Part shown: positions 1 to 48,486 of the stretch, one piece after another
Position numbering within the stretch: the stretch's first letter is position 1
How the letters are laid out: each line of letters begins with the position of its first letter
Source of the DNA: Clostridia bacterium
Lineage (GTDB): Bacteria > Bacillota > Clostridia > Oscillospirales > Acutalibacteraceae
Direction: 5' to 3'
Assembly (NCBI GenBank): GCA_017522225.1
Contig: JAFWZR010000008.1
Span: 1 to 48,486, forward strand
DNA length: 48,486 nucleotides
Notes under the pieces: model-generated
What the model was told of the DNA's origin: nothing
The model's database searches: none
The model's input: only the letters and a program-made list of their open reading frames with translations
Made by a program: the position numbers and the translations under genes

Positions 1-87
1 ATTCTCACAGATAACCATGATCTTTCCCTTGCGCTTAATAATCTTGCACTTCTCGCAAATTTTCTTTACAGAAGGTCTGACTTTCAT
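1..87 (-). CDS. rpmJ: 50S ribosomal protein L36 (partial)
   Basis: This is the start of L36, a very small zinc-binding protein of the large ribosomal subunit. It begins [15 protein letters not shown] and runs off the left edge of the window after 29 of about 37 codons. The visible Cys pair (CEKC) and the later IC show the zinc-binding form, whose last His ligand lies outside the window. It follows infA by 33 nt on the same strand, the usual Firmicute order. The ATG at 87 is preceded by an AAGGAGG site. The identification is secure and only the C-terminus is missing. Confidence 0.95.
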
Positions 88-120
88 TTGAATGCCCTCC
101 TTGAAAAATTAGCCTTTAGC

Positions 121-339
121 TTATTTTGATCGCCATGTTATACGTCCACGGGTGAGGTCGTATGGCGAAACTTCGACCGTCACCTTGTCTCCGGGAAGAA
201 TTCTGATGTAATTCATTCTGAGCTTTCCCGAAATGTGTGCTAAAATCTGGTGTCCGTTTTCGAGCTCAACCTGGAATGTTGCATTGGGCAGAGCCTCAAC
301 TACAACGCCCTCAAGTTCGAGCATATCCTGCTTTGACAT
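121..339 (-). CDS. infA: Translation initiation factor IF-1
   Basis: IF-1 binds the A site of the 30S subunit during initiation, alongside IF-2 and IF-3. The protein is 72 aa, the normal bacterial length, and is a single S1-like OB fold. Family signatures are visible: [20 protein letters not shown] near the N-terminus, [16 protein letters not shown] in the centre and LTRGRITWR at the end. An AAGGAGG site sits 8 nt before the ATG. It lies 13 nt after map and 33 nt before rpmJ, so it is part of the long ribosomal operon. Confidence 0.97.
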
Positions 340-352
340 TGACTGAACCTCC

Positions 353-1102
353 TTAGAGCAGAGTTAGTATCTTCGGTCCACTTGGTGTTATTGCCACAGT
401 GTGTTCGAAGTGTGCTGACAGCTTACCGTCTCTGGTTTTCACTGTCCAGCCGTCGGGTAATGTTTTGACTCCCGCAGCACCCATATTTATCATAGGTTCA
501 ATCGCGATTGTCATACCCGGCAGCAGGCGAACTCCCCTACCGGGTGTTCCGAAATTCGGTACACTTGGGTCTTCATGGAGAGCCTTACCGATTCCGTGTC
601 CGACGAATTCGCGGACAACCGAAAAGCCTCTTGACTCACAGTACTGTGCGATCGCTGACCCGATATCACCGACTCTGCCGCCTGCGACAGCCTTCTGAAT
701 ACCTACATAAAGGCTTTCTCTTGTGGTGTCGCACAGCCGCTTCGCCTCAGAGCTTATCGCTCCTGCAGCGAAAGTAGCAGCATTATCGCCGTTGAATCCG
801 TTAAGTCTTGCGCCAAGGTCTATGCTGACGATGTCGCCCTCTTTAATCACACGGTTCTTTGCGGGTATTCCATGAATAACCTCATCGTTTATGGAAATGC
901 ATGCCGTAGCAGGATAGCCGTTGTAATTAAGGAAGTTAGGTTCTGCACCGCATTTCTTAATGTAATCGTAGGCTATTTTGTCTATCTCAGCGGTTGTTAC
1001 ACCCGGCTGGACAGCCTCTCCTGCTAACTTTAATGCTCCTGCCGAAATGATGCAGGCTTCTCTCATGAGAGCCAGCTCTCTGTTCGTTTTGAGCACTATC
1101 AT
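353..1102 (-). CDS. map: Methionine aminopeptidase, type I
   Basis: This cytosolic enzyme removes the initiator Met from new proteins. At 249 aa it is a standard type Ia enzyme without an N-terminal zinc-finger extension. The dinuclear metal site can be read off: two Asp ligands spaced 11 apart in [16 protein letters not shown], His in [14 protein letters not shown], Glu in AIEPM and Glu in FEHTVAIT. The gene begins 2 nt after adk ends and is followed by infA, the common Firmicute order, so it should be co-transcribed with secY and adk. Confidence 0.97.
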
Positions 1103-1104
1103 GC

Positions 1105-1737
1105 TTAATCCTCCAATGCCTTGAGTGTGAGTGCTGATGTGTCAGCAACCTCCTCCTGGCCTTCAACTACTCTAAGGATGCCCTTTGCTGAGTAGTAATC
1201 CTTGAGAGGCTCCGTCCGCTCGTGGTAGATCTCGAGTCTTTCAAGTACTGTGTCGGGATGATCGTCCTTACGCTGAATGAGTTCAGCACCGCAAGCATCA
1301 CAAACGCCTTCCTGCTTAGGGGCTTTGTACTCCAAGTGGTAGGAAGCACCGCATGCTTTACATACGCGTCTGCCCGACATTCTCGCTGCAATCTTCTCAT
1401 CAGGAACTTCGATATCAACAACTCTGTCGATTTCGATGCCCATAGCATCAAGTGCTTCTGCCTGAGGGATTGTGCGCGGGAAACCGTCAAGGATGAAACC
1501 GTTTGCACAGTCATCCTTTGCAAGTCTGTCCTTGATGATGCCGATAACGACCTCATCGGGAACAAGCTTACCTGCGTCTATATAAGACTTAGCTTTAAGT
1601 CCCATCTCCGTGCCCTTTGCAAGAGCATCACGGATGATGTTGCCCGTTGAAATTGCAGGAATTTTAAGAGCATCGCAGATTACCTCTGCCTGTGTGCCCT
1701 TACCCGCACCGGGAGCTCCGAGAAGAATTAACTTCAT
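1105..1737 (-). CDS. adk: Adenylate kinase (zinc-LID type)
   Basis: It catalyses ATP + AMP = 2 ADP in the cytosol. The preferred start is the ATG at 1737 (210 aa), because AAAGGAGAT lies 6 nt upstream and the P-loop GAPGAGKGTQ then sits next to the N-terminus. An in-frame upstream start at 1761 would overlap secY and add residues the family lacks. The FPRTIPQAEAL segment of the AMP site is visible. The LID carries CKAC and CDAC, a four-Cys zinc site typical of Gram-positive adenylate kinases. It lies between secY and map. Confidence 0.96.
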   Translation of the reverse strand: MKLILLGAPGAGKGTQAEVICDALKIPAISTGNIIRDALAKGTEMGLKAKSYIDAGKLVPDEVVIGIIKDRLAKDDCANGFILDGFPRTIPQAEALDAMGIEIDRVVDIEVPDEKIAARMSGRRVCKACGASYHLEYKAPKQEGVCDACGAELIQRKDDHPDTVLERLEIYHERTEPLKDYYSAKGILRVVEGQEEVADTSALTLKALED

Positions 1738-1753
1738 AACGTAATCTCCTTTA

Positions 1754-3091
1754 TCAGTCAAGGAATCCCTTGTAGTGACGCATCATCATCTGTGATTCAA
1801 GCTGTTTAACAGTTTCAAGAGCAACACCAACAAGAATGATGATTGATGTACCGCCGAGTGAAATCTGCATCGGAATCTTGCATGCAGTTGTGATCAACTG
1901 GAACAAAATCGGGAACAATGCAACAACTGAAAGAAGAAGAGCGCCGAGTAATGTGATTCTTGACAAAACTCTCTGAATATAATCAGATGTCGGCTTACCG
2001 GGACGGATACCCGGGATAGCACCGCTGTTCTTACGGATATTGTTAGCCATTTCAATGGGATTGTACTGAATTGAAGCATAGAAATATGCAAAGAAGATAA
2101 TGAGAACAAAATACAGGATTGCATATACCCAGCTTGAACTCTGGAAGTACTTGAAGAAGTGGTCGTACCAGCCTTCGCCTGCCTCAGCACCAACGAAAAG
2201 GTTGATTGTCGGCGGGAGTGAAAGGATGGAGCTTGCGAAGATAACGGGCATAACACCTGACATATTAACCTTGATAGGAATATGTGTGCTCTGGCCACCG
2301 TACATCTTACGACCTACAACTCTCTTAGCATACTGAACAGGGATACGACGCTCAGAGTTGTCCATCCATACGATGTAAGCAATCATAAGGATAAGGCAGA
2401 GTGCAACTGCAACTGAAAGAACTGAGTATGCACCGCCGAATGAGAAGTAACCGCCGTCGGGGCTGAAGAGTGAAGCAATGATTGTGGGAACGCGAGCAAC
2501 GATACCTGCAAAAAGGATGAGCGAAATACCGTTACCGATACCCTTTTCGTTAATCTGTTCACCGAGCCACATGATAAGTGCTGTACCTGCAGTGAAGCAG
2601 AGGATAATAACGAGTGCCTGGAATACTGCTGCAAAGCCTGTGAAGGGCTTGCCGTCAGCTGCCTCAAGGAGGAAGCCGTTACCGCGAAGGTAGAAGTAGT
2701 ATGCAGTTGACTGCATAATACCGAGAACAACAGTTACGTAACGAGTGATTGTTGCGATCTTCTTACGTCCCTCTTCGCCGTCCTTTGCAAGACGCTCAAG
2801 AGCAGGGATAGCAACTGTCAACAACTGAATGATAATTGAGCTGTTGATGTACGGTGTGATTGACATTGCGAAAATCGTACCGTAGCTGAAAGCGTTACCT
2901 GTCATCATGTTCAGGTATTCCATAAATGTACCGGACATCTGTGCATCATTAAAGATACCGTCAATACCGGCGTTTACAAACGGTACAGGAATAGCTGCAC
3001 CGATACGGAAAATGAGAAGAATCAATGCTGTGAACAAAATCTTCTTACGAAGATCAGGAATTTTCCATGCGTTCGCAAGTGTCTTCAACAT
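1754..3091 (-). CDS. secY: Preprotein translocase subunit SecY
   Basis: SecY is the channel of the Sec translocon in the cytoplasmic membrane. The protein is 445 aa with about ten hydrophobic segments. It starts MLKTLANAWKIPDLRKKILF, the usual cytosolic amphipathic N-terminus. The plug region near GIDGIFNDAQMSGTFMEYLNMMTG, the SMSITPYINSSIIIQLL-like TM2 and the cytosolic loop before PGIRPGKPTSDYIQRVL are recognisable family landmarks. The gene starts 1 nt after rplO, so translation is probably coupled. It is the only secY in the window. Confidence 0.97.
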   Translation of the reverse strand: MLKTLANAWKIPDLRKKILFTALILLIFRIGAAIPVPFVNAGIDGIFNDAQMSGTFMEYLNMMTGNAFSYGTIFAMSITPYINSSIIIQLLTVAIPALERLAKDGEEGRKKIATITRYVTVVLGIMQSTAYYFYLRGNGFLLEAADGKPFTGFAAVFQALVIILCFTAGTALIMWLGEQINEKGIGNGISLILFAGIVARVPTIIASLFSPDGGYFSFGGAYSVLSVAVALCLILMIAYIVWMDNSERRIPVQYAKRVVGRKMYGGQSTHIPIKVNMSGVMPVIFASSILSLPPTINLFVGAEAGEGWYDHFFKYFQSSSWVYAILYFVLIIFFAYFYASIQYNPIEMANNIRKNSGAIPGIRPGKPTSDYIQRVLSRITLLGALLLSVVALFPILFQLITTACKIPMQISLGGTSIIILVGVALETVKQLESQMMMRHYKGFLD

Positions 3092-3092
3092 G

Positions 3093-3536
3093 TCAGATCA
3101 CCTCTGCATTTCCGCCTGCTGCCTCAATCTTCTGCTTTGCAGATTCTGAGAAAGCATCAGCTTTTACAGTAAGCTTCTTTGTAAGCTCGCCATTGCCGAG
3201 GATTTTGATACCATCAAAAGAATTCTTTACGAGACCAGCCTGAATGAGTGACTCAACGTCAACAACAGCACCGTCCTCAAATCTCGCATTAAGATCAGCT
3301 ACATTAACTGCAACGATCTCCTTGCGGAAAATGTTGTTGAAACCTCTCTTGGGAAGACGTCTCTGTAAAGGCATCTGGCCACCTTCGAAGCCTGCGCGCA
3401 TACCGCGACCTGCTCTAGCCTTCTGACCTTTATGACCTTTACCTGCAGTTTTACCCTGACCGGAACCTGCACCTCTACCGATACGCTTACGCTCCTTTGT
3501 TGAGCCAGCTGCCGGTGAAAGTTCGTGCAACTTCAT
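3093..3536 (-). CDS. rplO: 50S ribosomal protein L15
   Basis: L15 is a late-assembly protein of the large subunit. It starts [20 protein letters not shown] and has the Gly/Arg/Lys-rich N-terminal extension ([19 protein letters not shown]) that threads into 23S rRNA. A GTG three codons upstream is open, but the ATG at 3536 is chosen because AGGAGGT lies 7 nt before it. The length is 147 aa. It sits 17 nt after rpmD and is directly followed by secY. Confidence 0.97.
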
Positions 3537-3553
3537 AATTCGCACCTCCTTGC

Positions 3554-3733
3554 TTATGCTTCAGTTACTTCGAGAAGGTGTGAAATTTTCTTCACCTTAC
3601 CGAGAGTCTGGGGATTGTTCGGCTGAACAGATACATCCCCGATCTTATGAAGACCAAGTGCATGAGCGGTGGCAATCTGGTCCTTCTTGCTTCCGATTAA
3701 GCTCTTAATGAGCTTTACCTTAACATCTGCCAT
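3554..3733 (-). CDS. rpmD: 50S ribosomal protein L30
   Basis: This small 59-aa gene fills the gap between rpsE and rplO, where L30 always lies in the spc operon. The protein begins [20 protein letters not shown], contains [19 protein letters not shown] and ends SHLLEVTEA, which are L30 signatures. It starts 15 nt after rpsE behind a GGAGG site and stops with TAA at 3554-3556. Confidence 0.95.
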
Positions 3734-3748
3734 TTTGAACCGCCCTCC

Positions 3749-4249
3749 TTAACCTAAAATTTCCTTTGCTGACTTGCCGCGAATTTCAGCAACCTCGTCA
3801 ACAGTACGGAGTTTTGAGAGACCGTCAATTGTAGCTCTTACTACATTGCACGGATTGTTTGAACGCAGTGCCTTTGAACGGATATCCTTAATACCAACTG
3901 CTTCGAGAACGGCACGAACCGGACCGCCTGCGATAACACCTGTACCAGGTGCAGCGGGCTTAAGAAGAACAACGCCTGCGTCATATTTACCAATAATCTC
4001 GTGAGGAATTGTTGTTCCTCTGAGAGATACTTTAATAAGGTTTTTCTTTGCATCTTCAATACCCTTACGGATAGCATCAGGAACTTCGCCTGACTTACCG
4101 ATACCGAAACCTACTGTTCCGTTACCATCGCCAACAACAACAAGTGCAGCGAACTTGAAGATACGGCCACCTTTAACTGTCTTAGAAACACGGTTGATAG
4201 TAACAACGCGTTCCTGAAGCTCCATAGCCGATGCATCAATCTTAGCCAA
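3749..4249 (-). CDS. rpsE: 30S ribosomal protein S5
   Basis: S5 helps shape the mRNA entry channel and decoding fidelity in the small subunit. At 166 aa it has normal length. It shows the N-terminal double-stranded-RNA-binding domain ([20 protein letters not shown], then [20 protein letters not shown]) and the C-terminal domain ([19 protein letters not shown]). It lies between rplR (17 nt) and rpmD (15 nt) in the canonical spc order. Confidence 0.97.
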
Positions 4250-4266
4250 AAGTAATTCCTCCTTAC

Positions 4267-4626
4267 TTAGAACTTGAGGCCACCCTCACGGGCGCCTTCG
4301 GCCAGTTCCTGAACACGGCCGTGATAGATATAGCCGCCGCGGTCAAATACGCATTCTTCAATGCCTTTGTCCTTGGCACGCTGTGCGAGCGTTTCGCCCA
4401 CTTTACGGGCTGCGGTTTTATTTCCGCCATATTCCACGAAATCCTTCTCAACAGTAGAAGCGCTGACAAGTGTTACGCCTGCCTCGTCGTCTATTAACTG
4501 AGCGTAGATGTGCTGTAATGAGCGGAATACATCAAGGCGGGGACAAGCTGCTGTACCGGAGATCTTCTTACGAACTCTAGCATGACGAGCAAGTCTTGCC
4601 TTTTTACTGTCTGGTCTGTTAACCAT
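4267..4626 (-). CDS. rplR: 50S ribosomal protein L18
   Basis: L18 is a central protuberance protein that binds 5S rRNA with L5. The 119-aa product starts with a basic tail ([15 protein letters not shown]) followed by the typical [20 protein letters not shown] strand-helix unit, and it ends [20 protein letters not shown], the conserved C-terminal L18 motif. It lies 24 nt after rplF and 17 nt before rpsE. Confidence 0.97.
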
Positions 4627-4650
4627 AAGTTTTTCACTCCTTCATTAAGA

Positions 4651-5196
4651 TTATTTGCCACCCTTACCGGCTTTACCTTCCTTACGGCGGATATGTTCGT
4701 CTGCATACTTGATACCCTTACCCTTATAAGGCTCCGGAGGACGCTTCTCGCGTACTTCAGCGGCAAACTGACCTACCTTCTGTTTGTCAGGACCGGAAAT
4801 AATGATTTTGTTCGGATTGGGAACTTCGATCTTGATTCCCTCAGGCTGTTCCATAATAACTTTGTGAGAGAAACCGATGTTCATCTCAAGAGCATTACCA
4901 GCCATTGCTGCACGGTAACCGATACCGTTGATCTCGAGCTCCTTCTTATAGCCTGTATTTACACCCTCAACCATGTTAGCGATGAGTGTTCTTGTAAGGC
5001 CGTGAAGAGATTTGTTTTCTTTGTTGTCATTAGGACGCTCAACAACAACTGTGTTGCCTTCCATCTTAATGATCATATTGCTATTCATTGTTCTGGTAAG
5101 AGTACCCTGGGGACCCTTTACAGTAACAGTGCTGCCTTCAACGTTAACTTCAACGCCTGCAGGAATAGCTACGGGTAATTTACCTATACGTGACAT
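4651..5196 (-). CDS. rplF: 50S ribosomal protein L6
   Basis: L6 lies near the sarcin-ricin loop and the translation-factor binding site. The 181-aa protein contains the two tandem L6 folds: [19 protein letters not shown] in the first and the C-terminal signature [20 protein letters not shown] in the second. Length and sequence are normal. It follows rpsH by 15 nt and precedes rplR. Confidence 0.97.
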
Positions 5197-5211
5197 CCTT
5201 ACAGCACCTCC

Positions 5212-5610
5212 TTACCAGATGAATGCAAGAACTTCACCGCCGACGTTAGCCTTGCGTGCGTCCTTGTCAGTCATAATGCCCTTTGATGTTGAAACGATTG
5301 CGATGCCAAGGCCTTTCATAACCTTAGGCATATCCTCACAACCTGAATAGATACGTAAGCCGGGCTTAGAAACTCTACGTAAACCTGTGATAGCTGCAGT
5401 CTTGTTCTGACCGTACTTAAGAGCGATTTCGATTACGCCCTGCTTACCGTCATCCTCAACCTTAAAGCCTTTGATATAGCCCTCATCAACAAGAATCTGA
5501 GCAATTGCCTTCTTCATGTTAGATGCGGGGATTTTGACAGAATCATGTTTTGCAGAACTTGCGTTGCGAATTCTGGTCAACATATCTGCGATTGAATCTG
5601 TAACTTGCAT
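5212..5610 (-). CDS. rpsH: 30S ribosomal protein S8
   Basis: S8 binds 16S rRNA early in 30S assembly and is the translational autoregulator of the spc operon in E. coli; whether that holds here is not visible. The 132-aa protein starts [20 protein letters not shown] and ends with the diagnostic [20 protein letters not shown] segment. It lies 30 nt after rpsZ and 15 nt before rplF. Confidence 0.97.
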
Positions 5611-5640
5611 ACCGTCAACCTCCTTAATGCAATTGCTCGC

Positions 5641-5826
5641 TTACCAGCTTGCTTTCTTCACGCCGGGAATCTGTCCTGCGTGTGCAAGCTCTCTGAAGCA
5701 GATACGGCAAACTCCGTACTTACGGAGATAGGCATGTGGTCTGCCACAGATTTTACATCTGTTGTATGCTCTTGTTGAAAACTTAGCAGTTCTGGCCTGC
5801 TTAACCTTCATAGATGTCTTTGCCAC
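5641..5826 (-). CDS. rpsZ: 30S ribosomal protein S14, zinc type (S14Z)
   Basis: This is the short 61-aa form of S14, which binds zinc through CKIC and CRIC, in contrast to the roughly 100-aa zinc-free form. It starts [20 protein letters not shown] and contains [20 protein letters not shown], the S14Z signature. It sits between rplE (12 nt) and rpsH (30 nt). The zinc form is usual in Clostridia and Bacilli. Confidence 0.97.
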
Positions 5827-5838
5827 AATAACCCCTCC

Positions 5839-6378
5839 TTATTTCGCAAACGGAGCGCCCATAAGTGTAAGCAGCTCTCTAGCTTCTTCGTCTGTCTGTG
5901 CTGTGGTAACGAAGCAAATGTCCATACCACGAACTTTATCTACCTTATCGTAATCGATTTCGGGGAAAATCAACTGCTCTTTGATACCCATGTTGTAGTT
6001 ACCACGGCCATCAAATGCGTCAGGATTGATTCCTCTGAAGTCACGAACTCTCGGAAGAGCGAGATTGAAGAATCTGTCGAGGAACTCGTACATTCTCTCG
6101 CCACGGAGTGTGACCTTAACACCGATTGTCATGCCCTCACGGAGCTTGAAGTTAGCAACTGACTTCTTAGCCTTACAGAGATACGGCTTCTGGCCTGTAA
6201 TCTGCTGAAGGTCGCTAACGATAGCGTCGATAGCCTTCGGGTTATCCTTTGCTTCGCCGCAGCCAACGTTGATAACAATCTTATCAAGCTTAGGGATCTG
6301 CATGACGCTCTTGTATTCGAATTTCTTCATCAAAGCCGGTGCGACTTCGTTTACATAGGCTTCTTTTAATCTTGCCAT
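5839..6378 (-). CDS. rplE: 50S ribosomal protein L5
   Basis: L5 binds 5S rRNA and touches the P-site tRNA in the central protuberance. The 179-aa protein carries [40 protein letters not shown] and a C-terminal region with [19 protein letters not shown], all typical of bacterial L5. It follows rplX by 18 nt and precedes rpsZ by 12 nt. Confidence 0.97.
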
Positions 6379-6396
6379 GTGTCATGTACCTCCCTA

Positions 6397-6723
6397 TTAA
6401 AATTCCGCGTTGCACTTTTTGCAAATGCGCTTCTTATCTTTCTGACCGTCAGCCTTTACTGCGTGACCAACACGAGTCGGTCTGCCGCACTTCGGGCAAA
6501 CGAGCTGAACCTTGTCAGCATAGAGTGCGCTCTCAGCCTTGATAAGGCCGCCGGGCTCACCCATCTTTCTCGGCTTAACATGCTTTGTTACGATGTTAGC
6601 GCCTTCAACGATAACCTTACCCTCAGCCGGAGCAACCTGGAGAACCTTGCCCTTGTGGCCACGGTACTTACCGTTGATTACGATGACCTCGTCACCTGTC
6701 TTAACGTGTACTTTATTACTCAT
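6397..6723 (-). CDS. rplX: 50S ribosomal protein L24
   Basis: L24 starts large-subunit assembly by binding the 5' region of 23S rRNA. The 108-aa product has the KOW motif near its N-terminus (VKTGDEVIVINGKYRGHKGK) and a four-Cys zinc ribbon at the C-terminus (CPKC and CKKC). That ribbon is absent from E. coli L24 but common in Firmicutes. It lies 15 nt after rplN and 18 nt before rplE. Confidence 0.97.
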   Translation of the reverse strand: MSNKVHVKTGDEVIVINGKYRGHKGKVLQVAPAEGKVIVEGANIVTKHVKPRKMGEPGGLIKAESALYADKVQLVCPKCGRPTRVGHAVKADGQKDKKRICKKCNAEF

Positions 6724-6738
6724 AGTTGCACCCCCTGA

Positions 6739-7107
6739 TTAAAGCACTTCGGGAGCGAGTGAAAGGATCTTCATGAAGTCTTTGTCACGAAGCTCTCTTG
6801 CCACAGGTCCAAAAATACGTGTGCCCTTTGGGTTTTTATCTTCCTTAATGATAACAGCTGCATTCTCGTCGAAACGAATGTATGTGCCGTCGTTACGACG
6901 AACACCGCTTGCTGAACGAACAACAACTGCCTTAACAACTTCGCCCTTCTTAACAACGCCGCCGGGTGCTGCTTTCTTAACAGAAGCAACGATGACGTCG
7001 CCGATGTTGGCATATCTTCTGCCGGTACCACCGAGAACTCGGATACATCTGATCTCCTTTGCTCCGGTGTTGTCGGCTACTTTAAGATTACTTTCCTGTT
7101 GAATCAT
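6739..7107 (-). CDS. rplN: 50S ribosomal protein L14
   Basis: L14 is a subunit-interface protein of the 50S. Its 122 aa match the family exactly: [20 protein letters not shown] at the N-terminus, [20 protein letters not shown] in the middle and [20 protein letters not shown] near the end. It begins 26 nt after rpsQ with a good AAGGAGG site and is followed by rplX. Confidence 0.98.
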
Positions 7108-7133
7108 AATTGTGCCTCCTTACACCTTCGAAA

Positions 7134-7391
7134 TTATTTAGCTTTCTCGATGATCTCAACAACGCGCCATCTCTTATCTTTTGAAAGAGGACGTGTTTCC
7201 ATGATCAATACTCTGTCGCCGATACCGCACTCGTTGTTCTCGTCGTGAGCCTTGAACTTGATTGTACGGTTAACGATCTTCTTGTAAAGCGGATGCTTTA
7301 CCTTATCTCTAACAGTAACAACGACTGTCTTGTCCATCTTGTCACTGCTGACTACGCCTACGCGAGTCTTTCTGAGGTTTCTTTCGCTCAT
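7134..7391 (-). CDS. rpsQ: 30S ribosomal protein S17
   Basis: S17 is an early 16S rRNA-binding protein with an OB fold. The 85-aa product begins [20 protein letters not shown] and includes [20 protein letters not shown] and a C-terminal [20 protein letters not shown] segment, all diagnostic. It lies between rpmC (20 nt) and rplN (26 nt). Confidence 0.97.
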
Positions 7392-7411
7392 AACAGTTAA
7401 CCTCCCTTTCC

Positions 7412-7615
7412 TTACGAGTTAGCGCCGTGGAGCTCGATGTCGCGCTGAACTGTCTTGATTCTTGCGATATCCTTCTTAACGGCGTTAATACGCATCGGGT
7501 TGTCGAGCTGGTTAATGGCCTGCTGGAAACGAAGCTTGAAAAGCTCATCCTTCAACTCAAGGAGCTTCTTATCAAGATCCTTAGCTGACATCTTTCTGAT
7601 TTCACTTGCTTTCAT
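7412..7615 (-). CDS. rpmC: 50S ribosomal protein L29
   Basis: L29 is a small helical protein at the nascent-peptide exit tunnel, near L23 and the trigger factor and SRP docking site. The 67-aa product starts [20 protein letters not shown] and contains [20 protein letters not shown], the L29 signature. Its ATG shares one base with the stop of rplP (TAATG), so the two are translationally coupled. Confidence 0.97.
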
Positions 7616-8040
7616 TACTGCTCACCACCCGTTTCTTCTTTAGTAACAAACTTGCACTTGATAGGAAGCTTGTTAGCTGCAAGGCGAAGAGCCTCACGAG
7701 CAAGTTCCTCATCAACACCTGCAATTTCAAACATAACTCTGCCCGGCTTAACTACTGCTACCCAATACTCGGGTGAACCTTTACCGGAACCCATTCGTGT
7801 TTCAGCCGGCTTCTCTGTGATCGGCTTATCAGGGAAAATCTTGATCCAAACCTTACCGTTACGCTTGATGTAACGTGTCATAGCGATACGAGCTGCCTCG
7901 ATCTGGTTTGATGTGATCCATGCCGGTTCTGTTGCCTGAAGACCAAAATCACCGTTAGTAACCTTGTTACCACGCATAGCCTTACCCTTCAAACGGCCTC
8001 TCTGAACACGACGATATTTAACTCTCTTAGGTAAAAGCAT
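7615..8040 (-). CDS. rplP: 50S ribosomal protein L16
   Basis: L16 contacts the A-site tRNA and the peptidyl transferase centre. The 141-aa protein begins [20 protein letters not shown] and shows [20 protein letters not shown] and the conserved [20 protein letters not shown] loop. It overlaps rpsC upstream and rpmC downstream by one base each (TAATG junctions). Confidence 0.98.
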
Positions 8041-8717
8041 TATCTAGAACCCTCCTTACGGCGCGGTCTGCGATTGCTTGATTCGTGAAGAACCTCGCCC
8101 TTGTAAAGCCAAACCTTAACGCCGATACGACCATAAGTTGTCTTAGCCTCTGCAAAACCGTAGTCAATGTCTGCACGGATTGTCTGAAGAGGAATTGTAC
8201 CTTCGTGGTAAGTTTCGCTACGAGCGATTTCTGCACCGCCTAAACGACCTGAAACCTGAATTTTGATACCTCTTGCGCCGAGCTTCATTGTGCGACCGAT
8301 GCACTGCTTCATAGCACGACGGAAGGATACACGTCTTTCGAGCTGAGCTGCGATGTTCTCAGCAACAAGCTGTGCGTCGAGGTCGGGCTGCTTAATCTCA
8401 ATGATGTTGATTGAAACTTCCTTTTCGCCGCCAAGCTTTTTCTTACAAATTTCCTTAAGCTTCTCAATCTCTGAGCCGCCGCGGCCGATTACCATGCCGG
8501 GCTTTGCGCAATGAATGTTGATGTAAACACGCTTTGCGTCACGCTCAATCTCAACCTTGGGTACACCAGCAGGAGCAAGTGTAGAAAGAAGGTATTCACG
8601 AAGCTCGTAATCCTCAACAAGGTTAGCGCCGAAATCTTTCTTATCAGCGTACCAGCGGGATTCCCAATTCTTAATAACACCGATTCTAAGACCGGTAGGA
8701 TTTATTTTCTGGCCCAT
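8040..8717 (-). CDS. rpsC: 30S ribosomal protein S3
   Basis: S3 forms part of the mRNA entry tunnel with S4 and S5. The 225-aa product begins [20 protein letters not shown], carries a KH RNA-binding domain with [20 protein letters not shown], and has the C-terminal S3 domain with [20 protein letters not shown]. It lies 20 nt after rplV and shares one base with rplP. The Arg-rich tail ([10 protein letters not shown]) is normal. Confidence 0.98.
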
Positions 8718-8737
8718 TTGTTTACCCTCCTTCTTCC

Positions 8738-9070
8738 TTATTCTGCTTCTTTGAGAACTATTGTGATGTGAGAAGTTCTCTTGTTTATTCTGAATGCGCG
8801 GCCCTGTGCTCTGGGTCTGATGCGCTTAAGGATGGGACCCGGTCCAACGTTGCAAGCTGCAACATAAAGACGAGAAACATCCATATCTTTGTTTTCCGCA
8901 TTTGCCATAGCTGACTTGAGGAGCTTTGCAAGCGGTTCACACGCAGCCTTCGGCGTGTGTTTAAGAATTGCCATTGCTTCATTACAAGGCTTGTTTCTGA
9001 TAAGGTCAAGCACAATCTGAACCTTTCTGGGTGCGATACGCACGTAGGTTACTTTAGCTGTTGCTTCCAT
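8738..9070 (-). CDS. rplV: 50S ribosomal protein L22
   Basis: L22 lines the nascent-peptide exit tunnel with L4. The 110-aa product starts [20 protein letters not shown] and ends in the tunnel loop and strand, with [20 protein letters not shown] and RTSHITIVL. No insertion or deletion of the kind linked to macrolide resistance is obvious by eye. It lies 20 nt from both rpsS and rpsC. Confidence 0.98.
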
Positions 9071-9090
9071 TGTTACACACTCCCTTCGGC

Positions 9091-9372
9091 TTATTTACCA
9101 TTGTTTGATGTCTTTGAACCTGCATGACCTCTGAAGGTTCTTGTAGGTGCAAATTCGCCTAACTTATGACCAACCATGTCCTCAGTTACATATACGGGAA
9201 CATGTTTGCGTCCATCATGAACAGCAAATGTGTGGCCGACAAAGTCAGGGAAGATTGTGGAGCTGCGGCTCCAAGTTTTGAGAACGATTTTTTCGCCCTT
9301 TTCGTTCATTTCAAGTACTCTTGCAAGTAACTTAGGCTGCACGAAGGGGCCTTTCTTTATGCTTCTGCCCAT
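9091..9372 (-). CDS. rpsS: 30S ribosomal protein S19
   Basis: S19 sits in the head of the small subunit next to S13. The 93-aa product begins [20 protein letters not shown] and contains [20 protein letters not shown] and [16 protein letters not shown], which match the whole family. It lies 20 nt after rplB and 20 nt before rplV. Confidence 0.98.
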
Positions 9373-9392
9373 TATCTTTATCTCCTTTCGAC

Positions 9393-10226
9393 TTATTTGC
9401 CGTTACGACGTCTAACGATAAGCTTGTTTGATGCCTTCTTTGTGTTACGAGTCTTGTAACCGAGAGCAGGCTTGCCCCAAGGTGTAACAGGACCCGGACG
9501 GCCGATGGGTGACTTACCTTCACCACCACCGTGGGGGTGATCGTTCGGGTTCATAACAGAACCGCGGACTGTAGGTCTCCAACCCATGTGACGTTTTCTA
9601 CCAGCTTTACCGATCTTAACGTTTTCGTGGTCAACATTACCAACCTGGCCGATTGTAGCCATACAACCAACAGGAACCTTACGAAGTTCGCCTGAAGGAA
9701 GTCTGAGAAGAGCGTAGTCGCCTTCCTTAGCCATCAACTGAGCTGCATTACCTGCTGCTCTTGCAAGCTGACCGCCGCGGCCGGGATAAAGCTCAACGTT
9801 ATGAATGAATGTACCTGTGGGGATGTTAATGAGAGGAAGAGCGTTGCCCGGCTTGATATCAGCATTCGGACCAGCCATAACCTTATCGCCAACCTTAAGA
9901 CCAGCAGGTGCAAGGATGTAGCTCTTAACACCGTCTTCATACTTGATGAGAGCAATGTGAGCTGAGCGGTTCGGGTCGTACTCGATTGTTGCAACTTCTG
10001 CTGCTACATCGAACTTTGTACGCTTGAAGTCGATAACACGGTACTTTCTACGGTTAGCGCCACCGCGGTGACGAACTGTGATTCTACCATAGCTGTTACG
10101 ACCTGACTTATTCTTCAGAGGCTCGAGAAGGCTCTTCTCAGGAGCAACCTTTGAAAGCTCTGAATAATCTGTAACCGACATGCCTCTGCGTGCGTTTGTT
10201 GTCGGCTTGTAGATTTTGATCGACAT
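9393..10226 (-). CDS. rplB: 50S ribosomal protein L2
   Basis: L2 is needed for subunit association and peptidyl transfer. The 277-aa protein has the standard length. The conserved C-terminal segment [20 protein letters not shown] contains the critical His, and [20 protein letters not shown] is present in the N-terminal domain. It begins 92 nt after rplW, the longest gap inside this operon; that spacer can fold (separate entry). An AAGGAGTG site precedes the ATG. Confidence 0.98.
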
Positions 10227-10318
10227 TTAAATCACACTCCTTAATAAGCGGCTTCGCGGAGTATGTCGAACTCCATACATTACCGCCGGAATTTAGATTT
10301 TAGATTATTCTCGGATGA
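10227..10318 (-). other. Structured intercistronic spacer rplW-rplB
   Basis: The 92-nt gap between rplW and rplB is long for this tightly packed operon. Read on the coding strand it contains GTATG-8 nt-CATAC flanked by CGGCGG on the left and CCGC then GCCG on the right, so a nested stem can form just ahead of the rplB ribosome binding site. No U-run follows, so it is not a simple terminator. A role in mRNA processing or translation is only inferred. Confidence 0.35.
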
Positions 10319-10615
10319 TTACATCATGCCATCGAAGAACTCGATGGTCTTTGAATCTTCTGTAAGAGTAACGATTGCCTTCTTCCAAGAAGCTGTGTAG
10401 CCCTGGTGCATACCCTGTCTGCGAAGCTTGCCGAGGCAGTTGATTGTGTTAACCTTTGCTACCTTTACGCCGAAAAGCTCTTCAACAGCTTTAGCAATCT
10501 CAATCTTGTTAGCAGTCTTAGCAACTGAGAATGTGTACTTCTTTTCAGCTGTGCCAAGCATGCTTTCTTCTGTGATAATCGGACGGAGGATGATGTCCTG
10601 TGCTAATTTACTCAT
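10319..10615 (-). CDS. rplW: 50S ribosomal protein L23
   Basis: L23 is at the polypeptide exit site and docks trigger factor and SRP. The 98-aa product contains [20 protein letters not shown] at the N-terminus and the extended loop [20 protein letters not shown] that reaches the tunnel. Its ATG overlaps the rplD stop by four bases (ATGA), indicating coupled translation. Confidence 0.97.
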
Positions 10616-11235
10616 GCATATACCTCCTCAATCTTTGCGATGCCGTCCTTAAGAACGAGCATTGTATCGCAGTTAAGAATGTCATAAACATTCAATGTGT
10701 TAACAGTTGCAACCTTTACGCCTGCAATGTTTCTTGCGCTTCTGTAAAGAACGTTGTCGTTCTCAGGAAGAACAAGGAGAACTTTCTTGCCTGTTTCGAG
10801 AGCTGAAAGAACCTTAACAACTTCCTTTGTCTTGATAGCGTCAAGCTTGAATGAATCGAGTACAACGAGTTCTTCTGCAGCAACCTTTGAAGAGAAAGCT
10901 GACTTCATAGCGAGTCTCTTTACCTTCTTGTTGATTGTGAATCCGTACTCTCTCGGCTTCGGGCCGTGAGAAATACCACCGTGTGTCCACTGAGGAGCTC
11001 TGATTGAACCCTGACGAGCACGGCCTGTACCCTTCTGACGCCAAGGCTTCTTGCCGCCGCCGCTAACCTCTGCGCGTGTAAGGGTTGACTGTGTGCCCTG
11101 ACGCTGATTTGCCAAATAGTTTACTACGCAAAGGTGCATAGCAGATGCATTCGGCTCGATTCCGAAAACTGACTCTGCAAGAGCAAGGTCGGAAACCTTT
11201 TTACCGTTCATATCGAATACTGATACATTAGGCAT
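10612..11235 (-). CDS. rplD: 50S ribosomal protein L4
   Basis: L4 lines the exit tunnel with L22 and in E. coli also represses the S10 operon by binding its leader. The 207-aa protein shows the tunnel loop as [20 protein letters not shown] followed by [19 protein letters not shown], the family signature. It is 18 nt after rplC and overlaps rplW. Given the structured leader ahead of rpsJ, L4 feedback control is possible here, but the sequence does not demonstrate it. Confidence 0.97.
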
Positions 11236-11253
11236 ACTTAAACTCTCCTTCCA

Positions 11254-11883
11254 TTACGCTTTCTTGGCATTAGCGATAACAACGATGCCGCCCTTAGGAC
11301 CGGGAATTGCGCCCTTAACAGCGATGAGGTTGTTCTCAACATCAACCTTAGCAATAGTTAAATTCTGAACTGTAACGCGGTCTACACCGTAGTGACCTGC
11401 CATCTTCTTTCCTTTGAAGATTCTGGCGGGGTCGATAACACCGAGTGAACCACCGTGTCTTGCAACAGGACCAGTACCGTGAGACTCTCTGAGTCTTGCA
11501 AAGTTCCAGCGCTTGATTACGCCTGCTGTACCGTGACCTTTGCTTGTGCCGATAACGTCAACTTTTTCACCGGCTTCAAAAATGTCTGCCTTGAGGATGT
11601 CACCAACATTGATGTCTGCAATGTTCTCGAGACGGAACTCCTTGAGTACCTTCTTGGGAGCAACGCCGTTCTTGTCAAAGTGACCCTTCATGGGCTTGTT
11701 GACTCTTGCTACCTTCTGATCGCCGAAACCAACCTGAACAGCCTCGTAGCCGTCATTCTCGATTGTTTTCTTCTGAACGATCACGTTCGGACCTGCTTCA
11801 ACGACTGTTACGGGTACTACATTACCTTTTTCGTCGAAGATCTGTGTCATACCGATTTTCTTTCCGATAAGACCTTTTTTCAT
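11254..11883 (-). CDS. rplC: 50S ribosomal protein L3
   Basis: L3 is an early-assembly protein whose extension approaches the peptidyl transferase centre. The 209-aa protein begins [20 protein letters not shown] and contains the W-finger region ([20 protein letters not shown], then RHGGSLG) and [17 protein letters not shown]. It lies 63 nt after rpsJ behind an AAGGAGG site and 18 nt before rplD. Confidence 0.98.
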
Positions 11884-11946
11884 TATGTTTTCCTCCTTAT
11901 TAGGTTATTGGTTGGCCACTGCGCCAACTTGACCTGTCAGCGTGGA

Positions 11947-12258
11947 TTAAAGCTTGATTTCAATCTCTACGCCTGCAGGAAGCTCAAGACCTCTCAAAGC
12001 ATCAACTGTTTTAGCTGACGGTCTGATGATGTCGATAAGCCTTTTGTGTGTGCGCTGTTCGAACTGCTCTCTGGAGTCCTTGTACTTATGAACAGCACGA
12101 AGAATTGTAACTACTTCCTTTTCTGTCGGGAGAGGAACGGGACCTGAAACCTGAGCGCCTGTACGCTTTGCAGTCTCAACAATCTTTTCCGCTGCCTTGT
12201 CAACAAGGTTGTGGTCATAACCCTTCAATCTGATTCTGATCTTACCCTTTACTGCCAT
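11947..12258 (-). CDS. rpsJ: 30S ribosomal protein S10
   Basis: S10 is a 30S head protein and also pairs with NusB/NusG in antitermination. The 103-aa product is typical: [40 protein letters not shown] and [20 protein letters not shown]. It is the first gene of the operon. An AAGGAGG site precedes the ATG at 12258, and about 300 nt of structured leader separate it from the promoter at 12568-12596. Confidence 0.98.
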
Positions 12259-12561
12259 GATTCTGCCTCCTTATAAATTTGGCGGGCAACGTCTAAAACC
12301 TATTTTTGCAACGCGACCGGGTGTTCCCACCCGCCACATTTAAAAACCGGAAATGGGTTAGTTTCCGGGAAAGTGCATTTAAAGGTTTTAAACGCACATA
12401 CATACACAGATCCGCAAAAGGGCCGCGGACCCGGTCTGTAGGTTATTCGATCGCCCGGTTTTAAATCGGACATACTCCGCGAGAATTCCCGACCTCGATG
12501 GGCCGCCACCTCTCACATCAACGCATATCTACGCACTTCGCTACATACTAACTTAGCGTGC
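12259..12561 (-). promoter_or_regulatory. Structured leader of the S10 operon
   Basis: The untranslated leader ahead of rpsJ is more GC-rich than the surrounding intergenic DNA and dense in hairpins. On the transcript, in order: a 7-bp stem GGTCCGC/GCGGATC; an 11-bp stem at 12373-12397; a 7-bp stem CCGGAAA/TTTCCGG at 12347-12368 followed by UUUUUAAAU; and a 6-bp stem with a GGAA tetraloop at 12318-12333. Segment 12330-12336 can instead pair with 12280-12286 (TGGCGGG/CCCGCCA), excluding the tetraloop hairpin. This resembles an attenuator. Known S10 leaders respond to L4, but this one was not matched to a described family. Confidence 0.5.
12341..12368 (-). terminator. Possible attenuator hairpin in the S10 leader
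   Basis: The stem CCGGAAA/TTTCCGG with an 8-nt loop is followed directly by TTTTTAAAT on the minus strand. The stem is short, so termination would be partial at best, which fits an attenuator upstream of rpsJ. It could also be an incidental part of the folded leader. Confidence 0.4.
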
Positions 12562-12567
12562 TTTAGA

Positions 12568-12596
12568 ATAATATCATAAATCAATACATAAATCAA
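12568..12596 (-). promoter_or_regulatory. Promoter of the ribosomal operon
   Basis: Minus strand: -35 TTGATT at 12591-12596, a 17-bp spacer, -10 TATTAT at 12568-12573. The predicted start is near 12561, giving a leader of about 300 nt ahead of rpsJ. The AT-rich runs at 12600-12650 just upstream could act as an UP element. This is inferred from sequence match only. Confidence 0.65.
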
Positions 12597-12599
12597 TAC

Positions 12600-12760
12600 T
12601 TTTTTTAAAAAAATTTAAAAATTTTTAAAATTATTTTTCGCCACTGTTTCTGAACCGTTACAGTCATCAATTCTGATGCCTTATATTATATATATTATAA
12701 AATGTATACGGATTTTGCCTGAAATCAATACAAAATCGACACTTTGTTGTTTAATGATGT
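12600..12760. other. AT-rich divergent intergenic region
   Basis: This stretch separates the divergent ribosomal operon and GH3 gene. It holds runs of A and T at 12600-12635 and TATATTATATA-like sequence near 12685. No open reading frame with a ribosome binding site was seen, and apart from the two flanking promoters nothing functional is recognised. Confidence 0.5.
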
Positions 12761-12789
12761 TTGACTTTTGACTTGATGTGTTTTATAAT
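12761..12789 (+). promoter_or_regulatory. Promoter of the GH3-hydrolase operon
   Basis: -35 TTGACT at 12761-12766, a 17-bp spacer, -10 TATAAT at 12784-12789. It lies about 47 bp upstream of the GH3 start codon. An overlapping second TTGACT lies too close to the -10 to serve as a -35. Confidence 0.75.
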
Positions 12790-12836
12790 ATATGACAATA
12801 TGAGGCATTATGCCTGAAAATCAAGGAGTGAATTAA

Positions 12837-14576
12837 ATGCATTTTTCAGATTTCGGTGTATATCTTGGCGACTTCACTTTGCGTGAAATCGACTTCCATA
12901 CCAAGAATCCGATGAGAGCACAGCGCAGAACACTTAAAAAAATCCTCAGCAAAAGCAAAAACTGCGAATACGGTAAGAAGATGAACTTCAAGGACATCAA
13001 AACTATTGATGATTTCCGTGCAAAGGTTCCCCTCACAACATACGCTGATTACGAAGGCTATGTTGACCGTATGATCCAGAATAAAGAGAAAAACCTTATG
13101 TATACAGGCCTGAATGTGCGTTACTGTTCATCATCAGGCAGTGTTGGTAAGCCGAAAATCCTTCCGAAGTCCATCATCGACCTCTGGCACATGCAGTGTA
13201 TCGGCTTTTCCGCTTCCGTTGCTACAGCATATCACTACCTTAAGGATGTAAAGGGAGTAAGAATGCCCGCACAGAAGGGTCCCCTCGTTCTTATCCTCAC
13301 AGGCCACAAGCTTGAAGACGGTAAGCAGTGTAACGGTGCAGGTCAGGTTCCCCTTCTTTACCTCAAGCCCCTTCTCCGCACTTTCTCAACATCACCCGTG
13401 TCTCTTCTTATTCCTGAACACGAGGAGTTGCTTGATACATCTTATCTTCAGCTCAGATTCGCCCTTGAAGAAAGAAACGTTTCTTACCTTGAATCTATCG
13501 TTGTAACTCTTCTTACAACAATGTTTGACTATCTTGAGGAAAACTGGGAGATGCTTTGCGACGATATTGAAAAAGGTATCATCAACCCGAATATCAGAAT
13601 CACTCCCGAGCTCCGTGAAGAATATTCAAAGAAGTTTAAGCCCAATCCGAAGCGTGCAGCCGAGCTCCGCAAGGAATTTGAAAAGGGTTTTGATACTCCC
13701 ATCGCTCCGCGCATCTGGCCGAAGCTCACATGGGCTCACGGTATGGTAGGCTCAAACCTTAAGGTTTATGTTGACAAGCTCCGTAAGTCAATCGGCGATC
13801 TTCCCCTCCACAATATGGGTTATGCTGCTGCTGAAGGCTTCTTTGCTATGCCTACAGAGCTTGATGTTCACGACGGTGTTCTTCTTCCGCACTGTATCTT
13901 CTTCGAGTTTATTCCTATCAACGATGACGTTGAGGACGAAACAGATAGTGAAAACCCGAAGACTCTTCTTATTGATGAGCTTGAAGTCGGCAAGAAGTAT
14001 GAGATCGTTGTAACAAACTACTCAGGTCTTTACAGATACCGCATTGAGGACGTTGTTCAGGTTACAAAGATGTATAACAACACACCGAGAATCGAGCTTC
14101 TTTACAGAAAGAATCTTGATATGAATGTTGCTAACGAAAAGACAACCACTCAGATGTGTGACTTCGTTGCAAAGAACACATCAAAGAGAATGGATAACGA
14201 ATTCACAGGCTTCAGCTACTATCCTGACTTCTCAACAAAGCCGCCGCGTTACTGTATGCTCGTTGAGCCGAAGAACCCGGTAACTGAGGAAGACAGACAG
14301 AAGATGATCGACATCCTTGATGAAGAATTCAGCGAGGTTAACGAAAAGTTTGCCAAGTACAGACGTTGGGGTATGCTCAACAGACCTGAAATTCTTATCC
14401 TCAAGCCGAAGACATACTGGGATTACAGAGAAATGCTTCGTGCAAAGGGTATTGTTCTTAACCAGATTAAGCCCGTAACAGTTATTAATAGTGAGGAAAG
14501 AAAGAACTTCTTCTTCTCACACGTTGAGACTGCTGAATCTTCAACTCTTGACGAGTGGAAGAATTCACAGAAATAA
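12837..14576 (+). CDS. GH3-family acyl-adenylating enzyme
   Basis: The 579-aa protein belongs to the GH3 superfamily, best known from plant enzymes that adenylate a carboxylic acid (such as jasmonate or indole acetate) and join it to an amino acid. Visible motifs are the ATP-binding loop SSSGSVGKPK at about residues 98-107, YAAAEGFFAMP in the middle, and YRYRIEDVVQV for the later nucleotide contact. The N-terminal MRAQRRTLKKIL and FRAKVPLTTYADYEGYVDRM segments are also GH3-like. An AAGGAGTG site sits before the ATG, and a strong promoter lies 47 bp upstream. It is followed 14 nt later by an exported hydrolase, so the two probably form an operon. Bacterial GH3 substrates are mostly unknown and none is implied here. 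Confidence 0.85.
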   Translation: MHFSDFGVYLGDFTLREIDFHTKNPMRAQRRTLKKILSKSKNCEYGKKMNFKDIKTIDDFRAKVPLTTYADYEGYVDRMIQNKEKNLMYTGLNVRYCSSSGSVGKPKILPKSIIDLWHMQCIGFSASVATAYHYLKDVKGVRMPAQKGPLVLILTGHKLEDGKQCNGAGQVPLLYLKPLLRTFSTSPVSLLIPEHEELLDTSYLQLRFALEERNVSYLESIVVTLLTTMFDYLEENWEMLCDDIEKGIINPNIRITPELREEYSKKFKPNPKRAAELRKEFEKGFDTPIAPRIWPKLTWAHGMVGSNLKVYVDKLRKSIGDLPLHNMGYAAAEGFFAMPTELDVHDGVLLPHCIFFEFIPINDDVEDETDSENPKTLLIDELEVGKKYEIVVTNYSGLYRYRIEDVVQVTKMYNNTPRIELLYRKNLDMNVANEKTTTQMCDFVAKNTSKRMDNEFTGFSYYPDFSTKPPRYCMLVEPKNPVTEEDRQKMIDILDEEFSEVNEKFAKYRRWGMLNRPEILILKPKTYWDYREMLRAKGIVLNQIKPVTVINSEERKNFFFSHVETAESSTLDEWKNSQK

Positions 14577-14590
14577 TTACAGGAGTATAT

Positions 14591-16180
14591 ATGATGAAAA
14601 AGATTTTATCTGTTGTTCTCTGTATCGCGTTTATTCTCGGCACATTTTCTGTTTCCTTACATACAACTGCATCCGCTGAGGGTGTCGGCACGGATATCCC
14701 ACTTATCTATGTTGTCGGTACAGGCGGTCATATTATAGCTGACAACCCCGACGGAACAACCAGAAAGATTTTCCCGTTGGTATTGCCTGAAAACTTTATT
14801 ATGGATACGGTTGAAGCAAATATCGGTATTTTTGCCAAGGCTGTTATAACACAGCAGTGGGATGAATTCTGTGATGTTCTTTATGACACCATAGCTCCGC
14901 TTTATGCTGACCTTATGCTTGACGAAAACGGTAATCCGCGTGACAACAGCCGTACCGATATCGCAAACCTTGACAGAATCAATCCGACAAAGACAAACGG
15001 TAAGTACGGCACAGAGCAATTCAAATTTGCATATGACTGGCGTGTTGACCCGTATGTTACTGCTGAGAAGCTTCACGAGTATATCGAAGCTGTTCTTGCC
15101 GCTACCGGTGAAACAGAGGTTGCGCTTCTCGGCCGTTGCCTCGGTGACTGTATCGCTGCCGCTTATATGGAAAAATATGACGGACAATATGTTGCTGATT
15201 ATATTTCTTATGCAAGCGCAGTAAATGGCGCTGAGTTCTGCTCGAAGGCTTTCTGCGGTGAGATTTATCTTGATGCAGACGGAATTGAAAGATATGTCTA
15301 TGACCTCGAGCTTGCAACCGGTAACAACATAAACGAGATTATTCAGGCGTTTGTAACAGTCCTTAACGAAACATACGGCTTGGATTTCCTCGCATGGTCT
15401 GTAAACAATGTCTATCCCGACATTTATCTGAAAATCGTTCCGAGACTTCTCAGAAGCATGTACGCTAACTTCCCTGCTTATTGGGCAATGGTTTCTGATG
15501 AGGATTACGAGAAAGCAAAAGAAACTGTTTTCTATGGTACAGATACAGAGCAATACGCAAACTTTATCAAGGTTATTGATAACTACCATTACAATGTTCA
15601 GGTTAAGCTTCCCGAATTGTGGAAGGGATTTGAAGCAAGAGGCATCAACATGTCTAACGTTACAAAGTATGGTTACCAGGTATTGCCTGTAGTTAAAAAT
15701 GCTGATGTATTGGGTGAAGATTTCTGTACAGTCAAGAAGGCTTCTCTCGGTGCTACAACATCAACAATCGACACAGTTCTTTCTGACGATCATATTGCTG
15801 CAGCACAGGCAAACGGTACAGACAGATACATCTCTCCCGACAAGCAGATTGATGCTTCAACCTGTGTTTTGCCTGATACGACATGGTTTATAAAGAATAT
15901 GGCTCACGCAAACTTCCCCGAGTCAATAAACCGTCTTTTCGACAGAATTATCAACATTGAAGATTTCAATGTGTTCAGTGACGCTGAGTATCCTCAGTAC
16001 CTTGTTTATAACGATGAGACATCCGAAATTTATCCGATGGTTCCCGAGAATATGGACACAACACAGAGATATAACCCCGACTTCTTTGAGGCTTTGAAAA
16101 AGGTGTTTGAATTCCTTATGGGACTTATCAAGGATGCTATCGCAGACAGTATGGCTCCGAAAACTGCTCCCGCTGAATAA
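14591..16180 (+). CDS. Exported LCAT-like alpha/beta hydrolase with Cys at the nucleophile position
   Basis: The start is taken at 14591 (529 aa) because AGGAG lies just upstream and the protein then begins with a signal peptide, MMKKILSVVLCIAFILGTFS, ending near TASA. The fold resembles lecithin:cholesterol acyltransferase/lipase proteins: an N-terminal PLIYVVGTGGH oxyanion strand, FAYDWRVDPYVTAEKL (LCAT-type YDWR), and an elbow LLGRCLGDCIAAAY. The elbow carries Cys (about residue 183) where LCAT relatives have Ser. Candidate acid and base residues occur later (PDTTWF, NMAHANFPES). It follows the GH3 gene by 14 nt. An exported lipase-like or thiol-hydrolase role is inferred; loss of activity is the alternative. 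Confidence 0.6.
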   Translation: MMKKILSVVLCIAFILGTFSVSLHTTASAEGVGTDIPLIYVVGTGGHIIADNPDGTTRKIFPLVLPENFIMDTVEANIGIFAKAVITQQWDEFCDVLYDTIAPLYADLMLDENGNPRDNSRTDIANLDRINPTKTNGKYGTEQFKFAYDWRVDPYVTAEKLHEYIEAVLAATGETEVALLGRCLGDCIAAAYMEKYDGQYVADYISYASAVNGAEFCSKAFCGEIYLDADGIERYVYDLELATGNNINEIIQAFVTVLNETYGLDFLAWSVNNVYPDIYLKIVPRLLRSMYANFPAYWAMVSDEDYEKAKETVFYGTDTEQYANFIKVIDNYHYNVQVKLPELWKGFEARGINMSNVTKYGYQVLPVVKNADVLGEDFCTVKKASLGATTSTIDTVLSDDHIAAAQANGTDRYISPDKQIDASTCVLPDTTWFIKNMAHANFPESINRLFDRIINIEDFNVFSDAEYPQYLVYNDETSEIYPMVPENMDTTQRYNPDFFEALKKVFEFLMGLIKDAIADSMAPKTAPAE

Positions 16181-16196
16181 AAGCAAATAAATTAAT

Positions 16197-16227
16197 CCCC
16201 GTTTTCGTTATGAAAACGGGGATTTTT
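16197..16227 (+). terminator. Terminator between convergent operons
   Basis: A 10-bp perfect stem (CCCCGTTTTC/GAAAACGGGG) with a 5-nt loop is followed by ATTTTTA. It lies 17 nt after the hydrolase stop and 20 nt from the convergent metallophosphoesterase stop, so it may serve both directions. The U-run is clear only on the plus strand. Confidence 0.88.
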
Positions 16228-16246
16228 ATATGCTGTTTAAATTAAA

Positions 16247-17434
16247 TCAGAATGCATAACCGAAGAAAGCCTTGATCGGTAATGTTACAGCAAAGAGAAG
16301 ACCTGCCTTGATTCTGTCCCAGAGAGGAAGATAATCGCAGTTCATATTGTAGTTAGCCATAGCCATCTTATTGTCTGCGAAGTAATCGTCAAACTGTACG
16401 AGATGTGTTTCGTATGTTGAAGTATCTTCTTCGTTGATGTTGATAATACGGATACCTCTGTCCTCGTTACCGTAGCTGTTGAATGTAAAGCCCGGTGTAG
16501 CAACAAGGTCAATACCGCTGTGAGTTACCTCGAATGAGTTGTTGTGGTCGTGGCCGAAGAACATTGCAACAACATCACCCTGTTCAACCATTGCGGGGAA
16601 CTGCTTTGACGGACGTGTGCCGGGGCAAGGATACTCCTTGAGATAGCCTGCCTTGAGAACGCCTTCCTTGAAAACATAGTCACGGCCGTCCTGATGAAGG
16701 AGTGCACCCTCGATGTTTTCGCCTGACTCAATAAGGTCAAAGATTTCCTTTACAATGATGTGCTGGAAAGCCATTGAAGGAACAGCCACACCGCCGTTTG
16801 CTGCCTTAAGCTTGTTTGATTCAGCAATATACCATTCTACCTGATCATCGTGAACATAGTCATAACCGCCAAGCTCTTCATCGTATGTATTTGAGTCGAA
16901 CATCCAGAGGTTATAAGCCATCTTGTAAGGATTCTTTGATGAATAAACAGGAAGGTTGTATGTGCCGCAACCGTAAAGAGCCTCGCCCTCATCTGTACCG
17001 ATGAAGCAATCGTATGTTTCGTAAATATCGAACAGCTCTTCCTTTGAGAGTGCGTTTTCGTCATCGTGGTTACCGAAAACTGCTGCTACGGGGATTCCGC
17101 TCTCTTCAAAGATTGACATAAACTCATCAATTGCTCTTTCGCATCTGTTGTAGTCCCAGGACTTCAGAAAATCTGTACGGCAGGAACCGCCCGAAATGTT
17201 GTCGCCTGTAAGAACAATAAGGTCGGGAGCCTCTCGCTTGACAGCCTCTCTGAGGAATGCCTTTACAGCACCGTTGAGCTGCATATTGTCCTGAAGGTCA
17301 GCAACCTGCATAATTCTGAAATTGCCGTCATCGTTGAACTGAAGTCTGCTGATGTCCTTCTTAGCTGAAACGCCACAGCAGAGTGTCATGGCAAGAATCA
17401 GAACGCAAAGGACAACTGAAAGAATCTTTTTCAT
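16247..17434 (-). CDS. Exported calcineurin-like metallophosphoesterase
   Basis: The start is set at 17434 (395 aa), where GGAGGT precedes an ATG and a signal peptide MKKILSVVLCVLILAMTLCC follows; a longer frame upstream overlaps the preceding gene. The dimetal site is complete: FRIMQVADLQDN (DLQ in place of the usual DxH), VLTGDNISGG, VFGNHDDEN, FQHIIVKE and MFFGHDHNNSF. The core resembles the PhoD/purple-acid-phosphatase and ICC-like group of secreted phosphodiesterases. It is the last gene of the typA operon (16 nt after the glycosylase). The substrate is unknown; an extracellular phosphate-scavenging or nucleotidase role is plausible. Confidence 0.85.
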   Translation of the reverse strand: MKKILSVVLCVLILAMTLCCGVSAKKDISRLQFNDDGNFRIMQVADLQDNMQLNGAVKAFLREAVKREAPDLIVLTGDNISGGSCRTDFLKSWDYNRCERAIDEFMSIFEESGIPVAAVFGNHDDENALSKEELFDIYETYDCFIGTDEGEALYGCGTYNLPVYSSKNPYKMAYNLWMFDSNTYDEELGGYDYVHDDQVEWYIAESNKLKAANGGVAVPSMAFQHIIVKEIFDLIESGENIEGALLHQDGRDYVFKEGVLKAGYLKEYPCPGTRPSKQFPAMVEQGDVVAMFFGHDHNNSFEVTHSGIDLVATPGFTFNSYGNEDRGIRIININEEDTSTYETHLVQFDDYFADNKMAMANYNMNCDYLPLWDRIKAGLLFAVTLPIKAFFGYAF

Positions 17435-17450
17435 AAATGTACCTCCGTTT

Positions 17451-18023
17451 TTAGTAAGTGTGATCGCACACTTCTTTGATTTTATCTCTGAGCTTAAGGA
17501 AATCCTCAAGCGCCTGAGGCTTGTTATTGGGGTTTCTCAAAAGAGCAGCCGGATGGAATGTTCCCATCATAAGAACCCCGTTCTTTTCAATAAACTCACC
17601 ATGCTGCTGCGTTACCTTGAAGTCAGCACCGATAAGCTTTTGTGCCGCAATTCTGCCGACACAGACGATGATTTTAGGTTTCATCAGTCTTACCTGCTCA
17701 CGCAACCAATCAAGACACGCTTCCTGCTCATCCTGCTGAGGATCACGGTTGTGAGGCGGTCTGCACTTGACCATATTGGCAATGTAAATATTCTTCTTGC
17801 GATCAAGTCCGATTGCGTCCATATATTTATCAAGAAGCTGTCCGCTTCTGCCTACGAAGGGTTCACCCTTCAGGTCCTCCTGCTCACCCGGTCCCTCACC
17901 GATAAAAAGAACCTCAGCATTCTCGTTACCCACACCGAAAACAAGATTTGTTCTTGTGGCACCGAGAAGACATTTCTGACAACCGGAGCAATCAGCCTTT
18001 AATTCTTCCCATGTATTGTACAA
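17451..18023 (-). CDS. Uracil-DNA glycosylase, family 4 (Fe-S)
   Basis: The enzyme removes uracil from DNA for base-excision repair. The 190-aa protein has the family 4 signature: GEGPGEQED at residues 42-50, which activates water, and HPAALLR at 157-163 for DNA and uracil binding. The [4Fe-4S] ligands are visible as C15-x2-C18 and C87 (VKCRPPHNR), with C103 (EACLDWL). It starts 3 nt after ribF and is followed 16 nt later by the metallophosphoesterase, inside a five-gene operon beginning with typA. Confidence 0.93.
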   Translation of the reverse strand: MYNTWEELKADCSGCQKCLLGATRTNLVFGVGNENAEVLFIGEGPGEQEDLKGEPFVGRSGQLLDKYMDAIGLDRKKNIYIANMVKCRPPHNRDPQQDEQEACLDWLREQVRLMKPKIIVCVGRIAAQKLIGADFKVTQQHGEFIEKNGVLMMGTFHPAALLRNPNNKPQALEDFLKLRDKIKEVCDHTY

Positions 18024-18026
18024 AGG

Positions 18027-18914
18027 TCATACACCACCCTTCACTGTAAGACAGTCATTTTTTATCTGCAAAGCCAGTTTATCAAAAGAGCTGAACTTTT
18101 TTTCTGGTCGGATAAAGCGGATAAGACTTACAAAAACATCTCTTCCGTACAAATCACCGCTGAAATCAATAATATGAGTTTCACTAAGTACGGTATCTGT
18201 TCCTACAGTAGGACGCTTTCCGATATTTGTTACACCTTTATATTCCTTACCGTCGATCGTTACGCGTGATTCGTATACACCGAACCGCGGCACAACAAGC
18301 CCGTCGGGCAGGTGCTGATTAATTGTCGGGAATCCCCAGGTGCGTCCCCTTTTTTCTCCGTCAACAACAACTGCACCAAAGCCGAAGGCTCTGCCGAGCA
18401 TATTGTTGGCGAGGACGATATCACCGTTTTCAATCGCCTTACGGATTGCCGTCGAGCTGACGGGCAAAGAATCACAAAGAACCTCATCGACGGTTATACA
18501 TTCAATATTTTCGGCTTTGCAGAGCTTTTTAAGAAGCTTTGCATCACCCGATGCACCTTTACCGAAGCGGTAGTTGAATCCGCAGACAACCGCCTTTGCG
18601 TTGAGGCGATCAACAAGAATATTTTTAACAAAATCCTCGGGACTGAGGCTTCTGATATCTGCAAAGCTCACAGTTCTTACCCGCAGGCCCTTTTGCGTTA
18701 AAAACTCAAGTCTTTCTGAATCCGTCATCAGCATCGGCGGCGCTTCACCCGATACGGCTTTAAGACTGTGCTCGTCAAAAAGCATAACCGTTGCCGTCAG
18801 TGTGTCTTTACTCATCTCAACAGTTTTTTCAAGCACTGCCGAGTGTCCGAGATGAATACCGTCGAAATTACCGAGGGCAACCGCAGTGCCGTTATTCAGT
18901 TTTTCGTCGGTCAT
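18027..18914 (-). CDS. ribF: Bifunctional riboflavin kinase / FAD synthetase
   Basis: RibF makes FMN from riboflavin and then FAD. The 295-aa protein shows the N-terminal nucleotidyltransferase motif AVALGNFDGIHLGH (residues 12-24) and the PVSSTAIRKAIENGDI motif corresponding to ISSTxIR. The kinase domain follows with RTWGFPTINQHLPDG, YKGVTNIGKRPTVG and SETHIIDFSGDLYG. Length is slightly under the usual 305-320 aa but no domain is missing. It sits between the exported hydrolase (14 nt) and the uracil-DNA glycosylase (3 nt). No FMN riboswitch was seen upstream. Confidence 0.95.
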   Translation of the reverse strand: MTDEKLNNGTAVALGNFDGIHLGHSAVLEKTVEMSKDTLTATVMLFDEHSLKAVSGEAPPMLMTDSERLEFLTQKGLRVRTVSFADIRSLSPEDFVKNILVDRLNAKAVVCGFNYRFGKGASGDAKLLKKLCKAENIECITVDEVLCDSLPVSSTAIRKAIENGDIVLANNMLGRAFGFGAVVVDGEKRGRTWGFPTINQHLPDGLVVPRFGVYESRVTIDGKEYKGVTNIGKRPTVGTDTVLSETHIIDFSGDLYGRDVFVSLIRFIRPEKKFSSFDKLALQIKNDCLTVKGGV

Positions 18915-18928
18915 AAAATCACACCAGA

Positions 18929-19846
18929 TTATTTATTAAGGAAATCGTATGCTACACCTGAGAGCTCCTCTGCTCTGTCTTCAATGCAGATGTGTCCGCC
19001 ACCCTCAACAAGATAATGCTCTGCTGACGGGAAAGCGTCTGAAATCTGCTGCTTCATAGAGTCGTTGATAATCATATCCTTGCTTGCATTGACTATGAGC
19101 ACGGGGCAAGTAATATCTGCCGCACCCTCAAGGTCTGTCGGTCGCATTGTCTGCATAAGCATACAAAGTCCTTCACCTGTACCGTCAAGCTGGAGAGGCT
19201 TGGTTACACCCTCAAGGTTATAATTCTTGGTATATTCAAGGTTTGCTGTTGCCATATAAACAACAAGACGCATAAGAACATCAATTTTTGTAAGATACTT
19301 GAAAACAAAATCAACCATTCCACTCAGAATCGGTGAAGAAGCCATACCGCCCATTTTACCCATATCTGCAACGGGTGCTGCACAGAAGAGCATAAGCTTC
19401 TGCACACTTACCTGCTGAGCAACATTGATTGCAACTGCGCCGCCCATTGAGTGACCTGCAAGTGTCCATGTAAAGGCGGGTGCGATGCTGAGCATAAGCT
19501 TTTCAACAAGTGTTTCACGGTCGACAAGCTCCATATCTGCATTTTCGCGTGTGCTGTAACCGAAATTCGGAAGGTCAACACAGTAACAGTCATAACCCTT
19601 AGCACTCATTTCGGCAGCCATATTTTCCCACGAATAGCTTGACTGACCGAAGCCGTGAATAAACATAATTCTGCCCTTATAAAGTCCCTCGTGCGGTGTA
19701 AAGCGGTAGTGAAGCTCGTAATCGCCGTATGTGAAGAAACGGCTGTTTTCGTACGGAAGCTCTGCAGTATCTGCCGCAAAAGCAGGTACGCACACCATAA
19801 ACATCATTGCGATACACAAAACAACGGATAATATTTTCTTAATCAT
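18929..19846 (-). CDS. Exported alpha/beta hydrolase
   Basis: The 305-aa protein starts with a signal peptide (MIKKILSVVLCIAMMFMVCV, cleavage probably after AFA) and then forms a complete alpha/beta hydrolase: MFIHGFGQSSYSWENMAAEM (oxyanion HGFG), CYCVDLPNFGYS, the nucleophile elbow LAGHSMGGAVA, the acid in VLIVNASKDMIINDS and the His in VEGGGHICIED. All three catalytic residues are present, so it should be active. It lies 12 nt after typA. The substrate is unknown; a secreted esterase or lipase is the best guess. Confidence 0.85.
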   Translation of the reverse strand: MIKKILSVVLCIAMMFMVCVPAFAADTAELPYENSRFFTYGDYELHYRFTPHEGLYKGRIMFIHGFGQSSYSWENMAAEMSAKGYDCYCVDLPNFGYSTRENADMELVDRETLVEKLMLSIAPAFTWTLAGHSMGGAVAINVAQQVSVQKLMLFCAAPVADMGKMGGMASSPILSGMVDFVFKYLTKIDVLMRLVVYMATANLEYTKNYNLEGVTKPLQLDGTGEGLCMLMQTMRPTDLEGAADITCPVLIVNASKDMIINDSMKQQISDAFPSAEHYLVEGGGHICIEDRAEELSGVAYDFLNK

Positions 19847-19858
19847 AGTAACCTCTCC

Positions 19859-21679
19859 TTATTTCTTTTTGAACATCTGCTTCATACGAAGCTCCTTTGA
19901 AAGAACGCGCTTACGAAGACGCAGTGACTGCGGAGTAACCTCAAGAAGCTCGTCATCCTTGATAAATTCCATTGACTGCTCAAGGCTGAGAGTTGTAGGC
20001 GGAACAAGGCGAAGAGCATCGTCACTGCCTGCCGCACGGGTGTTGGTCATCTGCTTTTTCTTGCATACGTTGCAGACAACATCTTCGTTTCTTGAGCATT
20101 CGCCGACAATCATACCCTCGTACACCTCAAGTCCCGGTCCGATGAACAGACGGCCTCTGTCCTGAGTATTGAAAAGGCCGTAGCCTGTGCTTGTGCCTGT
20201 TTCGTGAACAACGATTGAGCCACGCTCACGCGTAATCATATCGCCCTTATAAGGCTCATAACCTGCAAAAAGCTGATTCATAATACCGTTGCCGTTGGTA
20301 TCTGTCATAAACTCTGAACGGTAACCGATAAGACCTCTTGAAGGAATTTTAAATTCAAGGTGTGTTGCACCGCCGTCACGAGAGCCCATATTCTCAAGCT
20401 CACCCTTGCGTGAACCGAGTTTTTCAATAACTGCACCGACGTACTGCTCAGGTACCTCAACAATAAGAAGCTCCATCGGCTCACAAAGCTCACCGTTGAT
20501 TGTTTTATAAATAACCTCGGGACGTGAAACCTGGAACTCGTAGCCCTGACGGCGCATTGTTTCAATAAGAATTGAAAGATGAAGCTCGCCTCTGCCCGAA
20601 ACCTTGAAGGTATCGGTTGAATCTGTCTCTTCAACACGCATACTTACGTTTGTTTCGACCTCCTTGAAAAGACGGTCACGGATATTTCTTGATGTTACAA
20701 ACTTACCCTCACGGCCCGCAAACGGACTGTCGTTGACAATAAAGTTCATTGAAATTGTCGGCTCGTCAATTTTAACAAAGGGTAACGGCTCAATGCAATC
20801 GGGTGCGCAGGCCGTTTCACCGATATTAAGGTCAACAATACCTGAAACGCAGACGATGTCACCCATCATTGCCGATTCGACCTCAACTCGTCTGAGTCCT
20901 TCGAACTGGTAGAGTCGGGAAATTTTCACATTCTGTGTCTCGCCATCCTGTTTGCAGAGCACAACACTGTCGCCGCGCTTTATCTGTCCTCTTTCCACTC
21001 TGCCGACACCGATACGGCCGATGTAATCGTCATAATCAAGGCTTGAGAAAAGAATCTGAAGCGGTGCATCAATCTCGCCTGACGGAGGCTGGATGTTTTC
21101 AAGAATTGAATCAAGAAGCGGACGCATATCACCCTCACGCACATCGGGATCGAGTGATGAATAGCCTTCTCTTGCCGAAGCGTAAACAACGGGGAATTCG
21201 ATCTGATCGTCATCAGCACCAAGCTCGATAAACAAGTCAAGAACCTCGTCAATAACCTCGGTCGGTCTTGCACCCGGTCTGTCAATTTTGTTGACAACAA
21301 CAAGCACCTTCTTCTTAAGATTGAGTGCTTTTTTGAGAACGAAACGTGTCTGTGGCATACAGCCCTCAAACGCATCAACGAGAAGAAGCACGCCGTCAAC
21401 CATCATCAGAATACGCTCAACCTCACCGCCGAAATCTGCGTGGCCCGGGGTGTCAACGATATTGATCTTTGTATCTTTATAATGCACCGAAGTGTTTTTT
21501 GAAAGAATTGTGATGCCACGCTCACGCTCGAGGTCGTTAGAGTCCATAACTCTGTCCTGTACCTGCTCGTTTTCACGGAAGATACCGCTTTGCTTGAGCA
21601 TCTCATCAACCATGGTTGTTTTACCGTGGTCAACGTGAGCAATTATAGCAACATTCCTGATTGAATCTCTCTTTGTCAT
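19859..21679 (-). CDS. typA: Ribosome-associated GTPase TypA/BipA
   Basis: BipA is a translational GTPase related to EF-G that aids 50S assembly, especially in the cold. The 606-aa protein has normal length and G motifs: AHVDHGKTTMVDEML (G1), RERGITILSKNTSV (G2), DTPGHADFGGEVER (G3) and NKIDRPGARP (G4). The C-terminal domain with GRGELHLSILIETMRRQGYE and FKIPSRGLIGYRSEFMTDT is BipA-specific. It is the first gene of a five-gene minus-strand operon and has a TTGACT-17-TAAAAT promoter at 21724-21752. Confidence 0.97.
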   Translation of the reverse strand: MTKRDSIRNVAIIAHVDHGKTTMVDEMLKQSGIFRENEQVQDRVMDSNDLERERGITILSKNTSVHYKDTKINIVDTPGHADFGGEVERILMMVDGVLLLVDAFEGCMPQTRFVLKKALNLKKKVLVVVNKIDRPGARPTEVIDEVLDLFIELGADDDQIEFPVVYASAREGYSSLDPDVREGDMRPLLDSILENIQPPSGEIDAPLQILFSSLDYDDYIGRIGVGRVERGQIKRGDSVVLCKQDGETQNVKISRLYQFEGLRRVEVESAMMGDIVCVSGIVDLNIGETACAPDCIEPLPFVKIDEPTISMNFIVNDSPFAGREGKFVTSRNIRDRLFKEVETNVSMRVEETDSTDTFKVSGRGELHLSILIETMRRQGYEFQVSRPEVIYKTINGELCEPMELLIVEVPEQYVGAVIEKLGSRKGELENMGSRDGGATHLEFKIPSRGLIGYRSEFMTDTNGNGIMNQLFAGYEPYKGDMITRERGSIVVHETGTSTGYGLFNTQDRGRLFIGPGLEVYEGMIVGECSRNEDVVCNVCKKKQMTNTRAAGSDDALRLVPPTTLSLEQSMEFIKDDELLEVTPQSLRLRKRVLSKELRMKQMFKKK

Positions 21680-21723
21680 ACTAACCGTCCTTGCTGTAAA
21701 AATAATCCTCTTTTTATCCTTAT

Positions 21724-21752
21724 ATTTTAATATATATCAGGTTTATAGTCAA
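21724..21752 (-). promoter_or_regulatory. Promoter of the typA operon
   Basis: Minus strand: -35 TTGACT at 21747-21752, a 17-bp spacer, -10 TAAAAT at 21724-21729, 45 bp from the typA start. It is back-to-back with the metallophosphoesterase promoter at 21762-21790. Confidence 0.7.
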
Positions 21753-21761
21753 GAAAAATCG

Positions 21762-21790
21762 TTGATTTACAGATTGCTTTGTGCTACAAT
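21762..21790 (+). promoter_or_regulatory. Promoter of the PAP-like phosphoesterase gene
   Basis: -35 TTGATT at 21762-21767, a 17-bp spacer, -10 TACAAT at 21785-21790, 22 bp before the ATG at 21813. The spacing to the divergent typA promoter is only 9 bp between the -35 boxes. Confidence 0.6.
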
Positions 21791-21812
21791 TTCTTCGAAA
21801 GAGGTGTTTTTT

Positions 21813-23441
21813 ATGATAAGCAGAGAAGAGTGGAAATCTATAAGAGGCTCACAAAAGAATCCTGACCATATAATGCTTTCAATCAAAGGAAATCCCGAAA
21901 CATCAATGACGGTTACCTGGCGCACCTGTACAGAGATTGACTGCGGTTATGCACTCTGCCGTGAGGCAGGCACTGACAAGTGGATTCGTTTTGATGCTGT
22001 TATGGGTGAATTTGAATCCGATATGGACTCAAGTCATATTTTCTGGGCAGATATGACAGGGCTGAAACCCGACACAAGGTATGAATATAATGTGGGTAAC
22101 GATGAATACCGAAGTGAATGCTACGATTTTTCAACCGTGCCCGAAAACCTTGAGGATTTTGAATTTATCTGCTTTTCGGATGTTCAGACAGGCGGTCCGA
22201 TACCCCCTGCCGATTATTCAGGCTTCAACTCGTTTTTAAAAGAGACTCTCAGGAAGCATCCCGATGTGCGTTTTATCCTGACTGCAGGTGACAACACAAA
22301 CTGCGGACAGACCGACATACAGTGGACAGGTTCACTTGAAGGTTACAAGGGCGTTATGGAGCATATCCCTCTTATGATGTCTATGGGTAACCACGACGAT
22401 ATGGGATTCAGAAATTACTTTACCTTCGAAGGAAAGTATTATTCTGAAAAAGCTGAATTTTTCAGCAACCAGTTCCGCGGAACTTATGCTGATAACGGTC
22501 CCGAGGAGTGGAAAACCGCAAACTATTCCTTTGATTTCGGTAACGCACATTTTACGGCAATCGGAATCAGCGGTCCCGAGGACGTTAACGAATGGCTTAT
22601 CCGTGACACTGATGCCAGTGACAAAACATGGAAATTCGGCTCATACCACTTCCCTGTCTGCTATACAGGCAGCGACCTCTCCTGTGACGATGCATACCCG
22701 ATGATGATGGAGGGTATGGAAAAATTTGACATTATGTTCAGCGGTCACGAGCATTGCTTCTCGAGAAGCTTCCCCAGAAGAAACGAAAACTTGTACGACA
22801 AGCCGTCGGAGGGAACTGTATTCTATAACCTGGGAAGCAGTAACAGAAATCCCTCGAGAATGCTTGCGATTCCCAAATTATGGAACACAGCGTGGTACCC
22901 GCACGAGGAAGAGCTTTCAATGTATGCGATTGCACACGTCGAGAAGAACAAGCTGACACTCACCTCTTACCTTGAGGACGGCAGAATTGCTGACAGATGC
23001 GTTATAGACAAGGAAAATGACTGCATTGAGCCGATAGCACTTGCGCCCCTTTACCACGAGCCGAGAATAATGTTCAAGGGTGCAGACCTCGGTCTGTGCG
23101 CAAGAACAACTCCCGGTGAAAGCATTGACGGTGTCTGGTATGTACCCGCCGCAATTCTCTTCCGTTGTATAGGTGCTGAGGCTGAGCTCGGTGAAGGAAC
23201 AGTTTATATCGAGGCTTACCGCCACAATGTAAAATTCACTTTGGGAAGTGACATAGCTGTTACCGACAGGGGCGAATATAAGATGAACGGCAAGGTTGTC
23301 CGTCTGCACCGCGACCAGCTTTATGTCCCTGTTGACGGAATATGCAAGGCTTTTGATATGCGATTCAATTATTACACCAGGAACAATATCCTCTCTTTCG
23401 AGCTTGAAAGTCAGGAAAAGCACGTGCCTTTTCAGCCGTAA
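21813..23441 (+). CDS. Purple-acid-phosphatase-like metallophosphoesterase with C-terminal stalk-like domain
   Basis: The start is the ATG at 21813 (542 aa), preceded by AAGAGGTG; the open frame upstream overlaps the promoter. Order of domains: an N-terminal fibronectin-III-like domain (residues about 20-110, GNPETSMTVTWRTCTEID), then the phosphoesterase core with CFSDVQTGG, LTAGDNTN, SMGNHDDMGFRNY, SYHFPVCY and FSGHEHCFSRS, then a C-terminal region (about 430-530) whose WYVPAAILFRCIGAEAELGE and LYVPVDGICKAFDM repeats resemble copper-amine-oxidase N-terminal-like domains. No signal peptide or membrane segment was seen, unlike the two related exported enzymes in this window. Substrate unknown. 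Confidence 0.8.
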   Translation: MISREEWKSIRGSQKNPDHIMLSIKGNPETSMTVTWRTCTEIDCGYALCREAGTDKWIRFDAVMGEFESDMDSSHIFWADMTGLKPDTRYEYNVGNDEYRSECYDFSTVPENLEDFEFICFSDVQTGGPIPPADYSGFNSFLKETLRKHPDVRFILTAGDNTNCGQTDIQWTGSLEGYKGVMEHIPLMMSMGNHDDMGFRNYFTFEGKYYSEKAEFFSNQFRGTYADNGPEEWKTANYSFDFGNAHFTAIGISGPEDVNEWLIRDTDASDKTWKFGSYHFPVCYTGSDLSCDDAYPMMMEGMEKFDIMFSGHEHCFSRSFPRRNENLYDKPSEGTVFYNLGSSNRNPSRMLAIPKLWNTAWYPHEEELSMYAIAHVEKNKLTLTSYLEDGRIADRCVIDKENDCIEPIALAPLYHEPRIMFKGADLGLCARTTPGESIDGVWYVPAAILFRCIGAEAELGEGTVYIEAYRHNVKFTLGSDIAVTDRGEYKMNGKVVRLHRDQLYVPVDGICKAFDMRFNYYTRNNILSFELESQEKHVPFQP

Positions 23442-23477
23442 ATTGTGATAATCAACACATTGAACACGATTGAGGTA

Positions 23478-23506
23478 TTGACAAAAAAATACAACGGTGT
23501 TAAAAT
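23478..23506 (+). promoter_or_regulatory. Promoter of miniature protein 1
   Basis: -35 TTGACA at 23478-23483, a 17-bp spacer, -10 TAAAAT at 23501-23506. Near-consensus, about 50 bp before the small gene. Confidence 0.75.
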
Positions 23507-23556
23507 ATATGCAAATAGGGCGGATTTTTTCGCTCAAAAATGAAAGGAGATTCATC

Positions 23557-23706
23557 ATGGATCAGATTACAGCACTCTTTGAAGGCATTGATTGGGATGC
23601 AATTCTTGACACAGTTATGACTAAGCTCACAGACCTCATCGTTCAGATCGATTTCCAGCAGGTTCTTGATGCTATTGCTAATCTCGTAGCAGGTTTCATT
23701 GCATAA
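23557..23706 (+). CDS. Miniature amphipathic protein 1 (49 aa)
   Basis: This 49-aa protein (MDQITALFEGIDWDAILDTV...) is read from the ATG at 23557 behind AAAGGAG; an upstream in-frame extension overlaps the promoter region and is rejected. It has no Cys, no signal peptide and no cleavage motif. It is built of two related halves, each starting ID(W/F) and patterned as an amphipathic acidic helix (IDWDAILDTVMTKLTDLI and IDFQQVLDAIANLVAGFI). The next gene encodes a paralogue. It has its own promoter and a UUCG-loop terminator, so it is a separate, probably highly expressed unit. Function is unknown; a membrane-surface peptide, bacteriocin-like peptide or ribosomally made precursor are only possibilities. 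Confidence 0.7.
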   Translation: MDQITALFEGIDWDAILDTVMTKLTDLIVQIDFQQVLDAIANLVAGFIA

Positions 23707-23720
23707 TTTAATTAAGATTT

Positions 23721-23751
23721 AAGCAGTCGCTTCGGCGGCTGCTTATTTTTT
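23721..23751 (+). terminator. Terminator of miniature protein 1
   Basis: A 10-bp stem AAGCAGTCGC/GCGGCTGCTT (one G-U pair) with a UUCG tetraloop is followed by ATTTTTT. It lies 14 nt after the stop codon. Very strong by inspection. Confidence 0.92.
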
Positions 23752-23761
23752 AAAAAAAGTA

Positions 23762-23790
23762 TTGACAACAAACTATACAAATGTTAATAT
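23762..23790 (+). promoter_or_regulatory. Promoter of miniature protein 2
   Basis: -35 TTGACA at 23762-23767, a 17-bp spacer, -10 TAATAT at 23785-23790. The leader that follows contains GCGATA-GGAA-TATCGC, a 6-bp hairpin with a GGAA tetraloop, which may protect the mRNA 5' end. Confidence 0.75.
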
Positions 23791-23843
23791 ATGTATGACA
23801 ATGGGCGATAGGAATATCGCTACTTAATGAAAGGAGAACTACC

Positions 23844-23978
23844 ATGGATTTTAATGCAATTCTTGAGAGCATCGATTTCGACGCAATCATCACTTATGTA
23901 ACAGACCTTCTTGCACAGATTGACTTCCAGGCTATCCTCGACAGCGTTATCGAGATGGTTAAGGGTCTCATCGCATAA
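23844..23978 (+). CDS. Miniature amphipathic protein 2 (44 aa)
   Basis: The 44-aa product (MDFNAILESIDFDAIITYVT...) is a clear paralogue of the preceding 49-aa protein: both have the IDF/IDW start of each half, the AQIDFQAILD / VQIDFQQVLD centre and a Gly-hydrophobic-Ile-Ala ending (KGLIA and AGFIA). An AAAGGAG site lies 7 nt before the ATG at 23844. It has a strong private promoter, a hairpin-capped leader and a long perfect terminator. No Cys, Lys-rich tail or leader-cleavage motif was seen. It is not recognised as a known family. Confidence 0.7.
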   Translation: MDFNAILESIDFDAIITYVTDLLAQIDFQAILDSVIEMVKGLIA

Positions 23979-23992
23979 TTGAACTTAAACCC

Positions 23993-24031
23993 AAAAGAAC
24001 CGATGCGGAGCAAACCGCATCGGTTCTTTTT
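23993..24031 (+). terminator. Terminator of miniature protein 2
   Basis: A 16-bp perfect stem (AAAAGAACCGATGCGG and its complement) with a 6-nt loop (AGCAAA) ends in a U-run TTTTTA. It lies 14 nt after the stop codon. Confidence 0.93.
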
Positions 24032-24138
24032 ATTATATCCGACAAATACCGACATATTATTAAAAACGTGGCAAAAGTATGACGGTATATTGCACTAAAC
24101 AGCAATGTCTTCTGCTTTATGATTTGTTAAAAGAAATA

Positions 24139-24168
24139 TTGACGGAAATAACCAAAAAGTGGTATATT
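24139..24168 (+). promoter_or_regulatory. Promoter of the abrB-like / BspA operon
   Basis: -35 TTGACG at 24139-24144, an 18-bp spacer, -10 TATATT at 24163-24168, about 38 bp before the ATG at 24207. No separate promoter is obvious between this gene and the BspA-like gene. Confidence 0.55.
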
Positions 24169-24206
24169 ATTTACATAAGAACACTACAGACAAAGGAGAT
24201 GTAAAA

Positions 24207-24452
24207 ATGAAACAGGTCGGCATAGTAAGAACAATTGACCTTGCGGGAAGAATTGTTCTCCCCATCGAAATCCGAAAAGAGCTTGACCTTATGCAAGAAG
24301 GCAGCAAGCTCGAAATTATCGCAAGAGGTAATGAGATACTGTTGCGTAAATATGCACCGTCCTGCATTTTCTGTCACGAGGAAAATGACCTTGTTGAGTT
24401 CAATGGACAGAAAATCTGCCGTAAGTGTGCAGAGGAAATCGGAAAAATATAA
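24207..24452 (+). CDS. AbrB/SpoVT-family regulator with zinc ribbon
   Basis: The start is the ATG at 24207 (81 aa), where AAAGGAGAT precedes it; the longer frame runs through the -10 box. Residues 1-48 form an AbrB-type swapped-hairpin DNA-binding domain (VRTIDLAGRIVLPIEIRKEL). The C-terminus carries C53-x2-C56 and C71-x2-C74, a zinc ribbon found in many clostridial AbrB-like regulators. It is a probable transition-state-type transcription factor. It lies 41 nt ahead of the BspA-dockerin gene with no visible terminator, suggesting co-transcription, so it may regulate surface-protein expression or its own operon. Confidence 0.85.
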   Translation: MKQVGIVRTIDLAGRIVLPIEIRKELDLMQEGSKLEIIARGNEILLRKYAPSCIFCHEENDLVEFNGQKICRKCAEEIGKI

Positions 24453-24493
24453 AACCGAATCGAGAAATGCTATAAATAAAAGGAGCGACTGTT

Positions 24494-26203
24494 ATGAAAA
24501 ATATTTTCAAAAAAATCCTGGTATCCGTATTGATAGCGTTAATTATTCTCTCTGTTTCACCCGCGAGCACGCTGTCAGGAATCAGACTTTTGTCAGACCT
24601 TGACGTGAAGGCAACTGCGCTTACATCAGGTGATTATGCATACGAAATCCGTGATTCGTTTGCTGCAATTGTCGGATATAAGGGTGATTCATCCTCAATT
24701 ATCATCCCCTCAGAACTCGACGGTTATACCGTTACAACAATTGATCAGGGTGTCTTTGCTGACAAAGCCTTTATTGAATTTGTTATGCTACCCGAGACAT
24801 TGATAACCATCGGTGCCTCAAGCACTGCCTTCAAGGGTGTTTTTGAAAACTGTCCGAAGCTTAAAACCGTTGTTATGCGAACAGGTACATTTGATGCTGT
24901 TCTCGGTCCAGAAACATTTATGAACTGCAAATCCCTTCAGTCAATCGTAATCCCGGGTAACTATGCGGTAATCAGTGAAAACGCATTCCTCGGCTGCACT
25001 GCACTTGAATCCGTTACGCTGAGAAAATCTGACTACGCTTATGCGAACCAGATTATTGAAGCAGGTGCTTTCCGCGGTTGTACAGCACTTTCGGACATAA
25101 CCTTACCTACAACACTTACATCCATCGGCGCTTATGCTTTTTACGGCACAGCTATAGAAATAATCAAGCTTCCCGAAGGTGTTGAAACAGTCAGCTACGG
25201 TGCTTTTGCTGAGTTACCCAACCTTACTGAGGTTACACTCCCTACTACGCTTACAAGCGTCGGTGCAACAAACGTGGCTTTTACGGGTGCATTTGAAAAC
25301 TGCCCTAAGCTGCAGAAGGTAACATTCCGTTCAGGTGTATCTGATGCTGTTCTCGGCTCGGAAACATTTATGAACTGCAGATCGTTGCAGTCCGTTTCTA
25401 TCCCCGGCAACTATACAACCATCCGTGAAAATGCTTTTTCGGGTTGTTCATCATTACAATCCGTCACTCTTAATAAATCCGATTACGGCTACGCAAATCA
25501 GGTGATTGAGAACAACGCTTTCCGCGACTGTCCTTCACTTAAAAGAATCTCTCTGCCGACAACATTAAAGGCTATTGAAGCGAATGCTTTTGCAGGCTCG
25601 GCGGTAGAAGAGCTTGAGATTCCCGAAGGCGTTACCACCATCAGCTACGGTGCTTTTGCAAATTCCTACAAGCTTAAAAGCGTTACCCTGCCCTCCACAC
25701 TTACAAATATCGGTGCGGCAAACACTGCTTTTACGGGTGCATTTGAAAACTGCTCAAAGCTCGAAAAGGTTTTGTTTGCAGAAGGCAGTAAAAAGCTGAC
25801 AATCGGTGCAGAAACCTTTATGAACTGCGCTTCATTAACAACAGTTCACCTTCCGATGAATCTTTCAGACATCAAGCAAAACGTGTTCTATGCCTCAACA
25901 AAGAATCTTACACTCTGCAGCAAATCATATGATTCTTATGCTAAGGAATACGCTGACAAAAACGCTTTGAGCTTTAAGCTTTGCGACGGTAATCATAAAA
26001 TCAGCACAGGTCTCGGCGACATTAACGGTGACAAGGAAATCAACTCATCGGATGCCCTGATGATCCTCCAGCATTCGGTTGGCAAGAAAAAGCTCAGCGG
26101 ATATGCACTGTTTGCCGCAGATACAACCCGTGACGGATATGTAAACTCGTCTGACGCACTTGTAATTCTTCAGTATGCAGTAGGAAAAAGAACAGAGATA
26201 TAA
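24494..26203 (+). CDS. Exported BspA-like leucine-rich-repeat protein with dockerin
   Basis: The 569-aa protein starts with a signal peptide or signal anchor (MKNIFKKILVSVLIALIILS) followed by BspA-type (LRR_5) repeats such as AFLGCTALESVTL, AFRGCTALSDITLPTTLTSI and AFANSYKLKSVTLPSTLTNI. The repeats are organised in a longer unit of exactly 450 bp: the FENC segment recurs at 24845, 25295 and 25745. The last 60 residues are a type I dockerin with two calcium loops, GDINGDKEINSSDALMILQ and TTRDGYVNSSDALVILQY. Dockerins bind cohesins, so it probably attaches to a cohesin-bearing cell-surface scaffold. BspA-like repeats mediate adhesion in other bacteria; that role is inferred here. Confidence 0.85.
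   Translation: MKNIFKKILVSVLIALIILSVSPASTLSGIRLLSDLDVKATALTSGDYAYEIRDSFAAIVGYKGDSSSIIIPSELDGYTVTTIDQGVFADKAFIEFVMLPETLITIGASSTAFKGVFENCPKLKTVVMRTGTFDAVLGPETFMNCKSLQSIVIPGNYAVISENAFLGCTALESVTLRKSDYAYANQIIEAGAFRGCTALSDITLPTTLTSIGAYAFYGTAIEIIKLPEGVETVSYGAFAELPNLTEVTLPTTLTSVGATNVAFTGAFENCPKLQKVTFRSGVSDAVLGSETFMNCRSLQSVSIPGNYTTIRENAFSGCSSLQSVTLNKSDYGYANQVIENNAFRDCPSLKRISLPTTLKAIEANAFAGSAVEELEIPEGVTTISYGAFANSYKLKSVTLPSTLTNIGAANTAFTGAFENCSKLEKVLFAEGSKKLTIGAETFMNCASLTTVHLPMNLSDIKQNVFYASTKNLTLCSKSYDSYAKEYADKNALSFKLCDGNHKISTGLGDINGDKEINSSDALMILQHSVGKKKLSGYALFAADTTRDGYVNSSDALVILQYAVGKRTEI
24845..25750 (+). repeat. 450-bp tandem super-repeat in the BspA-like gene
   Basis: The coding sequence for FENC(P/S)KL recurs at 24845, 25295 and 25745, exactly 450 bp apart, with matching downstream text (ETFMNC, then PGNY in the first two units). 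One unit is therefore 150 aa and contains several LRR_5 motifs. The third unit is incomplete and runs into the dockerin. Confidence 0.85.
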
Positions 26204-26206
26204 ATC

Positions 26207-26233
26207 AAAAGGACTGCCTCGGCAGTCCTTTTT
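26207..26233 (+). terminator. Terminator after the BspA-like gene
   Basis: An 11-bp stem AAAAGGACTGC/GCAGTCCTTTT with a CTCG loop and a T-run lies between convergent genes. The A-run upstream makes it potentially bidirectional, serving the minus-strand phosphoesterase as well. Confidence 0.9.
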
Positions 26234-27523
26234 TCAGTCTTTTACAATTGTTACCGTATCAAACAGCTCGTTTGTGTCTGTATGATAGCTCTTGACGGTA
26301 AGTGAATGACCCACTACATCAATGATTGAATATGTTGCACGGTTTTCCTGCAAAGCAAAGCTGCAGAATTCCGAAATCGCGTCCCCTATTCCGCTGTAAT
26401 TGCTTCCCGAAGAAGAATTCTGCGTAAGATACAGTGTTCCGTCAGGATTGCTGTATACTGAATTCTGACAGGTGTCTGCCGTAACCTTTCCGTCCTTGAT
26501 TATATGAGAACGGCTGTAGTAATGATCGTGTCCGCTAAGGCAGATATCAATATCAAACTCATCAATGGAAGGTACAACCGTATGCCGTGCAAACTTGTTG
26601 CCGATGTCATCCGCACCGCGCGCATCGAACGGACTGTGATGCATCATAAGCACACGCCATTTTGCGTCGGGATAAGCCTTGCACGCATTTTTGATTATCC
26701 TTCTGTTTGCAGTGGGCATAAAGTTATTTGAATCCACAACAATCAAAAGAATATCGTTATAGCAGAAATAATAGCCCTGACCTGCAGGCCAACGGAAGAG
26801 CGTAAAGGTTTTGTTGTTCGGGTTATTGAAATGATGCGAATAATTAGGAGTATAGAAATCGTGGTTGCCGATTGCCGCAGCAACGGGAGCTGAACGAAGA
26901 AGTGACGGAGATTCGAAGTAAGTGTACTGCTCCTCAGAGAAGGAATCCTCGACCTGATCACCGCTTGAAAGAATGAAATCAATATCGTTATTTTCAAAAG
27001 CGGTTTCAAGCGTCTTTGTCCAGCCGTAGGTATCGTTCAAATAGATTTCTTCCTGAGTTCCGCTCGAACGTCCTATCTGTGAATCCGTTACAAAAAGAAC
27101 GGTTGTGCTGTCATAGGAGCCTGTTGTGAAGGAGTAAATCTCACTCACCTGATTGTCTGCAGTGTACTGATAATAGTAGGTCGTATCAGCCCTGAGATCA
27201 GTTGCAGTTGCATTGTATGTCCACTCAAAGCCGAATATATTAAGCTCACGCTTTACTCTGAGTGTTTCGGCATCACTCAGATCTGACGATGTGCCGATAA
27301 CAATATGTCCGTCCATAGCTGAAAATGACGATTGCCAAGAGAAATTCATCTGTGTTTCATCCTCACCCGGTGTAAGGGTTATGTATCCTGATGAGGCTTT
27401 GATATCCTCCCACCCTGTCTGCCAATCCTCAAAGGTGCTGACTGCACCTGATGAAAATGACAACAAGCCTGTAAGCAGGGACAAGACCAGCATAAGTGAT
27501 AAAAAGCTTCTGAATGTGCGCAT
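26234..27523 (-). CDS. Exported purple-acid-phosphatase-like metallophosphoesterase
   Basis: The 429-aa protein has a signal peptide (MRTFRSFLSLMLVLSLLTGL, ending near SGA), an N-terminal fibronectin-III-like domain with EDETQMNFSWQSSFSAMDGH and LRADTTYYYQYTA, then the phosphoesterase core: VLFVTDSQIGRSSG, ILSSGDQVED, AAIGNHDFYTP, MMHHSPFDARG and CLSGHDHYYSRS. The two-domain layout matches bacterial purple-acid-phosphatase-like enzymes. A GGGGGAT ribosome site sits before the ATG at 27523. It follows the flavin-type gene by 9 nt and probably shares its promoter. The substrate is likely extracellular phosphomonoesters, an inference from the family. Confidence 0.85.
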   Translation of the reverse strand: MRTFRSFLSLMLVLSLLTGLLSFSSGAVSTFEDWQTGWEDIKASSGYITLTPGEDETQMNFSWQSSFSAMDGHIVIGTSSDLSDAETLRVKRELNIFGFEWTYNATATDLRADTTYYYQYTADNQVSEIYSFTTGSYDSTTVLFVTDSQIGRSSGTQEEIYLNDTYGWTKTLETAFENNDIDFILSSGDQVEDSFSEEQYTYFESPSLLRSAPVAAAIGNHDFYTPNYSHHFNNPNNKTFTLFRWPAGQGYYFCYNDILLIVVDSNNFMPTANRRIIKNACKAYPDAKWRVLMMHHSPFDARGADDIGNKFARHTVVPSIDEFDIDICLSGHDHYYSRSHIIKDGKVTADTCQNSVYSNPDGTLYLTQNSSSGSNYSGIGDAISEFCSFALQENRATYSIIDVVGHSLTVKSYHTDTNELFDTVTIVKD

Positions 27524-27532
27524 AAAATCCCC

Positions 27533-28021
27533 CTATTTCTTTGGCAAAGGACGGCACTTTGCGGTGTACTCAAGCACGTCAATGCGTATCACACCGACAA
27601 CGGACGCCATCTTGTCCTCAAATTCAAAATCCTTGCCTGTCTGCGTTTTCATAAGAAATGAAAGCGCAGCCTTTTTTGTTTCGACATCCTCGATAACCTC
27701 GGCAACACCTCTGCCCATAAGAGAAGAATATGTTATGCCGTATTTACAGGCAACATCGCCCTCAAAGGGCTCGATTCCGTATTCCATTTCAAAAAACACC
27801 TTCGGATTTGCCTTCATTGCATCAATCTTTCTGCCTTGTCTTGCACCGTGAAGCCAGAGTGTCAGCTTCTCTCCGTCAAGTGTATAGCCGTAATTCATCG
27901 GCACAACATAAGGCTCATCACCGTCTATCATTCCGAGGTGGAGCACCTTGGAATTGTCGAGTATTTTTATTATTTCGTTAATATCCGTAACCTGTCTTTC
28001 GCGTCTTGTCATTCCATTCAT
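27533..28021 (-). CDS. Pyridoxamine-5'-phosphate-oxidase-fold flavoprotein (NimA-like)
   Basis: The 162-aa protein belongs to the PNPOx-like split-barrel family: MTRRERQVTDINEIIKILDN at the N-terminus, LGMIDGDEPYVVPMNYGYTL for the first strands, and WLHGARQGRKIDAMKANPKV, the flavin-binding segment seen in NimA-type proteins. NimA relatives reduce nitroimidazoles, but many family members have no known substrate, so the annotation stops at flavin-dependent oxidoreductase. The first ATG (28021) is chosen because GGAGG lies about 9 nt upstream. Its promoter is TTGAAA-17-TATAAT at 28050-28078. Confidence 0.82.
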   Translation of the reverse strand: MNGMTRRERQVTDINEIIKILDNSKVLHLGMIDGDEPYVVPMNYGYTLDGEKLTLWLHGARQGRKIDAMKANPKVFFEMEYGIEPFEGDVACKYGITYSSLMGRGVAEVIEDVETKKAALSFLMKTQTGKDFEFEDKMASVVGVIRIDVLEYTAKCRPLPKK

Positions 28022-28049
28022 ATTTTAACCTCCTGTTTGTTCTTTCTGG

Positions 28050-28078
28050 ATTATATCACGAACCATTCTTTTTTTCAA
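28050..28078 (-). promoter_or_regulatory. Promoter of the NimA-like / phosphoesterase operon
   Basis: Minus strand: -35 TTGAAA at 28073-28078, a 17-bp spacer, -10 TATAAT at 28050-28055. It is divergent from the radical SAM operon promoter at 28120-28148. Confidence 0.75.
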
Positions 28079-28119
28079 TATTGTAAAACATTTACGGTAC
28101 TTCGGCAAGGTCAGTTTGG

Positions 28120-28148
28120 TTGACAATAATACACTGCAGTGGTATAAT
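28120..28148 (+). promoter_or_regulatory. Consensus promoter of the radical SAM operon
   Basis: A perfect match to the primary sigma consensus: TTGACA at 28120-28125, 17 bp, TATAAT at 28143-28148. The spacer contains the 10-bp palindrome CACTGCAGTG at 28132-28141, and the palindrome TTATTCGAATAA at 28148-28159 overlaps the end of the -10 and the start site. Such placement suggests repressor control, since an unregulated promoter of this strength would be very active. Confidence 0.8.
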
Positions 28149-28159
28149 TATTCGAATAA
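28132..28159. promoter_or_regulatory. Two palindromic candidate operators
   Basis: CACTGCAGTG (28132-28141) lies in the promoter spacer and TTATTCGAATAA (28148-28159) over the -10 end and +1 region. Both are perfect dyads. Their positions would let a bound dimer block polymerase. No candidate regulator gene is adjacent, so the binding protein is unknown. Confidence 0.4.
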
Positions 28160-28186
28160 GAAGCTTAAAATGGGGAGGTTTAGTAT

Positions 28187-30106
28187 ATGAAGAATATTTA
28201 TTTTGTACAGGTTGATGTTTCATCAAGCTCAAACTCTCAGAATGCATATTTACCGTATACTGCCGGTATTCTTGTTGCGTCCGCTTTCACAAGTGAAACC
28301 GTAAGGCAGAACTGTGAATTCAAGGAATTTATTTTTATGCGCGAGGACGCAGACGAAGTTGTTTCCCGCCTTAAAAATCCGTCATTTGTCGGCTTTTCGA
28401 GCTATTGCTGGAGCACAGAATACAACAAGCTTCTCGCAAGTAAGATAAAAGAAAAATATCCCGACTGTCTTATTGTTTTCGGCGGTCACGATATCCCCGA
28501 TAACTTTGATATGCTCAACGATTATAAGTTCATCGACGTGCTTTGCCATGGTGAGGGTGAAGATACAATCAGAGAGCTTCTTGAAGCGTATTGCACAAGC
28601 GGAGATCTGAGTGATGTGTGCAACATTTCTTTCCGCGACAGTAACGGTAAAAATATAAGAACACAGTCAAAGCAGCAAACCACCCTTGACTACCCTTCCC
28701 CGTATCTTGAAGGTTGGTTTGACGAGATTGTCGATAACAACCCTGATATAATTTTCAACGCAATTCTTGAAACAAGCCGCGGATGTCCGAACCAGTGTGC
28801 ATATTGCGACTGGGGACTGCTTAAGGCAAAAACAAGAATGTTCCCGTTAGAGCGAATCCGTGAAGAAATCCGTTGGATGGCTGAGCATAAAATCGCTTTT
28901 GTCTGGGGTGCTGATGCAAACTTCGGTCTTTTTGAGCGTGACCTTGAAATTGCCGACGAGCTGGTAGCAGCAAAGAAAAAGTACGGCTATCCCGAAAGAA
29001 TGAGAATGAACTACGCAAAGAACAATTATAAAAACGTCTTTGCGATTGTAGAAAAGTTCAAGGAATGCGAGTTTGACCGTATCGGCGCAACCCTCTCGTT
29101 CCAAAGCCTTTCCCCTGTAGTGCTCAAGAACATCAAGCGCGTTAATTCTTCACTTGATTTTTATAAAAACCTTCTTACCGAATATAACAAAAAGAATATG
29201 AAGACATATTCCGAGCTTATTCTCGGTCTTCCCGGTGAAACCTATGAAAGCTTTATCAAGGGAATCGGCACTCTTTTTGAAATCGGTCAGCACTTTGTTT
29301 TTGAGGTTTACGGCTGTATCCTGCTGCCGAATGCCGCAATGGGACAGAAGGATTACATTGAAGAGCACGGAATCAAAACCGTACGCTCGGAAATTATCCG
29401 TCCGCATTTTAACGACGATGCTTTTACCGTGCCTGAATACAACACCATTATTGTTGAAACAAACACAATGAGCCGTGAGATGTGGGTTAAATCAACTGCA
29501 TTTTACTATATGGTCAAGGCTCTTCACGGTAACGGACTTGTACGTGCTTTTGCTATTTATCTTTTCTACGAGATGGGCATACCGTACGAGCGTTTTTATG
29601 ACGGAATTATTGAGTATTTTGAAAACAATCCCGATCTTTTTATAACAAAGCTTTACTATGACCTTAAGGAAAAGGCAAACGAGCTTTCACTCGGTACAAC
29701 TAACCGTAAGCTTTTATTCAAGCCGTGCGGTGACATTGTATGGGATGACCACGAATATGTTGTGCTTCAGGTATTGGCACAGCTTGACAGATTCTACGAT
29801 GAGATTCTGCCTTATCTCGAAGGCTTCGGTATCAGCAAAGATATTTTTGAAGATTTGCTGAACTATCAGCGCAGCATTATGCGAACACCGCTGAACGAAG
29901 AAAAAACGGTTGAGATGAATTACGACATTCATTCTTACCTTAAAAACATTTACGTAAATAACTATCAGAATTTAGAAAAGCGTACACACACGCTCGTTAT
30001 GAAAGACAGTGACCACATCTCTGACTGGGAAAAATTCGGCAAATTCGTCGTATGGTACGGCAGAATGGGCTGGTCATCGTATAAGGATGATGTCACTGAA
30101 AAATAA
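28187..30106 (+). CDS. B12-binding-domain radical SAM enzyme, family A copy 1
   Basis: The 639-aa protein has an N-terminal Rossmann-like cobalamin-binding domain of the type without DxHxxG (LPYTAGILVASA, VGFSSYCW, DCLIVFGGHDIPD, HGEGEDTIRELL), then the radical SAM core with SRGCPNQCAYCDWG; the iron-sulfur ligands are C200, C204 and C207. Other landmarks are GADANFGLFERDLEIADELV and the glycine-rich SELILGLPGETYESF. A 200-residue C-terminal extension follows. It is the first gene of the operon, 39 nt after the -10, with GGGGAGG before the ATG. Class B radical SAM enzymes usually methylate unactivated carbons or phosphorus or do other radical chemistry. The substrate is unknown. Confidence 0.85.
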   Translation: MKNIYFVQVDVSSSSNSQNAYLPYTAGILVASAFTSETVRQNCEFKEFIFMREDADEVVSRLKNPSFVGFSSYCWSTEYNKLLASKIKEKYPDCLIVFGGHDIPDNFDMLNDYKFIDVLCHGEGEDTIRELLEAYCTSGDLSDVCNISFRDSNGKNIRTQSKQQTTLDYPSPYLEGWFDEIVDNNPDIIFNAILETSRGCPNQCAYCDWGLLKAKTRMFPLERIREEIRWMAEHKIAFVWGADANFGLFERDLEIADELVAAKKKYGYPERMRMNYAKNNYKNVFAIVEKFKECEFDRIGATLSFQSLSPVVLKNIKRVNSSLDFYKNLLTEYNKKNMKTYSELILGLPGETYESFIKGIGTLFEIGQHFVFEVYGCILLPNAAMGQKDYIEEHGIKTVRSEIIRPHFNDDAFTVPEYNTIIVETNTMSREMWVKSTAFYYMVKALHGNGLVRAFAIYLFYEMGIPYERFYDGIIEYFENNPDLFITKLYYDLKEKANELSLGTTNRKLLFKPCGDIVWDDHEYVVLQVLAQLDRFYDEILPYLEGFGISKDIFEDLLNYQRSIMRTPLNEEKTVEMNYDIHSYLKNIYVNNYQNLEKRTHTLVMKDSDHISDWEKFGKFVVWYGRMGWSSYKDDVTEK

Positions 30107-30121
30107 GCAGGAGGAAAGCAG

Positions 30122-32041
30122 ATGAAACAAAAGGTTTATTTTGTGCAGATAGGCGTATCATATCAGTCGCCTTGCTTCCTGCCGTATTCTGTGGGTTGTA
30201 TAGTAGCGTACCTTAAAAACAAGCCTGAAATTATGTCAAACTATGACATCCCCGATATACTTGTTATGCGCGAAAAGATACCCGATATTATCAAGCGCTT
30301 TGACAATCCGTCCTATGTGGCTTTTTCCTGCTACACATGGAACATTGAATATAACAAGGTGCTTGCACAGGAATTAAAAAAGCTTTTCCCTGATGTAAAA
30401 ATTATATTCGGCGGTCACAGTGTACCGTCAGACAGCTCCTTCCTTGACGAGTACCCGTTCATTGATTATCTTATGCACAACGAGGGCGAAGAGACAACTG
30501 CACTCTTCCTTGAGGCACAATTGCACGGTGATGAGCTTTCGGCTGTTCCAAACATTTCTTACAGAACGGCAGACGGCAGCGTCACAACTGAATTCCGCCA
30601 CCCCTGTGACCTTTCAGGTTACCCCTCCCCTTATCTCGAGGGCGTTTTTGACAACATAATGAAAGAATTTCCGACAGTTGAATTCCACGCTACACTGGAA
30701 ACCAACCGCGGATGCCCGTATGGATGCACATACTGTGAATGGTGCTTTACCAGAAAGGTTCGTCCCTTCCCGATGGAACGCATCAGGAAGGAAATCGAAT
30801 GGATTGCAAAAAATCAGATTCGCTATTGCTACTGCGCAGACGCCAACTTCGGTATTCTTGAGCGTGATGTTGAGATTGCGGAATATGTTGTTGAGCAGAA
30901 GAAGCGTTACGGCTATCCTGATGTTTTCAAGCCCTGCTATGCTAAAGAGAGTGATGACACAGTCTTTAAGGCAGGCTATCTGCTTAATAAAAACCATATA
31001 GACAAGGGCGTTACTCTTGCCTACCAGTCACTTGACCCTGATACACTCAGCAACATAGGCAGAAAAAATCTTACACTTGAGCATTTTTCCAGTCTTTATT
31101 CCCGTTACACCGAGGCAGGTATCCCGACCTACACCGAGCTTATTCTTGGCCTTCCCGGTGAGACATACGAGAGCTTCTGCAAGGGTATATGTGAGCTGCT
31201 CGAATCGGGTCAGAACAACTCGATGACGGTATATGAGTGTCAGGTTTATCCGAATGCACGTATAGGCGACCCCGAGTATCAGAAAAAATTCGGAATTAAA
31301 ACATCAAAAATTCCGCTTCTGGGTATTCACTATAACCCCGAATTCAACGGAGTCGGTGAGTATTTTGAAATCATCACCGAAACCGCCTCCATGCCGAAAA
31401 GCGACTGGGTAAAGGCTTGCATGTTCAATGCCGTTTTGCAGACCTTCCACCACCTCGGTCTGCTGAGATATTTTGCTCTTTATCTTCATAAAGAAAAGAA
31501 TATTTCCTACTACGATTTTTACAACAGTCTTTATGATTTTATCTATAAAGAAAGTGACGGATACATCCATTCCTTCTTCAAGGACCTCTATGAGCGTAAG
31601 GCTGACACCGAAAAAGCCGACTGGACATACAGCCGTGATATTTTCGGTACAACAGGCTGGTATTTTGAGGAGGGAGCTTTCCTTGAAATGGTTTATCATT
31701 CTGATGTTTTCTGGCAGGAAATTCTGCCGTTCCTTAAGAAATTTGATATCAATGATAATCTGTTTGAAGAGCTTTTTGTTTATCAGAAAAATCTCGTCCG
31801 TCTTCCCGATGTGGAAGAAATTGAGATAAAATCGCATTATAACTTCTACAAATATTTTGAAGCGATTGATGAGAACATCGATGCTGAATTGAAGAATGTA
31901 AGCTGTACACTGCGTGTCAAGGCGCACAAGCACATTTCATCATGGGCAGAATATGCACGTGAAATCATCTGGTTCGGCAAACGATACAGCGCAACACTTC
32001 TCATAAACCCGAGAGAAGAGATTGAATATTCGGAGGAATAA
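30122..32041 (+). CDS. B12-binding-domain radical SAM enzyme, family A copy 2
   Basis: This is a 639-aa paralogue of the preceding gene, with the same order: VYFVQIGVSYQSPCFLPYSV, IIFGGHSVPSDSS, HNEGEETTALFL, then TNRGCPYGCTYCEWC with Fe-S ligands C198, C202 and C205, CADANFGILERDVEIAEYVV and TELILGLPGETYESF. The extra Cys after the cluster (EWC) is specific to this copy. It begins 15 nt after copy 1 behind an AGGAGG site and ends 2 nt before the family B gene. Substrate specificity probably differs between copies, but that is an inference. Confidence 0.85.
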   Translation: MKQKVYFVQIGVSYQSPCFLPYSVGCIVAYLKNKPEIMSNYDIPDILVMREKIPDIIKRFDNPSYVAFSCYTWNIEYNKVLAQELKKLFPDVKIIFGGHSVPSDSSFLDEYPFIDYLMHNEGEETTALFLEAQLHGDELSAVPNISYRTADGSVTTEFRHPCDLSGYPSPYLEGVFDNIMKEFPTVEFHATLETNRGCPYGCTYCEWCFTRKVRPFPMERIRKEIEWIAKNQIRYCYCADANFGILERDVEIAEYVVEQKKRYGYPDVFKPCYAKESDDTVFKAGYLLNKNHIDKGVTLAYQSLDPDTLSNIGRKNLTLEHFSSLYSRYTEAGIPTYTELILGLPGETYESFCKGICELLESGQNNSMTVYECQVYPNARIGDPEYQKKFGIKTSKIPLLGIHYNPEFNGVGEYFEIITETASMPKSDWVKACMFNAVLQTFHHLGLLRYFALYLHKEKNISYYDFYNSLYDFIYKESDGYIHSFFKDLYERKADTEKADWTYSRDIFGTTGWYFEEGAFLEMVYHSDVFWQEILPFLKKFDINDNLFEELFVYQKNLVRLPDVEEIEIKSHYNFYKYFEAIDENIDAELKNVSCTLRVKAHKHISSWAEYAREIIWFGKRYSATLLINPREEIEYSEE

Positions 32042-32043
32042 GA

Positions 32044-33882
32044 ATGTCAAAAATTCTTCTTATACAACCGCCTCAATGGTATCCTGTTTCCCCTTATCTT
32101 GCTGTTCCGCTTCTTAACGGACAGTTAAAAAAAGCAGGCTTTGATGCGCGTGCGTATGACCTGAATGTAAAATTCTACAACCGTATATTAACTAAAGAAC
32201 ACGCAGCACTCTGTGACGAAAAAAGCCGCAGAATACTGTGTGAGCTTGAGCCTGAATATTGCAATGCAGATATCGGTAAAATAAAGGAACACGGCAGCTA
32301 TGTCGAAAAAACGCGTTGCCTTAAGTATCTTACGATAAAGCAGTTTTATGAGGAATACGGTGACGAAATCCCCGACCTTATCAATTCTGTTGAAGATGCA
32401 GTGCGTATTACAAGGGATAAAAACGACTTCTACATCCCTGAAAAGCTTACGTGGGCAAAGCATATAATTAAGCTTGCTTTGCGCCTTGTTTCGATGCCCT
32501 ATGCACCGAACGAAATTGATTTTGACAATTATTTTTCCAATCCGATTGTTAACCTTGACTGGAAGAACATAAAGCTTCAGGTTGAGGATCCGTCGGTCAA
32601 TATGTTCTGTGACTATTTTGAAGAATTCGTTTCATCCGTCAAGGATGAGGACTTTGACATTATCGCAATTTCGATGACAGACCTGAGTCAGCTTGTTTCT
32701 GTTTTTACGCTGACAAAGATGCTCAAGGCAAGCACGGGTGCAAAAATCGTGCTCGGCGGTAATTATGCAACGCAGATTTATGACCGTATGATGGAATATA
32801 CGGAGATTTTTACCGACTACATAGACTATCTTTTAATCGGTGACGGTGAAACGGCTATTGTCAGCCTAAGCAGTTATCTTGACGGTAAGTGTGACTTCTC
32901 CGAAACATCAAATGTCGTTCGGCTCGGTGAAAACAACGTCGTGGAGTCAACAGGACTTTCCTGCAAAAAAATCAATATGGATGAGCTTGCTTATCCTGAT
33001 TTTTCTGACTACGATATGACCGAGTATTTCACTCCCGACCCCACCTACCCGATTCAGCTTTCCAAGGGCTGCTATTGGGGTAAGTGCAGCTTTTGTGATT
33101 ATCCCTTCGGTCAGCAGGACTACTGCCCGAAACAGATTGACCGTATCATTGATGAAATACAGTATCATATCGACACATATGGTGCTTCAAAGTTTATGTT
33201 TGCAGATGAGGCTATTCCGCCTAAATTCTACAATCAGCTTGCACTCGCCATTATCCGTTCAGGTATGAAAATCAACTTCTATTCCTTTGCCCGTCTTGAG
33301 ACAGGCTACACGCCCGAGGTACTGAAAAACCTTTATGATGCAGGCGCACGGCTTTTCCTCTGGGGTTACGAGTGCTACTCTGAGAGAGTTATGGCTCTGA
33401 TGAACAAGGGTATTGATGTCAGCAAGCGTGAGGAAATACTGACCGATGCACGCAATGCGGGAATATGGAACAACGGACTGTTTATGTTCGGATATCCGAC
33501 AGAAACCCTTGAAGAAACGAAACAGACAATGGATTTCATAAGACGCAACAGAAGAATTGTTCCGAGCTGTACACTGTCTAACTTTGCGCTTAAGAAAAAT
33601 GCAAAATTAGTCGAAAATATCGGTGAAAACGGTGTTGACGGATTTTCAACTGCGGGTGAATTCTATACCGTCTACAAGGATGTTATTGACGGAATTTCAC
33701 AGCTTGACCGCCGTGAATTGCGAAGAAGCTTCCAGTTCTCTTTTTTAGAGGAAAATGCACACTCCCTTTGGTCAGTTGTTTTCTCAGACTTTGACCATTT
33801 GTTATTATATCTGTCCAGATACGGCTGTGACTATGTAAGCTCATACCGTTCGGACAAAAAAATCTGCCCCGAATTCAGGTAA
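32044..33882 (+). CDS. B12-binding-domain radical SAM enzyme, family B copy 1
   Basis: The 612-aa protein starts with MSKILLIQPPQWYPVSPYLA, the first strand of a cobalamin-binding domain. A long helical insertion of about 150 residues follows before the rest of that domain (DIIAISMTDLSQLVSVFTLT, AKIVLGGNYATQI, IGDGETAIVSL). The radical SAM motif is SKGCYWGKCSFCDY with ligands C343, C348 and C351, a CX4CX2C spacing instead of CX3CX2C. MFADEAIPPKFYN and FMFGYPTETLEET mark the rest of the barrel. Separated by 2 nt from the gene before and 6 nt from the next. It is clearly distinct from family A. The reaction is unknown. Confidence 0.85.
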   Translation: MSKILLIQPPQWYPVSPYLAVPLLNGQLKKAGFDARAYDLNVKFYNRILTKEHAALCDEKSRRILCELEPEYCNADIGKIKEHGSYVEKTRCLKYLTIKQFYEEYGDEIPDLINSVEDAVRITRDKNDFYIPEKLTWAKHIIKLALRLVSMPYAPNEIDFDNYFSNPIVNLDWKNIKLQVEDPSVNMFCDYFEEFVSSVKDEDFDIIAISMTDLSQLVSVFTLTKMLKASTGAKIVLGGNYATQIYDRMMEYTEIFTDYIDYLLIGDGETAIVSLSSYLDGKCDFSETSNVVRLGENNVVESTGLSCKKINMDELAYPDFSDYDMTEYFTPDPTYPIQLSKGCYWGKCSFCDYPFGQQDYCPKQIDRIIDEIQYHIDTYGASKFMFADEAIPPKFYNQLALAIIRSGMKINFYSFARLETGYTPEVLKNLYDAGARLFLWGYECYSERVMALMNKGIDVSKREEILTDARNAGIWNNGLFMFGYPTETLEETKQTMDFIRRNRRIVPSCTLSNFALKKNAKLVENIGENGVDGFSTAGEFYTVYKDVIDGISQLDRRELRRSFQFSFLEENAHSLWSVVFSDFDHLLLYLSRYGCDYVSSYRSDKKICPEFR

Positions 33883-33888
33883 GATAAA

Positions 33889-34620
33889 ATGAAATTTACT
33901 TCAGTTACAATAATCGTAGGCACTACCAATGAAAAGGAATCCCTTATTACAACGGTAAACACCATTATGGATACCTGTAATGCCGACGACATTGATAAAA
34001 TTCTGCTTGTTAAATCCAAGGACGCATCCGACAATTGCAACAGTGCAATTGCCCTGCTTGAGGAAAAATATCAAGGCAAGGTTTACTCTCTTGAGCAGAC
34101 ACGGCCGTTTGTCGGCGGTGCAATCAGGGACGGCTTTGACACGGTAACCTCGTCCCATACGATGCTTTTACCGTCTGACCTTGCAATAAGTCTTGATTGC
34201 GTCAGCCGTATGATACAGGCAGTCAAGGAAAAGCCTGAGGTTATTTCCAAAACCTCAAGATGGCTTAACAAAGACAGCTTTCACGATTACAATCCGTCAA
34301 GAAAAGTCCTTAACAGGGCGGCACAGATTTTTTTACGGATTCTGTATTCAACCAGGCTTACGGACTTCACAAGTCCCGTGCAGACAGCACCCACACAGGC
34401 GTACAGAGAATCCGCGTGGCAGGAGCTTAACTTTCCGTTTTTACTCGAGATGGTGCTTGTCCCCTTGCGACTGGGATACAGGTTTGAGGAAATACCTGTC
34501 AGCTGCCATGAACGCGAAGAAGGCTTTTCCCGTAACTCAGCACTACAGACTGCACTGTATTTAAAAACCGCTCTGAGAGTGCGTTTTACAAAAAAATCCA
34601 AGCTTACAAAGGAGTCATAA
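33889..34620 (+). CDS. Family 2 glycosyltransferase, DPM1-like
   Basis: The 243-aa protein is a soluble GT-A type glycosyltransferase without membrane helices. It shows SVTIIVGTTNEKESLITTVN in the nucleotide-binding start, IDKILLVKSKDASDN, GGAIRDGFDTVTSSHTMLLP and SDLAISLDCVSRMIQAV, patterned like dolichol-phosphate-mannose-synthase-type GT2 enzymes. The C-terminal LVPLRLGYRFEEIPVSCHER agrees. The canonical DxD is represented weakly (PSDLAIS), so substrate and activity are uncertain. It is embedded between two family B radical SAM genes with 6-nt and 2-nt gaps, so it is part of the same pathway. Confidence 0.75.
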   Translation: MKFTSVTIIVGTTNEKESLITTVNTIMDTCNADDIDKILLVKSKDASDNCNSAIALLEEKYQGKVYSLEQTRPFVGGAIRDGFDTVTSSHTMLLPSDLAISLDCVSRMIQAVKEKPEVISKTSRWLNKDSFHDYNPSRKVLNRAAQIFLRILYSTRLTDFTSPVQTAPTQAYRESAWQELNFPFLLEMVLVPLRLGYRFEEIPVSCHEREEGFSRNSALQTALYLKTALRVRFTKKSKLTKES

Positions 34621-34622
34621 AA

Positions 34623-36434
34623 ATGAAATTTCTTTTTGCTTCAGTACCTCAATGGTATCCGATAAGTCCGTATCTGGCAGGTGCTCTGCTTGTCGGACAG
34701 TTGAGGAATGCAGGTTTTCAGGCAGATTCTTACGATTTCAATATTGACTTCTTTAATGATATCCTTAAAAGCGATTATGTAAAAGAATGCTATAAAAAGG
34801 CAAGTGAAATCGTTTCTGACACATACAGCGAAACGGTTGATGAGTCTTATGGTATTTTTGCAGATAAAATAAAAAAATCCTTCGGGATAAGAAAAAAAGA
34901 AATCGAAAAATACCTGAAATATAATAGTGAAGCGGTCAGCAATGCACTCGAAAGCATTGACGATGCAGTAAAGGTTTATAAAACCAAGGAGGGCTTTTAC
35001 GACCCTGAAAAGCTTTACAGAGCAAAGGATACAATCACAACAGCACTCGACATCGTTTCCGCACCGTATCTTCCGTCAAGAATTATGCTTGACAATTACA
35101 TTGCAAACCCTGTTTTCACTTATGACTTTAATGATGTTGACTTTCAGTGTAAAAACGCTTGTGTTAATATGTTTTTGCCGTATTTTGAAAACAAGCTTAA
35201 GGAAATGGATTTATCCGAATACGGTTTTATCGGACTTTCAATTACAGACCTAAGTCAGATTGTTCCCGGCTTTACACTTGCAAGACTTCTGAAAAAATAC
35301 ACTAACGCAAAGATTTCTTTCGGCGGTAATTTTATTTTTAAAATTGCAGATGATCTTAAGAAGTTCCCGCAGATTTTTGAAGAATACTGCGACTTTCTTC
35401 AAATCGGAGACGGTGAAGCAACATCGGTTGAGATTGCCGAATATATGACAGGTAAGCGCGACATAAACGATGTTCATTCTCTGGTTTACCGTGACGAAAA
35501 TCTTCAGGTCTGCTCCACTCCGAAGGCGCCGTGTCTGAAGCTCGATTCCGTAGCATATCCCGACTTTGACTGTTATGATTTTTCTAAGTATTTCTCACCT
35601 GAGACAGTCATCCCCGTACAGCTCGGCAAGGGTTGCTATTGGGGTAAATGCACATTCTGTGACTTCTACACAGGTCAGCAGAAGTTTGATATGAAGAGTG
35701 TCATCCGTGCAGTTGACGAGGTTGAGTACCTTTCTAAGAAATATAACAGCAAGCTCTTTAATTTTGTTGACGAGGCCGTACCGCCAAAGTTTTACAATGA
35801 GTTTGCAAAGGAAGTTAAAAGAAGAAAGCTTGAAATTTACTATTACTCTTTTGTACGACTTGAAAAGACCTTTACCGCTGAAGTTTTACAGAATCTTTAT
35901 GACTCAGGTGCACGCTTCTTTATGTGGGGCTATGAGGCAGAGTCTGAGAGAGTAATGCAGCTGATAAACAAGGGCATCGACCTGAACCACAGAAAAAGGA
36001 TTCTGCGTGACGCAAAGGATGCAGGCTTGTGGAACCTTTGCACGTTTCTTCTTGGTTATCCGACAGAGACGTGGGAAGAGCTTCAGTCTACAATCGATGT
36101 GATTTATGACCATGAGCTCGTTAACACCTGTACTCCGTCAAACTTCGCACTTAAGAAAAACGCTATACTCAAGGATCACACCGAGGATGTCGGTATAACG
36201 AATTTTACCGATAACGGTGATTTCCATATTTCTTACAAGTACCTTTCCGAAACACAGACAATGGAAGAGGTTAAAACCAAGCGTAACAACTTTGAGAAGA
36301 AATATCTGGAAGATACACGCGACCGCCTTTTTGCACACTCATTTACGGAAAGCGACTCTATTCTTCTGTATCTTGTAAAATACGGACGCGATTATGTTAA
36401 GGATTACCGTCTGGAATACAAGCGAAAAGTATAA
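34623..36434 (+). CDS. B12-binding-domain radical SAM enzyme, family B copy 2
   Basis: The 603-aa paralogue of the gene at 32044 starts MKFLFASVPQWYPISPYLAG and has the same long helical insertion, then GFIGLSITDLSQIVPGFTLA, AKISFGGNFIFKIADDL and IGDGEATSVEIAEY. The Fe-S motif is GKGCYWGKCTFCDF with C338, C343 and C346 (CX4CX2C). FVDEAVPPKFYNEF, MWGYEAESERVMQLINKGID and LLGYPTETWEELQ match copy 1 closely. It is the last gene of the operon and is followed by a strong terminator shared with the convergent fifth radical SAM gene. Confidence 0.85.
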   Translation: MKFLFASVPQWYPISPYLAGALLVGQLRNAGFQADSYDFNIDFFNDILKSDYVKECYKKASEIVSDTYSETVDESYGIFADKIKKSFGIRKKEIEKYLKYNSEAVSNALESIDDAVKVYKTKEGFYDPEKLYRAKDTITTALDIVSAPYLPSRIMLDNYIANPVFTYDFNDVDFQCKNACVNMFLPYFENKLKEMDLSEYGFIGLSITDLSQIVPGFTLARLLKKYTNAKISFGGNFIFKIADDLKKFPQIFEEYCDFLQIGDGEATSVEIAEYMTGKRDINDVHSLVYRDENLQVCSTPKAPCLKLDSVAYPDFDCYDFSKYFSPETVIPVQLGKGCYWGKCTFCDFYTGQQKFDMKSVIRAVDEVEYLSKKYNSKLFNFVDEAVPPKFYNEFAKEVKRRKLEIYYYSFVRLEKTFTAEVLQNLYDSGARFFMWGYEAESERVMQLINKGIDLNHRKRILRDAKDAGLWNLCTFLLGYPTETWEELQSTIDVIYDHELVNTCTPSNFALKKNAILKDHTEDVGITNFTDNGDFHISYKYLSETQTMEEVKTKRNNFEKKYLEDTRDRLFAHSFTESDSILLYLVKYGRDYVKDYRLEYKRKV

Positions 36435-36467
36435 AAAAGAAATCGGCTTACCGCCGATTTCTTTTTT
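36433..36467 (+). terminator. Bidirectional terminator of the radical SAM cluster
   Basis: The 9-bp core stem GAAATCGGC/GCCGATTTC with a TTACC loop is flanked by AAAAAA on the left and TTTTTT on the right, so it works in both directions. It lies between the stops of the convergent genes at 34623-36434 and 36472-38394. Confidence 0.93.
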
Positions 36468-36471
36468 GCTT

Positions 36472-38394
36472 TTATTCAGTTGTTACTTCAATTTCATCAA
36501 GATAGATATTGCGGCTGTCTTTTCTACTGTACCACAGAACATACCGTGCATAATCCTTCCAGTTGTCATACCTGACTGTTTTTTCAATTCTGTTATGACA
36601 TCTGACTTTTCTTACGGATGCATCATTACCGCATAAAATATCCGTAAAATAATCCTTGAAATCATATTCGCAGTCAAACTCTATCTCTTGGCAGAAGGGA
36701 AGCTTTACAACATTTTTCTGATACCTGAGCAGATTTTCAAACATCTCATCATTGTCAAAAAATCCGTGCAGAAAGGCTTTGATCTCATCATAGAATTTGT
36801 CAAACTCATAGGCTGTATTCAGGAACGCAAATTCCTCAGGCAGCCAGCCGACATCGCCGAACCGCTTATCAACCCAGACCGTACTGCACTTGCCCTTGAC
36901 AACATCTTCAAACCTGGTTTTCAATTCATAAAAAACTCTGCCGCAGACTGAATCCGGATTTGATGTCATATAATCCATAAACCTGCTGTAAAAATCAGAG
37001 TATTCTATCCCCTTCTCGTGTCTTAAGTAAAGTGCAAAATGAATAAGCAGTCCGTCGTGGTGGAAGCACTGAACGGTTGCAGCATAAAGATTCATTTTTA
37101 TCCAGTCCTCGTGCGACATTGTATTCGTCTTTACAATGAGTCTTGAATACTCCTGAATTTCTTCGCTTGTGTCAACAATCGTGTGCGGCTCACTCAACGG
37201 GATACGCACATATTCGATGCCGTGCTTTTTCATATATTCAGGATTGCCCATAGTCGAGAACGGCAGCCACTCGCAGTTGTGAATGTAAATTGAGCCGTGC
37301 TGACCTGCATTCAGAAGAACATCAACACCGTCAACAAAGCTGTCGTATGTTTCACCCGGCAAGCCGAGAATAAGCTCGGAATAAGTCGCAATACCCGCTT
37401 CGTTATACATATTCAGAAGCGAAGCAAAGGATTCAACGGGGATATTCTTTCGGTGAATGTTCTGAAGCACCTCGTCACTCATTGACTGGAAGGAAAGAGT
37501 TGCGCCCTTATCCATACCGCACTCGTTGAGTTTCTTAGAAATACGGAACACGCGGTCATTACTGTTCTTTGCACTTGATACCTGAAAACGGGAGAGTACC
37601 CCCTCTTCGTTATGCAGACGCACCATTTCATCAACAAATTTTTCATCACGCTCAAACATGCCGAAGTTTGAATCGGCACAGCCGAAGCCGCGGATATTGT
37701 GATCGGAAAGCCACTTTATTTCCTGCATAACCTTTTCCTCAGGGAAAAATCTTATACGGCTGTTGAGGTTTCCCCAGTCACAGTATGCGCATCTGTAAGG
37801 ACATCCTCTGTTGGTTTCAATGATTGTATGAAAGTCTATATGCGGATAATTTTCAAGAATCGAATCGAATACTCCCGTAAGATACGGAGACGGATAATCA
37901 ATTCTTTCGATTTTCTGTGCCCTACTCATCATTACCTTTCCGTTCTCACGGTAGGCAATGTTCGGAACATCATAAAGGCTTGTGTTGTTTTTCAGTGCAA
38001 TCAAAAGCTTGGCGAAAACTTCCTCGCCCTCTCCGTAGCACAGACAGTCGATATACTCTTCCTCTTCAAGTAAGGAGGCATCCGTAGAAATCTGATGTCC
38101 GCCGAAGAAAATAAAGCAATCGGGATATTTTTCTTTTATCTTTTTGGCAAGGACCTTGTTGTATTCGTGATTCCAGATATAATTTGAAAAGCCGAAAAAG
38201 TATGGCTCGTCTTTAATTCGCTCAAACACCTTGTTTACAGGCTCACGGATAAAGATGGGCTCTTTGAAAGAATAAAACCCATCAATTTCGATATTCGATT
38301 TTGCATTTGCGATCAAGGTACCTACGGCATAAGGTAAAAAGGTTGAGTTGCCGTGCAGATAATTGATCTGAGCCAGATAAACATTTTTTAACAT
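36472..38394 (-). CDS. B12-binding-domain radical SAM enzyme, family A copy 3
   Basis: The start is the ATG at 38394 (640 aa) rather than the GTG three codons upstream, because the protein then begins MLKNVYLAQINYLHG, aligned with the other family A N-termini. Order: STFLPYAVGTLIANAKS, FIFFGGHQISTDASLL, YGEGEEVFAKLL, TNRGCPYRCAYCDWG with C198, C202 and C205, GCADSNFGMFERDEKFVDEM and SELILGLPGETYDSF. It is transcribed from the opposite strand, 29 nt behind a PnuC-like transporter gene. Having three family A copies in one locus suggests several related substrates or steps. Confidence 0.83.
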   Translation of the reverse strand: MLKNVYLAQINYLHGNSTFLPYAVGTLIANAKSNIEIDGFYSFKEPIFIREPVNKVFERIKDEPYFFGFSNYIWNHEYNKVLAKKIKEKYPDCFIFFGGHQISTDASLLEEEEYIDCLCYGEGEEVFAKLLIALKNNTSLYDVPNIAYRENGKVMMSRAQKIERIDYPSPYLTGVFDSILENYPHIDFHTIIETNRGCPYRCAYCDWGNLNSRIRFFPEEKVMQEIKWLSDHNIRGFGCADSNFGMFERDEKFVDEMVRLHNEEGVLSRFQVSSAKNSNDRVFRISKKLNECGMDKGATLSFQSMSDEVLQNIHRKNIPVESFASLLNMYNEAGIATYSELILGLPGETYDSFVDGVDVLLNAGQHGSIYIHNCEWLPFSTMGNPEYMKKHGIEYVRIPLSEPHTIVDTSEEIQEYSRLIVKTNTMSHEDWIKMNLYAATVQCFHHDGLLIHFALYLRHEKGIEYSDFYSRFMDYMTSNPDSVCGRVFYELKTRFEDVVKGKCSTVWVDKRFGDVGWLPEEFAFLNTAYEFDKFYDEIKAFLHGFFDNDEMFENLLRYQKNVVKLPFCQEIEFDCEYDFKDYFTDILCGNDASVRKVRCHNRIEKTVRYDNWKDYARYVLWYSRKDSRNIYLDEIEVTTE

Positions 38395-38423
38395 ATTCTT
38401 CACCGATTATAAAAATTAAGGTA

Positions 38424-39128
38424 TCAAACCCCGACAGGCTTCTCTTTACTTTCATTATGCTGATTTGCATAAAGCCTCTTCGCCTCGAAAAATGCAAAAA
38501 CAATGCAGATAAACGAATAAACGGAGAAAATCAGAAACGGTACAGTCTCGGGAGAATCTCCCAGCATCGCTATATACAAGCCTATGCTCAGAATACCGTT
38601 GATAATCATACAGAAGGTATACTCCACAAAGGCAAACATTGTAAGGAACAGTACAAGTATGCCCAGAAGCGTTGTTGCGCTGTCAAGGAAAACATACTCC
38701 GCACCTATCAGCGGCAGCAATGCCCACATTGCACCAAGTACGGCAAAATAACCGACGGTAACAATTGCCCTGTGCTTCCACGACATTTTTCGCAGAACGG
38801 TTGATTGCTTCCATTTGTTCTTATTCCAGCGGATGAATGTAATCATCTGCATCGGGAAAGAAAACAGCAAAGCAGACAGTGCTGAAGCATAGAGATTATA
38901 ATAGACATATACCGCAGTATAAAGCAGAGAGTTTATACTGCCGAGCAGATTGCTGTACCTGTTTACGCGTGACTGCAGAGATGCAATCACAAGTGAGTTG
39001 TACAGCGGTAAAATGCGAAGAAAGCTCTGATTGAAGTAAATTCCCGTAGCAGTGATAAGTACCCCTGTGCAGCCCATCAGAGCATATATGAACATATCTT
39101 TTTCAGATAATTTTGGTTTTACGTTCAA
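38424..39128 (-). CDS. PnuC-family nicotinamide nucleoside transporter
   Basis: The 234-aa membrane protein has about seven hydrophobic segments. The segment IASLQSRVNRYSNLLGSINS and the loop MQMITFIRWNKNKWKQSTVL resemble PnuC. PnuC proteins take up nicotinamide riboside or related vitamins by facilitated diffusion. The start is inferred as TTG at 39128, because GGAGG sits 8 nt upstream and the next Met is already inside the first helix region. It has a TTGAAA-17-TATAAT promoter and is followed 29 nt later by the fifth radical SAM gene, so both are probably co-transcribed. Import of a nucleoside-like cofactor or precursor for the cluster is possible but not shown. Confidence 0.7.
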   Translation of the reverse strand: MNVKPKLSEKDMFIYALMGCTGVLITATGIYFNQSFLRILPLYNSLVIASLQSRVNRYSNLLGSINSLLYTAVYVYYNLYASALSALLFSFPMQMITFIRWNKNKWKQSTVLRKMSWKHRAIVTVGYFAVLGAMWALLPLIGAEYVFLDSATTLLGILVLFLTMFAFVEYTFCMIINGILSIGLYIAMLGDSPETVPFLIFSVYSFICIVFAFFEAKRLYANQHNESKEKPVGV

Positions 39129-39170
39129 AGCAATTTCCTCCGACAGCTTGTGTGGATAATTCTAACGGAT

Positions 39171-39199
39171 ATTATATACTCAAACCGAATAAATTTCAA
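39171..39199 (-). promoter_or_regulatory. Promoter of the pnuC-like / radical SAM pair
   Basis: Minus strand: -35 TTGAAA at 39194-39199, a 17-bp spacer, -10 TATAAT at 39171-39176, about 43 bp before the TTG start. It is close to the divergent promoter at 39217-39245. Confidence 0.75.
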
Positions 39200-39216
39200 C
39201 CCGCACAAAACTTCAA

Positions 39217-39245
39217 TTGACTAAATTTAAAACGAGTGATATTAT
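39217..39245 (+). promoter_or_regulatory. Promoter of the alkaline-phosphatase-fold gene
   Basis: -35 TTGACT at 39217-39222, a 17-bp spacer, -10 TATTAT at 39240-39245, 31 bp ahead of the ATG at 39277. Confidence 0.6.
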
Positions 39246-39276
39246 TAAGATACTACAAAACAAAGGAGTAGATATT

Positions 39277-40230
39277 ATGAGTTTCCTTGCAAAACTAATG
39301 AGTATCATTCTTTTTATCCCTGCACTTTTCGGTCTTTATATGACTGATGCAGATGATACTGAAGCAGCATTTCTTAAGGCTGTTGAAAGTGTCGGTTACG
39401 AAAATACAATTCAAACAGCTATTCCGCAGACAGAGCTCTACAATATGGTAACTGAGCATTTCAGATCTGAATTGCCCGAAGGAAAAACAGAGAAGAAGGC
39501 TATTATCATCGGTTATGACGGTTGCCGTGCAGACGCACTCTCACTTATCGGCGGTAAGTACAGCGGTATTCAGAAGTTACTTGATGACGGTGCTTCACTC
39601 AACCTCGCATACTGCGGTGGTGTGAACTATCCTGACGGTGAAAACACACAGGATACATCAACGGCACCCGGCTGGTGCTCCGTTCTTACAGGCGTGTGGG
39701 CAGACAAAAACGGTGTTTACGGTAACGGTCAGCCCAAGTCCCTTGAGTACAAGACACTTATGACAGAGCTTGTTGAAGACGGTACAATCGAGTCTGCTTC
39801 TTTCATCACAAAATGGGGCGGTCATTTTTCAAAGAGTGACTCTACTTATATTAACGAAAAGAAGTATTGTGAAGAAAAAGGTCTCAACGTTGCTTTTAAC
39901 AAAACTTCCGGCAACGAAGGCAGTATGATTAAAGCTGCACAAGAGCTTAAAGAAGCTGACTGCCCTGATTTCACAATGGCAATTTATGAAGGCACTGACA
40001 GTAACGGCCACAATCTCGGATTTTCAATTAACAATCCGTATTACAAGGCAGGCTTCAGACATAACGAAAATTTTGCTTACGACACAATTCGCACAATTGA
40101 AGAAAGAGATACTTTTGAAAGTGAGGATTGGCTTATCATCATCACATCCGACCACGGTGGATTCGGCACAGGTCACGGCGGACCGACAATCCAGGAAAGA
40201 ATGATATTCATCGTAGCAAACAGATATTGA
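39277..40230 (+). CDS. Alkaline-phosphatase-superfamily (NPP-like) phosphodiesterase
   Basis: The start at 39277 (317 aa) follows AAGGAG; a longer frame would run through the promoter. An N-terminal hydrophobic stretch (SFLAKLMSIILFIPALFGLY) could be a signal peptide or anchor. The catalytic core shows metal ligands in KAIIIGYDGCRADALSLIGG, a nucleophile region DTSTAPGWCSVLTGVWADKN, YEGTDSNGHNLGF, and IITSDHGGFGTGHGG, matching type I phosphodiesterase/nucleotide pyrophosphatase and arylsulfatase-fold enzymes. It ends soon after the last metal motif, shorter than usual. The substrate is unknown. The RibD-like gene follows 32 nt downstream. Confidence 0.8.
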   Translation: MSFLAKLMSIILFIPALFGLYMTDADDTEAAFLKAVESVGYENTIQTAIPQTELYNMVTEHFRSELPEGKTEKKAIIIGYDGCRADALSLIGGKYSGIQKLLDDGASLNLAYCGGVNYPDGENTQDTSTAPGWCSVLTGVWADKNGVYGNGQPKSLEYKTLMTELVEDGTIESASFITKWGGHFSKSDSTYINEKKYCEEKGLNVAFNKTSGNEGSMIKAAQELKEADCPDFTMAIYEGTDSNGHNLGFSINNPYYKAGFRHNENFAYDTIRTIEERDTFESEDWLIIITSDHGGFGTGHGGPTIQERMIFIVANRY

Positions 40231-40262
40231 TCAGCAAAGCAATAATCGGTTGAGGTGAATTA

Positions 40263-40964
40263 ATGAACAGACCGTATATTATTTGCCATATGGTAACGTC
40301 TCTTGACGGCAAGGTTACAGGCAAGTTTTTGTCTTCCCCGGAATGTGCAAACGCCTGTGAAATCTATTATGACATCAACAGAAAATTAGAATCGGACGGA
40401 TTTATCTGCGGTCGGGTTACAATGGAAGGAAGCTTTACCGGCGGATATTACCCGGATTTATCCGAGTATGAGACTGTGAATGACTGTGTTGATTTTATCC
40501 CCGACTGTAAGACAGGCTTTTATGCGGTTGCATTTGACCCAAAGGGCAAGCTTGGTTGGAAATCAGAAAAAATCATTGACCCTGACGGTGACCCCGGATA
40601 TGACGGAGCGCAGATTGTTGAAGTGCTGACCGAGCAAGCAGATGCACGGTATCTCGGCTACCTTAAAAGCATGGGAATTCCGTATATTTTTGCAGGAAAA
40701 GATGAAATTGACGTAAATCTGGCACTTTACAAGCTTAAAGGCAGTTTCGGATGCGACACTTTGCTTTTAGAGGGCGGAAGTATAGTCAACGGATTTTTCC
40801 AACGGGCTGATGCAATTGATGAATTAAGCCTCGTTGTTGCTCCCCTCATTGCCGAAAAGGATGACAAACCGCTCTTTACCGACAGTAAATTTTCAGGCTG
40901 CGAGGTTATCAGTTTCGAAACAAAAAACGGTACTGTTATTATGAAATACCGTAGGAAATCCTGA
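40263..40964 (+). CDS. RibD C-terminal-domain reductase (DHFR fold)
   Basis: The 233-aa protein has the dihydrofolate-reductase-like fold of the RibD reductase domain: YIICHMVTSLDGKVTGKFLS at the N-terminus, ESDGFICGRVTMEGSF, and the NADPH-binding CDTLLLEGGSIVNGFFQRAD followed by IDELSLVVAPLIA. It lacks a deaminase domain, so it is a stand-alone RibD_C-type NAD(P)H-dependent reductase. Many such proteins act on substrates other than the riboflavin intermediate. A weak ribosome binding site (TTGAGGTG) precedes the ATG. It follows the phosphodiesterase by 32 nt and is probably in the same transcript. Confidence 0.82.
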   Translation: MNRPYIICHMVTSLDGKVTGKFLSSPECANACEIYYDINRKLESDGFICGRVTMEGSFTGGYYPDLSEYETVNDCVDFIPDCKTGFYAVAFDPKGKLGWKSEKIIDPDGDPGYDGAQIVEVLTEQADARYLGYLKSMGIPYIFAGKDEIDVNLALYKLKGSFGCDTLLLEGGSIVNGFFQRADAIDELSLVVAPLIAEKDDKPLFTDSKFSGCEVISFETKNGTVIMKYRRKS

Positions 40965-41006
40965 TTCTTATCCCGAACACATTTAATATTAAAACACTCT
41001 CTATAA

Positions 41007-41049
41007 GAACTGCCCCAATTTGTAATGTCTGTACAAATTGGGGCAGTTC
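41007..41049. terminator. Long hairpin after the RibD-like gene
   Basis: An 18-bp perfect inverted repeat (GAACTGCCCCAATTTGTA and its complement) with a 7-nt loop ATGTCTG lies 42 bp after the reductase stop. No good U-run follows on either strand, so termination is plausible but not certain. It joins directly onto the outer repeat. Confidence 0.55.
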
Positions 41050-41098
41050 AGTTTAAATATAGAGTTTTACTTCAATATCTCACTAACATTTCACTCTA
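41045..41098. repeat. Outer repeat, left copy
   Basis: About 53 bp (AGTTC, then TTTAAATATA, then AGTTTTACTTCAATATCTC and CATTTNACTCT) recur with a few changes at 45039-45091 in the same orientation. Each copy adjoins a different hairpin. The two copies bracket the XRE-TPR / toxin / repressor cassette. Confidence 0.7.
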
Positions 41099-41102
41099 AT
41101 GT

Positions 41103-41181
41103 GATAAATATAAAAAGCTCTTTGTATTTGATAATACCATTTTACAAGGAGGTCTGTGTTTTGTCGAATGTATGGGATTAT
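41103..41181. repeat. Inner repeat, left copy (hairpin masking a ribosome site)
   Basis: Closely matches 42259-42341. It holds CTCTTTGTA/TACAAGGAG (41118-41126 with 41143-41151), a hairpin whose right arm includes AAGGAGG, followed after 8 nt by TTGTCGAATGT. In this copy the reading frame from TTG stops after 8 codons. One arm differs from the right copy by a C-to-T change that keeps a G-U pair. Confidence 0.7.
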
Positions 41182-41235
41182 ATTTAGATTTATAAACGGA
41201 GTTCGTTTTTTGTTATAGCTTTTTATATCTTATTT

Positions 41236-42153
41236 TTAATTTTTTCTTTTGATTTCTTCTGCTCTCTTTTCTGCTATATCAGCCTCAACATCGTAGCCTC
41301 TGCTACGGTAGATATCTGCCATTTTCATGCATTCATTATAAGCCTTTTCATATTCTCCTATTTCTTCATACAGACCGACTTTGCAATCCATTTCATCACA
41401 GAAGTAAGTTCCGATTTCGCCTGCTTTGTTGTAGTATTCCAGTGCCTCATCATATTTTTTGAGTTCCTTTGCGATGTCACCGCCGTGAATATATATCCGC
41501 CAATCATCGGGGAATTTTTTGATTGCATCTCTGAAAAGATTATAGGCATCATCAAATTTTTCTGCCCAGATAAGGGCAATCAGGAGGTTGTCTGTTTCTC
41601 TCGGATTATCGGGATTTAATTTTACTTTTTCTCGGAGTTCGGAAATAATTTCATCTTCTTTTTTCAAAAGAAAGAACATCCATATTCTCTGCATGCAGGC
41701 AAGCTGATAATTTTCGGGGTCATCGTTCGGGTCATCGCTGACTGCTTTGTCATACCATTCAACTGCAATGTCCCTGCAATAATTCATCATATACATATGA
41801 ATCCAGGCGTAGAGCCACTTATCCTCGGTTGACAGCTCACCGTTTTTCATAAGCTTTTCGTATTCGATACGGCAACGCATAAAGTCCTCGGGGTCACGGG
41901 ATTTCTCATAAACAGAAGCAAGACGCTGTGCGTAGTTGTCATAAGCAACGGTGCTCTTTTTGTAGAAATCATCAACAGTTACTTCATAGAGTCTTGCGAG
42001 TTCAGGCAATGTCAAAACATCGGGTAGAGTTGTTCCACATTCCCAACGAGAGACTGTCTGAGAATTAACATTCAGTTTTTCTGCAACCTGCTCTTGGGTC
42101 AAGCCTTTTGCAAGACGGAATTTTTTGAGATTGTAACTAAATATACTGTTCAT
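41236..42153 (-). CDS. XRE-family regulator with TPR domain
   Basis: The 305-aa protein (start at the ATG at 42153, with AAAGGTG upstream; a GTG three codons earlier overlaps that site) has an N-terminal helix-turn-helix of the Xre/Cro type (residues about 8-62, LTQEQVAEKLNVNSQTVSRW) and a C-terminal stretch of tetratricopeptide-like helices (EKVKLNPDNPRETDNLLIAL, IKKFPDDWRIYIHGGDIAKE, YDEALEYYNKAGEIG). HTH-TPR proteins commonly sense a peptide or partner protein. A dyad TGATAT/ATATCA covers its own -10 at 42195-42200, hinting at autoregulation. It is flanked by the two copies of the inner repeat. Confidence 0.82.
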   Translation of the reverse strand: MNSIFSYNLKKFRLAKGLTQEQVAEKLNVNSQTVSRWECGTTLPDVLTLPELARLYEVTVDDFYKKSTVAYDNYAQRLASVYEKSRDPEDFMRCRIEYEKLMKNGELSTEDKWLYAWIHMYMMNYCRDIAVEWYDKAVSDDPNDDPENYQLACMQRIWMFFLLKKEDEIISELREKVKLNPDNPRETDNLLIALIWAEKFDDAYNLFRDAIKKFPDDWRIYIHGGDIAKELKKYDEALEYYNKAGEIGTYFCDEMDCKVGLYEEIGEYEKAYNECMKMADIYRSRGYDVEADIAEKRAEEIKRKN

Positions 42154-42187
42154 GTCATTCACCTTTTTTTATTATTCTCGAAGCTTC

Positions 42188-42223
42188 TGATATGATTATA
42201 TCATTCAAGTCCTAATTTGATAA
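42188..42223 (-). promoter_or_regulatory. Promoter and dyad of the XRE-TPR gene
   Basis: Minus strand: -10 TATAAT at 42195-42200, a 17-bp spacer and a weak -35 TTATCA at 42218-42223. The dyad TGATAT-4-ATATCA at 42188-42203 covers the -10. Autorepression is plausible but unproven. Confidence 0.45.
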
Positions 42224-42258
42224 GGTCTTATTTTGTGAACAGACTCTTGATTTATGTG

Positions 42259-42341
42259 TAATGAATATAAAAATGACCTCCTTGTATTTGGTAATACCAT
42301 TTTACAAGGAGGTTAGTGTTTTGTCGAATGTGCGGATTTTA
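42259..42341. repeat. Inner repeat, right copy
   Basis: Matches 41103-41181. The hairpin ACCTCCTTGTA/TACAAGGAGGT (42276-42286 with 42303-42313) contains the smaller stem TGGTA/TACCA in its loop. The right arm buries AAGGAGG, 8 nt before TTGTCGAATGT. Here the frame from TTG at 42321 stays open to 42491 but shows no recognisable protein. A structure hiding a ribosome binding site is typical of IS200-type transposase genes, so these may be relics of such an element. Confidence 0.65.
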
Positions 42342-42468
42342 TATTATTTTTTACAACAGTTTTTCAAAACAGCTTTTATTAACCCCTCTAAGTTGTTCGA
42401 TATTCATATTATTTCCTCCGTTTCTTCAATACTGAACTTTGGCCAGCATCGGGTAACACAGTACCCGA

Positions 42469-42810
42469 TTATTCATTGCGAGCACCCTTAATAAAACTAA
42501 GATGCTCTTCGGCTTCGTCAATGCAATAAATAAGATTATATTGCTCGACTTCTTTCGGGTACTTTTCAGCTGTTTTTCGAAGTGCTTCAATAATTCTCTC
42601 TGACGGAAATATGTCAATAATTTCATTGTATATTTCACTTAACCACGAAAACTCATCAGCGGTACAATCATTTTCAATAAAATCGACAACTCCATCAAAA
42701 TTTTCAGATATAATTGACAATACAGCTTTCCAGCTTTGCTGTACTCCATAATCCCATTCATCATCTATTGATGTTCTTTTTTCAATAGCTTCCCTAATTT
42801 TTTCTGTCAT
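42469..42810 (-). CDS. Acidic small protein, probable immunity protein
   Basis: The 113-aa protein overlaps the toxin-like gene by ATGA (42807-42810), so the two are translated together. 27 of its residues are Asp or Glu (about 24 percent), against 13 Lys or Arg, the profile of many immunity proteins. Helical segments such as KYPKEVEQYNLIYCIDEAEE dominate. No family was recognised. An immunity role is inferred from position behind an EndoU-like toxin and from charge. Confidence 0.55.
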   Translation of the reverse strand: MTEKIREAIEKRTSIDDEWDYGVQQSWKAVLSIISENFDGVVDFIENDCTADEFSWLSEIYNEIIDIFPSERIIEALRKTAEKYPKEVEQYNLIYCIDEAEEHLSFIKGARNE

Positions 42811-43316
42811 AATTTCTTTTTCCTCCTTAATACAGAACTTTGGTCACTATCTGGAAAAACTGTTGCGATTTTACCGTTAGTACGAATCACCCCGACTCGT
42901 ACCCCTTTATATACGCCGTAAACTCGTACACCATCAGATACTCTACGATTAGATTTTAACCCTGCTACGTGTTCACCAGCACGACGAATGTCTTTTTCCG
43001 TCCACGACTTAGGAAACCACGATTGTCCTGTGTTTCTTTTCTTGTTCCTTTGCATATGATTTGGAATATTACCAACACGAACGCCGTTGGGATAGGTTTT
43101 AACGATATTATACTTGATTCCGTATTTATCAAGTAATTCCATACCTTTTTGGCTGTGTCCTCCGTTATTAAGTCGCAGTTTTATTACCATTTCTCCGTTG
43201 ACACGGGTTTGGCTACGGGTAAATGCACCTTCACTTGAATGTACGAGGGCAAAATCGCTAACACTTCGTCCTGAGCCTTTGGTGTTGAGATAACGCCCGT
43301 TTTTGCTTGTACCCAT
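42807..43316 (-). CDS. EndoU-like nuclease toxin
   Basis: The 169-aa protein starts at the ATG at 43316, one base after the DUF4417 stop, with AAGGTGG upstream; a longer frame overlapping the upstream gene is rejected. The C-terminal half (about residues 99-156) matches the bacterial EndoU pattern: SWFPKSWTEKDIRRAGEHVA, DGVRVYGVYKGVRVGVI and NGKIATVFP. Candidate catalytic His residues are in GGHSQKG and GEHVAG. The N-terminal part (FALVHSSEGAFTRSQ, LLDKYGIKYNIVKTYPNGVR) is a conserved pre-toxin region rather than a signal peptide. EndoU domains in polymorphic toxins cut tRNA or other RNA. The assignment is by pattern, not by alignment. Confidence 0.65.
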   Translation of the reverse strand: MGTSKNGRYLNTKGSGRSVSDFALVHSSEGAFTRSQTRVNGEMVIKLRLNNGGHSQKGMELLDKYGIKYNIVKTYPNGVRVGNIPNHMQRNKKRNTGQSWFPKSWTEKDIRRAGEHVAGLKSNRRVSDGVRVYGVYKGVRVGVIRTNGKIATVFPDSDQSSVLRRKKKL

Positions 43317-43317
43317 A

Positions 43318-43995
43318 TCAAACCACCTTCTTCCCTTTGTGGACGTAGGTAGTCCAATCGGGCAGATGATGAAAACGGGTATAGCGCTCATACTTACCAA
43401 AGATTTTGGGATTATACGAGCCGTACACGATAACATCCTGCGGTGCTAATTCGGTTAGCATTGCCTCAAGTCCTGCTTCAAGGTAGTATTTATCCTCTTT
43501 GCTTTTACTGCACCCATAAGTGCCGATTGACACAATGCTGTTTTTCGGTATGCCCGAAAATGCGGGTATGTAATCAAAAATACCCTTTGTGTATGTTCTT
43601 TCGTCGCCCCAACGGGCATTAGGAATAACATACTTTCCTTGCTGTTGCAAATAATATCCTACGGAACGGCTCACACCGATATTTGCGATTTGTTCCCAAA
43701 GCGGCATATCTCGGTAAAGAGAGCAATCGGGCGTGGAGATTATTTGAACATCTTTCAGTTCGTCAATGTAATTCTGCGGTATGCTGACGAACTCTCTAAA
43801 TTCGGGATCTTGCTCATAAAACACAAGCATTTCTTCCGAAGGATTGGTGATTGCCTTTCTTTTTGAAAAAGGAATGGCAACCGAAGGTATAACGATTTCT
43901 TTGGGAGCTTCCAAGACAGGAATTTCAAGAAAACCCTCAAAAAAGGCGGTTTCAATCAACTTTGAATTGAAACCATCATAAAACAAACTAAGCAT
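43318..43995 (-). CDS. DUF4417 protein
   Basis: The 225-aa protein matches the DUF4417 pattern: MLSLFYDGFNSKLIETAFFE at the start, then FLEIPVLEAPKEIVIPSV, MPLWEQIANIGVSRSVGYYL, GKYVIPNARWGDERTY and ELAPQDVIVYGSYNPKIFG. DUF4417 genes are common on phages and conjugative elements and have no known function. It is the first gene of the three-gene operon with the EndoU-like toxin and its probable immunity gene, and it is divergent from an XRE repressor. A mobile-element origin of this cassette is therefore likely. Confidence 0.75.
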   Translation of the reverse strand: MLSLFYDGFNSKLIETAFFEGFLEIPVLEAPKEIVIPSVAIPFSKRKAITNPSEEMLVFYEQDPEFREFVSIPQNYIDELKDVQIISTPDCSLYRDMPLWEQIANIGVSRSVGYYLQQQGKYVIPNARWGDERTYTKGIFDYIPAFSGIPKNSIVSIGTYGCSKSKEDKYYLEAGLEAMLTELAPQDVIVYGSYNPKIFGKYERYTRFHHLPDWTTYVHKGKKVV

Positions 43996-44059
43996 ATTTT
44001 ACCACCCTTTAAACTAATTTTCAATATAGACTTGACAGCCTATAAAAAACAAATTACAA

Positions 44060-44102
44060 TTCAGTAAATAGAATTTATAATCAAAAAATTCTATTTACTG
44101 AA
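44060..44102. promoter_or_regulatory. Inverted-repeat operator 1
   Basis: A 17-bp perfect inverted repeat (TTCAGTAAATAGAATTT and its complement) with a 9-bp spacer lies 65 bp upstream of the DUF4417 start, in the divergent control region. It shares the core AATTCAGT/ACTGAATT with operator 2. Confidence 0.7.
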
Positions 44103-44150
44103 TATTATCATAACAATGGGATTTTGTCACAATATCGCAGCAAGACGAAT

Positions 44151-44182
44151 AAACTGAATTTTTTAACAACAAAATTCAGTTT
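44151..44182. promoter_or_regulatory. Inverted-repeat operator 2
   Basis: A 12-bp inverted repeat AAACTGAATTTT / AAAATTCAGTTT with an 8-bp spacer lies 20 bp before the XRE repressor start. It would sit over the start site or leader of the repressor gene. The half-site matches operator 1, implying one protein, probably the XRE product, binds both. Confidence 0.7.
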
Positions 44183-44202
44183 GCTGAACTTGGAGGTATA
44201 AG

Positions 44203-44877
44203 ATGGTATATAATAAATTTATCGAAGTAGATGAAAATGCACCGATGTATTCAAAAAGAATAGCTTTATTACTAAATAAATATCACATGACACAAAAGGA
44301 GTTATCCGATAAGTGTACTAATGTATCAGAAAGCACATTAACCGCATGGATAAAGGGAGACAAAAATGGTAAACGAACTGAACCTAAAATTGAAGGGTTA
44401 AATGAAGTTGCGAAAGTTTTTGGTGTTTCGCTCGATTATCTTGTTGGAAATTCTGATGTAGCTTCTCTTCAAACAACATTACGTGCTGTTTGTGAATATA
44501 CCGGTTTATCAGAACACGCTGTAATCAACTTAATAGATAAAAATAATAATTCGGATATTGAATATGTTAATTATTTAATTGAATATGGTTTTGTTAGAGG
44601 ATTCTTTTATGAATTAGCTTTATATATTTGTTCAGATAATATGTCGATAGCAAAATCAACTGAGCAGGCATTAGATATGATGACGGGAGAGGATGAAGAC
44701 TTAAAAAGATATATCGAAAACGATGATAATTTTACGAGAGATTTAATGATACGGTGCAAAAATCCGCTAAGCATAAGAACTTCATTTCAAAGTGGAATAT
44801 TTGAAAAAGCACAGATTCTAGAACTGATCGAGCGCTTAAGAATGATCAAAGAAGATGTTTTAAATAAAAAGCCTTGA
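44203..44877 (+). CDS. XRE-family repressor
   Basis: The 224-aa protein has an N-terminal Cro/CI-type helix-turn-helix at about residues 18-83 (YHMTQKELSDKCTNVSESTL, then LNEVAKVFGVSLDYLVGN). The C-terminal 140 residues are helical and not recognised. GGAGGT precedes the ATG at 44203. It is divergent from the DUF4417-toxin-immunity operon, with two similar inverted repeats between, the classical layout for a repressor that controls itself and the opposite operon. Base composition is more AT-rich than the core genes, consistent with acquired DNA. Confidence 0.8.
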   Translation: MVYNKFIEVDENAPMYSKRIALLLNKYHMTQKELSDKCTNVSESTLTAWIKGDKNGKRTEPKIEGLNEVAKVFGVSLDYLVGNSDVASLQTTLRAVCEYTGLSEHAVINLIDKNNNSDIEYVNYLIEYGFVRGFFYELALYICSDNMSIAKSTEQALDMMTGEDEDLKRYIENDDNFTRDLMIRCKNPLSIRTSFQSGIFEKAQILELIERLRMIKEDVLNKKP

Positions 44878-45008
44878 CCTTATTGACAAAACAGAAAGAA
44901 CAGAATGCTTTTCTAACCTTGGTTCTTCTTTCTTGTTAGACTTCTGCTTCCACAGTAAAGCACCTATAAAAAAGCAGTAATACTTGAACATCTCACTACC
45001 ACCAACGA

Positions 45009-45042
45009 CAAAAACTCCTCACCGATTTCTCGATGAGGAGTT
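45009..45042 (-). terminator. Terminator on the minus strand
   Basis: Read on the minus strand, a 13-bp stem (one mismatch) AACTCCTCATCGA with a GAAA loop ends in GTTTTTG. It lies about 105 bp after the interrupted radical SAM gene and would end that transcript. Confidence 0.8.
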
Positions 45043-45091
45043 CATTTTAAATATAAAGTTTTACTTCAATATCTCGCCAGCATTTTACTCT
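45039..45091. repeat. Outer repeat, right copy
   Basis: Matches the left copy at 41045-41098 in the same orientation (shared TTTAAATATA and AGTTTTACTTCAATATCTC). The copies delimit a 4-kb segment. Confidence 0.7.
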
Positions 45092-45148
45092 GCGGGTTTT
45101 GGATATGCGGAATTACCGGACAAAGATATGTGATACTTCCGCATTTTA

Positions 45149-46618
45149 TTATTTTTTAATATATTTCTTCTTAATTGCAGGAAAGAAATTTGCATAATAT
45201 GCTGTTTTGAGGAACTCGATACCGGCTGAATAAAATGACACTACAAAAGAGATTAGCTCCCCTGTCTTGACGGATTTAACTGCATCTGTAATAACTTTTC
45301 TTGCAAAGCCAAATTTCTTTGTTCCCGGAACATCATCAGCTAAGAAACTTCTCCACATAAAATATGCCCTTATCACCTTTATATCGATATCAGGAATCTC
45401 GGAATAATTATACTCCAGCTTTTCCATCGGACTGGTTTTTAAGATTTCTTCGAGATGTTTCACTTCAGCGTATCTTCCGCTTGCTACCAAAGACTTATAC
45501 AAATCAGATCCGGGAACCACAACAAGGTAATTCAGGTTAATCAGTTTTGTATCCAGCCTGCTTATAAGTTCAACTGTTTTCTTAAGATCATCCGTCGTCT
45601 CACCGGGAAATCCTACAATAAAAGAACCTACGCAGGCAATATCCGCTTCCTTACAAGCGCTGAAAGTATCAATAATTCTATCATATTTAATTTTTTTGTT
45701 GATTTTTTCCAAAATATTGACAGAACCACTTTCAATCCCGAAGAATATCCATCGGCAACCGCATTCATACATATAAGCAAAGTCGTCTTTATCAAACAAA
45801 CCAACCCTTGTCTGACAACCCCAGACAAAATCCAAGTTCAGATTCTTAAGTTGGGTACAGATTTCTCTCATTTCCGCCTTGTTTCGGCACCATAGCTCAT
45901 CTGCAAAATATACGCCATCCATCCCATATGCAGTCACTAAATGCTTGATTTCATCAAGCAATACGCTCAATGGTCTTTTTCTGTATGTACACTTATGAAA
46001 ATCTTTGTTATAGCAAAAAGTACAACTGTGCGGACAGCCTTTTGCTGAATACAGATACAACATTTTCGTACAGCCGTACGAGCTTTGAAAATATTTCGGA
46101 GTGTCTATTAACTCCCAATTAATCGGGGGCAATGCTGCAAGATCAATAAAATCCCTTTCTCCGGTAAAAAACAGCTTATTATCATTACTTCTGACAACGA
46201 GGCCCTTGACTGCAGAAAGCTCAGATTCATTATTTTCAAGACACTCCACAATTTCAAGCCAGGTTTCTTCACCCTCACCGACAGAAACCGCATCAAAGCA
46301 AGAATAATCCATAACAGCCACGCTGATAGCCGATGCAAGCGGTCCACCTACAACAACTGTAATATCTTTCTTTTTCAGTTCTTCACCCAGGAATATAGTA
46401 TCCGAGACAGATTTATACGAAATCATCGAAATGCTCACAACACCCGGATTAAAATCATTAACAATATCCTCCTATTTTGTTTTATCAACTGTACGGTCAT
46501 AAATTTTCACAATATGCCCCTTACTTTCAAGATACGAAGCAATTGAAAGTAAACCTAACGGAGCCGTAACAGATCTTGTGTATTTAGCAGTTGACGGATT
46601 AATAAACAAAACCTTCAT
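45149..46618 (-). pseudogene. B12-type radical SAM gene interrupted by in-frame TAG
   Basis: Reading from the ATG at 46618 (MKVLFINPSTAKYTRSVTAP), one frame runs to 45149 but contains TAG at 46472-46474, after ...YDRTVDKTK. The same frame continues EDIVNDFNPGVVSISMISYK and then a normal class B radical SAM protein: TVVVGGPLASAI, VSVGEGEETWLEIVE, AKGCPHSCTFCYNKDF (C195, C199, C202, canonical spacing) and SFIVGFPGETTDDLKK. Without the stop it would be 489 aa, all domains complete. A natural second start (GTG at 46438) gives only a truncated cobalamin domain and has no ribosome site at the right distance. A nonsense mutation is most likely; stop-codon readthrough or an assembly error are alternatives. 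Confidence 0.75.
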
Positions 46619-46669
46619 AATCAATCCTTGCGAAAAAGTGAGTCTACCAAGAAAGATTAAAATCAAGCG

Positions 46670-47254
46670 TTATATTTTCTTTTTCATCAAGCCGTGCTTG
46701 TTACAATAAATGTACAACACTCCCCTGCCGCGCAGCTGAATACGCGTGTCGGCATTACCTTCCGGATAAAGCTTAACAAACTGTACTCTGTCTGTCGTCA
46801 GATATGCAATAAATGAAATATAGTGGCTCTTGGTCATCTCGTGATTAACGGTTATAAAATGCTCGTCCTCTACTTTTTCAACAGTAATCCGATGTTCGTT
46901 ATCTGCTTCTTCAGCTTCAAGTGCAGGCAAAGTAATTCCGCAGCAGCTGACCGCAACATCGCCCATACTGCGGACAATATTACCGCACAACGGGCAAACA
47001 TAAAATTTTGAACGCAGAATATTTGAAGATACATTCTTGTTTGTGACCGTATTGCCCGACATCAGTTCCATCACCGACACGCCCAGAATCTTTGACAAAG
47101 GCTCAATCAAAGATATGTCAGGCAATCCTTTTGCCGTTTCCCACTTTGAAACAGCCTTACTGCTGACACCCAGCATATCCGCCAATTGTGTTTGTGTAAA
47201 TCTTTTTTTCTCGCGCAGGGTTTTGATTGTCGCACCCGTTATATAATTATCCAT
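46670..47254 (-). CDS. XRE regulator fused to desulfoferrodoxin (superoxide reductase)
   Basis: The start is the ATG at 47254 (194 aa), with AAAGAGGTG upstream; a GTG three codons earlier overlaps that site. Residues 5-65 form an Xre helix-turn-helix (FTQTQLADMLGVSSKAVSKW). Residues about 84-194 are a complete desulfoferrodoxin: the rubredoxin-like centre has C87, C90, C104 and C105, and the superoxide-reductase iron has H121, H138, H144, C184 and H187 (YCNKHGLMK). Both iron sites therefore look intact. It may act as a redox- or superoxide-responsive regulator, or as a DNA-binding superoxide reductase. It lies ahead of the interrupted radical SAM gene on the same strand. Confidence 0.85.
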   Translation of the reverse strand: MDNYITGATIKTLREKKRFTQTQLADMLGVSSKAVSKWETAKGLPDISLIEPLSKILGVSVMELMSGNTVTNKNVSSNILRSKFYVCPLCGNIVRSMGDVAVSCCGITLPALEAEEADNEHRITVEKVEDEHFITVNHEMTKSHYISFIAYLTTDRVQFVKLYPEGNADTRIQLRGRGVLYIYCNKHGLMKKKI

Positions 47255-47276
47255 AGTGTTCACCTCTTTGAAAACA

Positions 47277-47305
47277 ATTATAAAGCTTTGTCAGAAAGAC
47301 TGCAA
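47277..47305 (-). promoter_or_regulatory. Promoter of the HTH-desulfoferrodoxin gene
   Basis: Minus strand: -10 TATAAT at 47277-47282, a 17-bp spacer and a weak -35 TTGCAG at 47300-47305, 22 bp before the ATG. Confidence rests mainly on the -10. Confidence 0.45.
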
Positions 47306-47322
47306 CCTACTCTGCGTAGACA

Positions 47323-47354
47323 CAAAAATCCCCTTGGATTTCTCCAAGGGGATT
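47323..47354 (-). terminator. Terminator after the recombinase gene
   Basis: Minus strand: a 12-bp perfect stem AATCCCCTTGGA / TCCAAGGGGATT with a GAAA loop, followed by TTTTTG. It lies 45 bp after the recombinase stop and separates it from the next gene. Confidence 0.9.
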
Positions 47355-47398
47355 GATTGTTTATTTAGAATGAGTTAAGATCAATCTCTTATTTCATC

Positions 47399-48486
47399 TC
47401 AGCGATAGCTGCCTGTGTCGCAATTCTGCTTGGTTGGCAGTTTACCGCCAACCACAGAAACAGAACTGTTTTTTCTTCTTTTACCCTCGGTTTTCATGTG
47501 AAGAGGGTCATTGGGGTCTCCGTCAAAGCGAAGATACCAGTCGAAGCCGTCTCTCTTTACCACAATTTTCACAACGAAGGCCTCAATCACACTTTCGGGG
47601 ATGTCTTTTTCATCCGCATTTGTGTACTGCTCGAGAGCATACTGAAGCACCGTCAGCTTGTCCTTGTAATCTGTAATTACAGGCTCTTTGTTAAGCTTCA
47701 GCTGAAGCTCCTCGATTTCGGCAGTCAGCTTTGCAATCTCTTCTTTCACCTCGGCAGTTTTCTTTGTGTAGGATTCTTTATCGATTTCCCCCTCTGCCCT
47801 CATATCAATAAAATTACTGAGCTTTGTTCTGTGTCTTTCAACCTCTCTGCACTTTTTCTCTATGATAGCCTCATAATCAACATCATCCTCTTTATCGTCA
47901 ATGTGAGCTTCAAGCATTGAGTTTGCAAGAGCCAGCACCTTGTCCTTTTCAGAAAGATAATTGCGGAAAATATAGTTTGCCATCATCTGCAGCTTCCACT
48001 CGGGAATCATAGGCACACGGCAAATGCCCTCAAGTGGTAAACCCTTTTTCTTTCGGCTTTCATAAGACCCGGTACGCACCGAGTCATAGCACTGATAACC
48101 GATAATGGATTTATCTCCCTCTTTTCTCCAAAGCTTCGTGTTGAATCTGTGACCGCATTCGCAGATAAGGAGCTTTCCCCATACCGTTGTTCTCGGTCTT
48201 TTGCCTGTTGTACTTCTTCTGCCTGTGTTAAGATTTTTCATCTGAGCTGTTTTACTTGCCATAATTAATTGCACCCTTTCAAAGTCTTCTTCAGATATAA
48301 TCGGCTCGTGTCTCCCTTTTACTTGTATCAGTTCAACCTCACCGTAATTCTTAATCTTTTTCTGTGTGAGATAATCGGGAGTATACTCCTTGTGATAGGT
48401 TATGATTCCGCAGTAGAATGTGTTTTTCAGCACGTGGCCTATTACGGTTTCATACCACCTTGTTTTGCCCATAGCAGTTTTTCTGC
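47399..48486 (-). CDS. Large serine recombinase, C-terminal part (partial)
   Basis: The frame is open at the right edge (RKTAMGKTRWYETVIGHVLK...), so only the C-terminal 362 residues are visible; the catalytic resolvase domain with its Ser lies outside. What remains is typical: the recombinase domain NTFYCGIITYHKEYTPDY and HEPIISEEDFERVQLI, a zinc-ribbon region with LLICECGHRFN, GYQCYDSVRTG and GICRVP, and then a long coiled coil (VKEEIAKLTAEIEELQLKLN). Such recombinases move integrative elements and phages, which supports an element boundary near here. Upstream codons are not visible, so whether the gene is intact is unknown. Confidence 0.88.
   Translation of the reverse strand, partial: RKTAMGKTRWYETVIGHVLKNTFYCGIITYHKEYTPDYLTQKKIKNYGEVELIQVKGRHEPIISEEDFERVQLIMASKTAQMKNLNTGRRSTTGKRPRTTVWGKLLICECGHRFNTKLWRKEGDKSIIGYQCYDSVRTGSYESRKKKGLPLEGICRVPMIPEWKLQMMANYIFRNYLSEKDKVLALANSMLEAHIDDKEDDVDYEAIIEKKCREVERHRTKLSNFIDMRAEGEIDKESYTKKTAEVKEEIAKLTAEIEELQLKLNKEPVITDYKDKLTVLQYALEQYTNADEKDIPESVIEAFVVKIVVKRDGFDWYLRFDGDPNDPLHMKTEGKRRKNSSVSVVGGKLPTKQNCDTGSYR

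Follow-up and report, generated by a model that had tools for sequence, protein, structure and literature searches.

What do five radical SAM enzymes and a glycosyltransferase do together when their genes stand side by side in the genome of a Clostridia bacterium? The question is raised by positions 28187–38403 of the window (the whole stretch of DNA that was analysed, 48,486 nucleotides), which carry five radical SAM genes, three of family A and two of family B, and one GT2 glycosyltransferase gene. The features of the locus are as follows.

28187–30106, plus strand: A1, family A B12-dependent radical SAM protein, TokK/CysS-like (639 aa)
30122–32041, plus strand: A2, family A paralogue (639 aa)
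32044–33882, plus strand: B1, family B radical SAM protein with CX4CX2C (612 aa)
33889–34620, plus strand: GT2 glycosyltransferase, dolichyl-phosphate mannose synthase-like (243 aa)
34623–36434, plus strand: B2, family B paralogue (603 aa)
36472–38403, minus strand: A3, family A paralogue, convergent with the operon (643 aa)
38424–39128, minus strand: PnuC-like membrane transporter upstream of A3, its link to the system uncertain

Open reading frames and domain matches agree with an earlier note on this DNA, which had described five radical SAM genes in two families of three and two members together with GT2. The tightly packed operon of four radical SAM genes and GT2 that it proposed was likewise recovered, with intergenic gaps of 15, 2, 6 and 2 nt along A1-A2-B1-GT2-B2 and with the fifth radical SAM gene, A3, convergent on the minus strand. 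Gaps of 2–15 nt leave no space for a precursor-peptide gene between the plus-strand genes, so the reported lack of a precursor peptide stands for the intergenic spaces of the operon. The long intact reading frames, and orthologues in the same order elsewhere, indicate that the locus is more than a chance arrangement. All five proteins exceeded the cut-off of the Pfam Radical_SAM model; the cluster motif is CX3CX2C in A1–A3 and CX4CX2C in B1 and B2. A cobalamin-binding-type N-terminus had been attributed to each enzyme. The Pfam B12-binding cut-off (32.1 bits) was exceeded by A2, A3 and B1, with A1 below it at 24.4 bits and no such domain reported for B2 in the Pfam search. The PnuC-like gene scored 58.2 bits with the Pfam NMN_transporter model (cut-off 27.3) and 31.4 bits with the NCBIfam PnuC model, under its cut-off of 42.45. 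No cobalamin riboswitch was found ahead of the operon in an Rfam search of the whole window at gathering cut-offs. Contig C31 of the same genome carries two cobalamin riboswitches.

Family A was compared with solved structures. A profile built from 20 members of family A matched TokK (7kdx; 6.4e-148, positions 3–583) and CysS (9n1b; 6.7e-82), and A1 as a single query also matched TokK (2.1e-97, residues 19–569). In the alignment W75 of A1 pairs with TokK Trp76, which sits under the cobalt, as does Trp75 in CysS (PMC12846815, accessible part); Trp76 of TokK also appears in the accessible part of PMC13331322. The Trp at this position and the three cluster cysteines were present in all 166 full-length A proteins, three from the window and 163 from the 72 loci described below. 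Family A thus has the CX3CX2C motif, the Trp under the cobalt and the full-length homology that mark Class 1 cobalamin-dependent radical SAM methylases. The KedN5 subfamily model (NF033712) scored A1, A2 and A3 at 257.2, 233.3 and 235.4 bits, under its 700-bit cut-off. By sequence, family A groups with TokK and CysS among the B12-dependent radical C-methylases and is predicted to work alike; some enzymes of that group methylate iteratively, as stated in the accessible part of PMC12846815. Since the full-length homology and the shared Trp under the cobalt favour methylation over rearrangement, the earlier suggestion of repeated methylation or rearrangement leans, for family A, towards methylation.

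A2 and A3 are 39–41% identical to A1, whereas the closest orthologues of A1 and A2 in other genomes are 78–80% identical. In a FastTree phylogeny of the 166 proteins, rooted at the midpoint, the three paralogues of the window fell into separate one-per-locus clades, each with a support of 1.0 and with 63, 32 and 17 members for A1, A2 and A3, respectively. Selection of the loci with A1 accounts in part for the size of the A1 clade, whose remotest members share less than 40% identity with A1. Chance or recent amplification was considered and was excluded by the two identity ranges and by the paralogues having clades of their own. The separate clades imply that the A paralogues are old and have been kept apart, which suggests that they may have different tasks.

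For family B, the best NCBIfam match was rSAM_ocin_1 (TIGR03975), with 137.9 bits for B1 and 124.7 bits for B2 under a cut-off of 281.85, and PhpK (TIGR04479) gave 99.8 and 89 bits under a cut-off of 600. Solved relatives were matched in part: 9ccb (8e-08), OxsB (2.8e-07) and queuine lyase (5.5e-04). The cysteines of CX4CX2C were invariant in all 25 aligned family B proteins. On these comparisons, family B classes as a separate group without a close solved relative. In the profile search that the earlier note had proposed, the five enzymes reached the cut-off of no characterized family, those exceeded being of general Pfam domains.

The short GT2 protein matched the Pfam GT2 domain at 33.8 bits (cut-off 23.3). 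A profile of ten relatives matched dolichyl-phosphate mannose synthase first (5mlz, 2.1e-12), followed by ArnC-type enzymes that carry the name of undecaprenyl-phosphate transferases. The domain, together with a polyprenyl-phosphate sugar transferase as the closest solved relative, classes the protein as dolichyl-phosphate mannose (DPM) synthase-like. The full metal motif of GT2 enzymes is DXD; D97 was invariant in the ten relatives, and the position two before it was never Asp in these ten. A crude hydropathy count gave zero membrane helices for the GT2 of the window.

Conservation was surveyed in 150 genomes of the same family with one search and one query each, the best candidates for A (up to eight per genome) being scored. 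Family A was present in 15 genomes (query A1, E ≤ 1e-40), GT2 in 14 (E ≤ 1e-12) and family B in seven (query B1, E ≤ 1e-40). All 14 GT2 genomes were A-positive and none of the 135 A-negative genomes had GT2 (Fisher 8e-19), and A was present in six of the seven B-positive genomes (Fisher 2e-6), in statistics that ignore the relatedness of the genomes. Family B thus accompanies A in 6/15 A-positive genomes, compared with 14/15 for GT2. One genome of the family contained at least eight A matches. A neighbourhood survey had been called for, with a neighbourhood conserved in no relative as the outcome that would count against a pathway; that outcome did not occur, and the co-occurrence of A and GT2 is kept among relatives. 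In samples of the class and the phylum, which included some genomes of the same family and in which up to three best candidates per genome were scored at a stricter limit (E ≤ 1e-120), A was found in two of 391 genomes (that of the window and one of another family) and in one of 398 (that of the window). The few matches indicate that A is rare outside the family.

Seventy-two loci were collected by scanning GTDB species genomes with two short patterns taken from A1 orthologues, a set that is a lower bound rather than exhaustive and in which A is present throughout by construction. In some cases several loci come from a single contig or bin (one contig carries both L078 and L130), and the loci are not independent. 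The records are titled as metagenome-assembled genomes or uncultured bacteria, under names from Clostridia-type to one 'Bacillota bacterium', and a ruminant host is named in 32 of the 72 titles. Two or more A genes were present in 54 loci, B in 26 and at least three B12/radical SAM genes in 42, with a maximum of nine in one locus; GT2 was present in 52 loci, or in 57 by a looser rule. The exact orthologous order A1-A2-B1-GT-B2 recurred in ten of the 72, and A3 is convergent behind the operon also in L076 and L097. Reading frames were called simply by taking the longest ORF, and some genes were overlooked in this way, such as A2 in L074.

The earlier note had seen no known pathway marker. Within the stretch that it described this holds; elsewhere in the genome a heptose-like sugar-nucleotide module was found, a possible marker. 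Contig C11 carries a run of a short-chain dehydrogenase/reductase (SDR), an HddC/GmhB-like fusion, an HddA-like (heptose-7-phosphate kinase-like) protein, a second SDR, a cupin and the membrane protein F2, and a genus mate (G063) has the identical run. An HddA-like gene was present in 12 of the 150 family genomes (E ≤ 1e-30), namely in 10/15 A-positive and 2/135 A-negative genomes (Fisher 1.6e-10, relatedness again ignored), with no match in the other five A-positive genomes. Beside the kinase in the two A-negative genomes there was no such cupin and the SDR matches were absent or weak, one of the two stretches ending at a contig end. The arrays of some relatives are flanked by HddA-like, HddC/GmhB-like fusion and GmhA-like (phosphoheptose isomerase-like) genes, by two SDR families, by a sugar-type cupin and by F2; some other arrays have a protein resembling fucokinase/fucose-pyrophosphorylase nearby. 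The proposed sugar- or lipid-linked product remains plausible and is recast by the presence of this module in the genome and in many relatives.

The C11 module scored 131.6 bits for HddA (cut-off 600), 92.8 for HddC (300) and 158.2 for GmhB (178). Among named models, HddA and GmhB fitted their respective parts best, and the nucleotidyltransferase part scored higher with other models. All HddA-, HddC- and GmhA-like proteins were under the curated cut-offs; the GmhB part reached 150.2 bits in L109 against a GmhB subfamily cut-off of 149.6, but in L062 and in the genome of the window it attained no such cut-off. A GmhA-like gene was present in three of the 150 family genomes, one of them A-negative, and was not found in the genome of the window, which is 69% complete. 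In the fetched flanks, heptose-core genes occurred in 8/72 loci compared with 0/20 control stretches (p = 0.19), any sugar-nucleotide gene in 18/72 compared with 0/20 (p = 0.0099) and a sugar-nucleotide or F2 gene in 29/72 compared with 0/20 (p = 0.0002); the flank profiles were built from array neighbourhoods with score limits that we set, and the control stretches were spaced along long contigs of five hand-picked A-positive genomes rather than drawn at random. Because flanking heptose-core genes are few, scores lie under the cut-offs and GmhA-like genes are scarce, the assignment to heptose is weaker than the assignment to sugars.

Other neighbours of the arrays were also inspected. F2 has 6–10 hydrophobic segments in nine proteins and no Pfam match. 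A YfhO gene lies near the array in L120, and in 5/72 loci an Lgt-like membrane protein is encoded close to A. Genes for ABC transporters, present in 11 to 12 neighbourhoods, were judged unremarkable and left aside, and two very large reading frames near arrays had no Pfam match.

Gene content, homology, conserved residues, gene order and co-occurrence are the basis of the mechanism that we propose. We predict, at roughly even odds, a multi-component glycosylation system in which a GDP-sugar is loaded onto a lipid carrier by GT2 and C-methylated by the array. The sugar, perhaps a manno-heptose derivative, would be GDP-activated by the kinase, the phosphatase/nucleotidyltransferase fusion, the SDRs and the cupin encoded elsewhere in the genome, and the DPM synthase-like GT2 would transfer it onto a polyprenyl-phosphate carrier. 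By homology, the A enzymes would methylate unactivated carbons of the sugar or a short glycan with methylcobalamin and a 5'-deoxyadenosyl radical, the several paralogues acting at several positions and family B contributing one further radical step. Either loading by GT2 or methylation by A could come first. The lipid-linked sugar would then be flipped and passed to a cell-surface acceptor by the multi-spanning F2, perhaps of GT-C type, or alternatively by a YfhO-type protein. That surface sugars are what is methylated seems to us an evenly balanced proposition. The version specific to heptose is held more tentatively, and so is a combinatorial form of C-methylation in which a gut lineage might modify several unactivated carbons of heptose-type, lipid-carried sugars with up to nine enzymes per locus, family B adding another radical reaction with its atypical cluster motif.

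A diffusible glycosylated natural product is an unlikely alternative: the TokK-like enzymes would tailor a small molecule to which GT2 adds a sugar. TokK and CysS themselves belong to antibiotic pathways and act on antibiotic precursors (PMC12846815, accessible part), and among the plasmid records that match A1 one from Sinorhizobium adjoins adenylation-domain genes. Against this, the chosen neighbours that were scanned near the arrays held no scaffold gene of the named families, GT2 resembles carrier-loading enzymes and sugar-nucleotide genes co-occur with the arrays. The same plasmid search returned 14 matches in 72,556 records, all less than 60% identical. The best, from Azospirillum sp. 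TSA2s, is an almost full-length match to the family A profile (533 bits) and has a GDP-mannose 4,6-dehydratase, an NAD-dependent epimerase and glycosyltransferases as neighbours, which speaks for the surface-sugar reading. The match on a Streptantibioticus cattleyicolor plasmid is presumably ThnK. These plasmid neighbourhoods indicate that the A group is at work in glycan-like as well as antibiotic-like settings. Viral or plasmid-borne spread was set aside as unsupported, given the low plasmid identities and a single-protein query of viral contigs, reaching close relatives only, in which no GT2 relative was confirmed.

If the radical enzymes instead methylated an acyl or polyprenyl chain, GT2 would glycosylate a membrane lipid or glycolipid. 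Weak likeness to HpnJ, HpnR and a ladderane-type model, all under cut-off, and the Lgt-like protein point this way, but A matches TokK and CysS over its full length and the Lgt-like gene is limited to its five loci; we consider this reading improbable. Less probable still is a system that modifies peptides or proteins and in which family B would comprise RiPP-type enzymes. In NCBIfam the model that B1 and B2 match best, rSAM_ocin_1, is indeed one for RiPP maturation, but its cut-off is missed by both, the gaps of 2–15 nt inside the operon have no space for a precursor gene, and A is accompanied by GT2 far more often than by B. Methylation of surface sugars is the reading that we prefer.

The block is found in uncultured gut bacteria, many from ruminants, and probably decorates an unusual surface sugar with methyl groups. 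To our knowledge, antibiotics, lipids and single protein residues are the main targets for which radical C-methylation has been described, and we know of no cell wall with such branched sugars. Among the papers listed by searches of open-licence literature, which leaves out most subscription papers, no title or abstract beginning dealt with B12 radical SAM arrays with GT2 or with radical C-methylation of surface sugars. If the proposal is true, radical C-methylation is also used in arrays to diversify the surface sugars of bacteria in animal guts, B12 supply is tied to surface identity, and the old, separately kept paralogues are a natural set for studying how TokK-like enzymes pick their carbon. 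The analysis also names partners, GT2 and the sugar-nucleotide module, for enzymes without known substrates.

Among known systems, TokK, CysS and the KedN5 subfamily share with family A the full-length match, CX3CX2C, the B12-binding domain and the Trp under the cobalt. Here, in contrast, paralogue arrays are linked to GT2, the scores of 233–257 bits stay far from the KedN5 cut-off of 700, and the chosen neighbours scanned near the arrays showed no genes for an antibiotic scaffold. The best, though weak, NCBIfam matches of family B, rSAM_ocin_1 and PhpK, differ from it in that family B has CX4CX2C in 25/25 aligned proteins and lies far under both cut-offs. GenK, a radical SAM enzyme, C-methylates gentamicin X2 at C-6', according to the part of the source available; it shares radical C-methylation of a sugar with our proposal, but its substrate is a free aminoglycoside rather than a surface sugar, and the likeness drawn here is that of the described reaction. 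For the Campylobacter jejuni capsule, enzymes of these general kinds make and modify GDP-heptoses (PMC10680097, accessible part), and the shared elements are a heptose-like kinase, a phosphatase and nucleotidyltransferase, SDRs and a cupin in one module. Here one fusion protein combines phosphatase and nucleotidyltransferase, most scores fall under the curated cut-offs and radical methylases co-occur. Transmembrane glycosylation of the CsbB-GtcA-YfhO type, for which the accessible part of PMC8035078 gives the general multi-component scheme, shares a carrier-loading-type GT2 and multi-spanning candidate transferases (F2, and YfhO in L120). The present system differs from it in that radical methylases are encoded inside the operon itself.

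The sixth B12-type radical SAM gene of the window is broken by a single in-frame TAG, 48 codons in. It belongs to a different family from those of the array, the conserved block of family A and B radical SAM genes with a DPM-synthase-like GT2 glycosyltransferase gene, and is adjoined by a regulator gene and a recombinase-family gene:

45149-46666, minus strand: interrupted B12-type radical SAM gene, about 490 aa, CX3CX2C motif
46670-48472, minus strand: helix-turn-helix regulator whose tail is desulfoferrodoxin-like; recombinase-family gene

Among the family A loci from uncultured bacteria, L056 carries a separate array close to its family A genes (8803-14925), in which four B12 radical SAM genes of about 490 aa, all belonging to the other family, C, lie in a row. 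In two further loci (L116, 12526-13298; L136, 15672-16411) the gap between B1 and B2 is of GT2 size and holds no recognized GT2 ORF; the GT2 gene may be broken, or the assembly poor, at these sites.

An amine-oxidase-like flavoprotein and a 2Fe-2S reductase-like protein are encoded as a pair inside the arrays of L052 (10905-13474) and L103 (793-3392), and may be a redox partner. A membrane-protein family with an Lgt-like domain is found near family A genes in L115, L127, L129, L131 and L132; the L131 member scores 41.7 bits to Pfam LGT.

A single family A homologue (L171) stands on its own on plasmid p2 of the soil alphaproteobacterium Azospirillum sp. TSA2s, surrounded by a GDP-sugar and glycosyltransferase locus, and might serve as a model.
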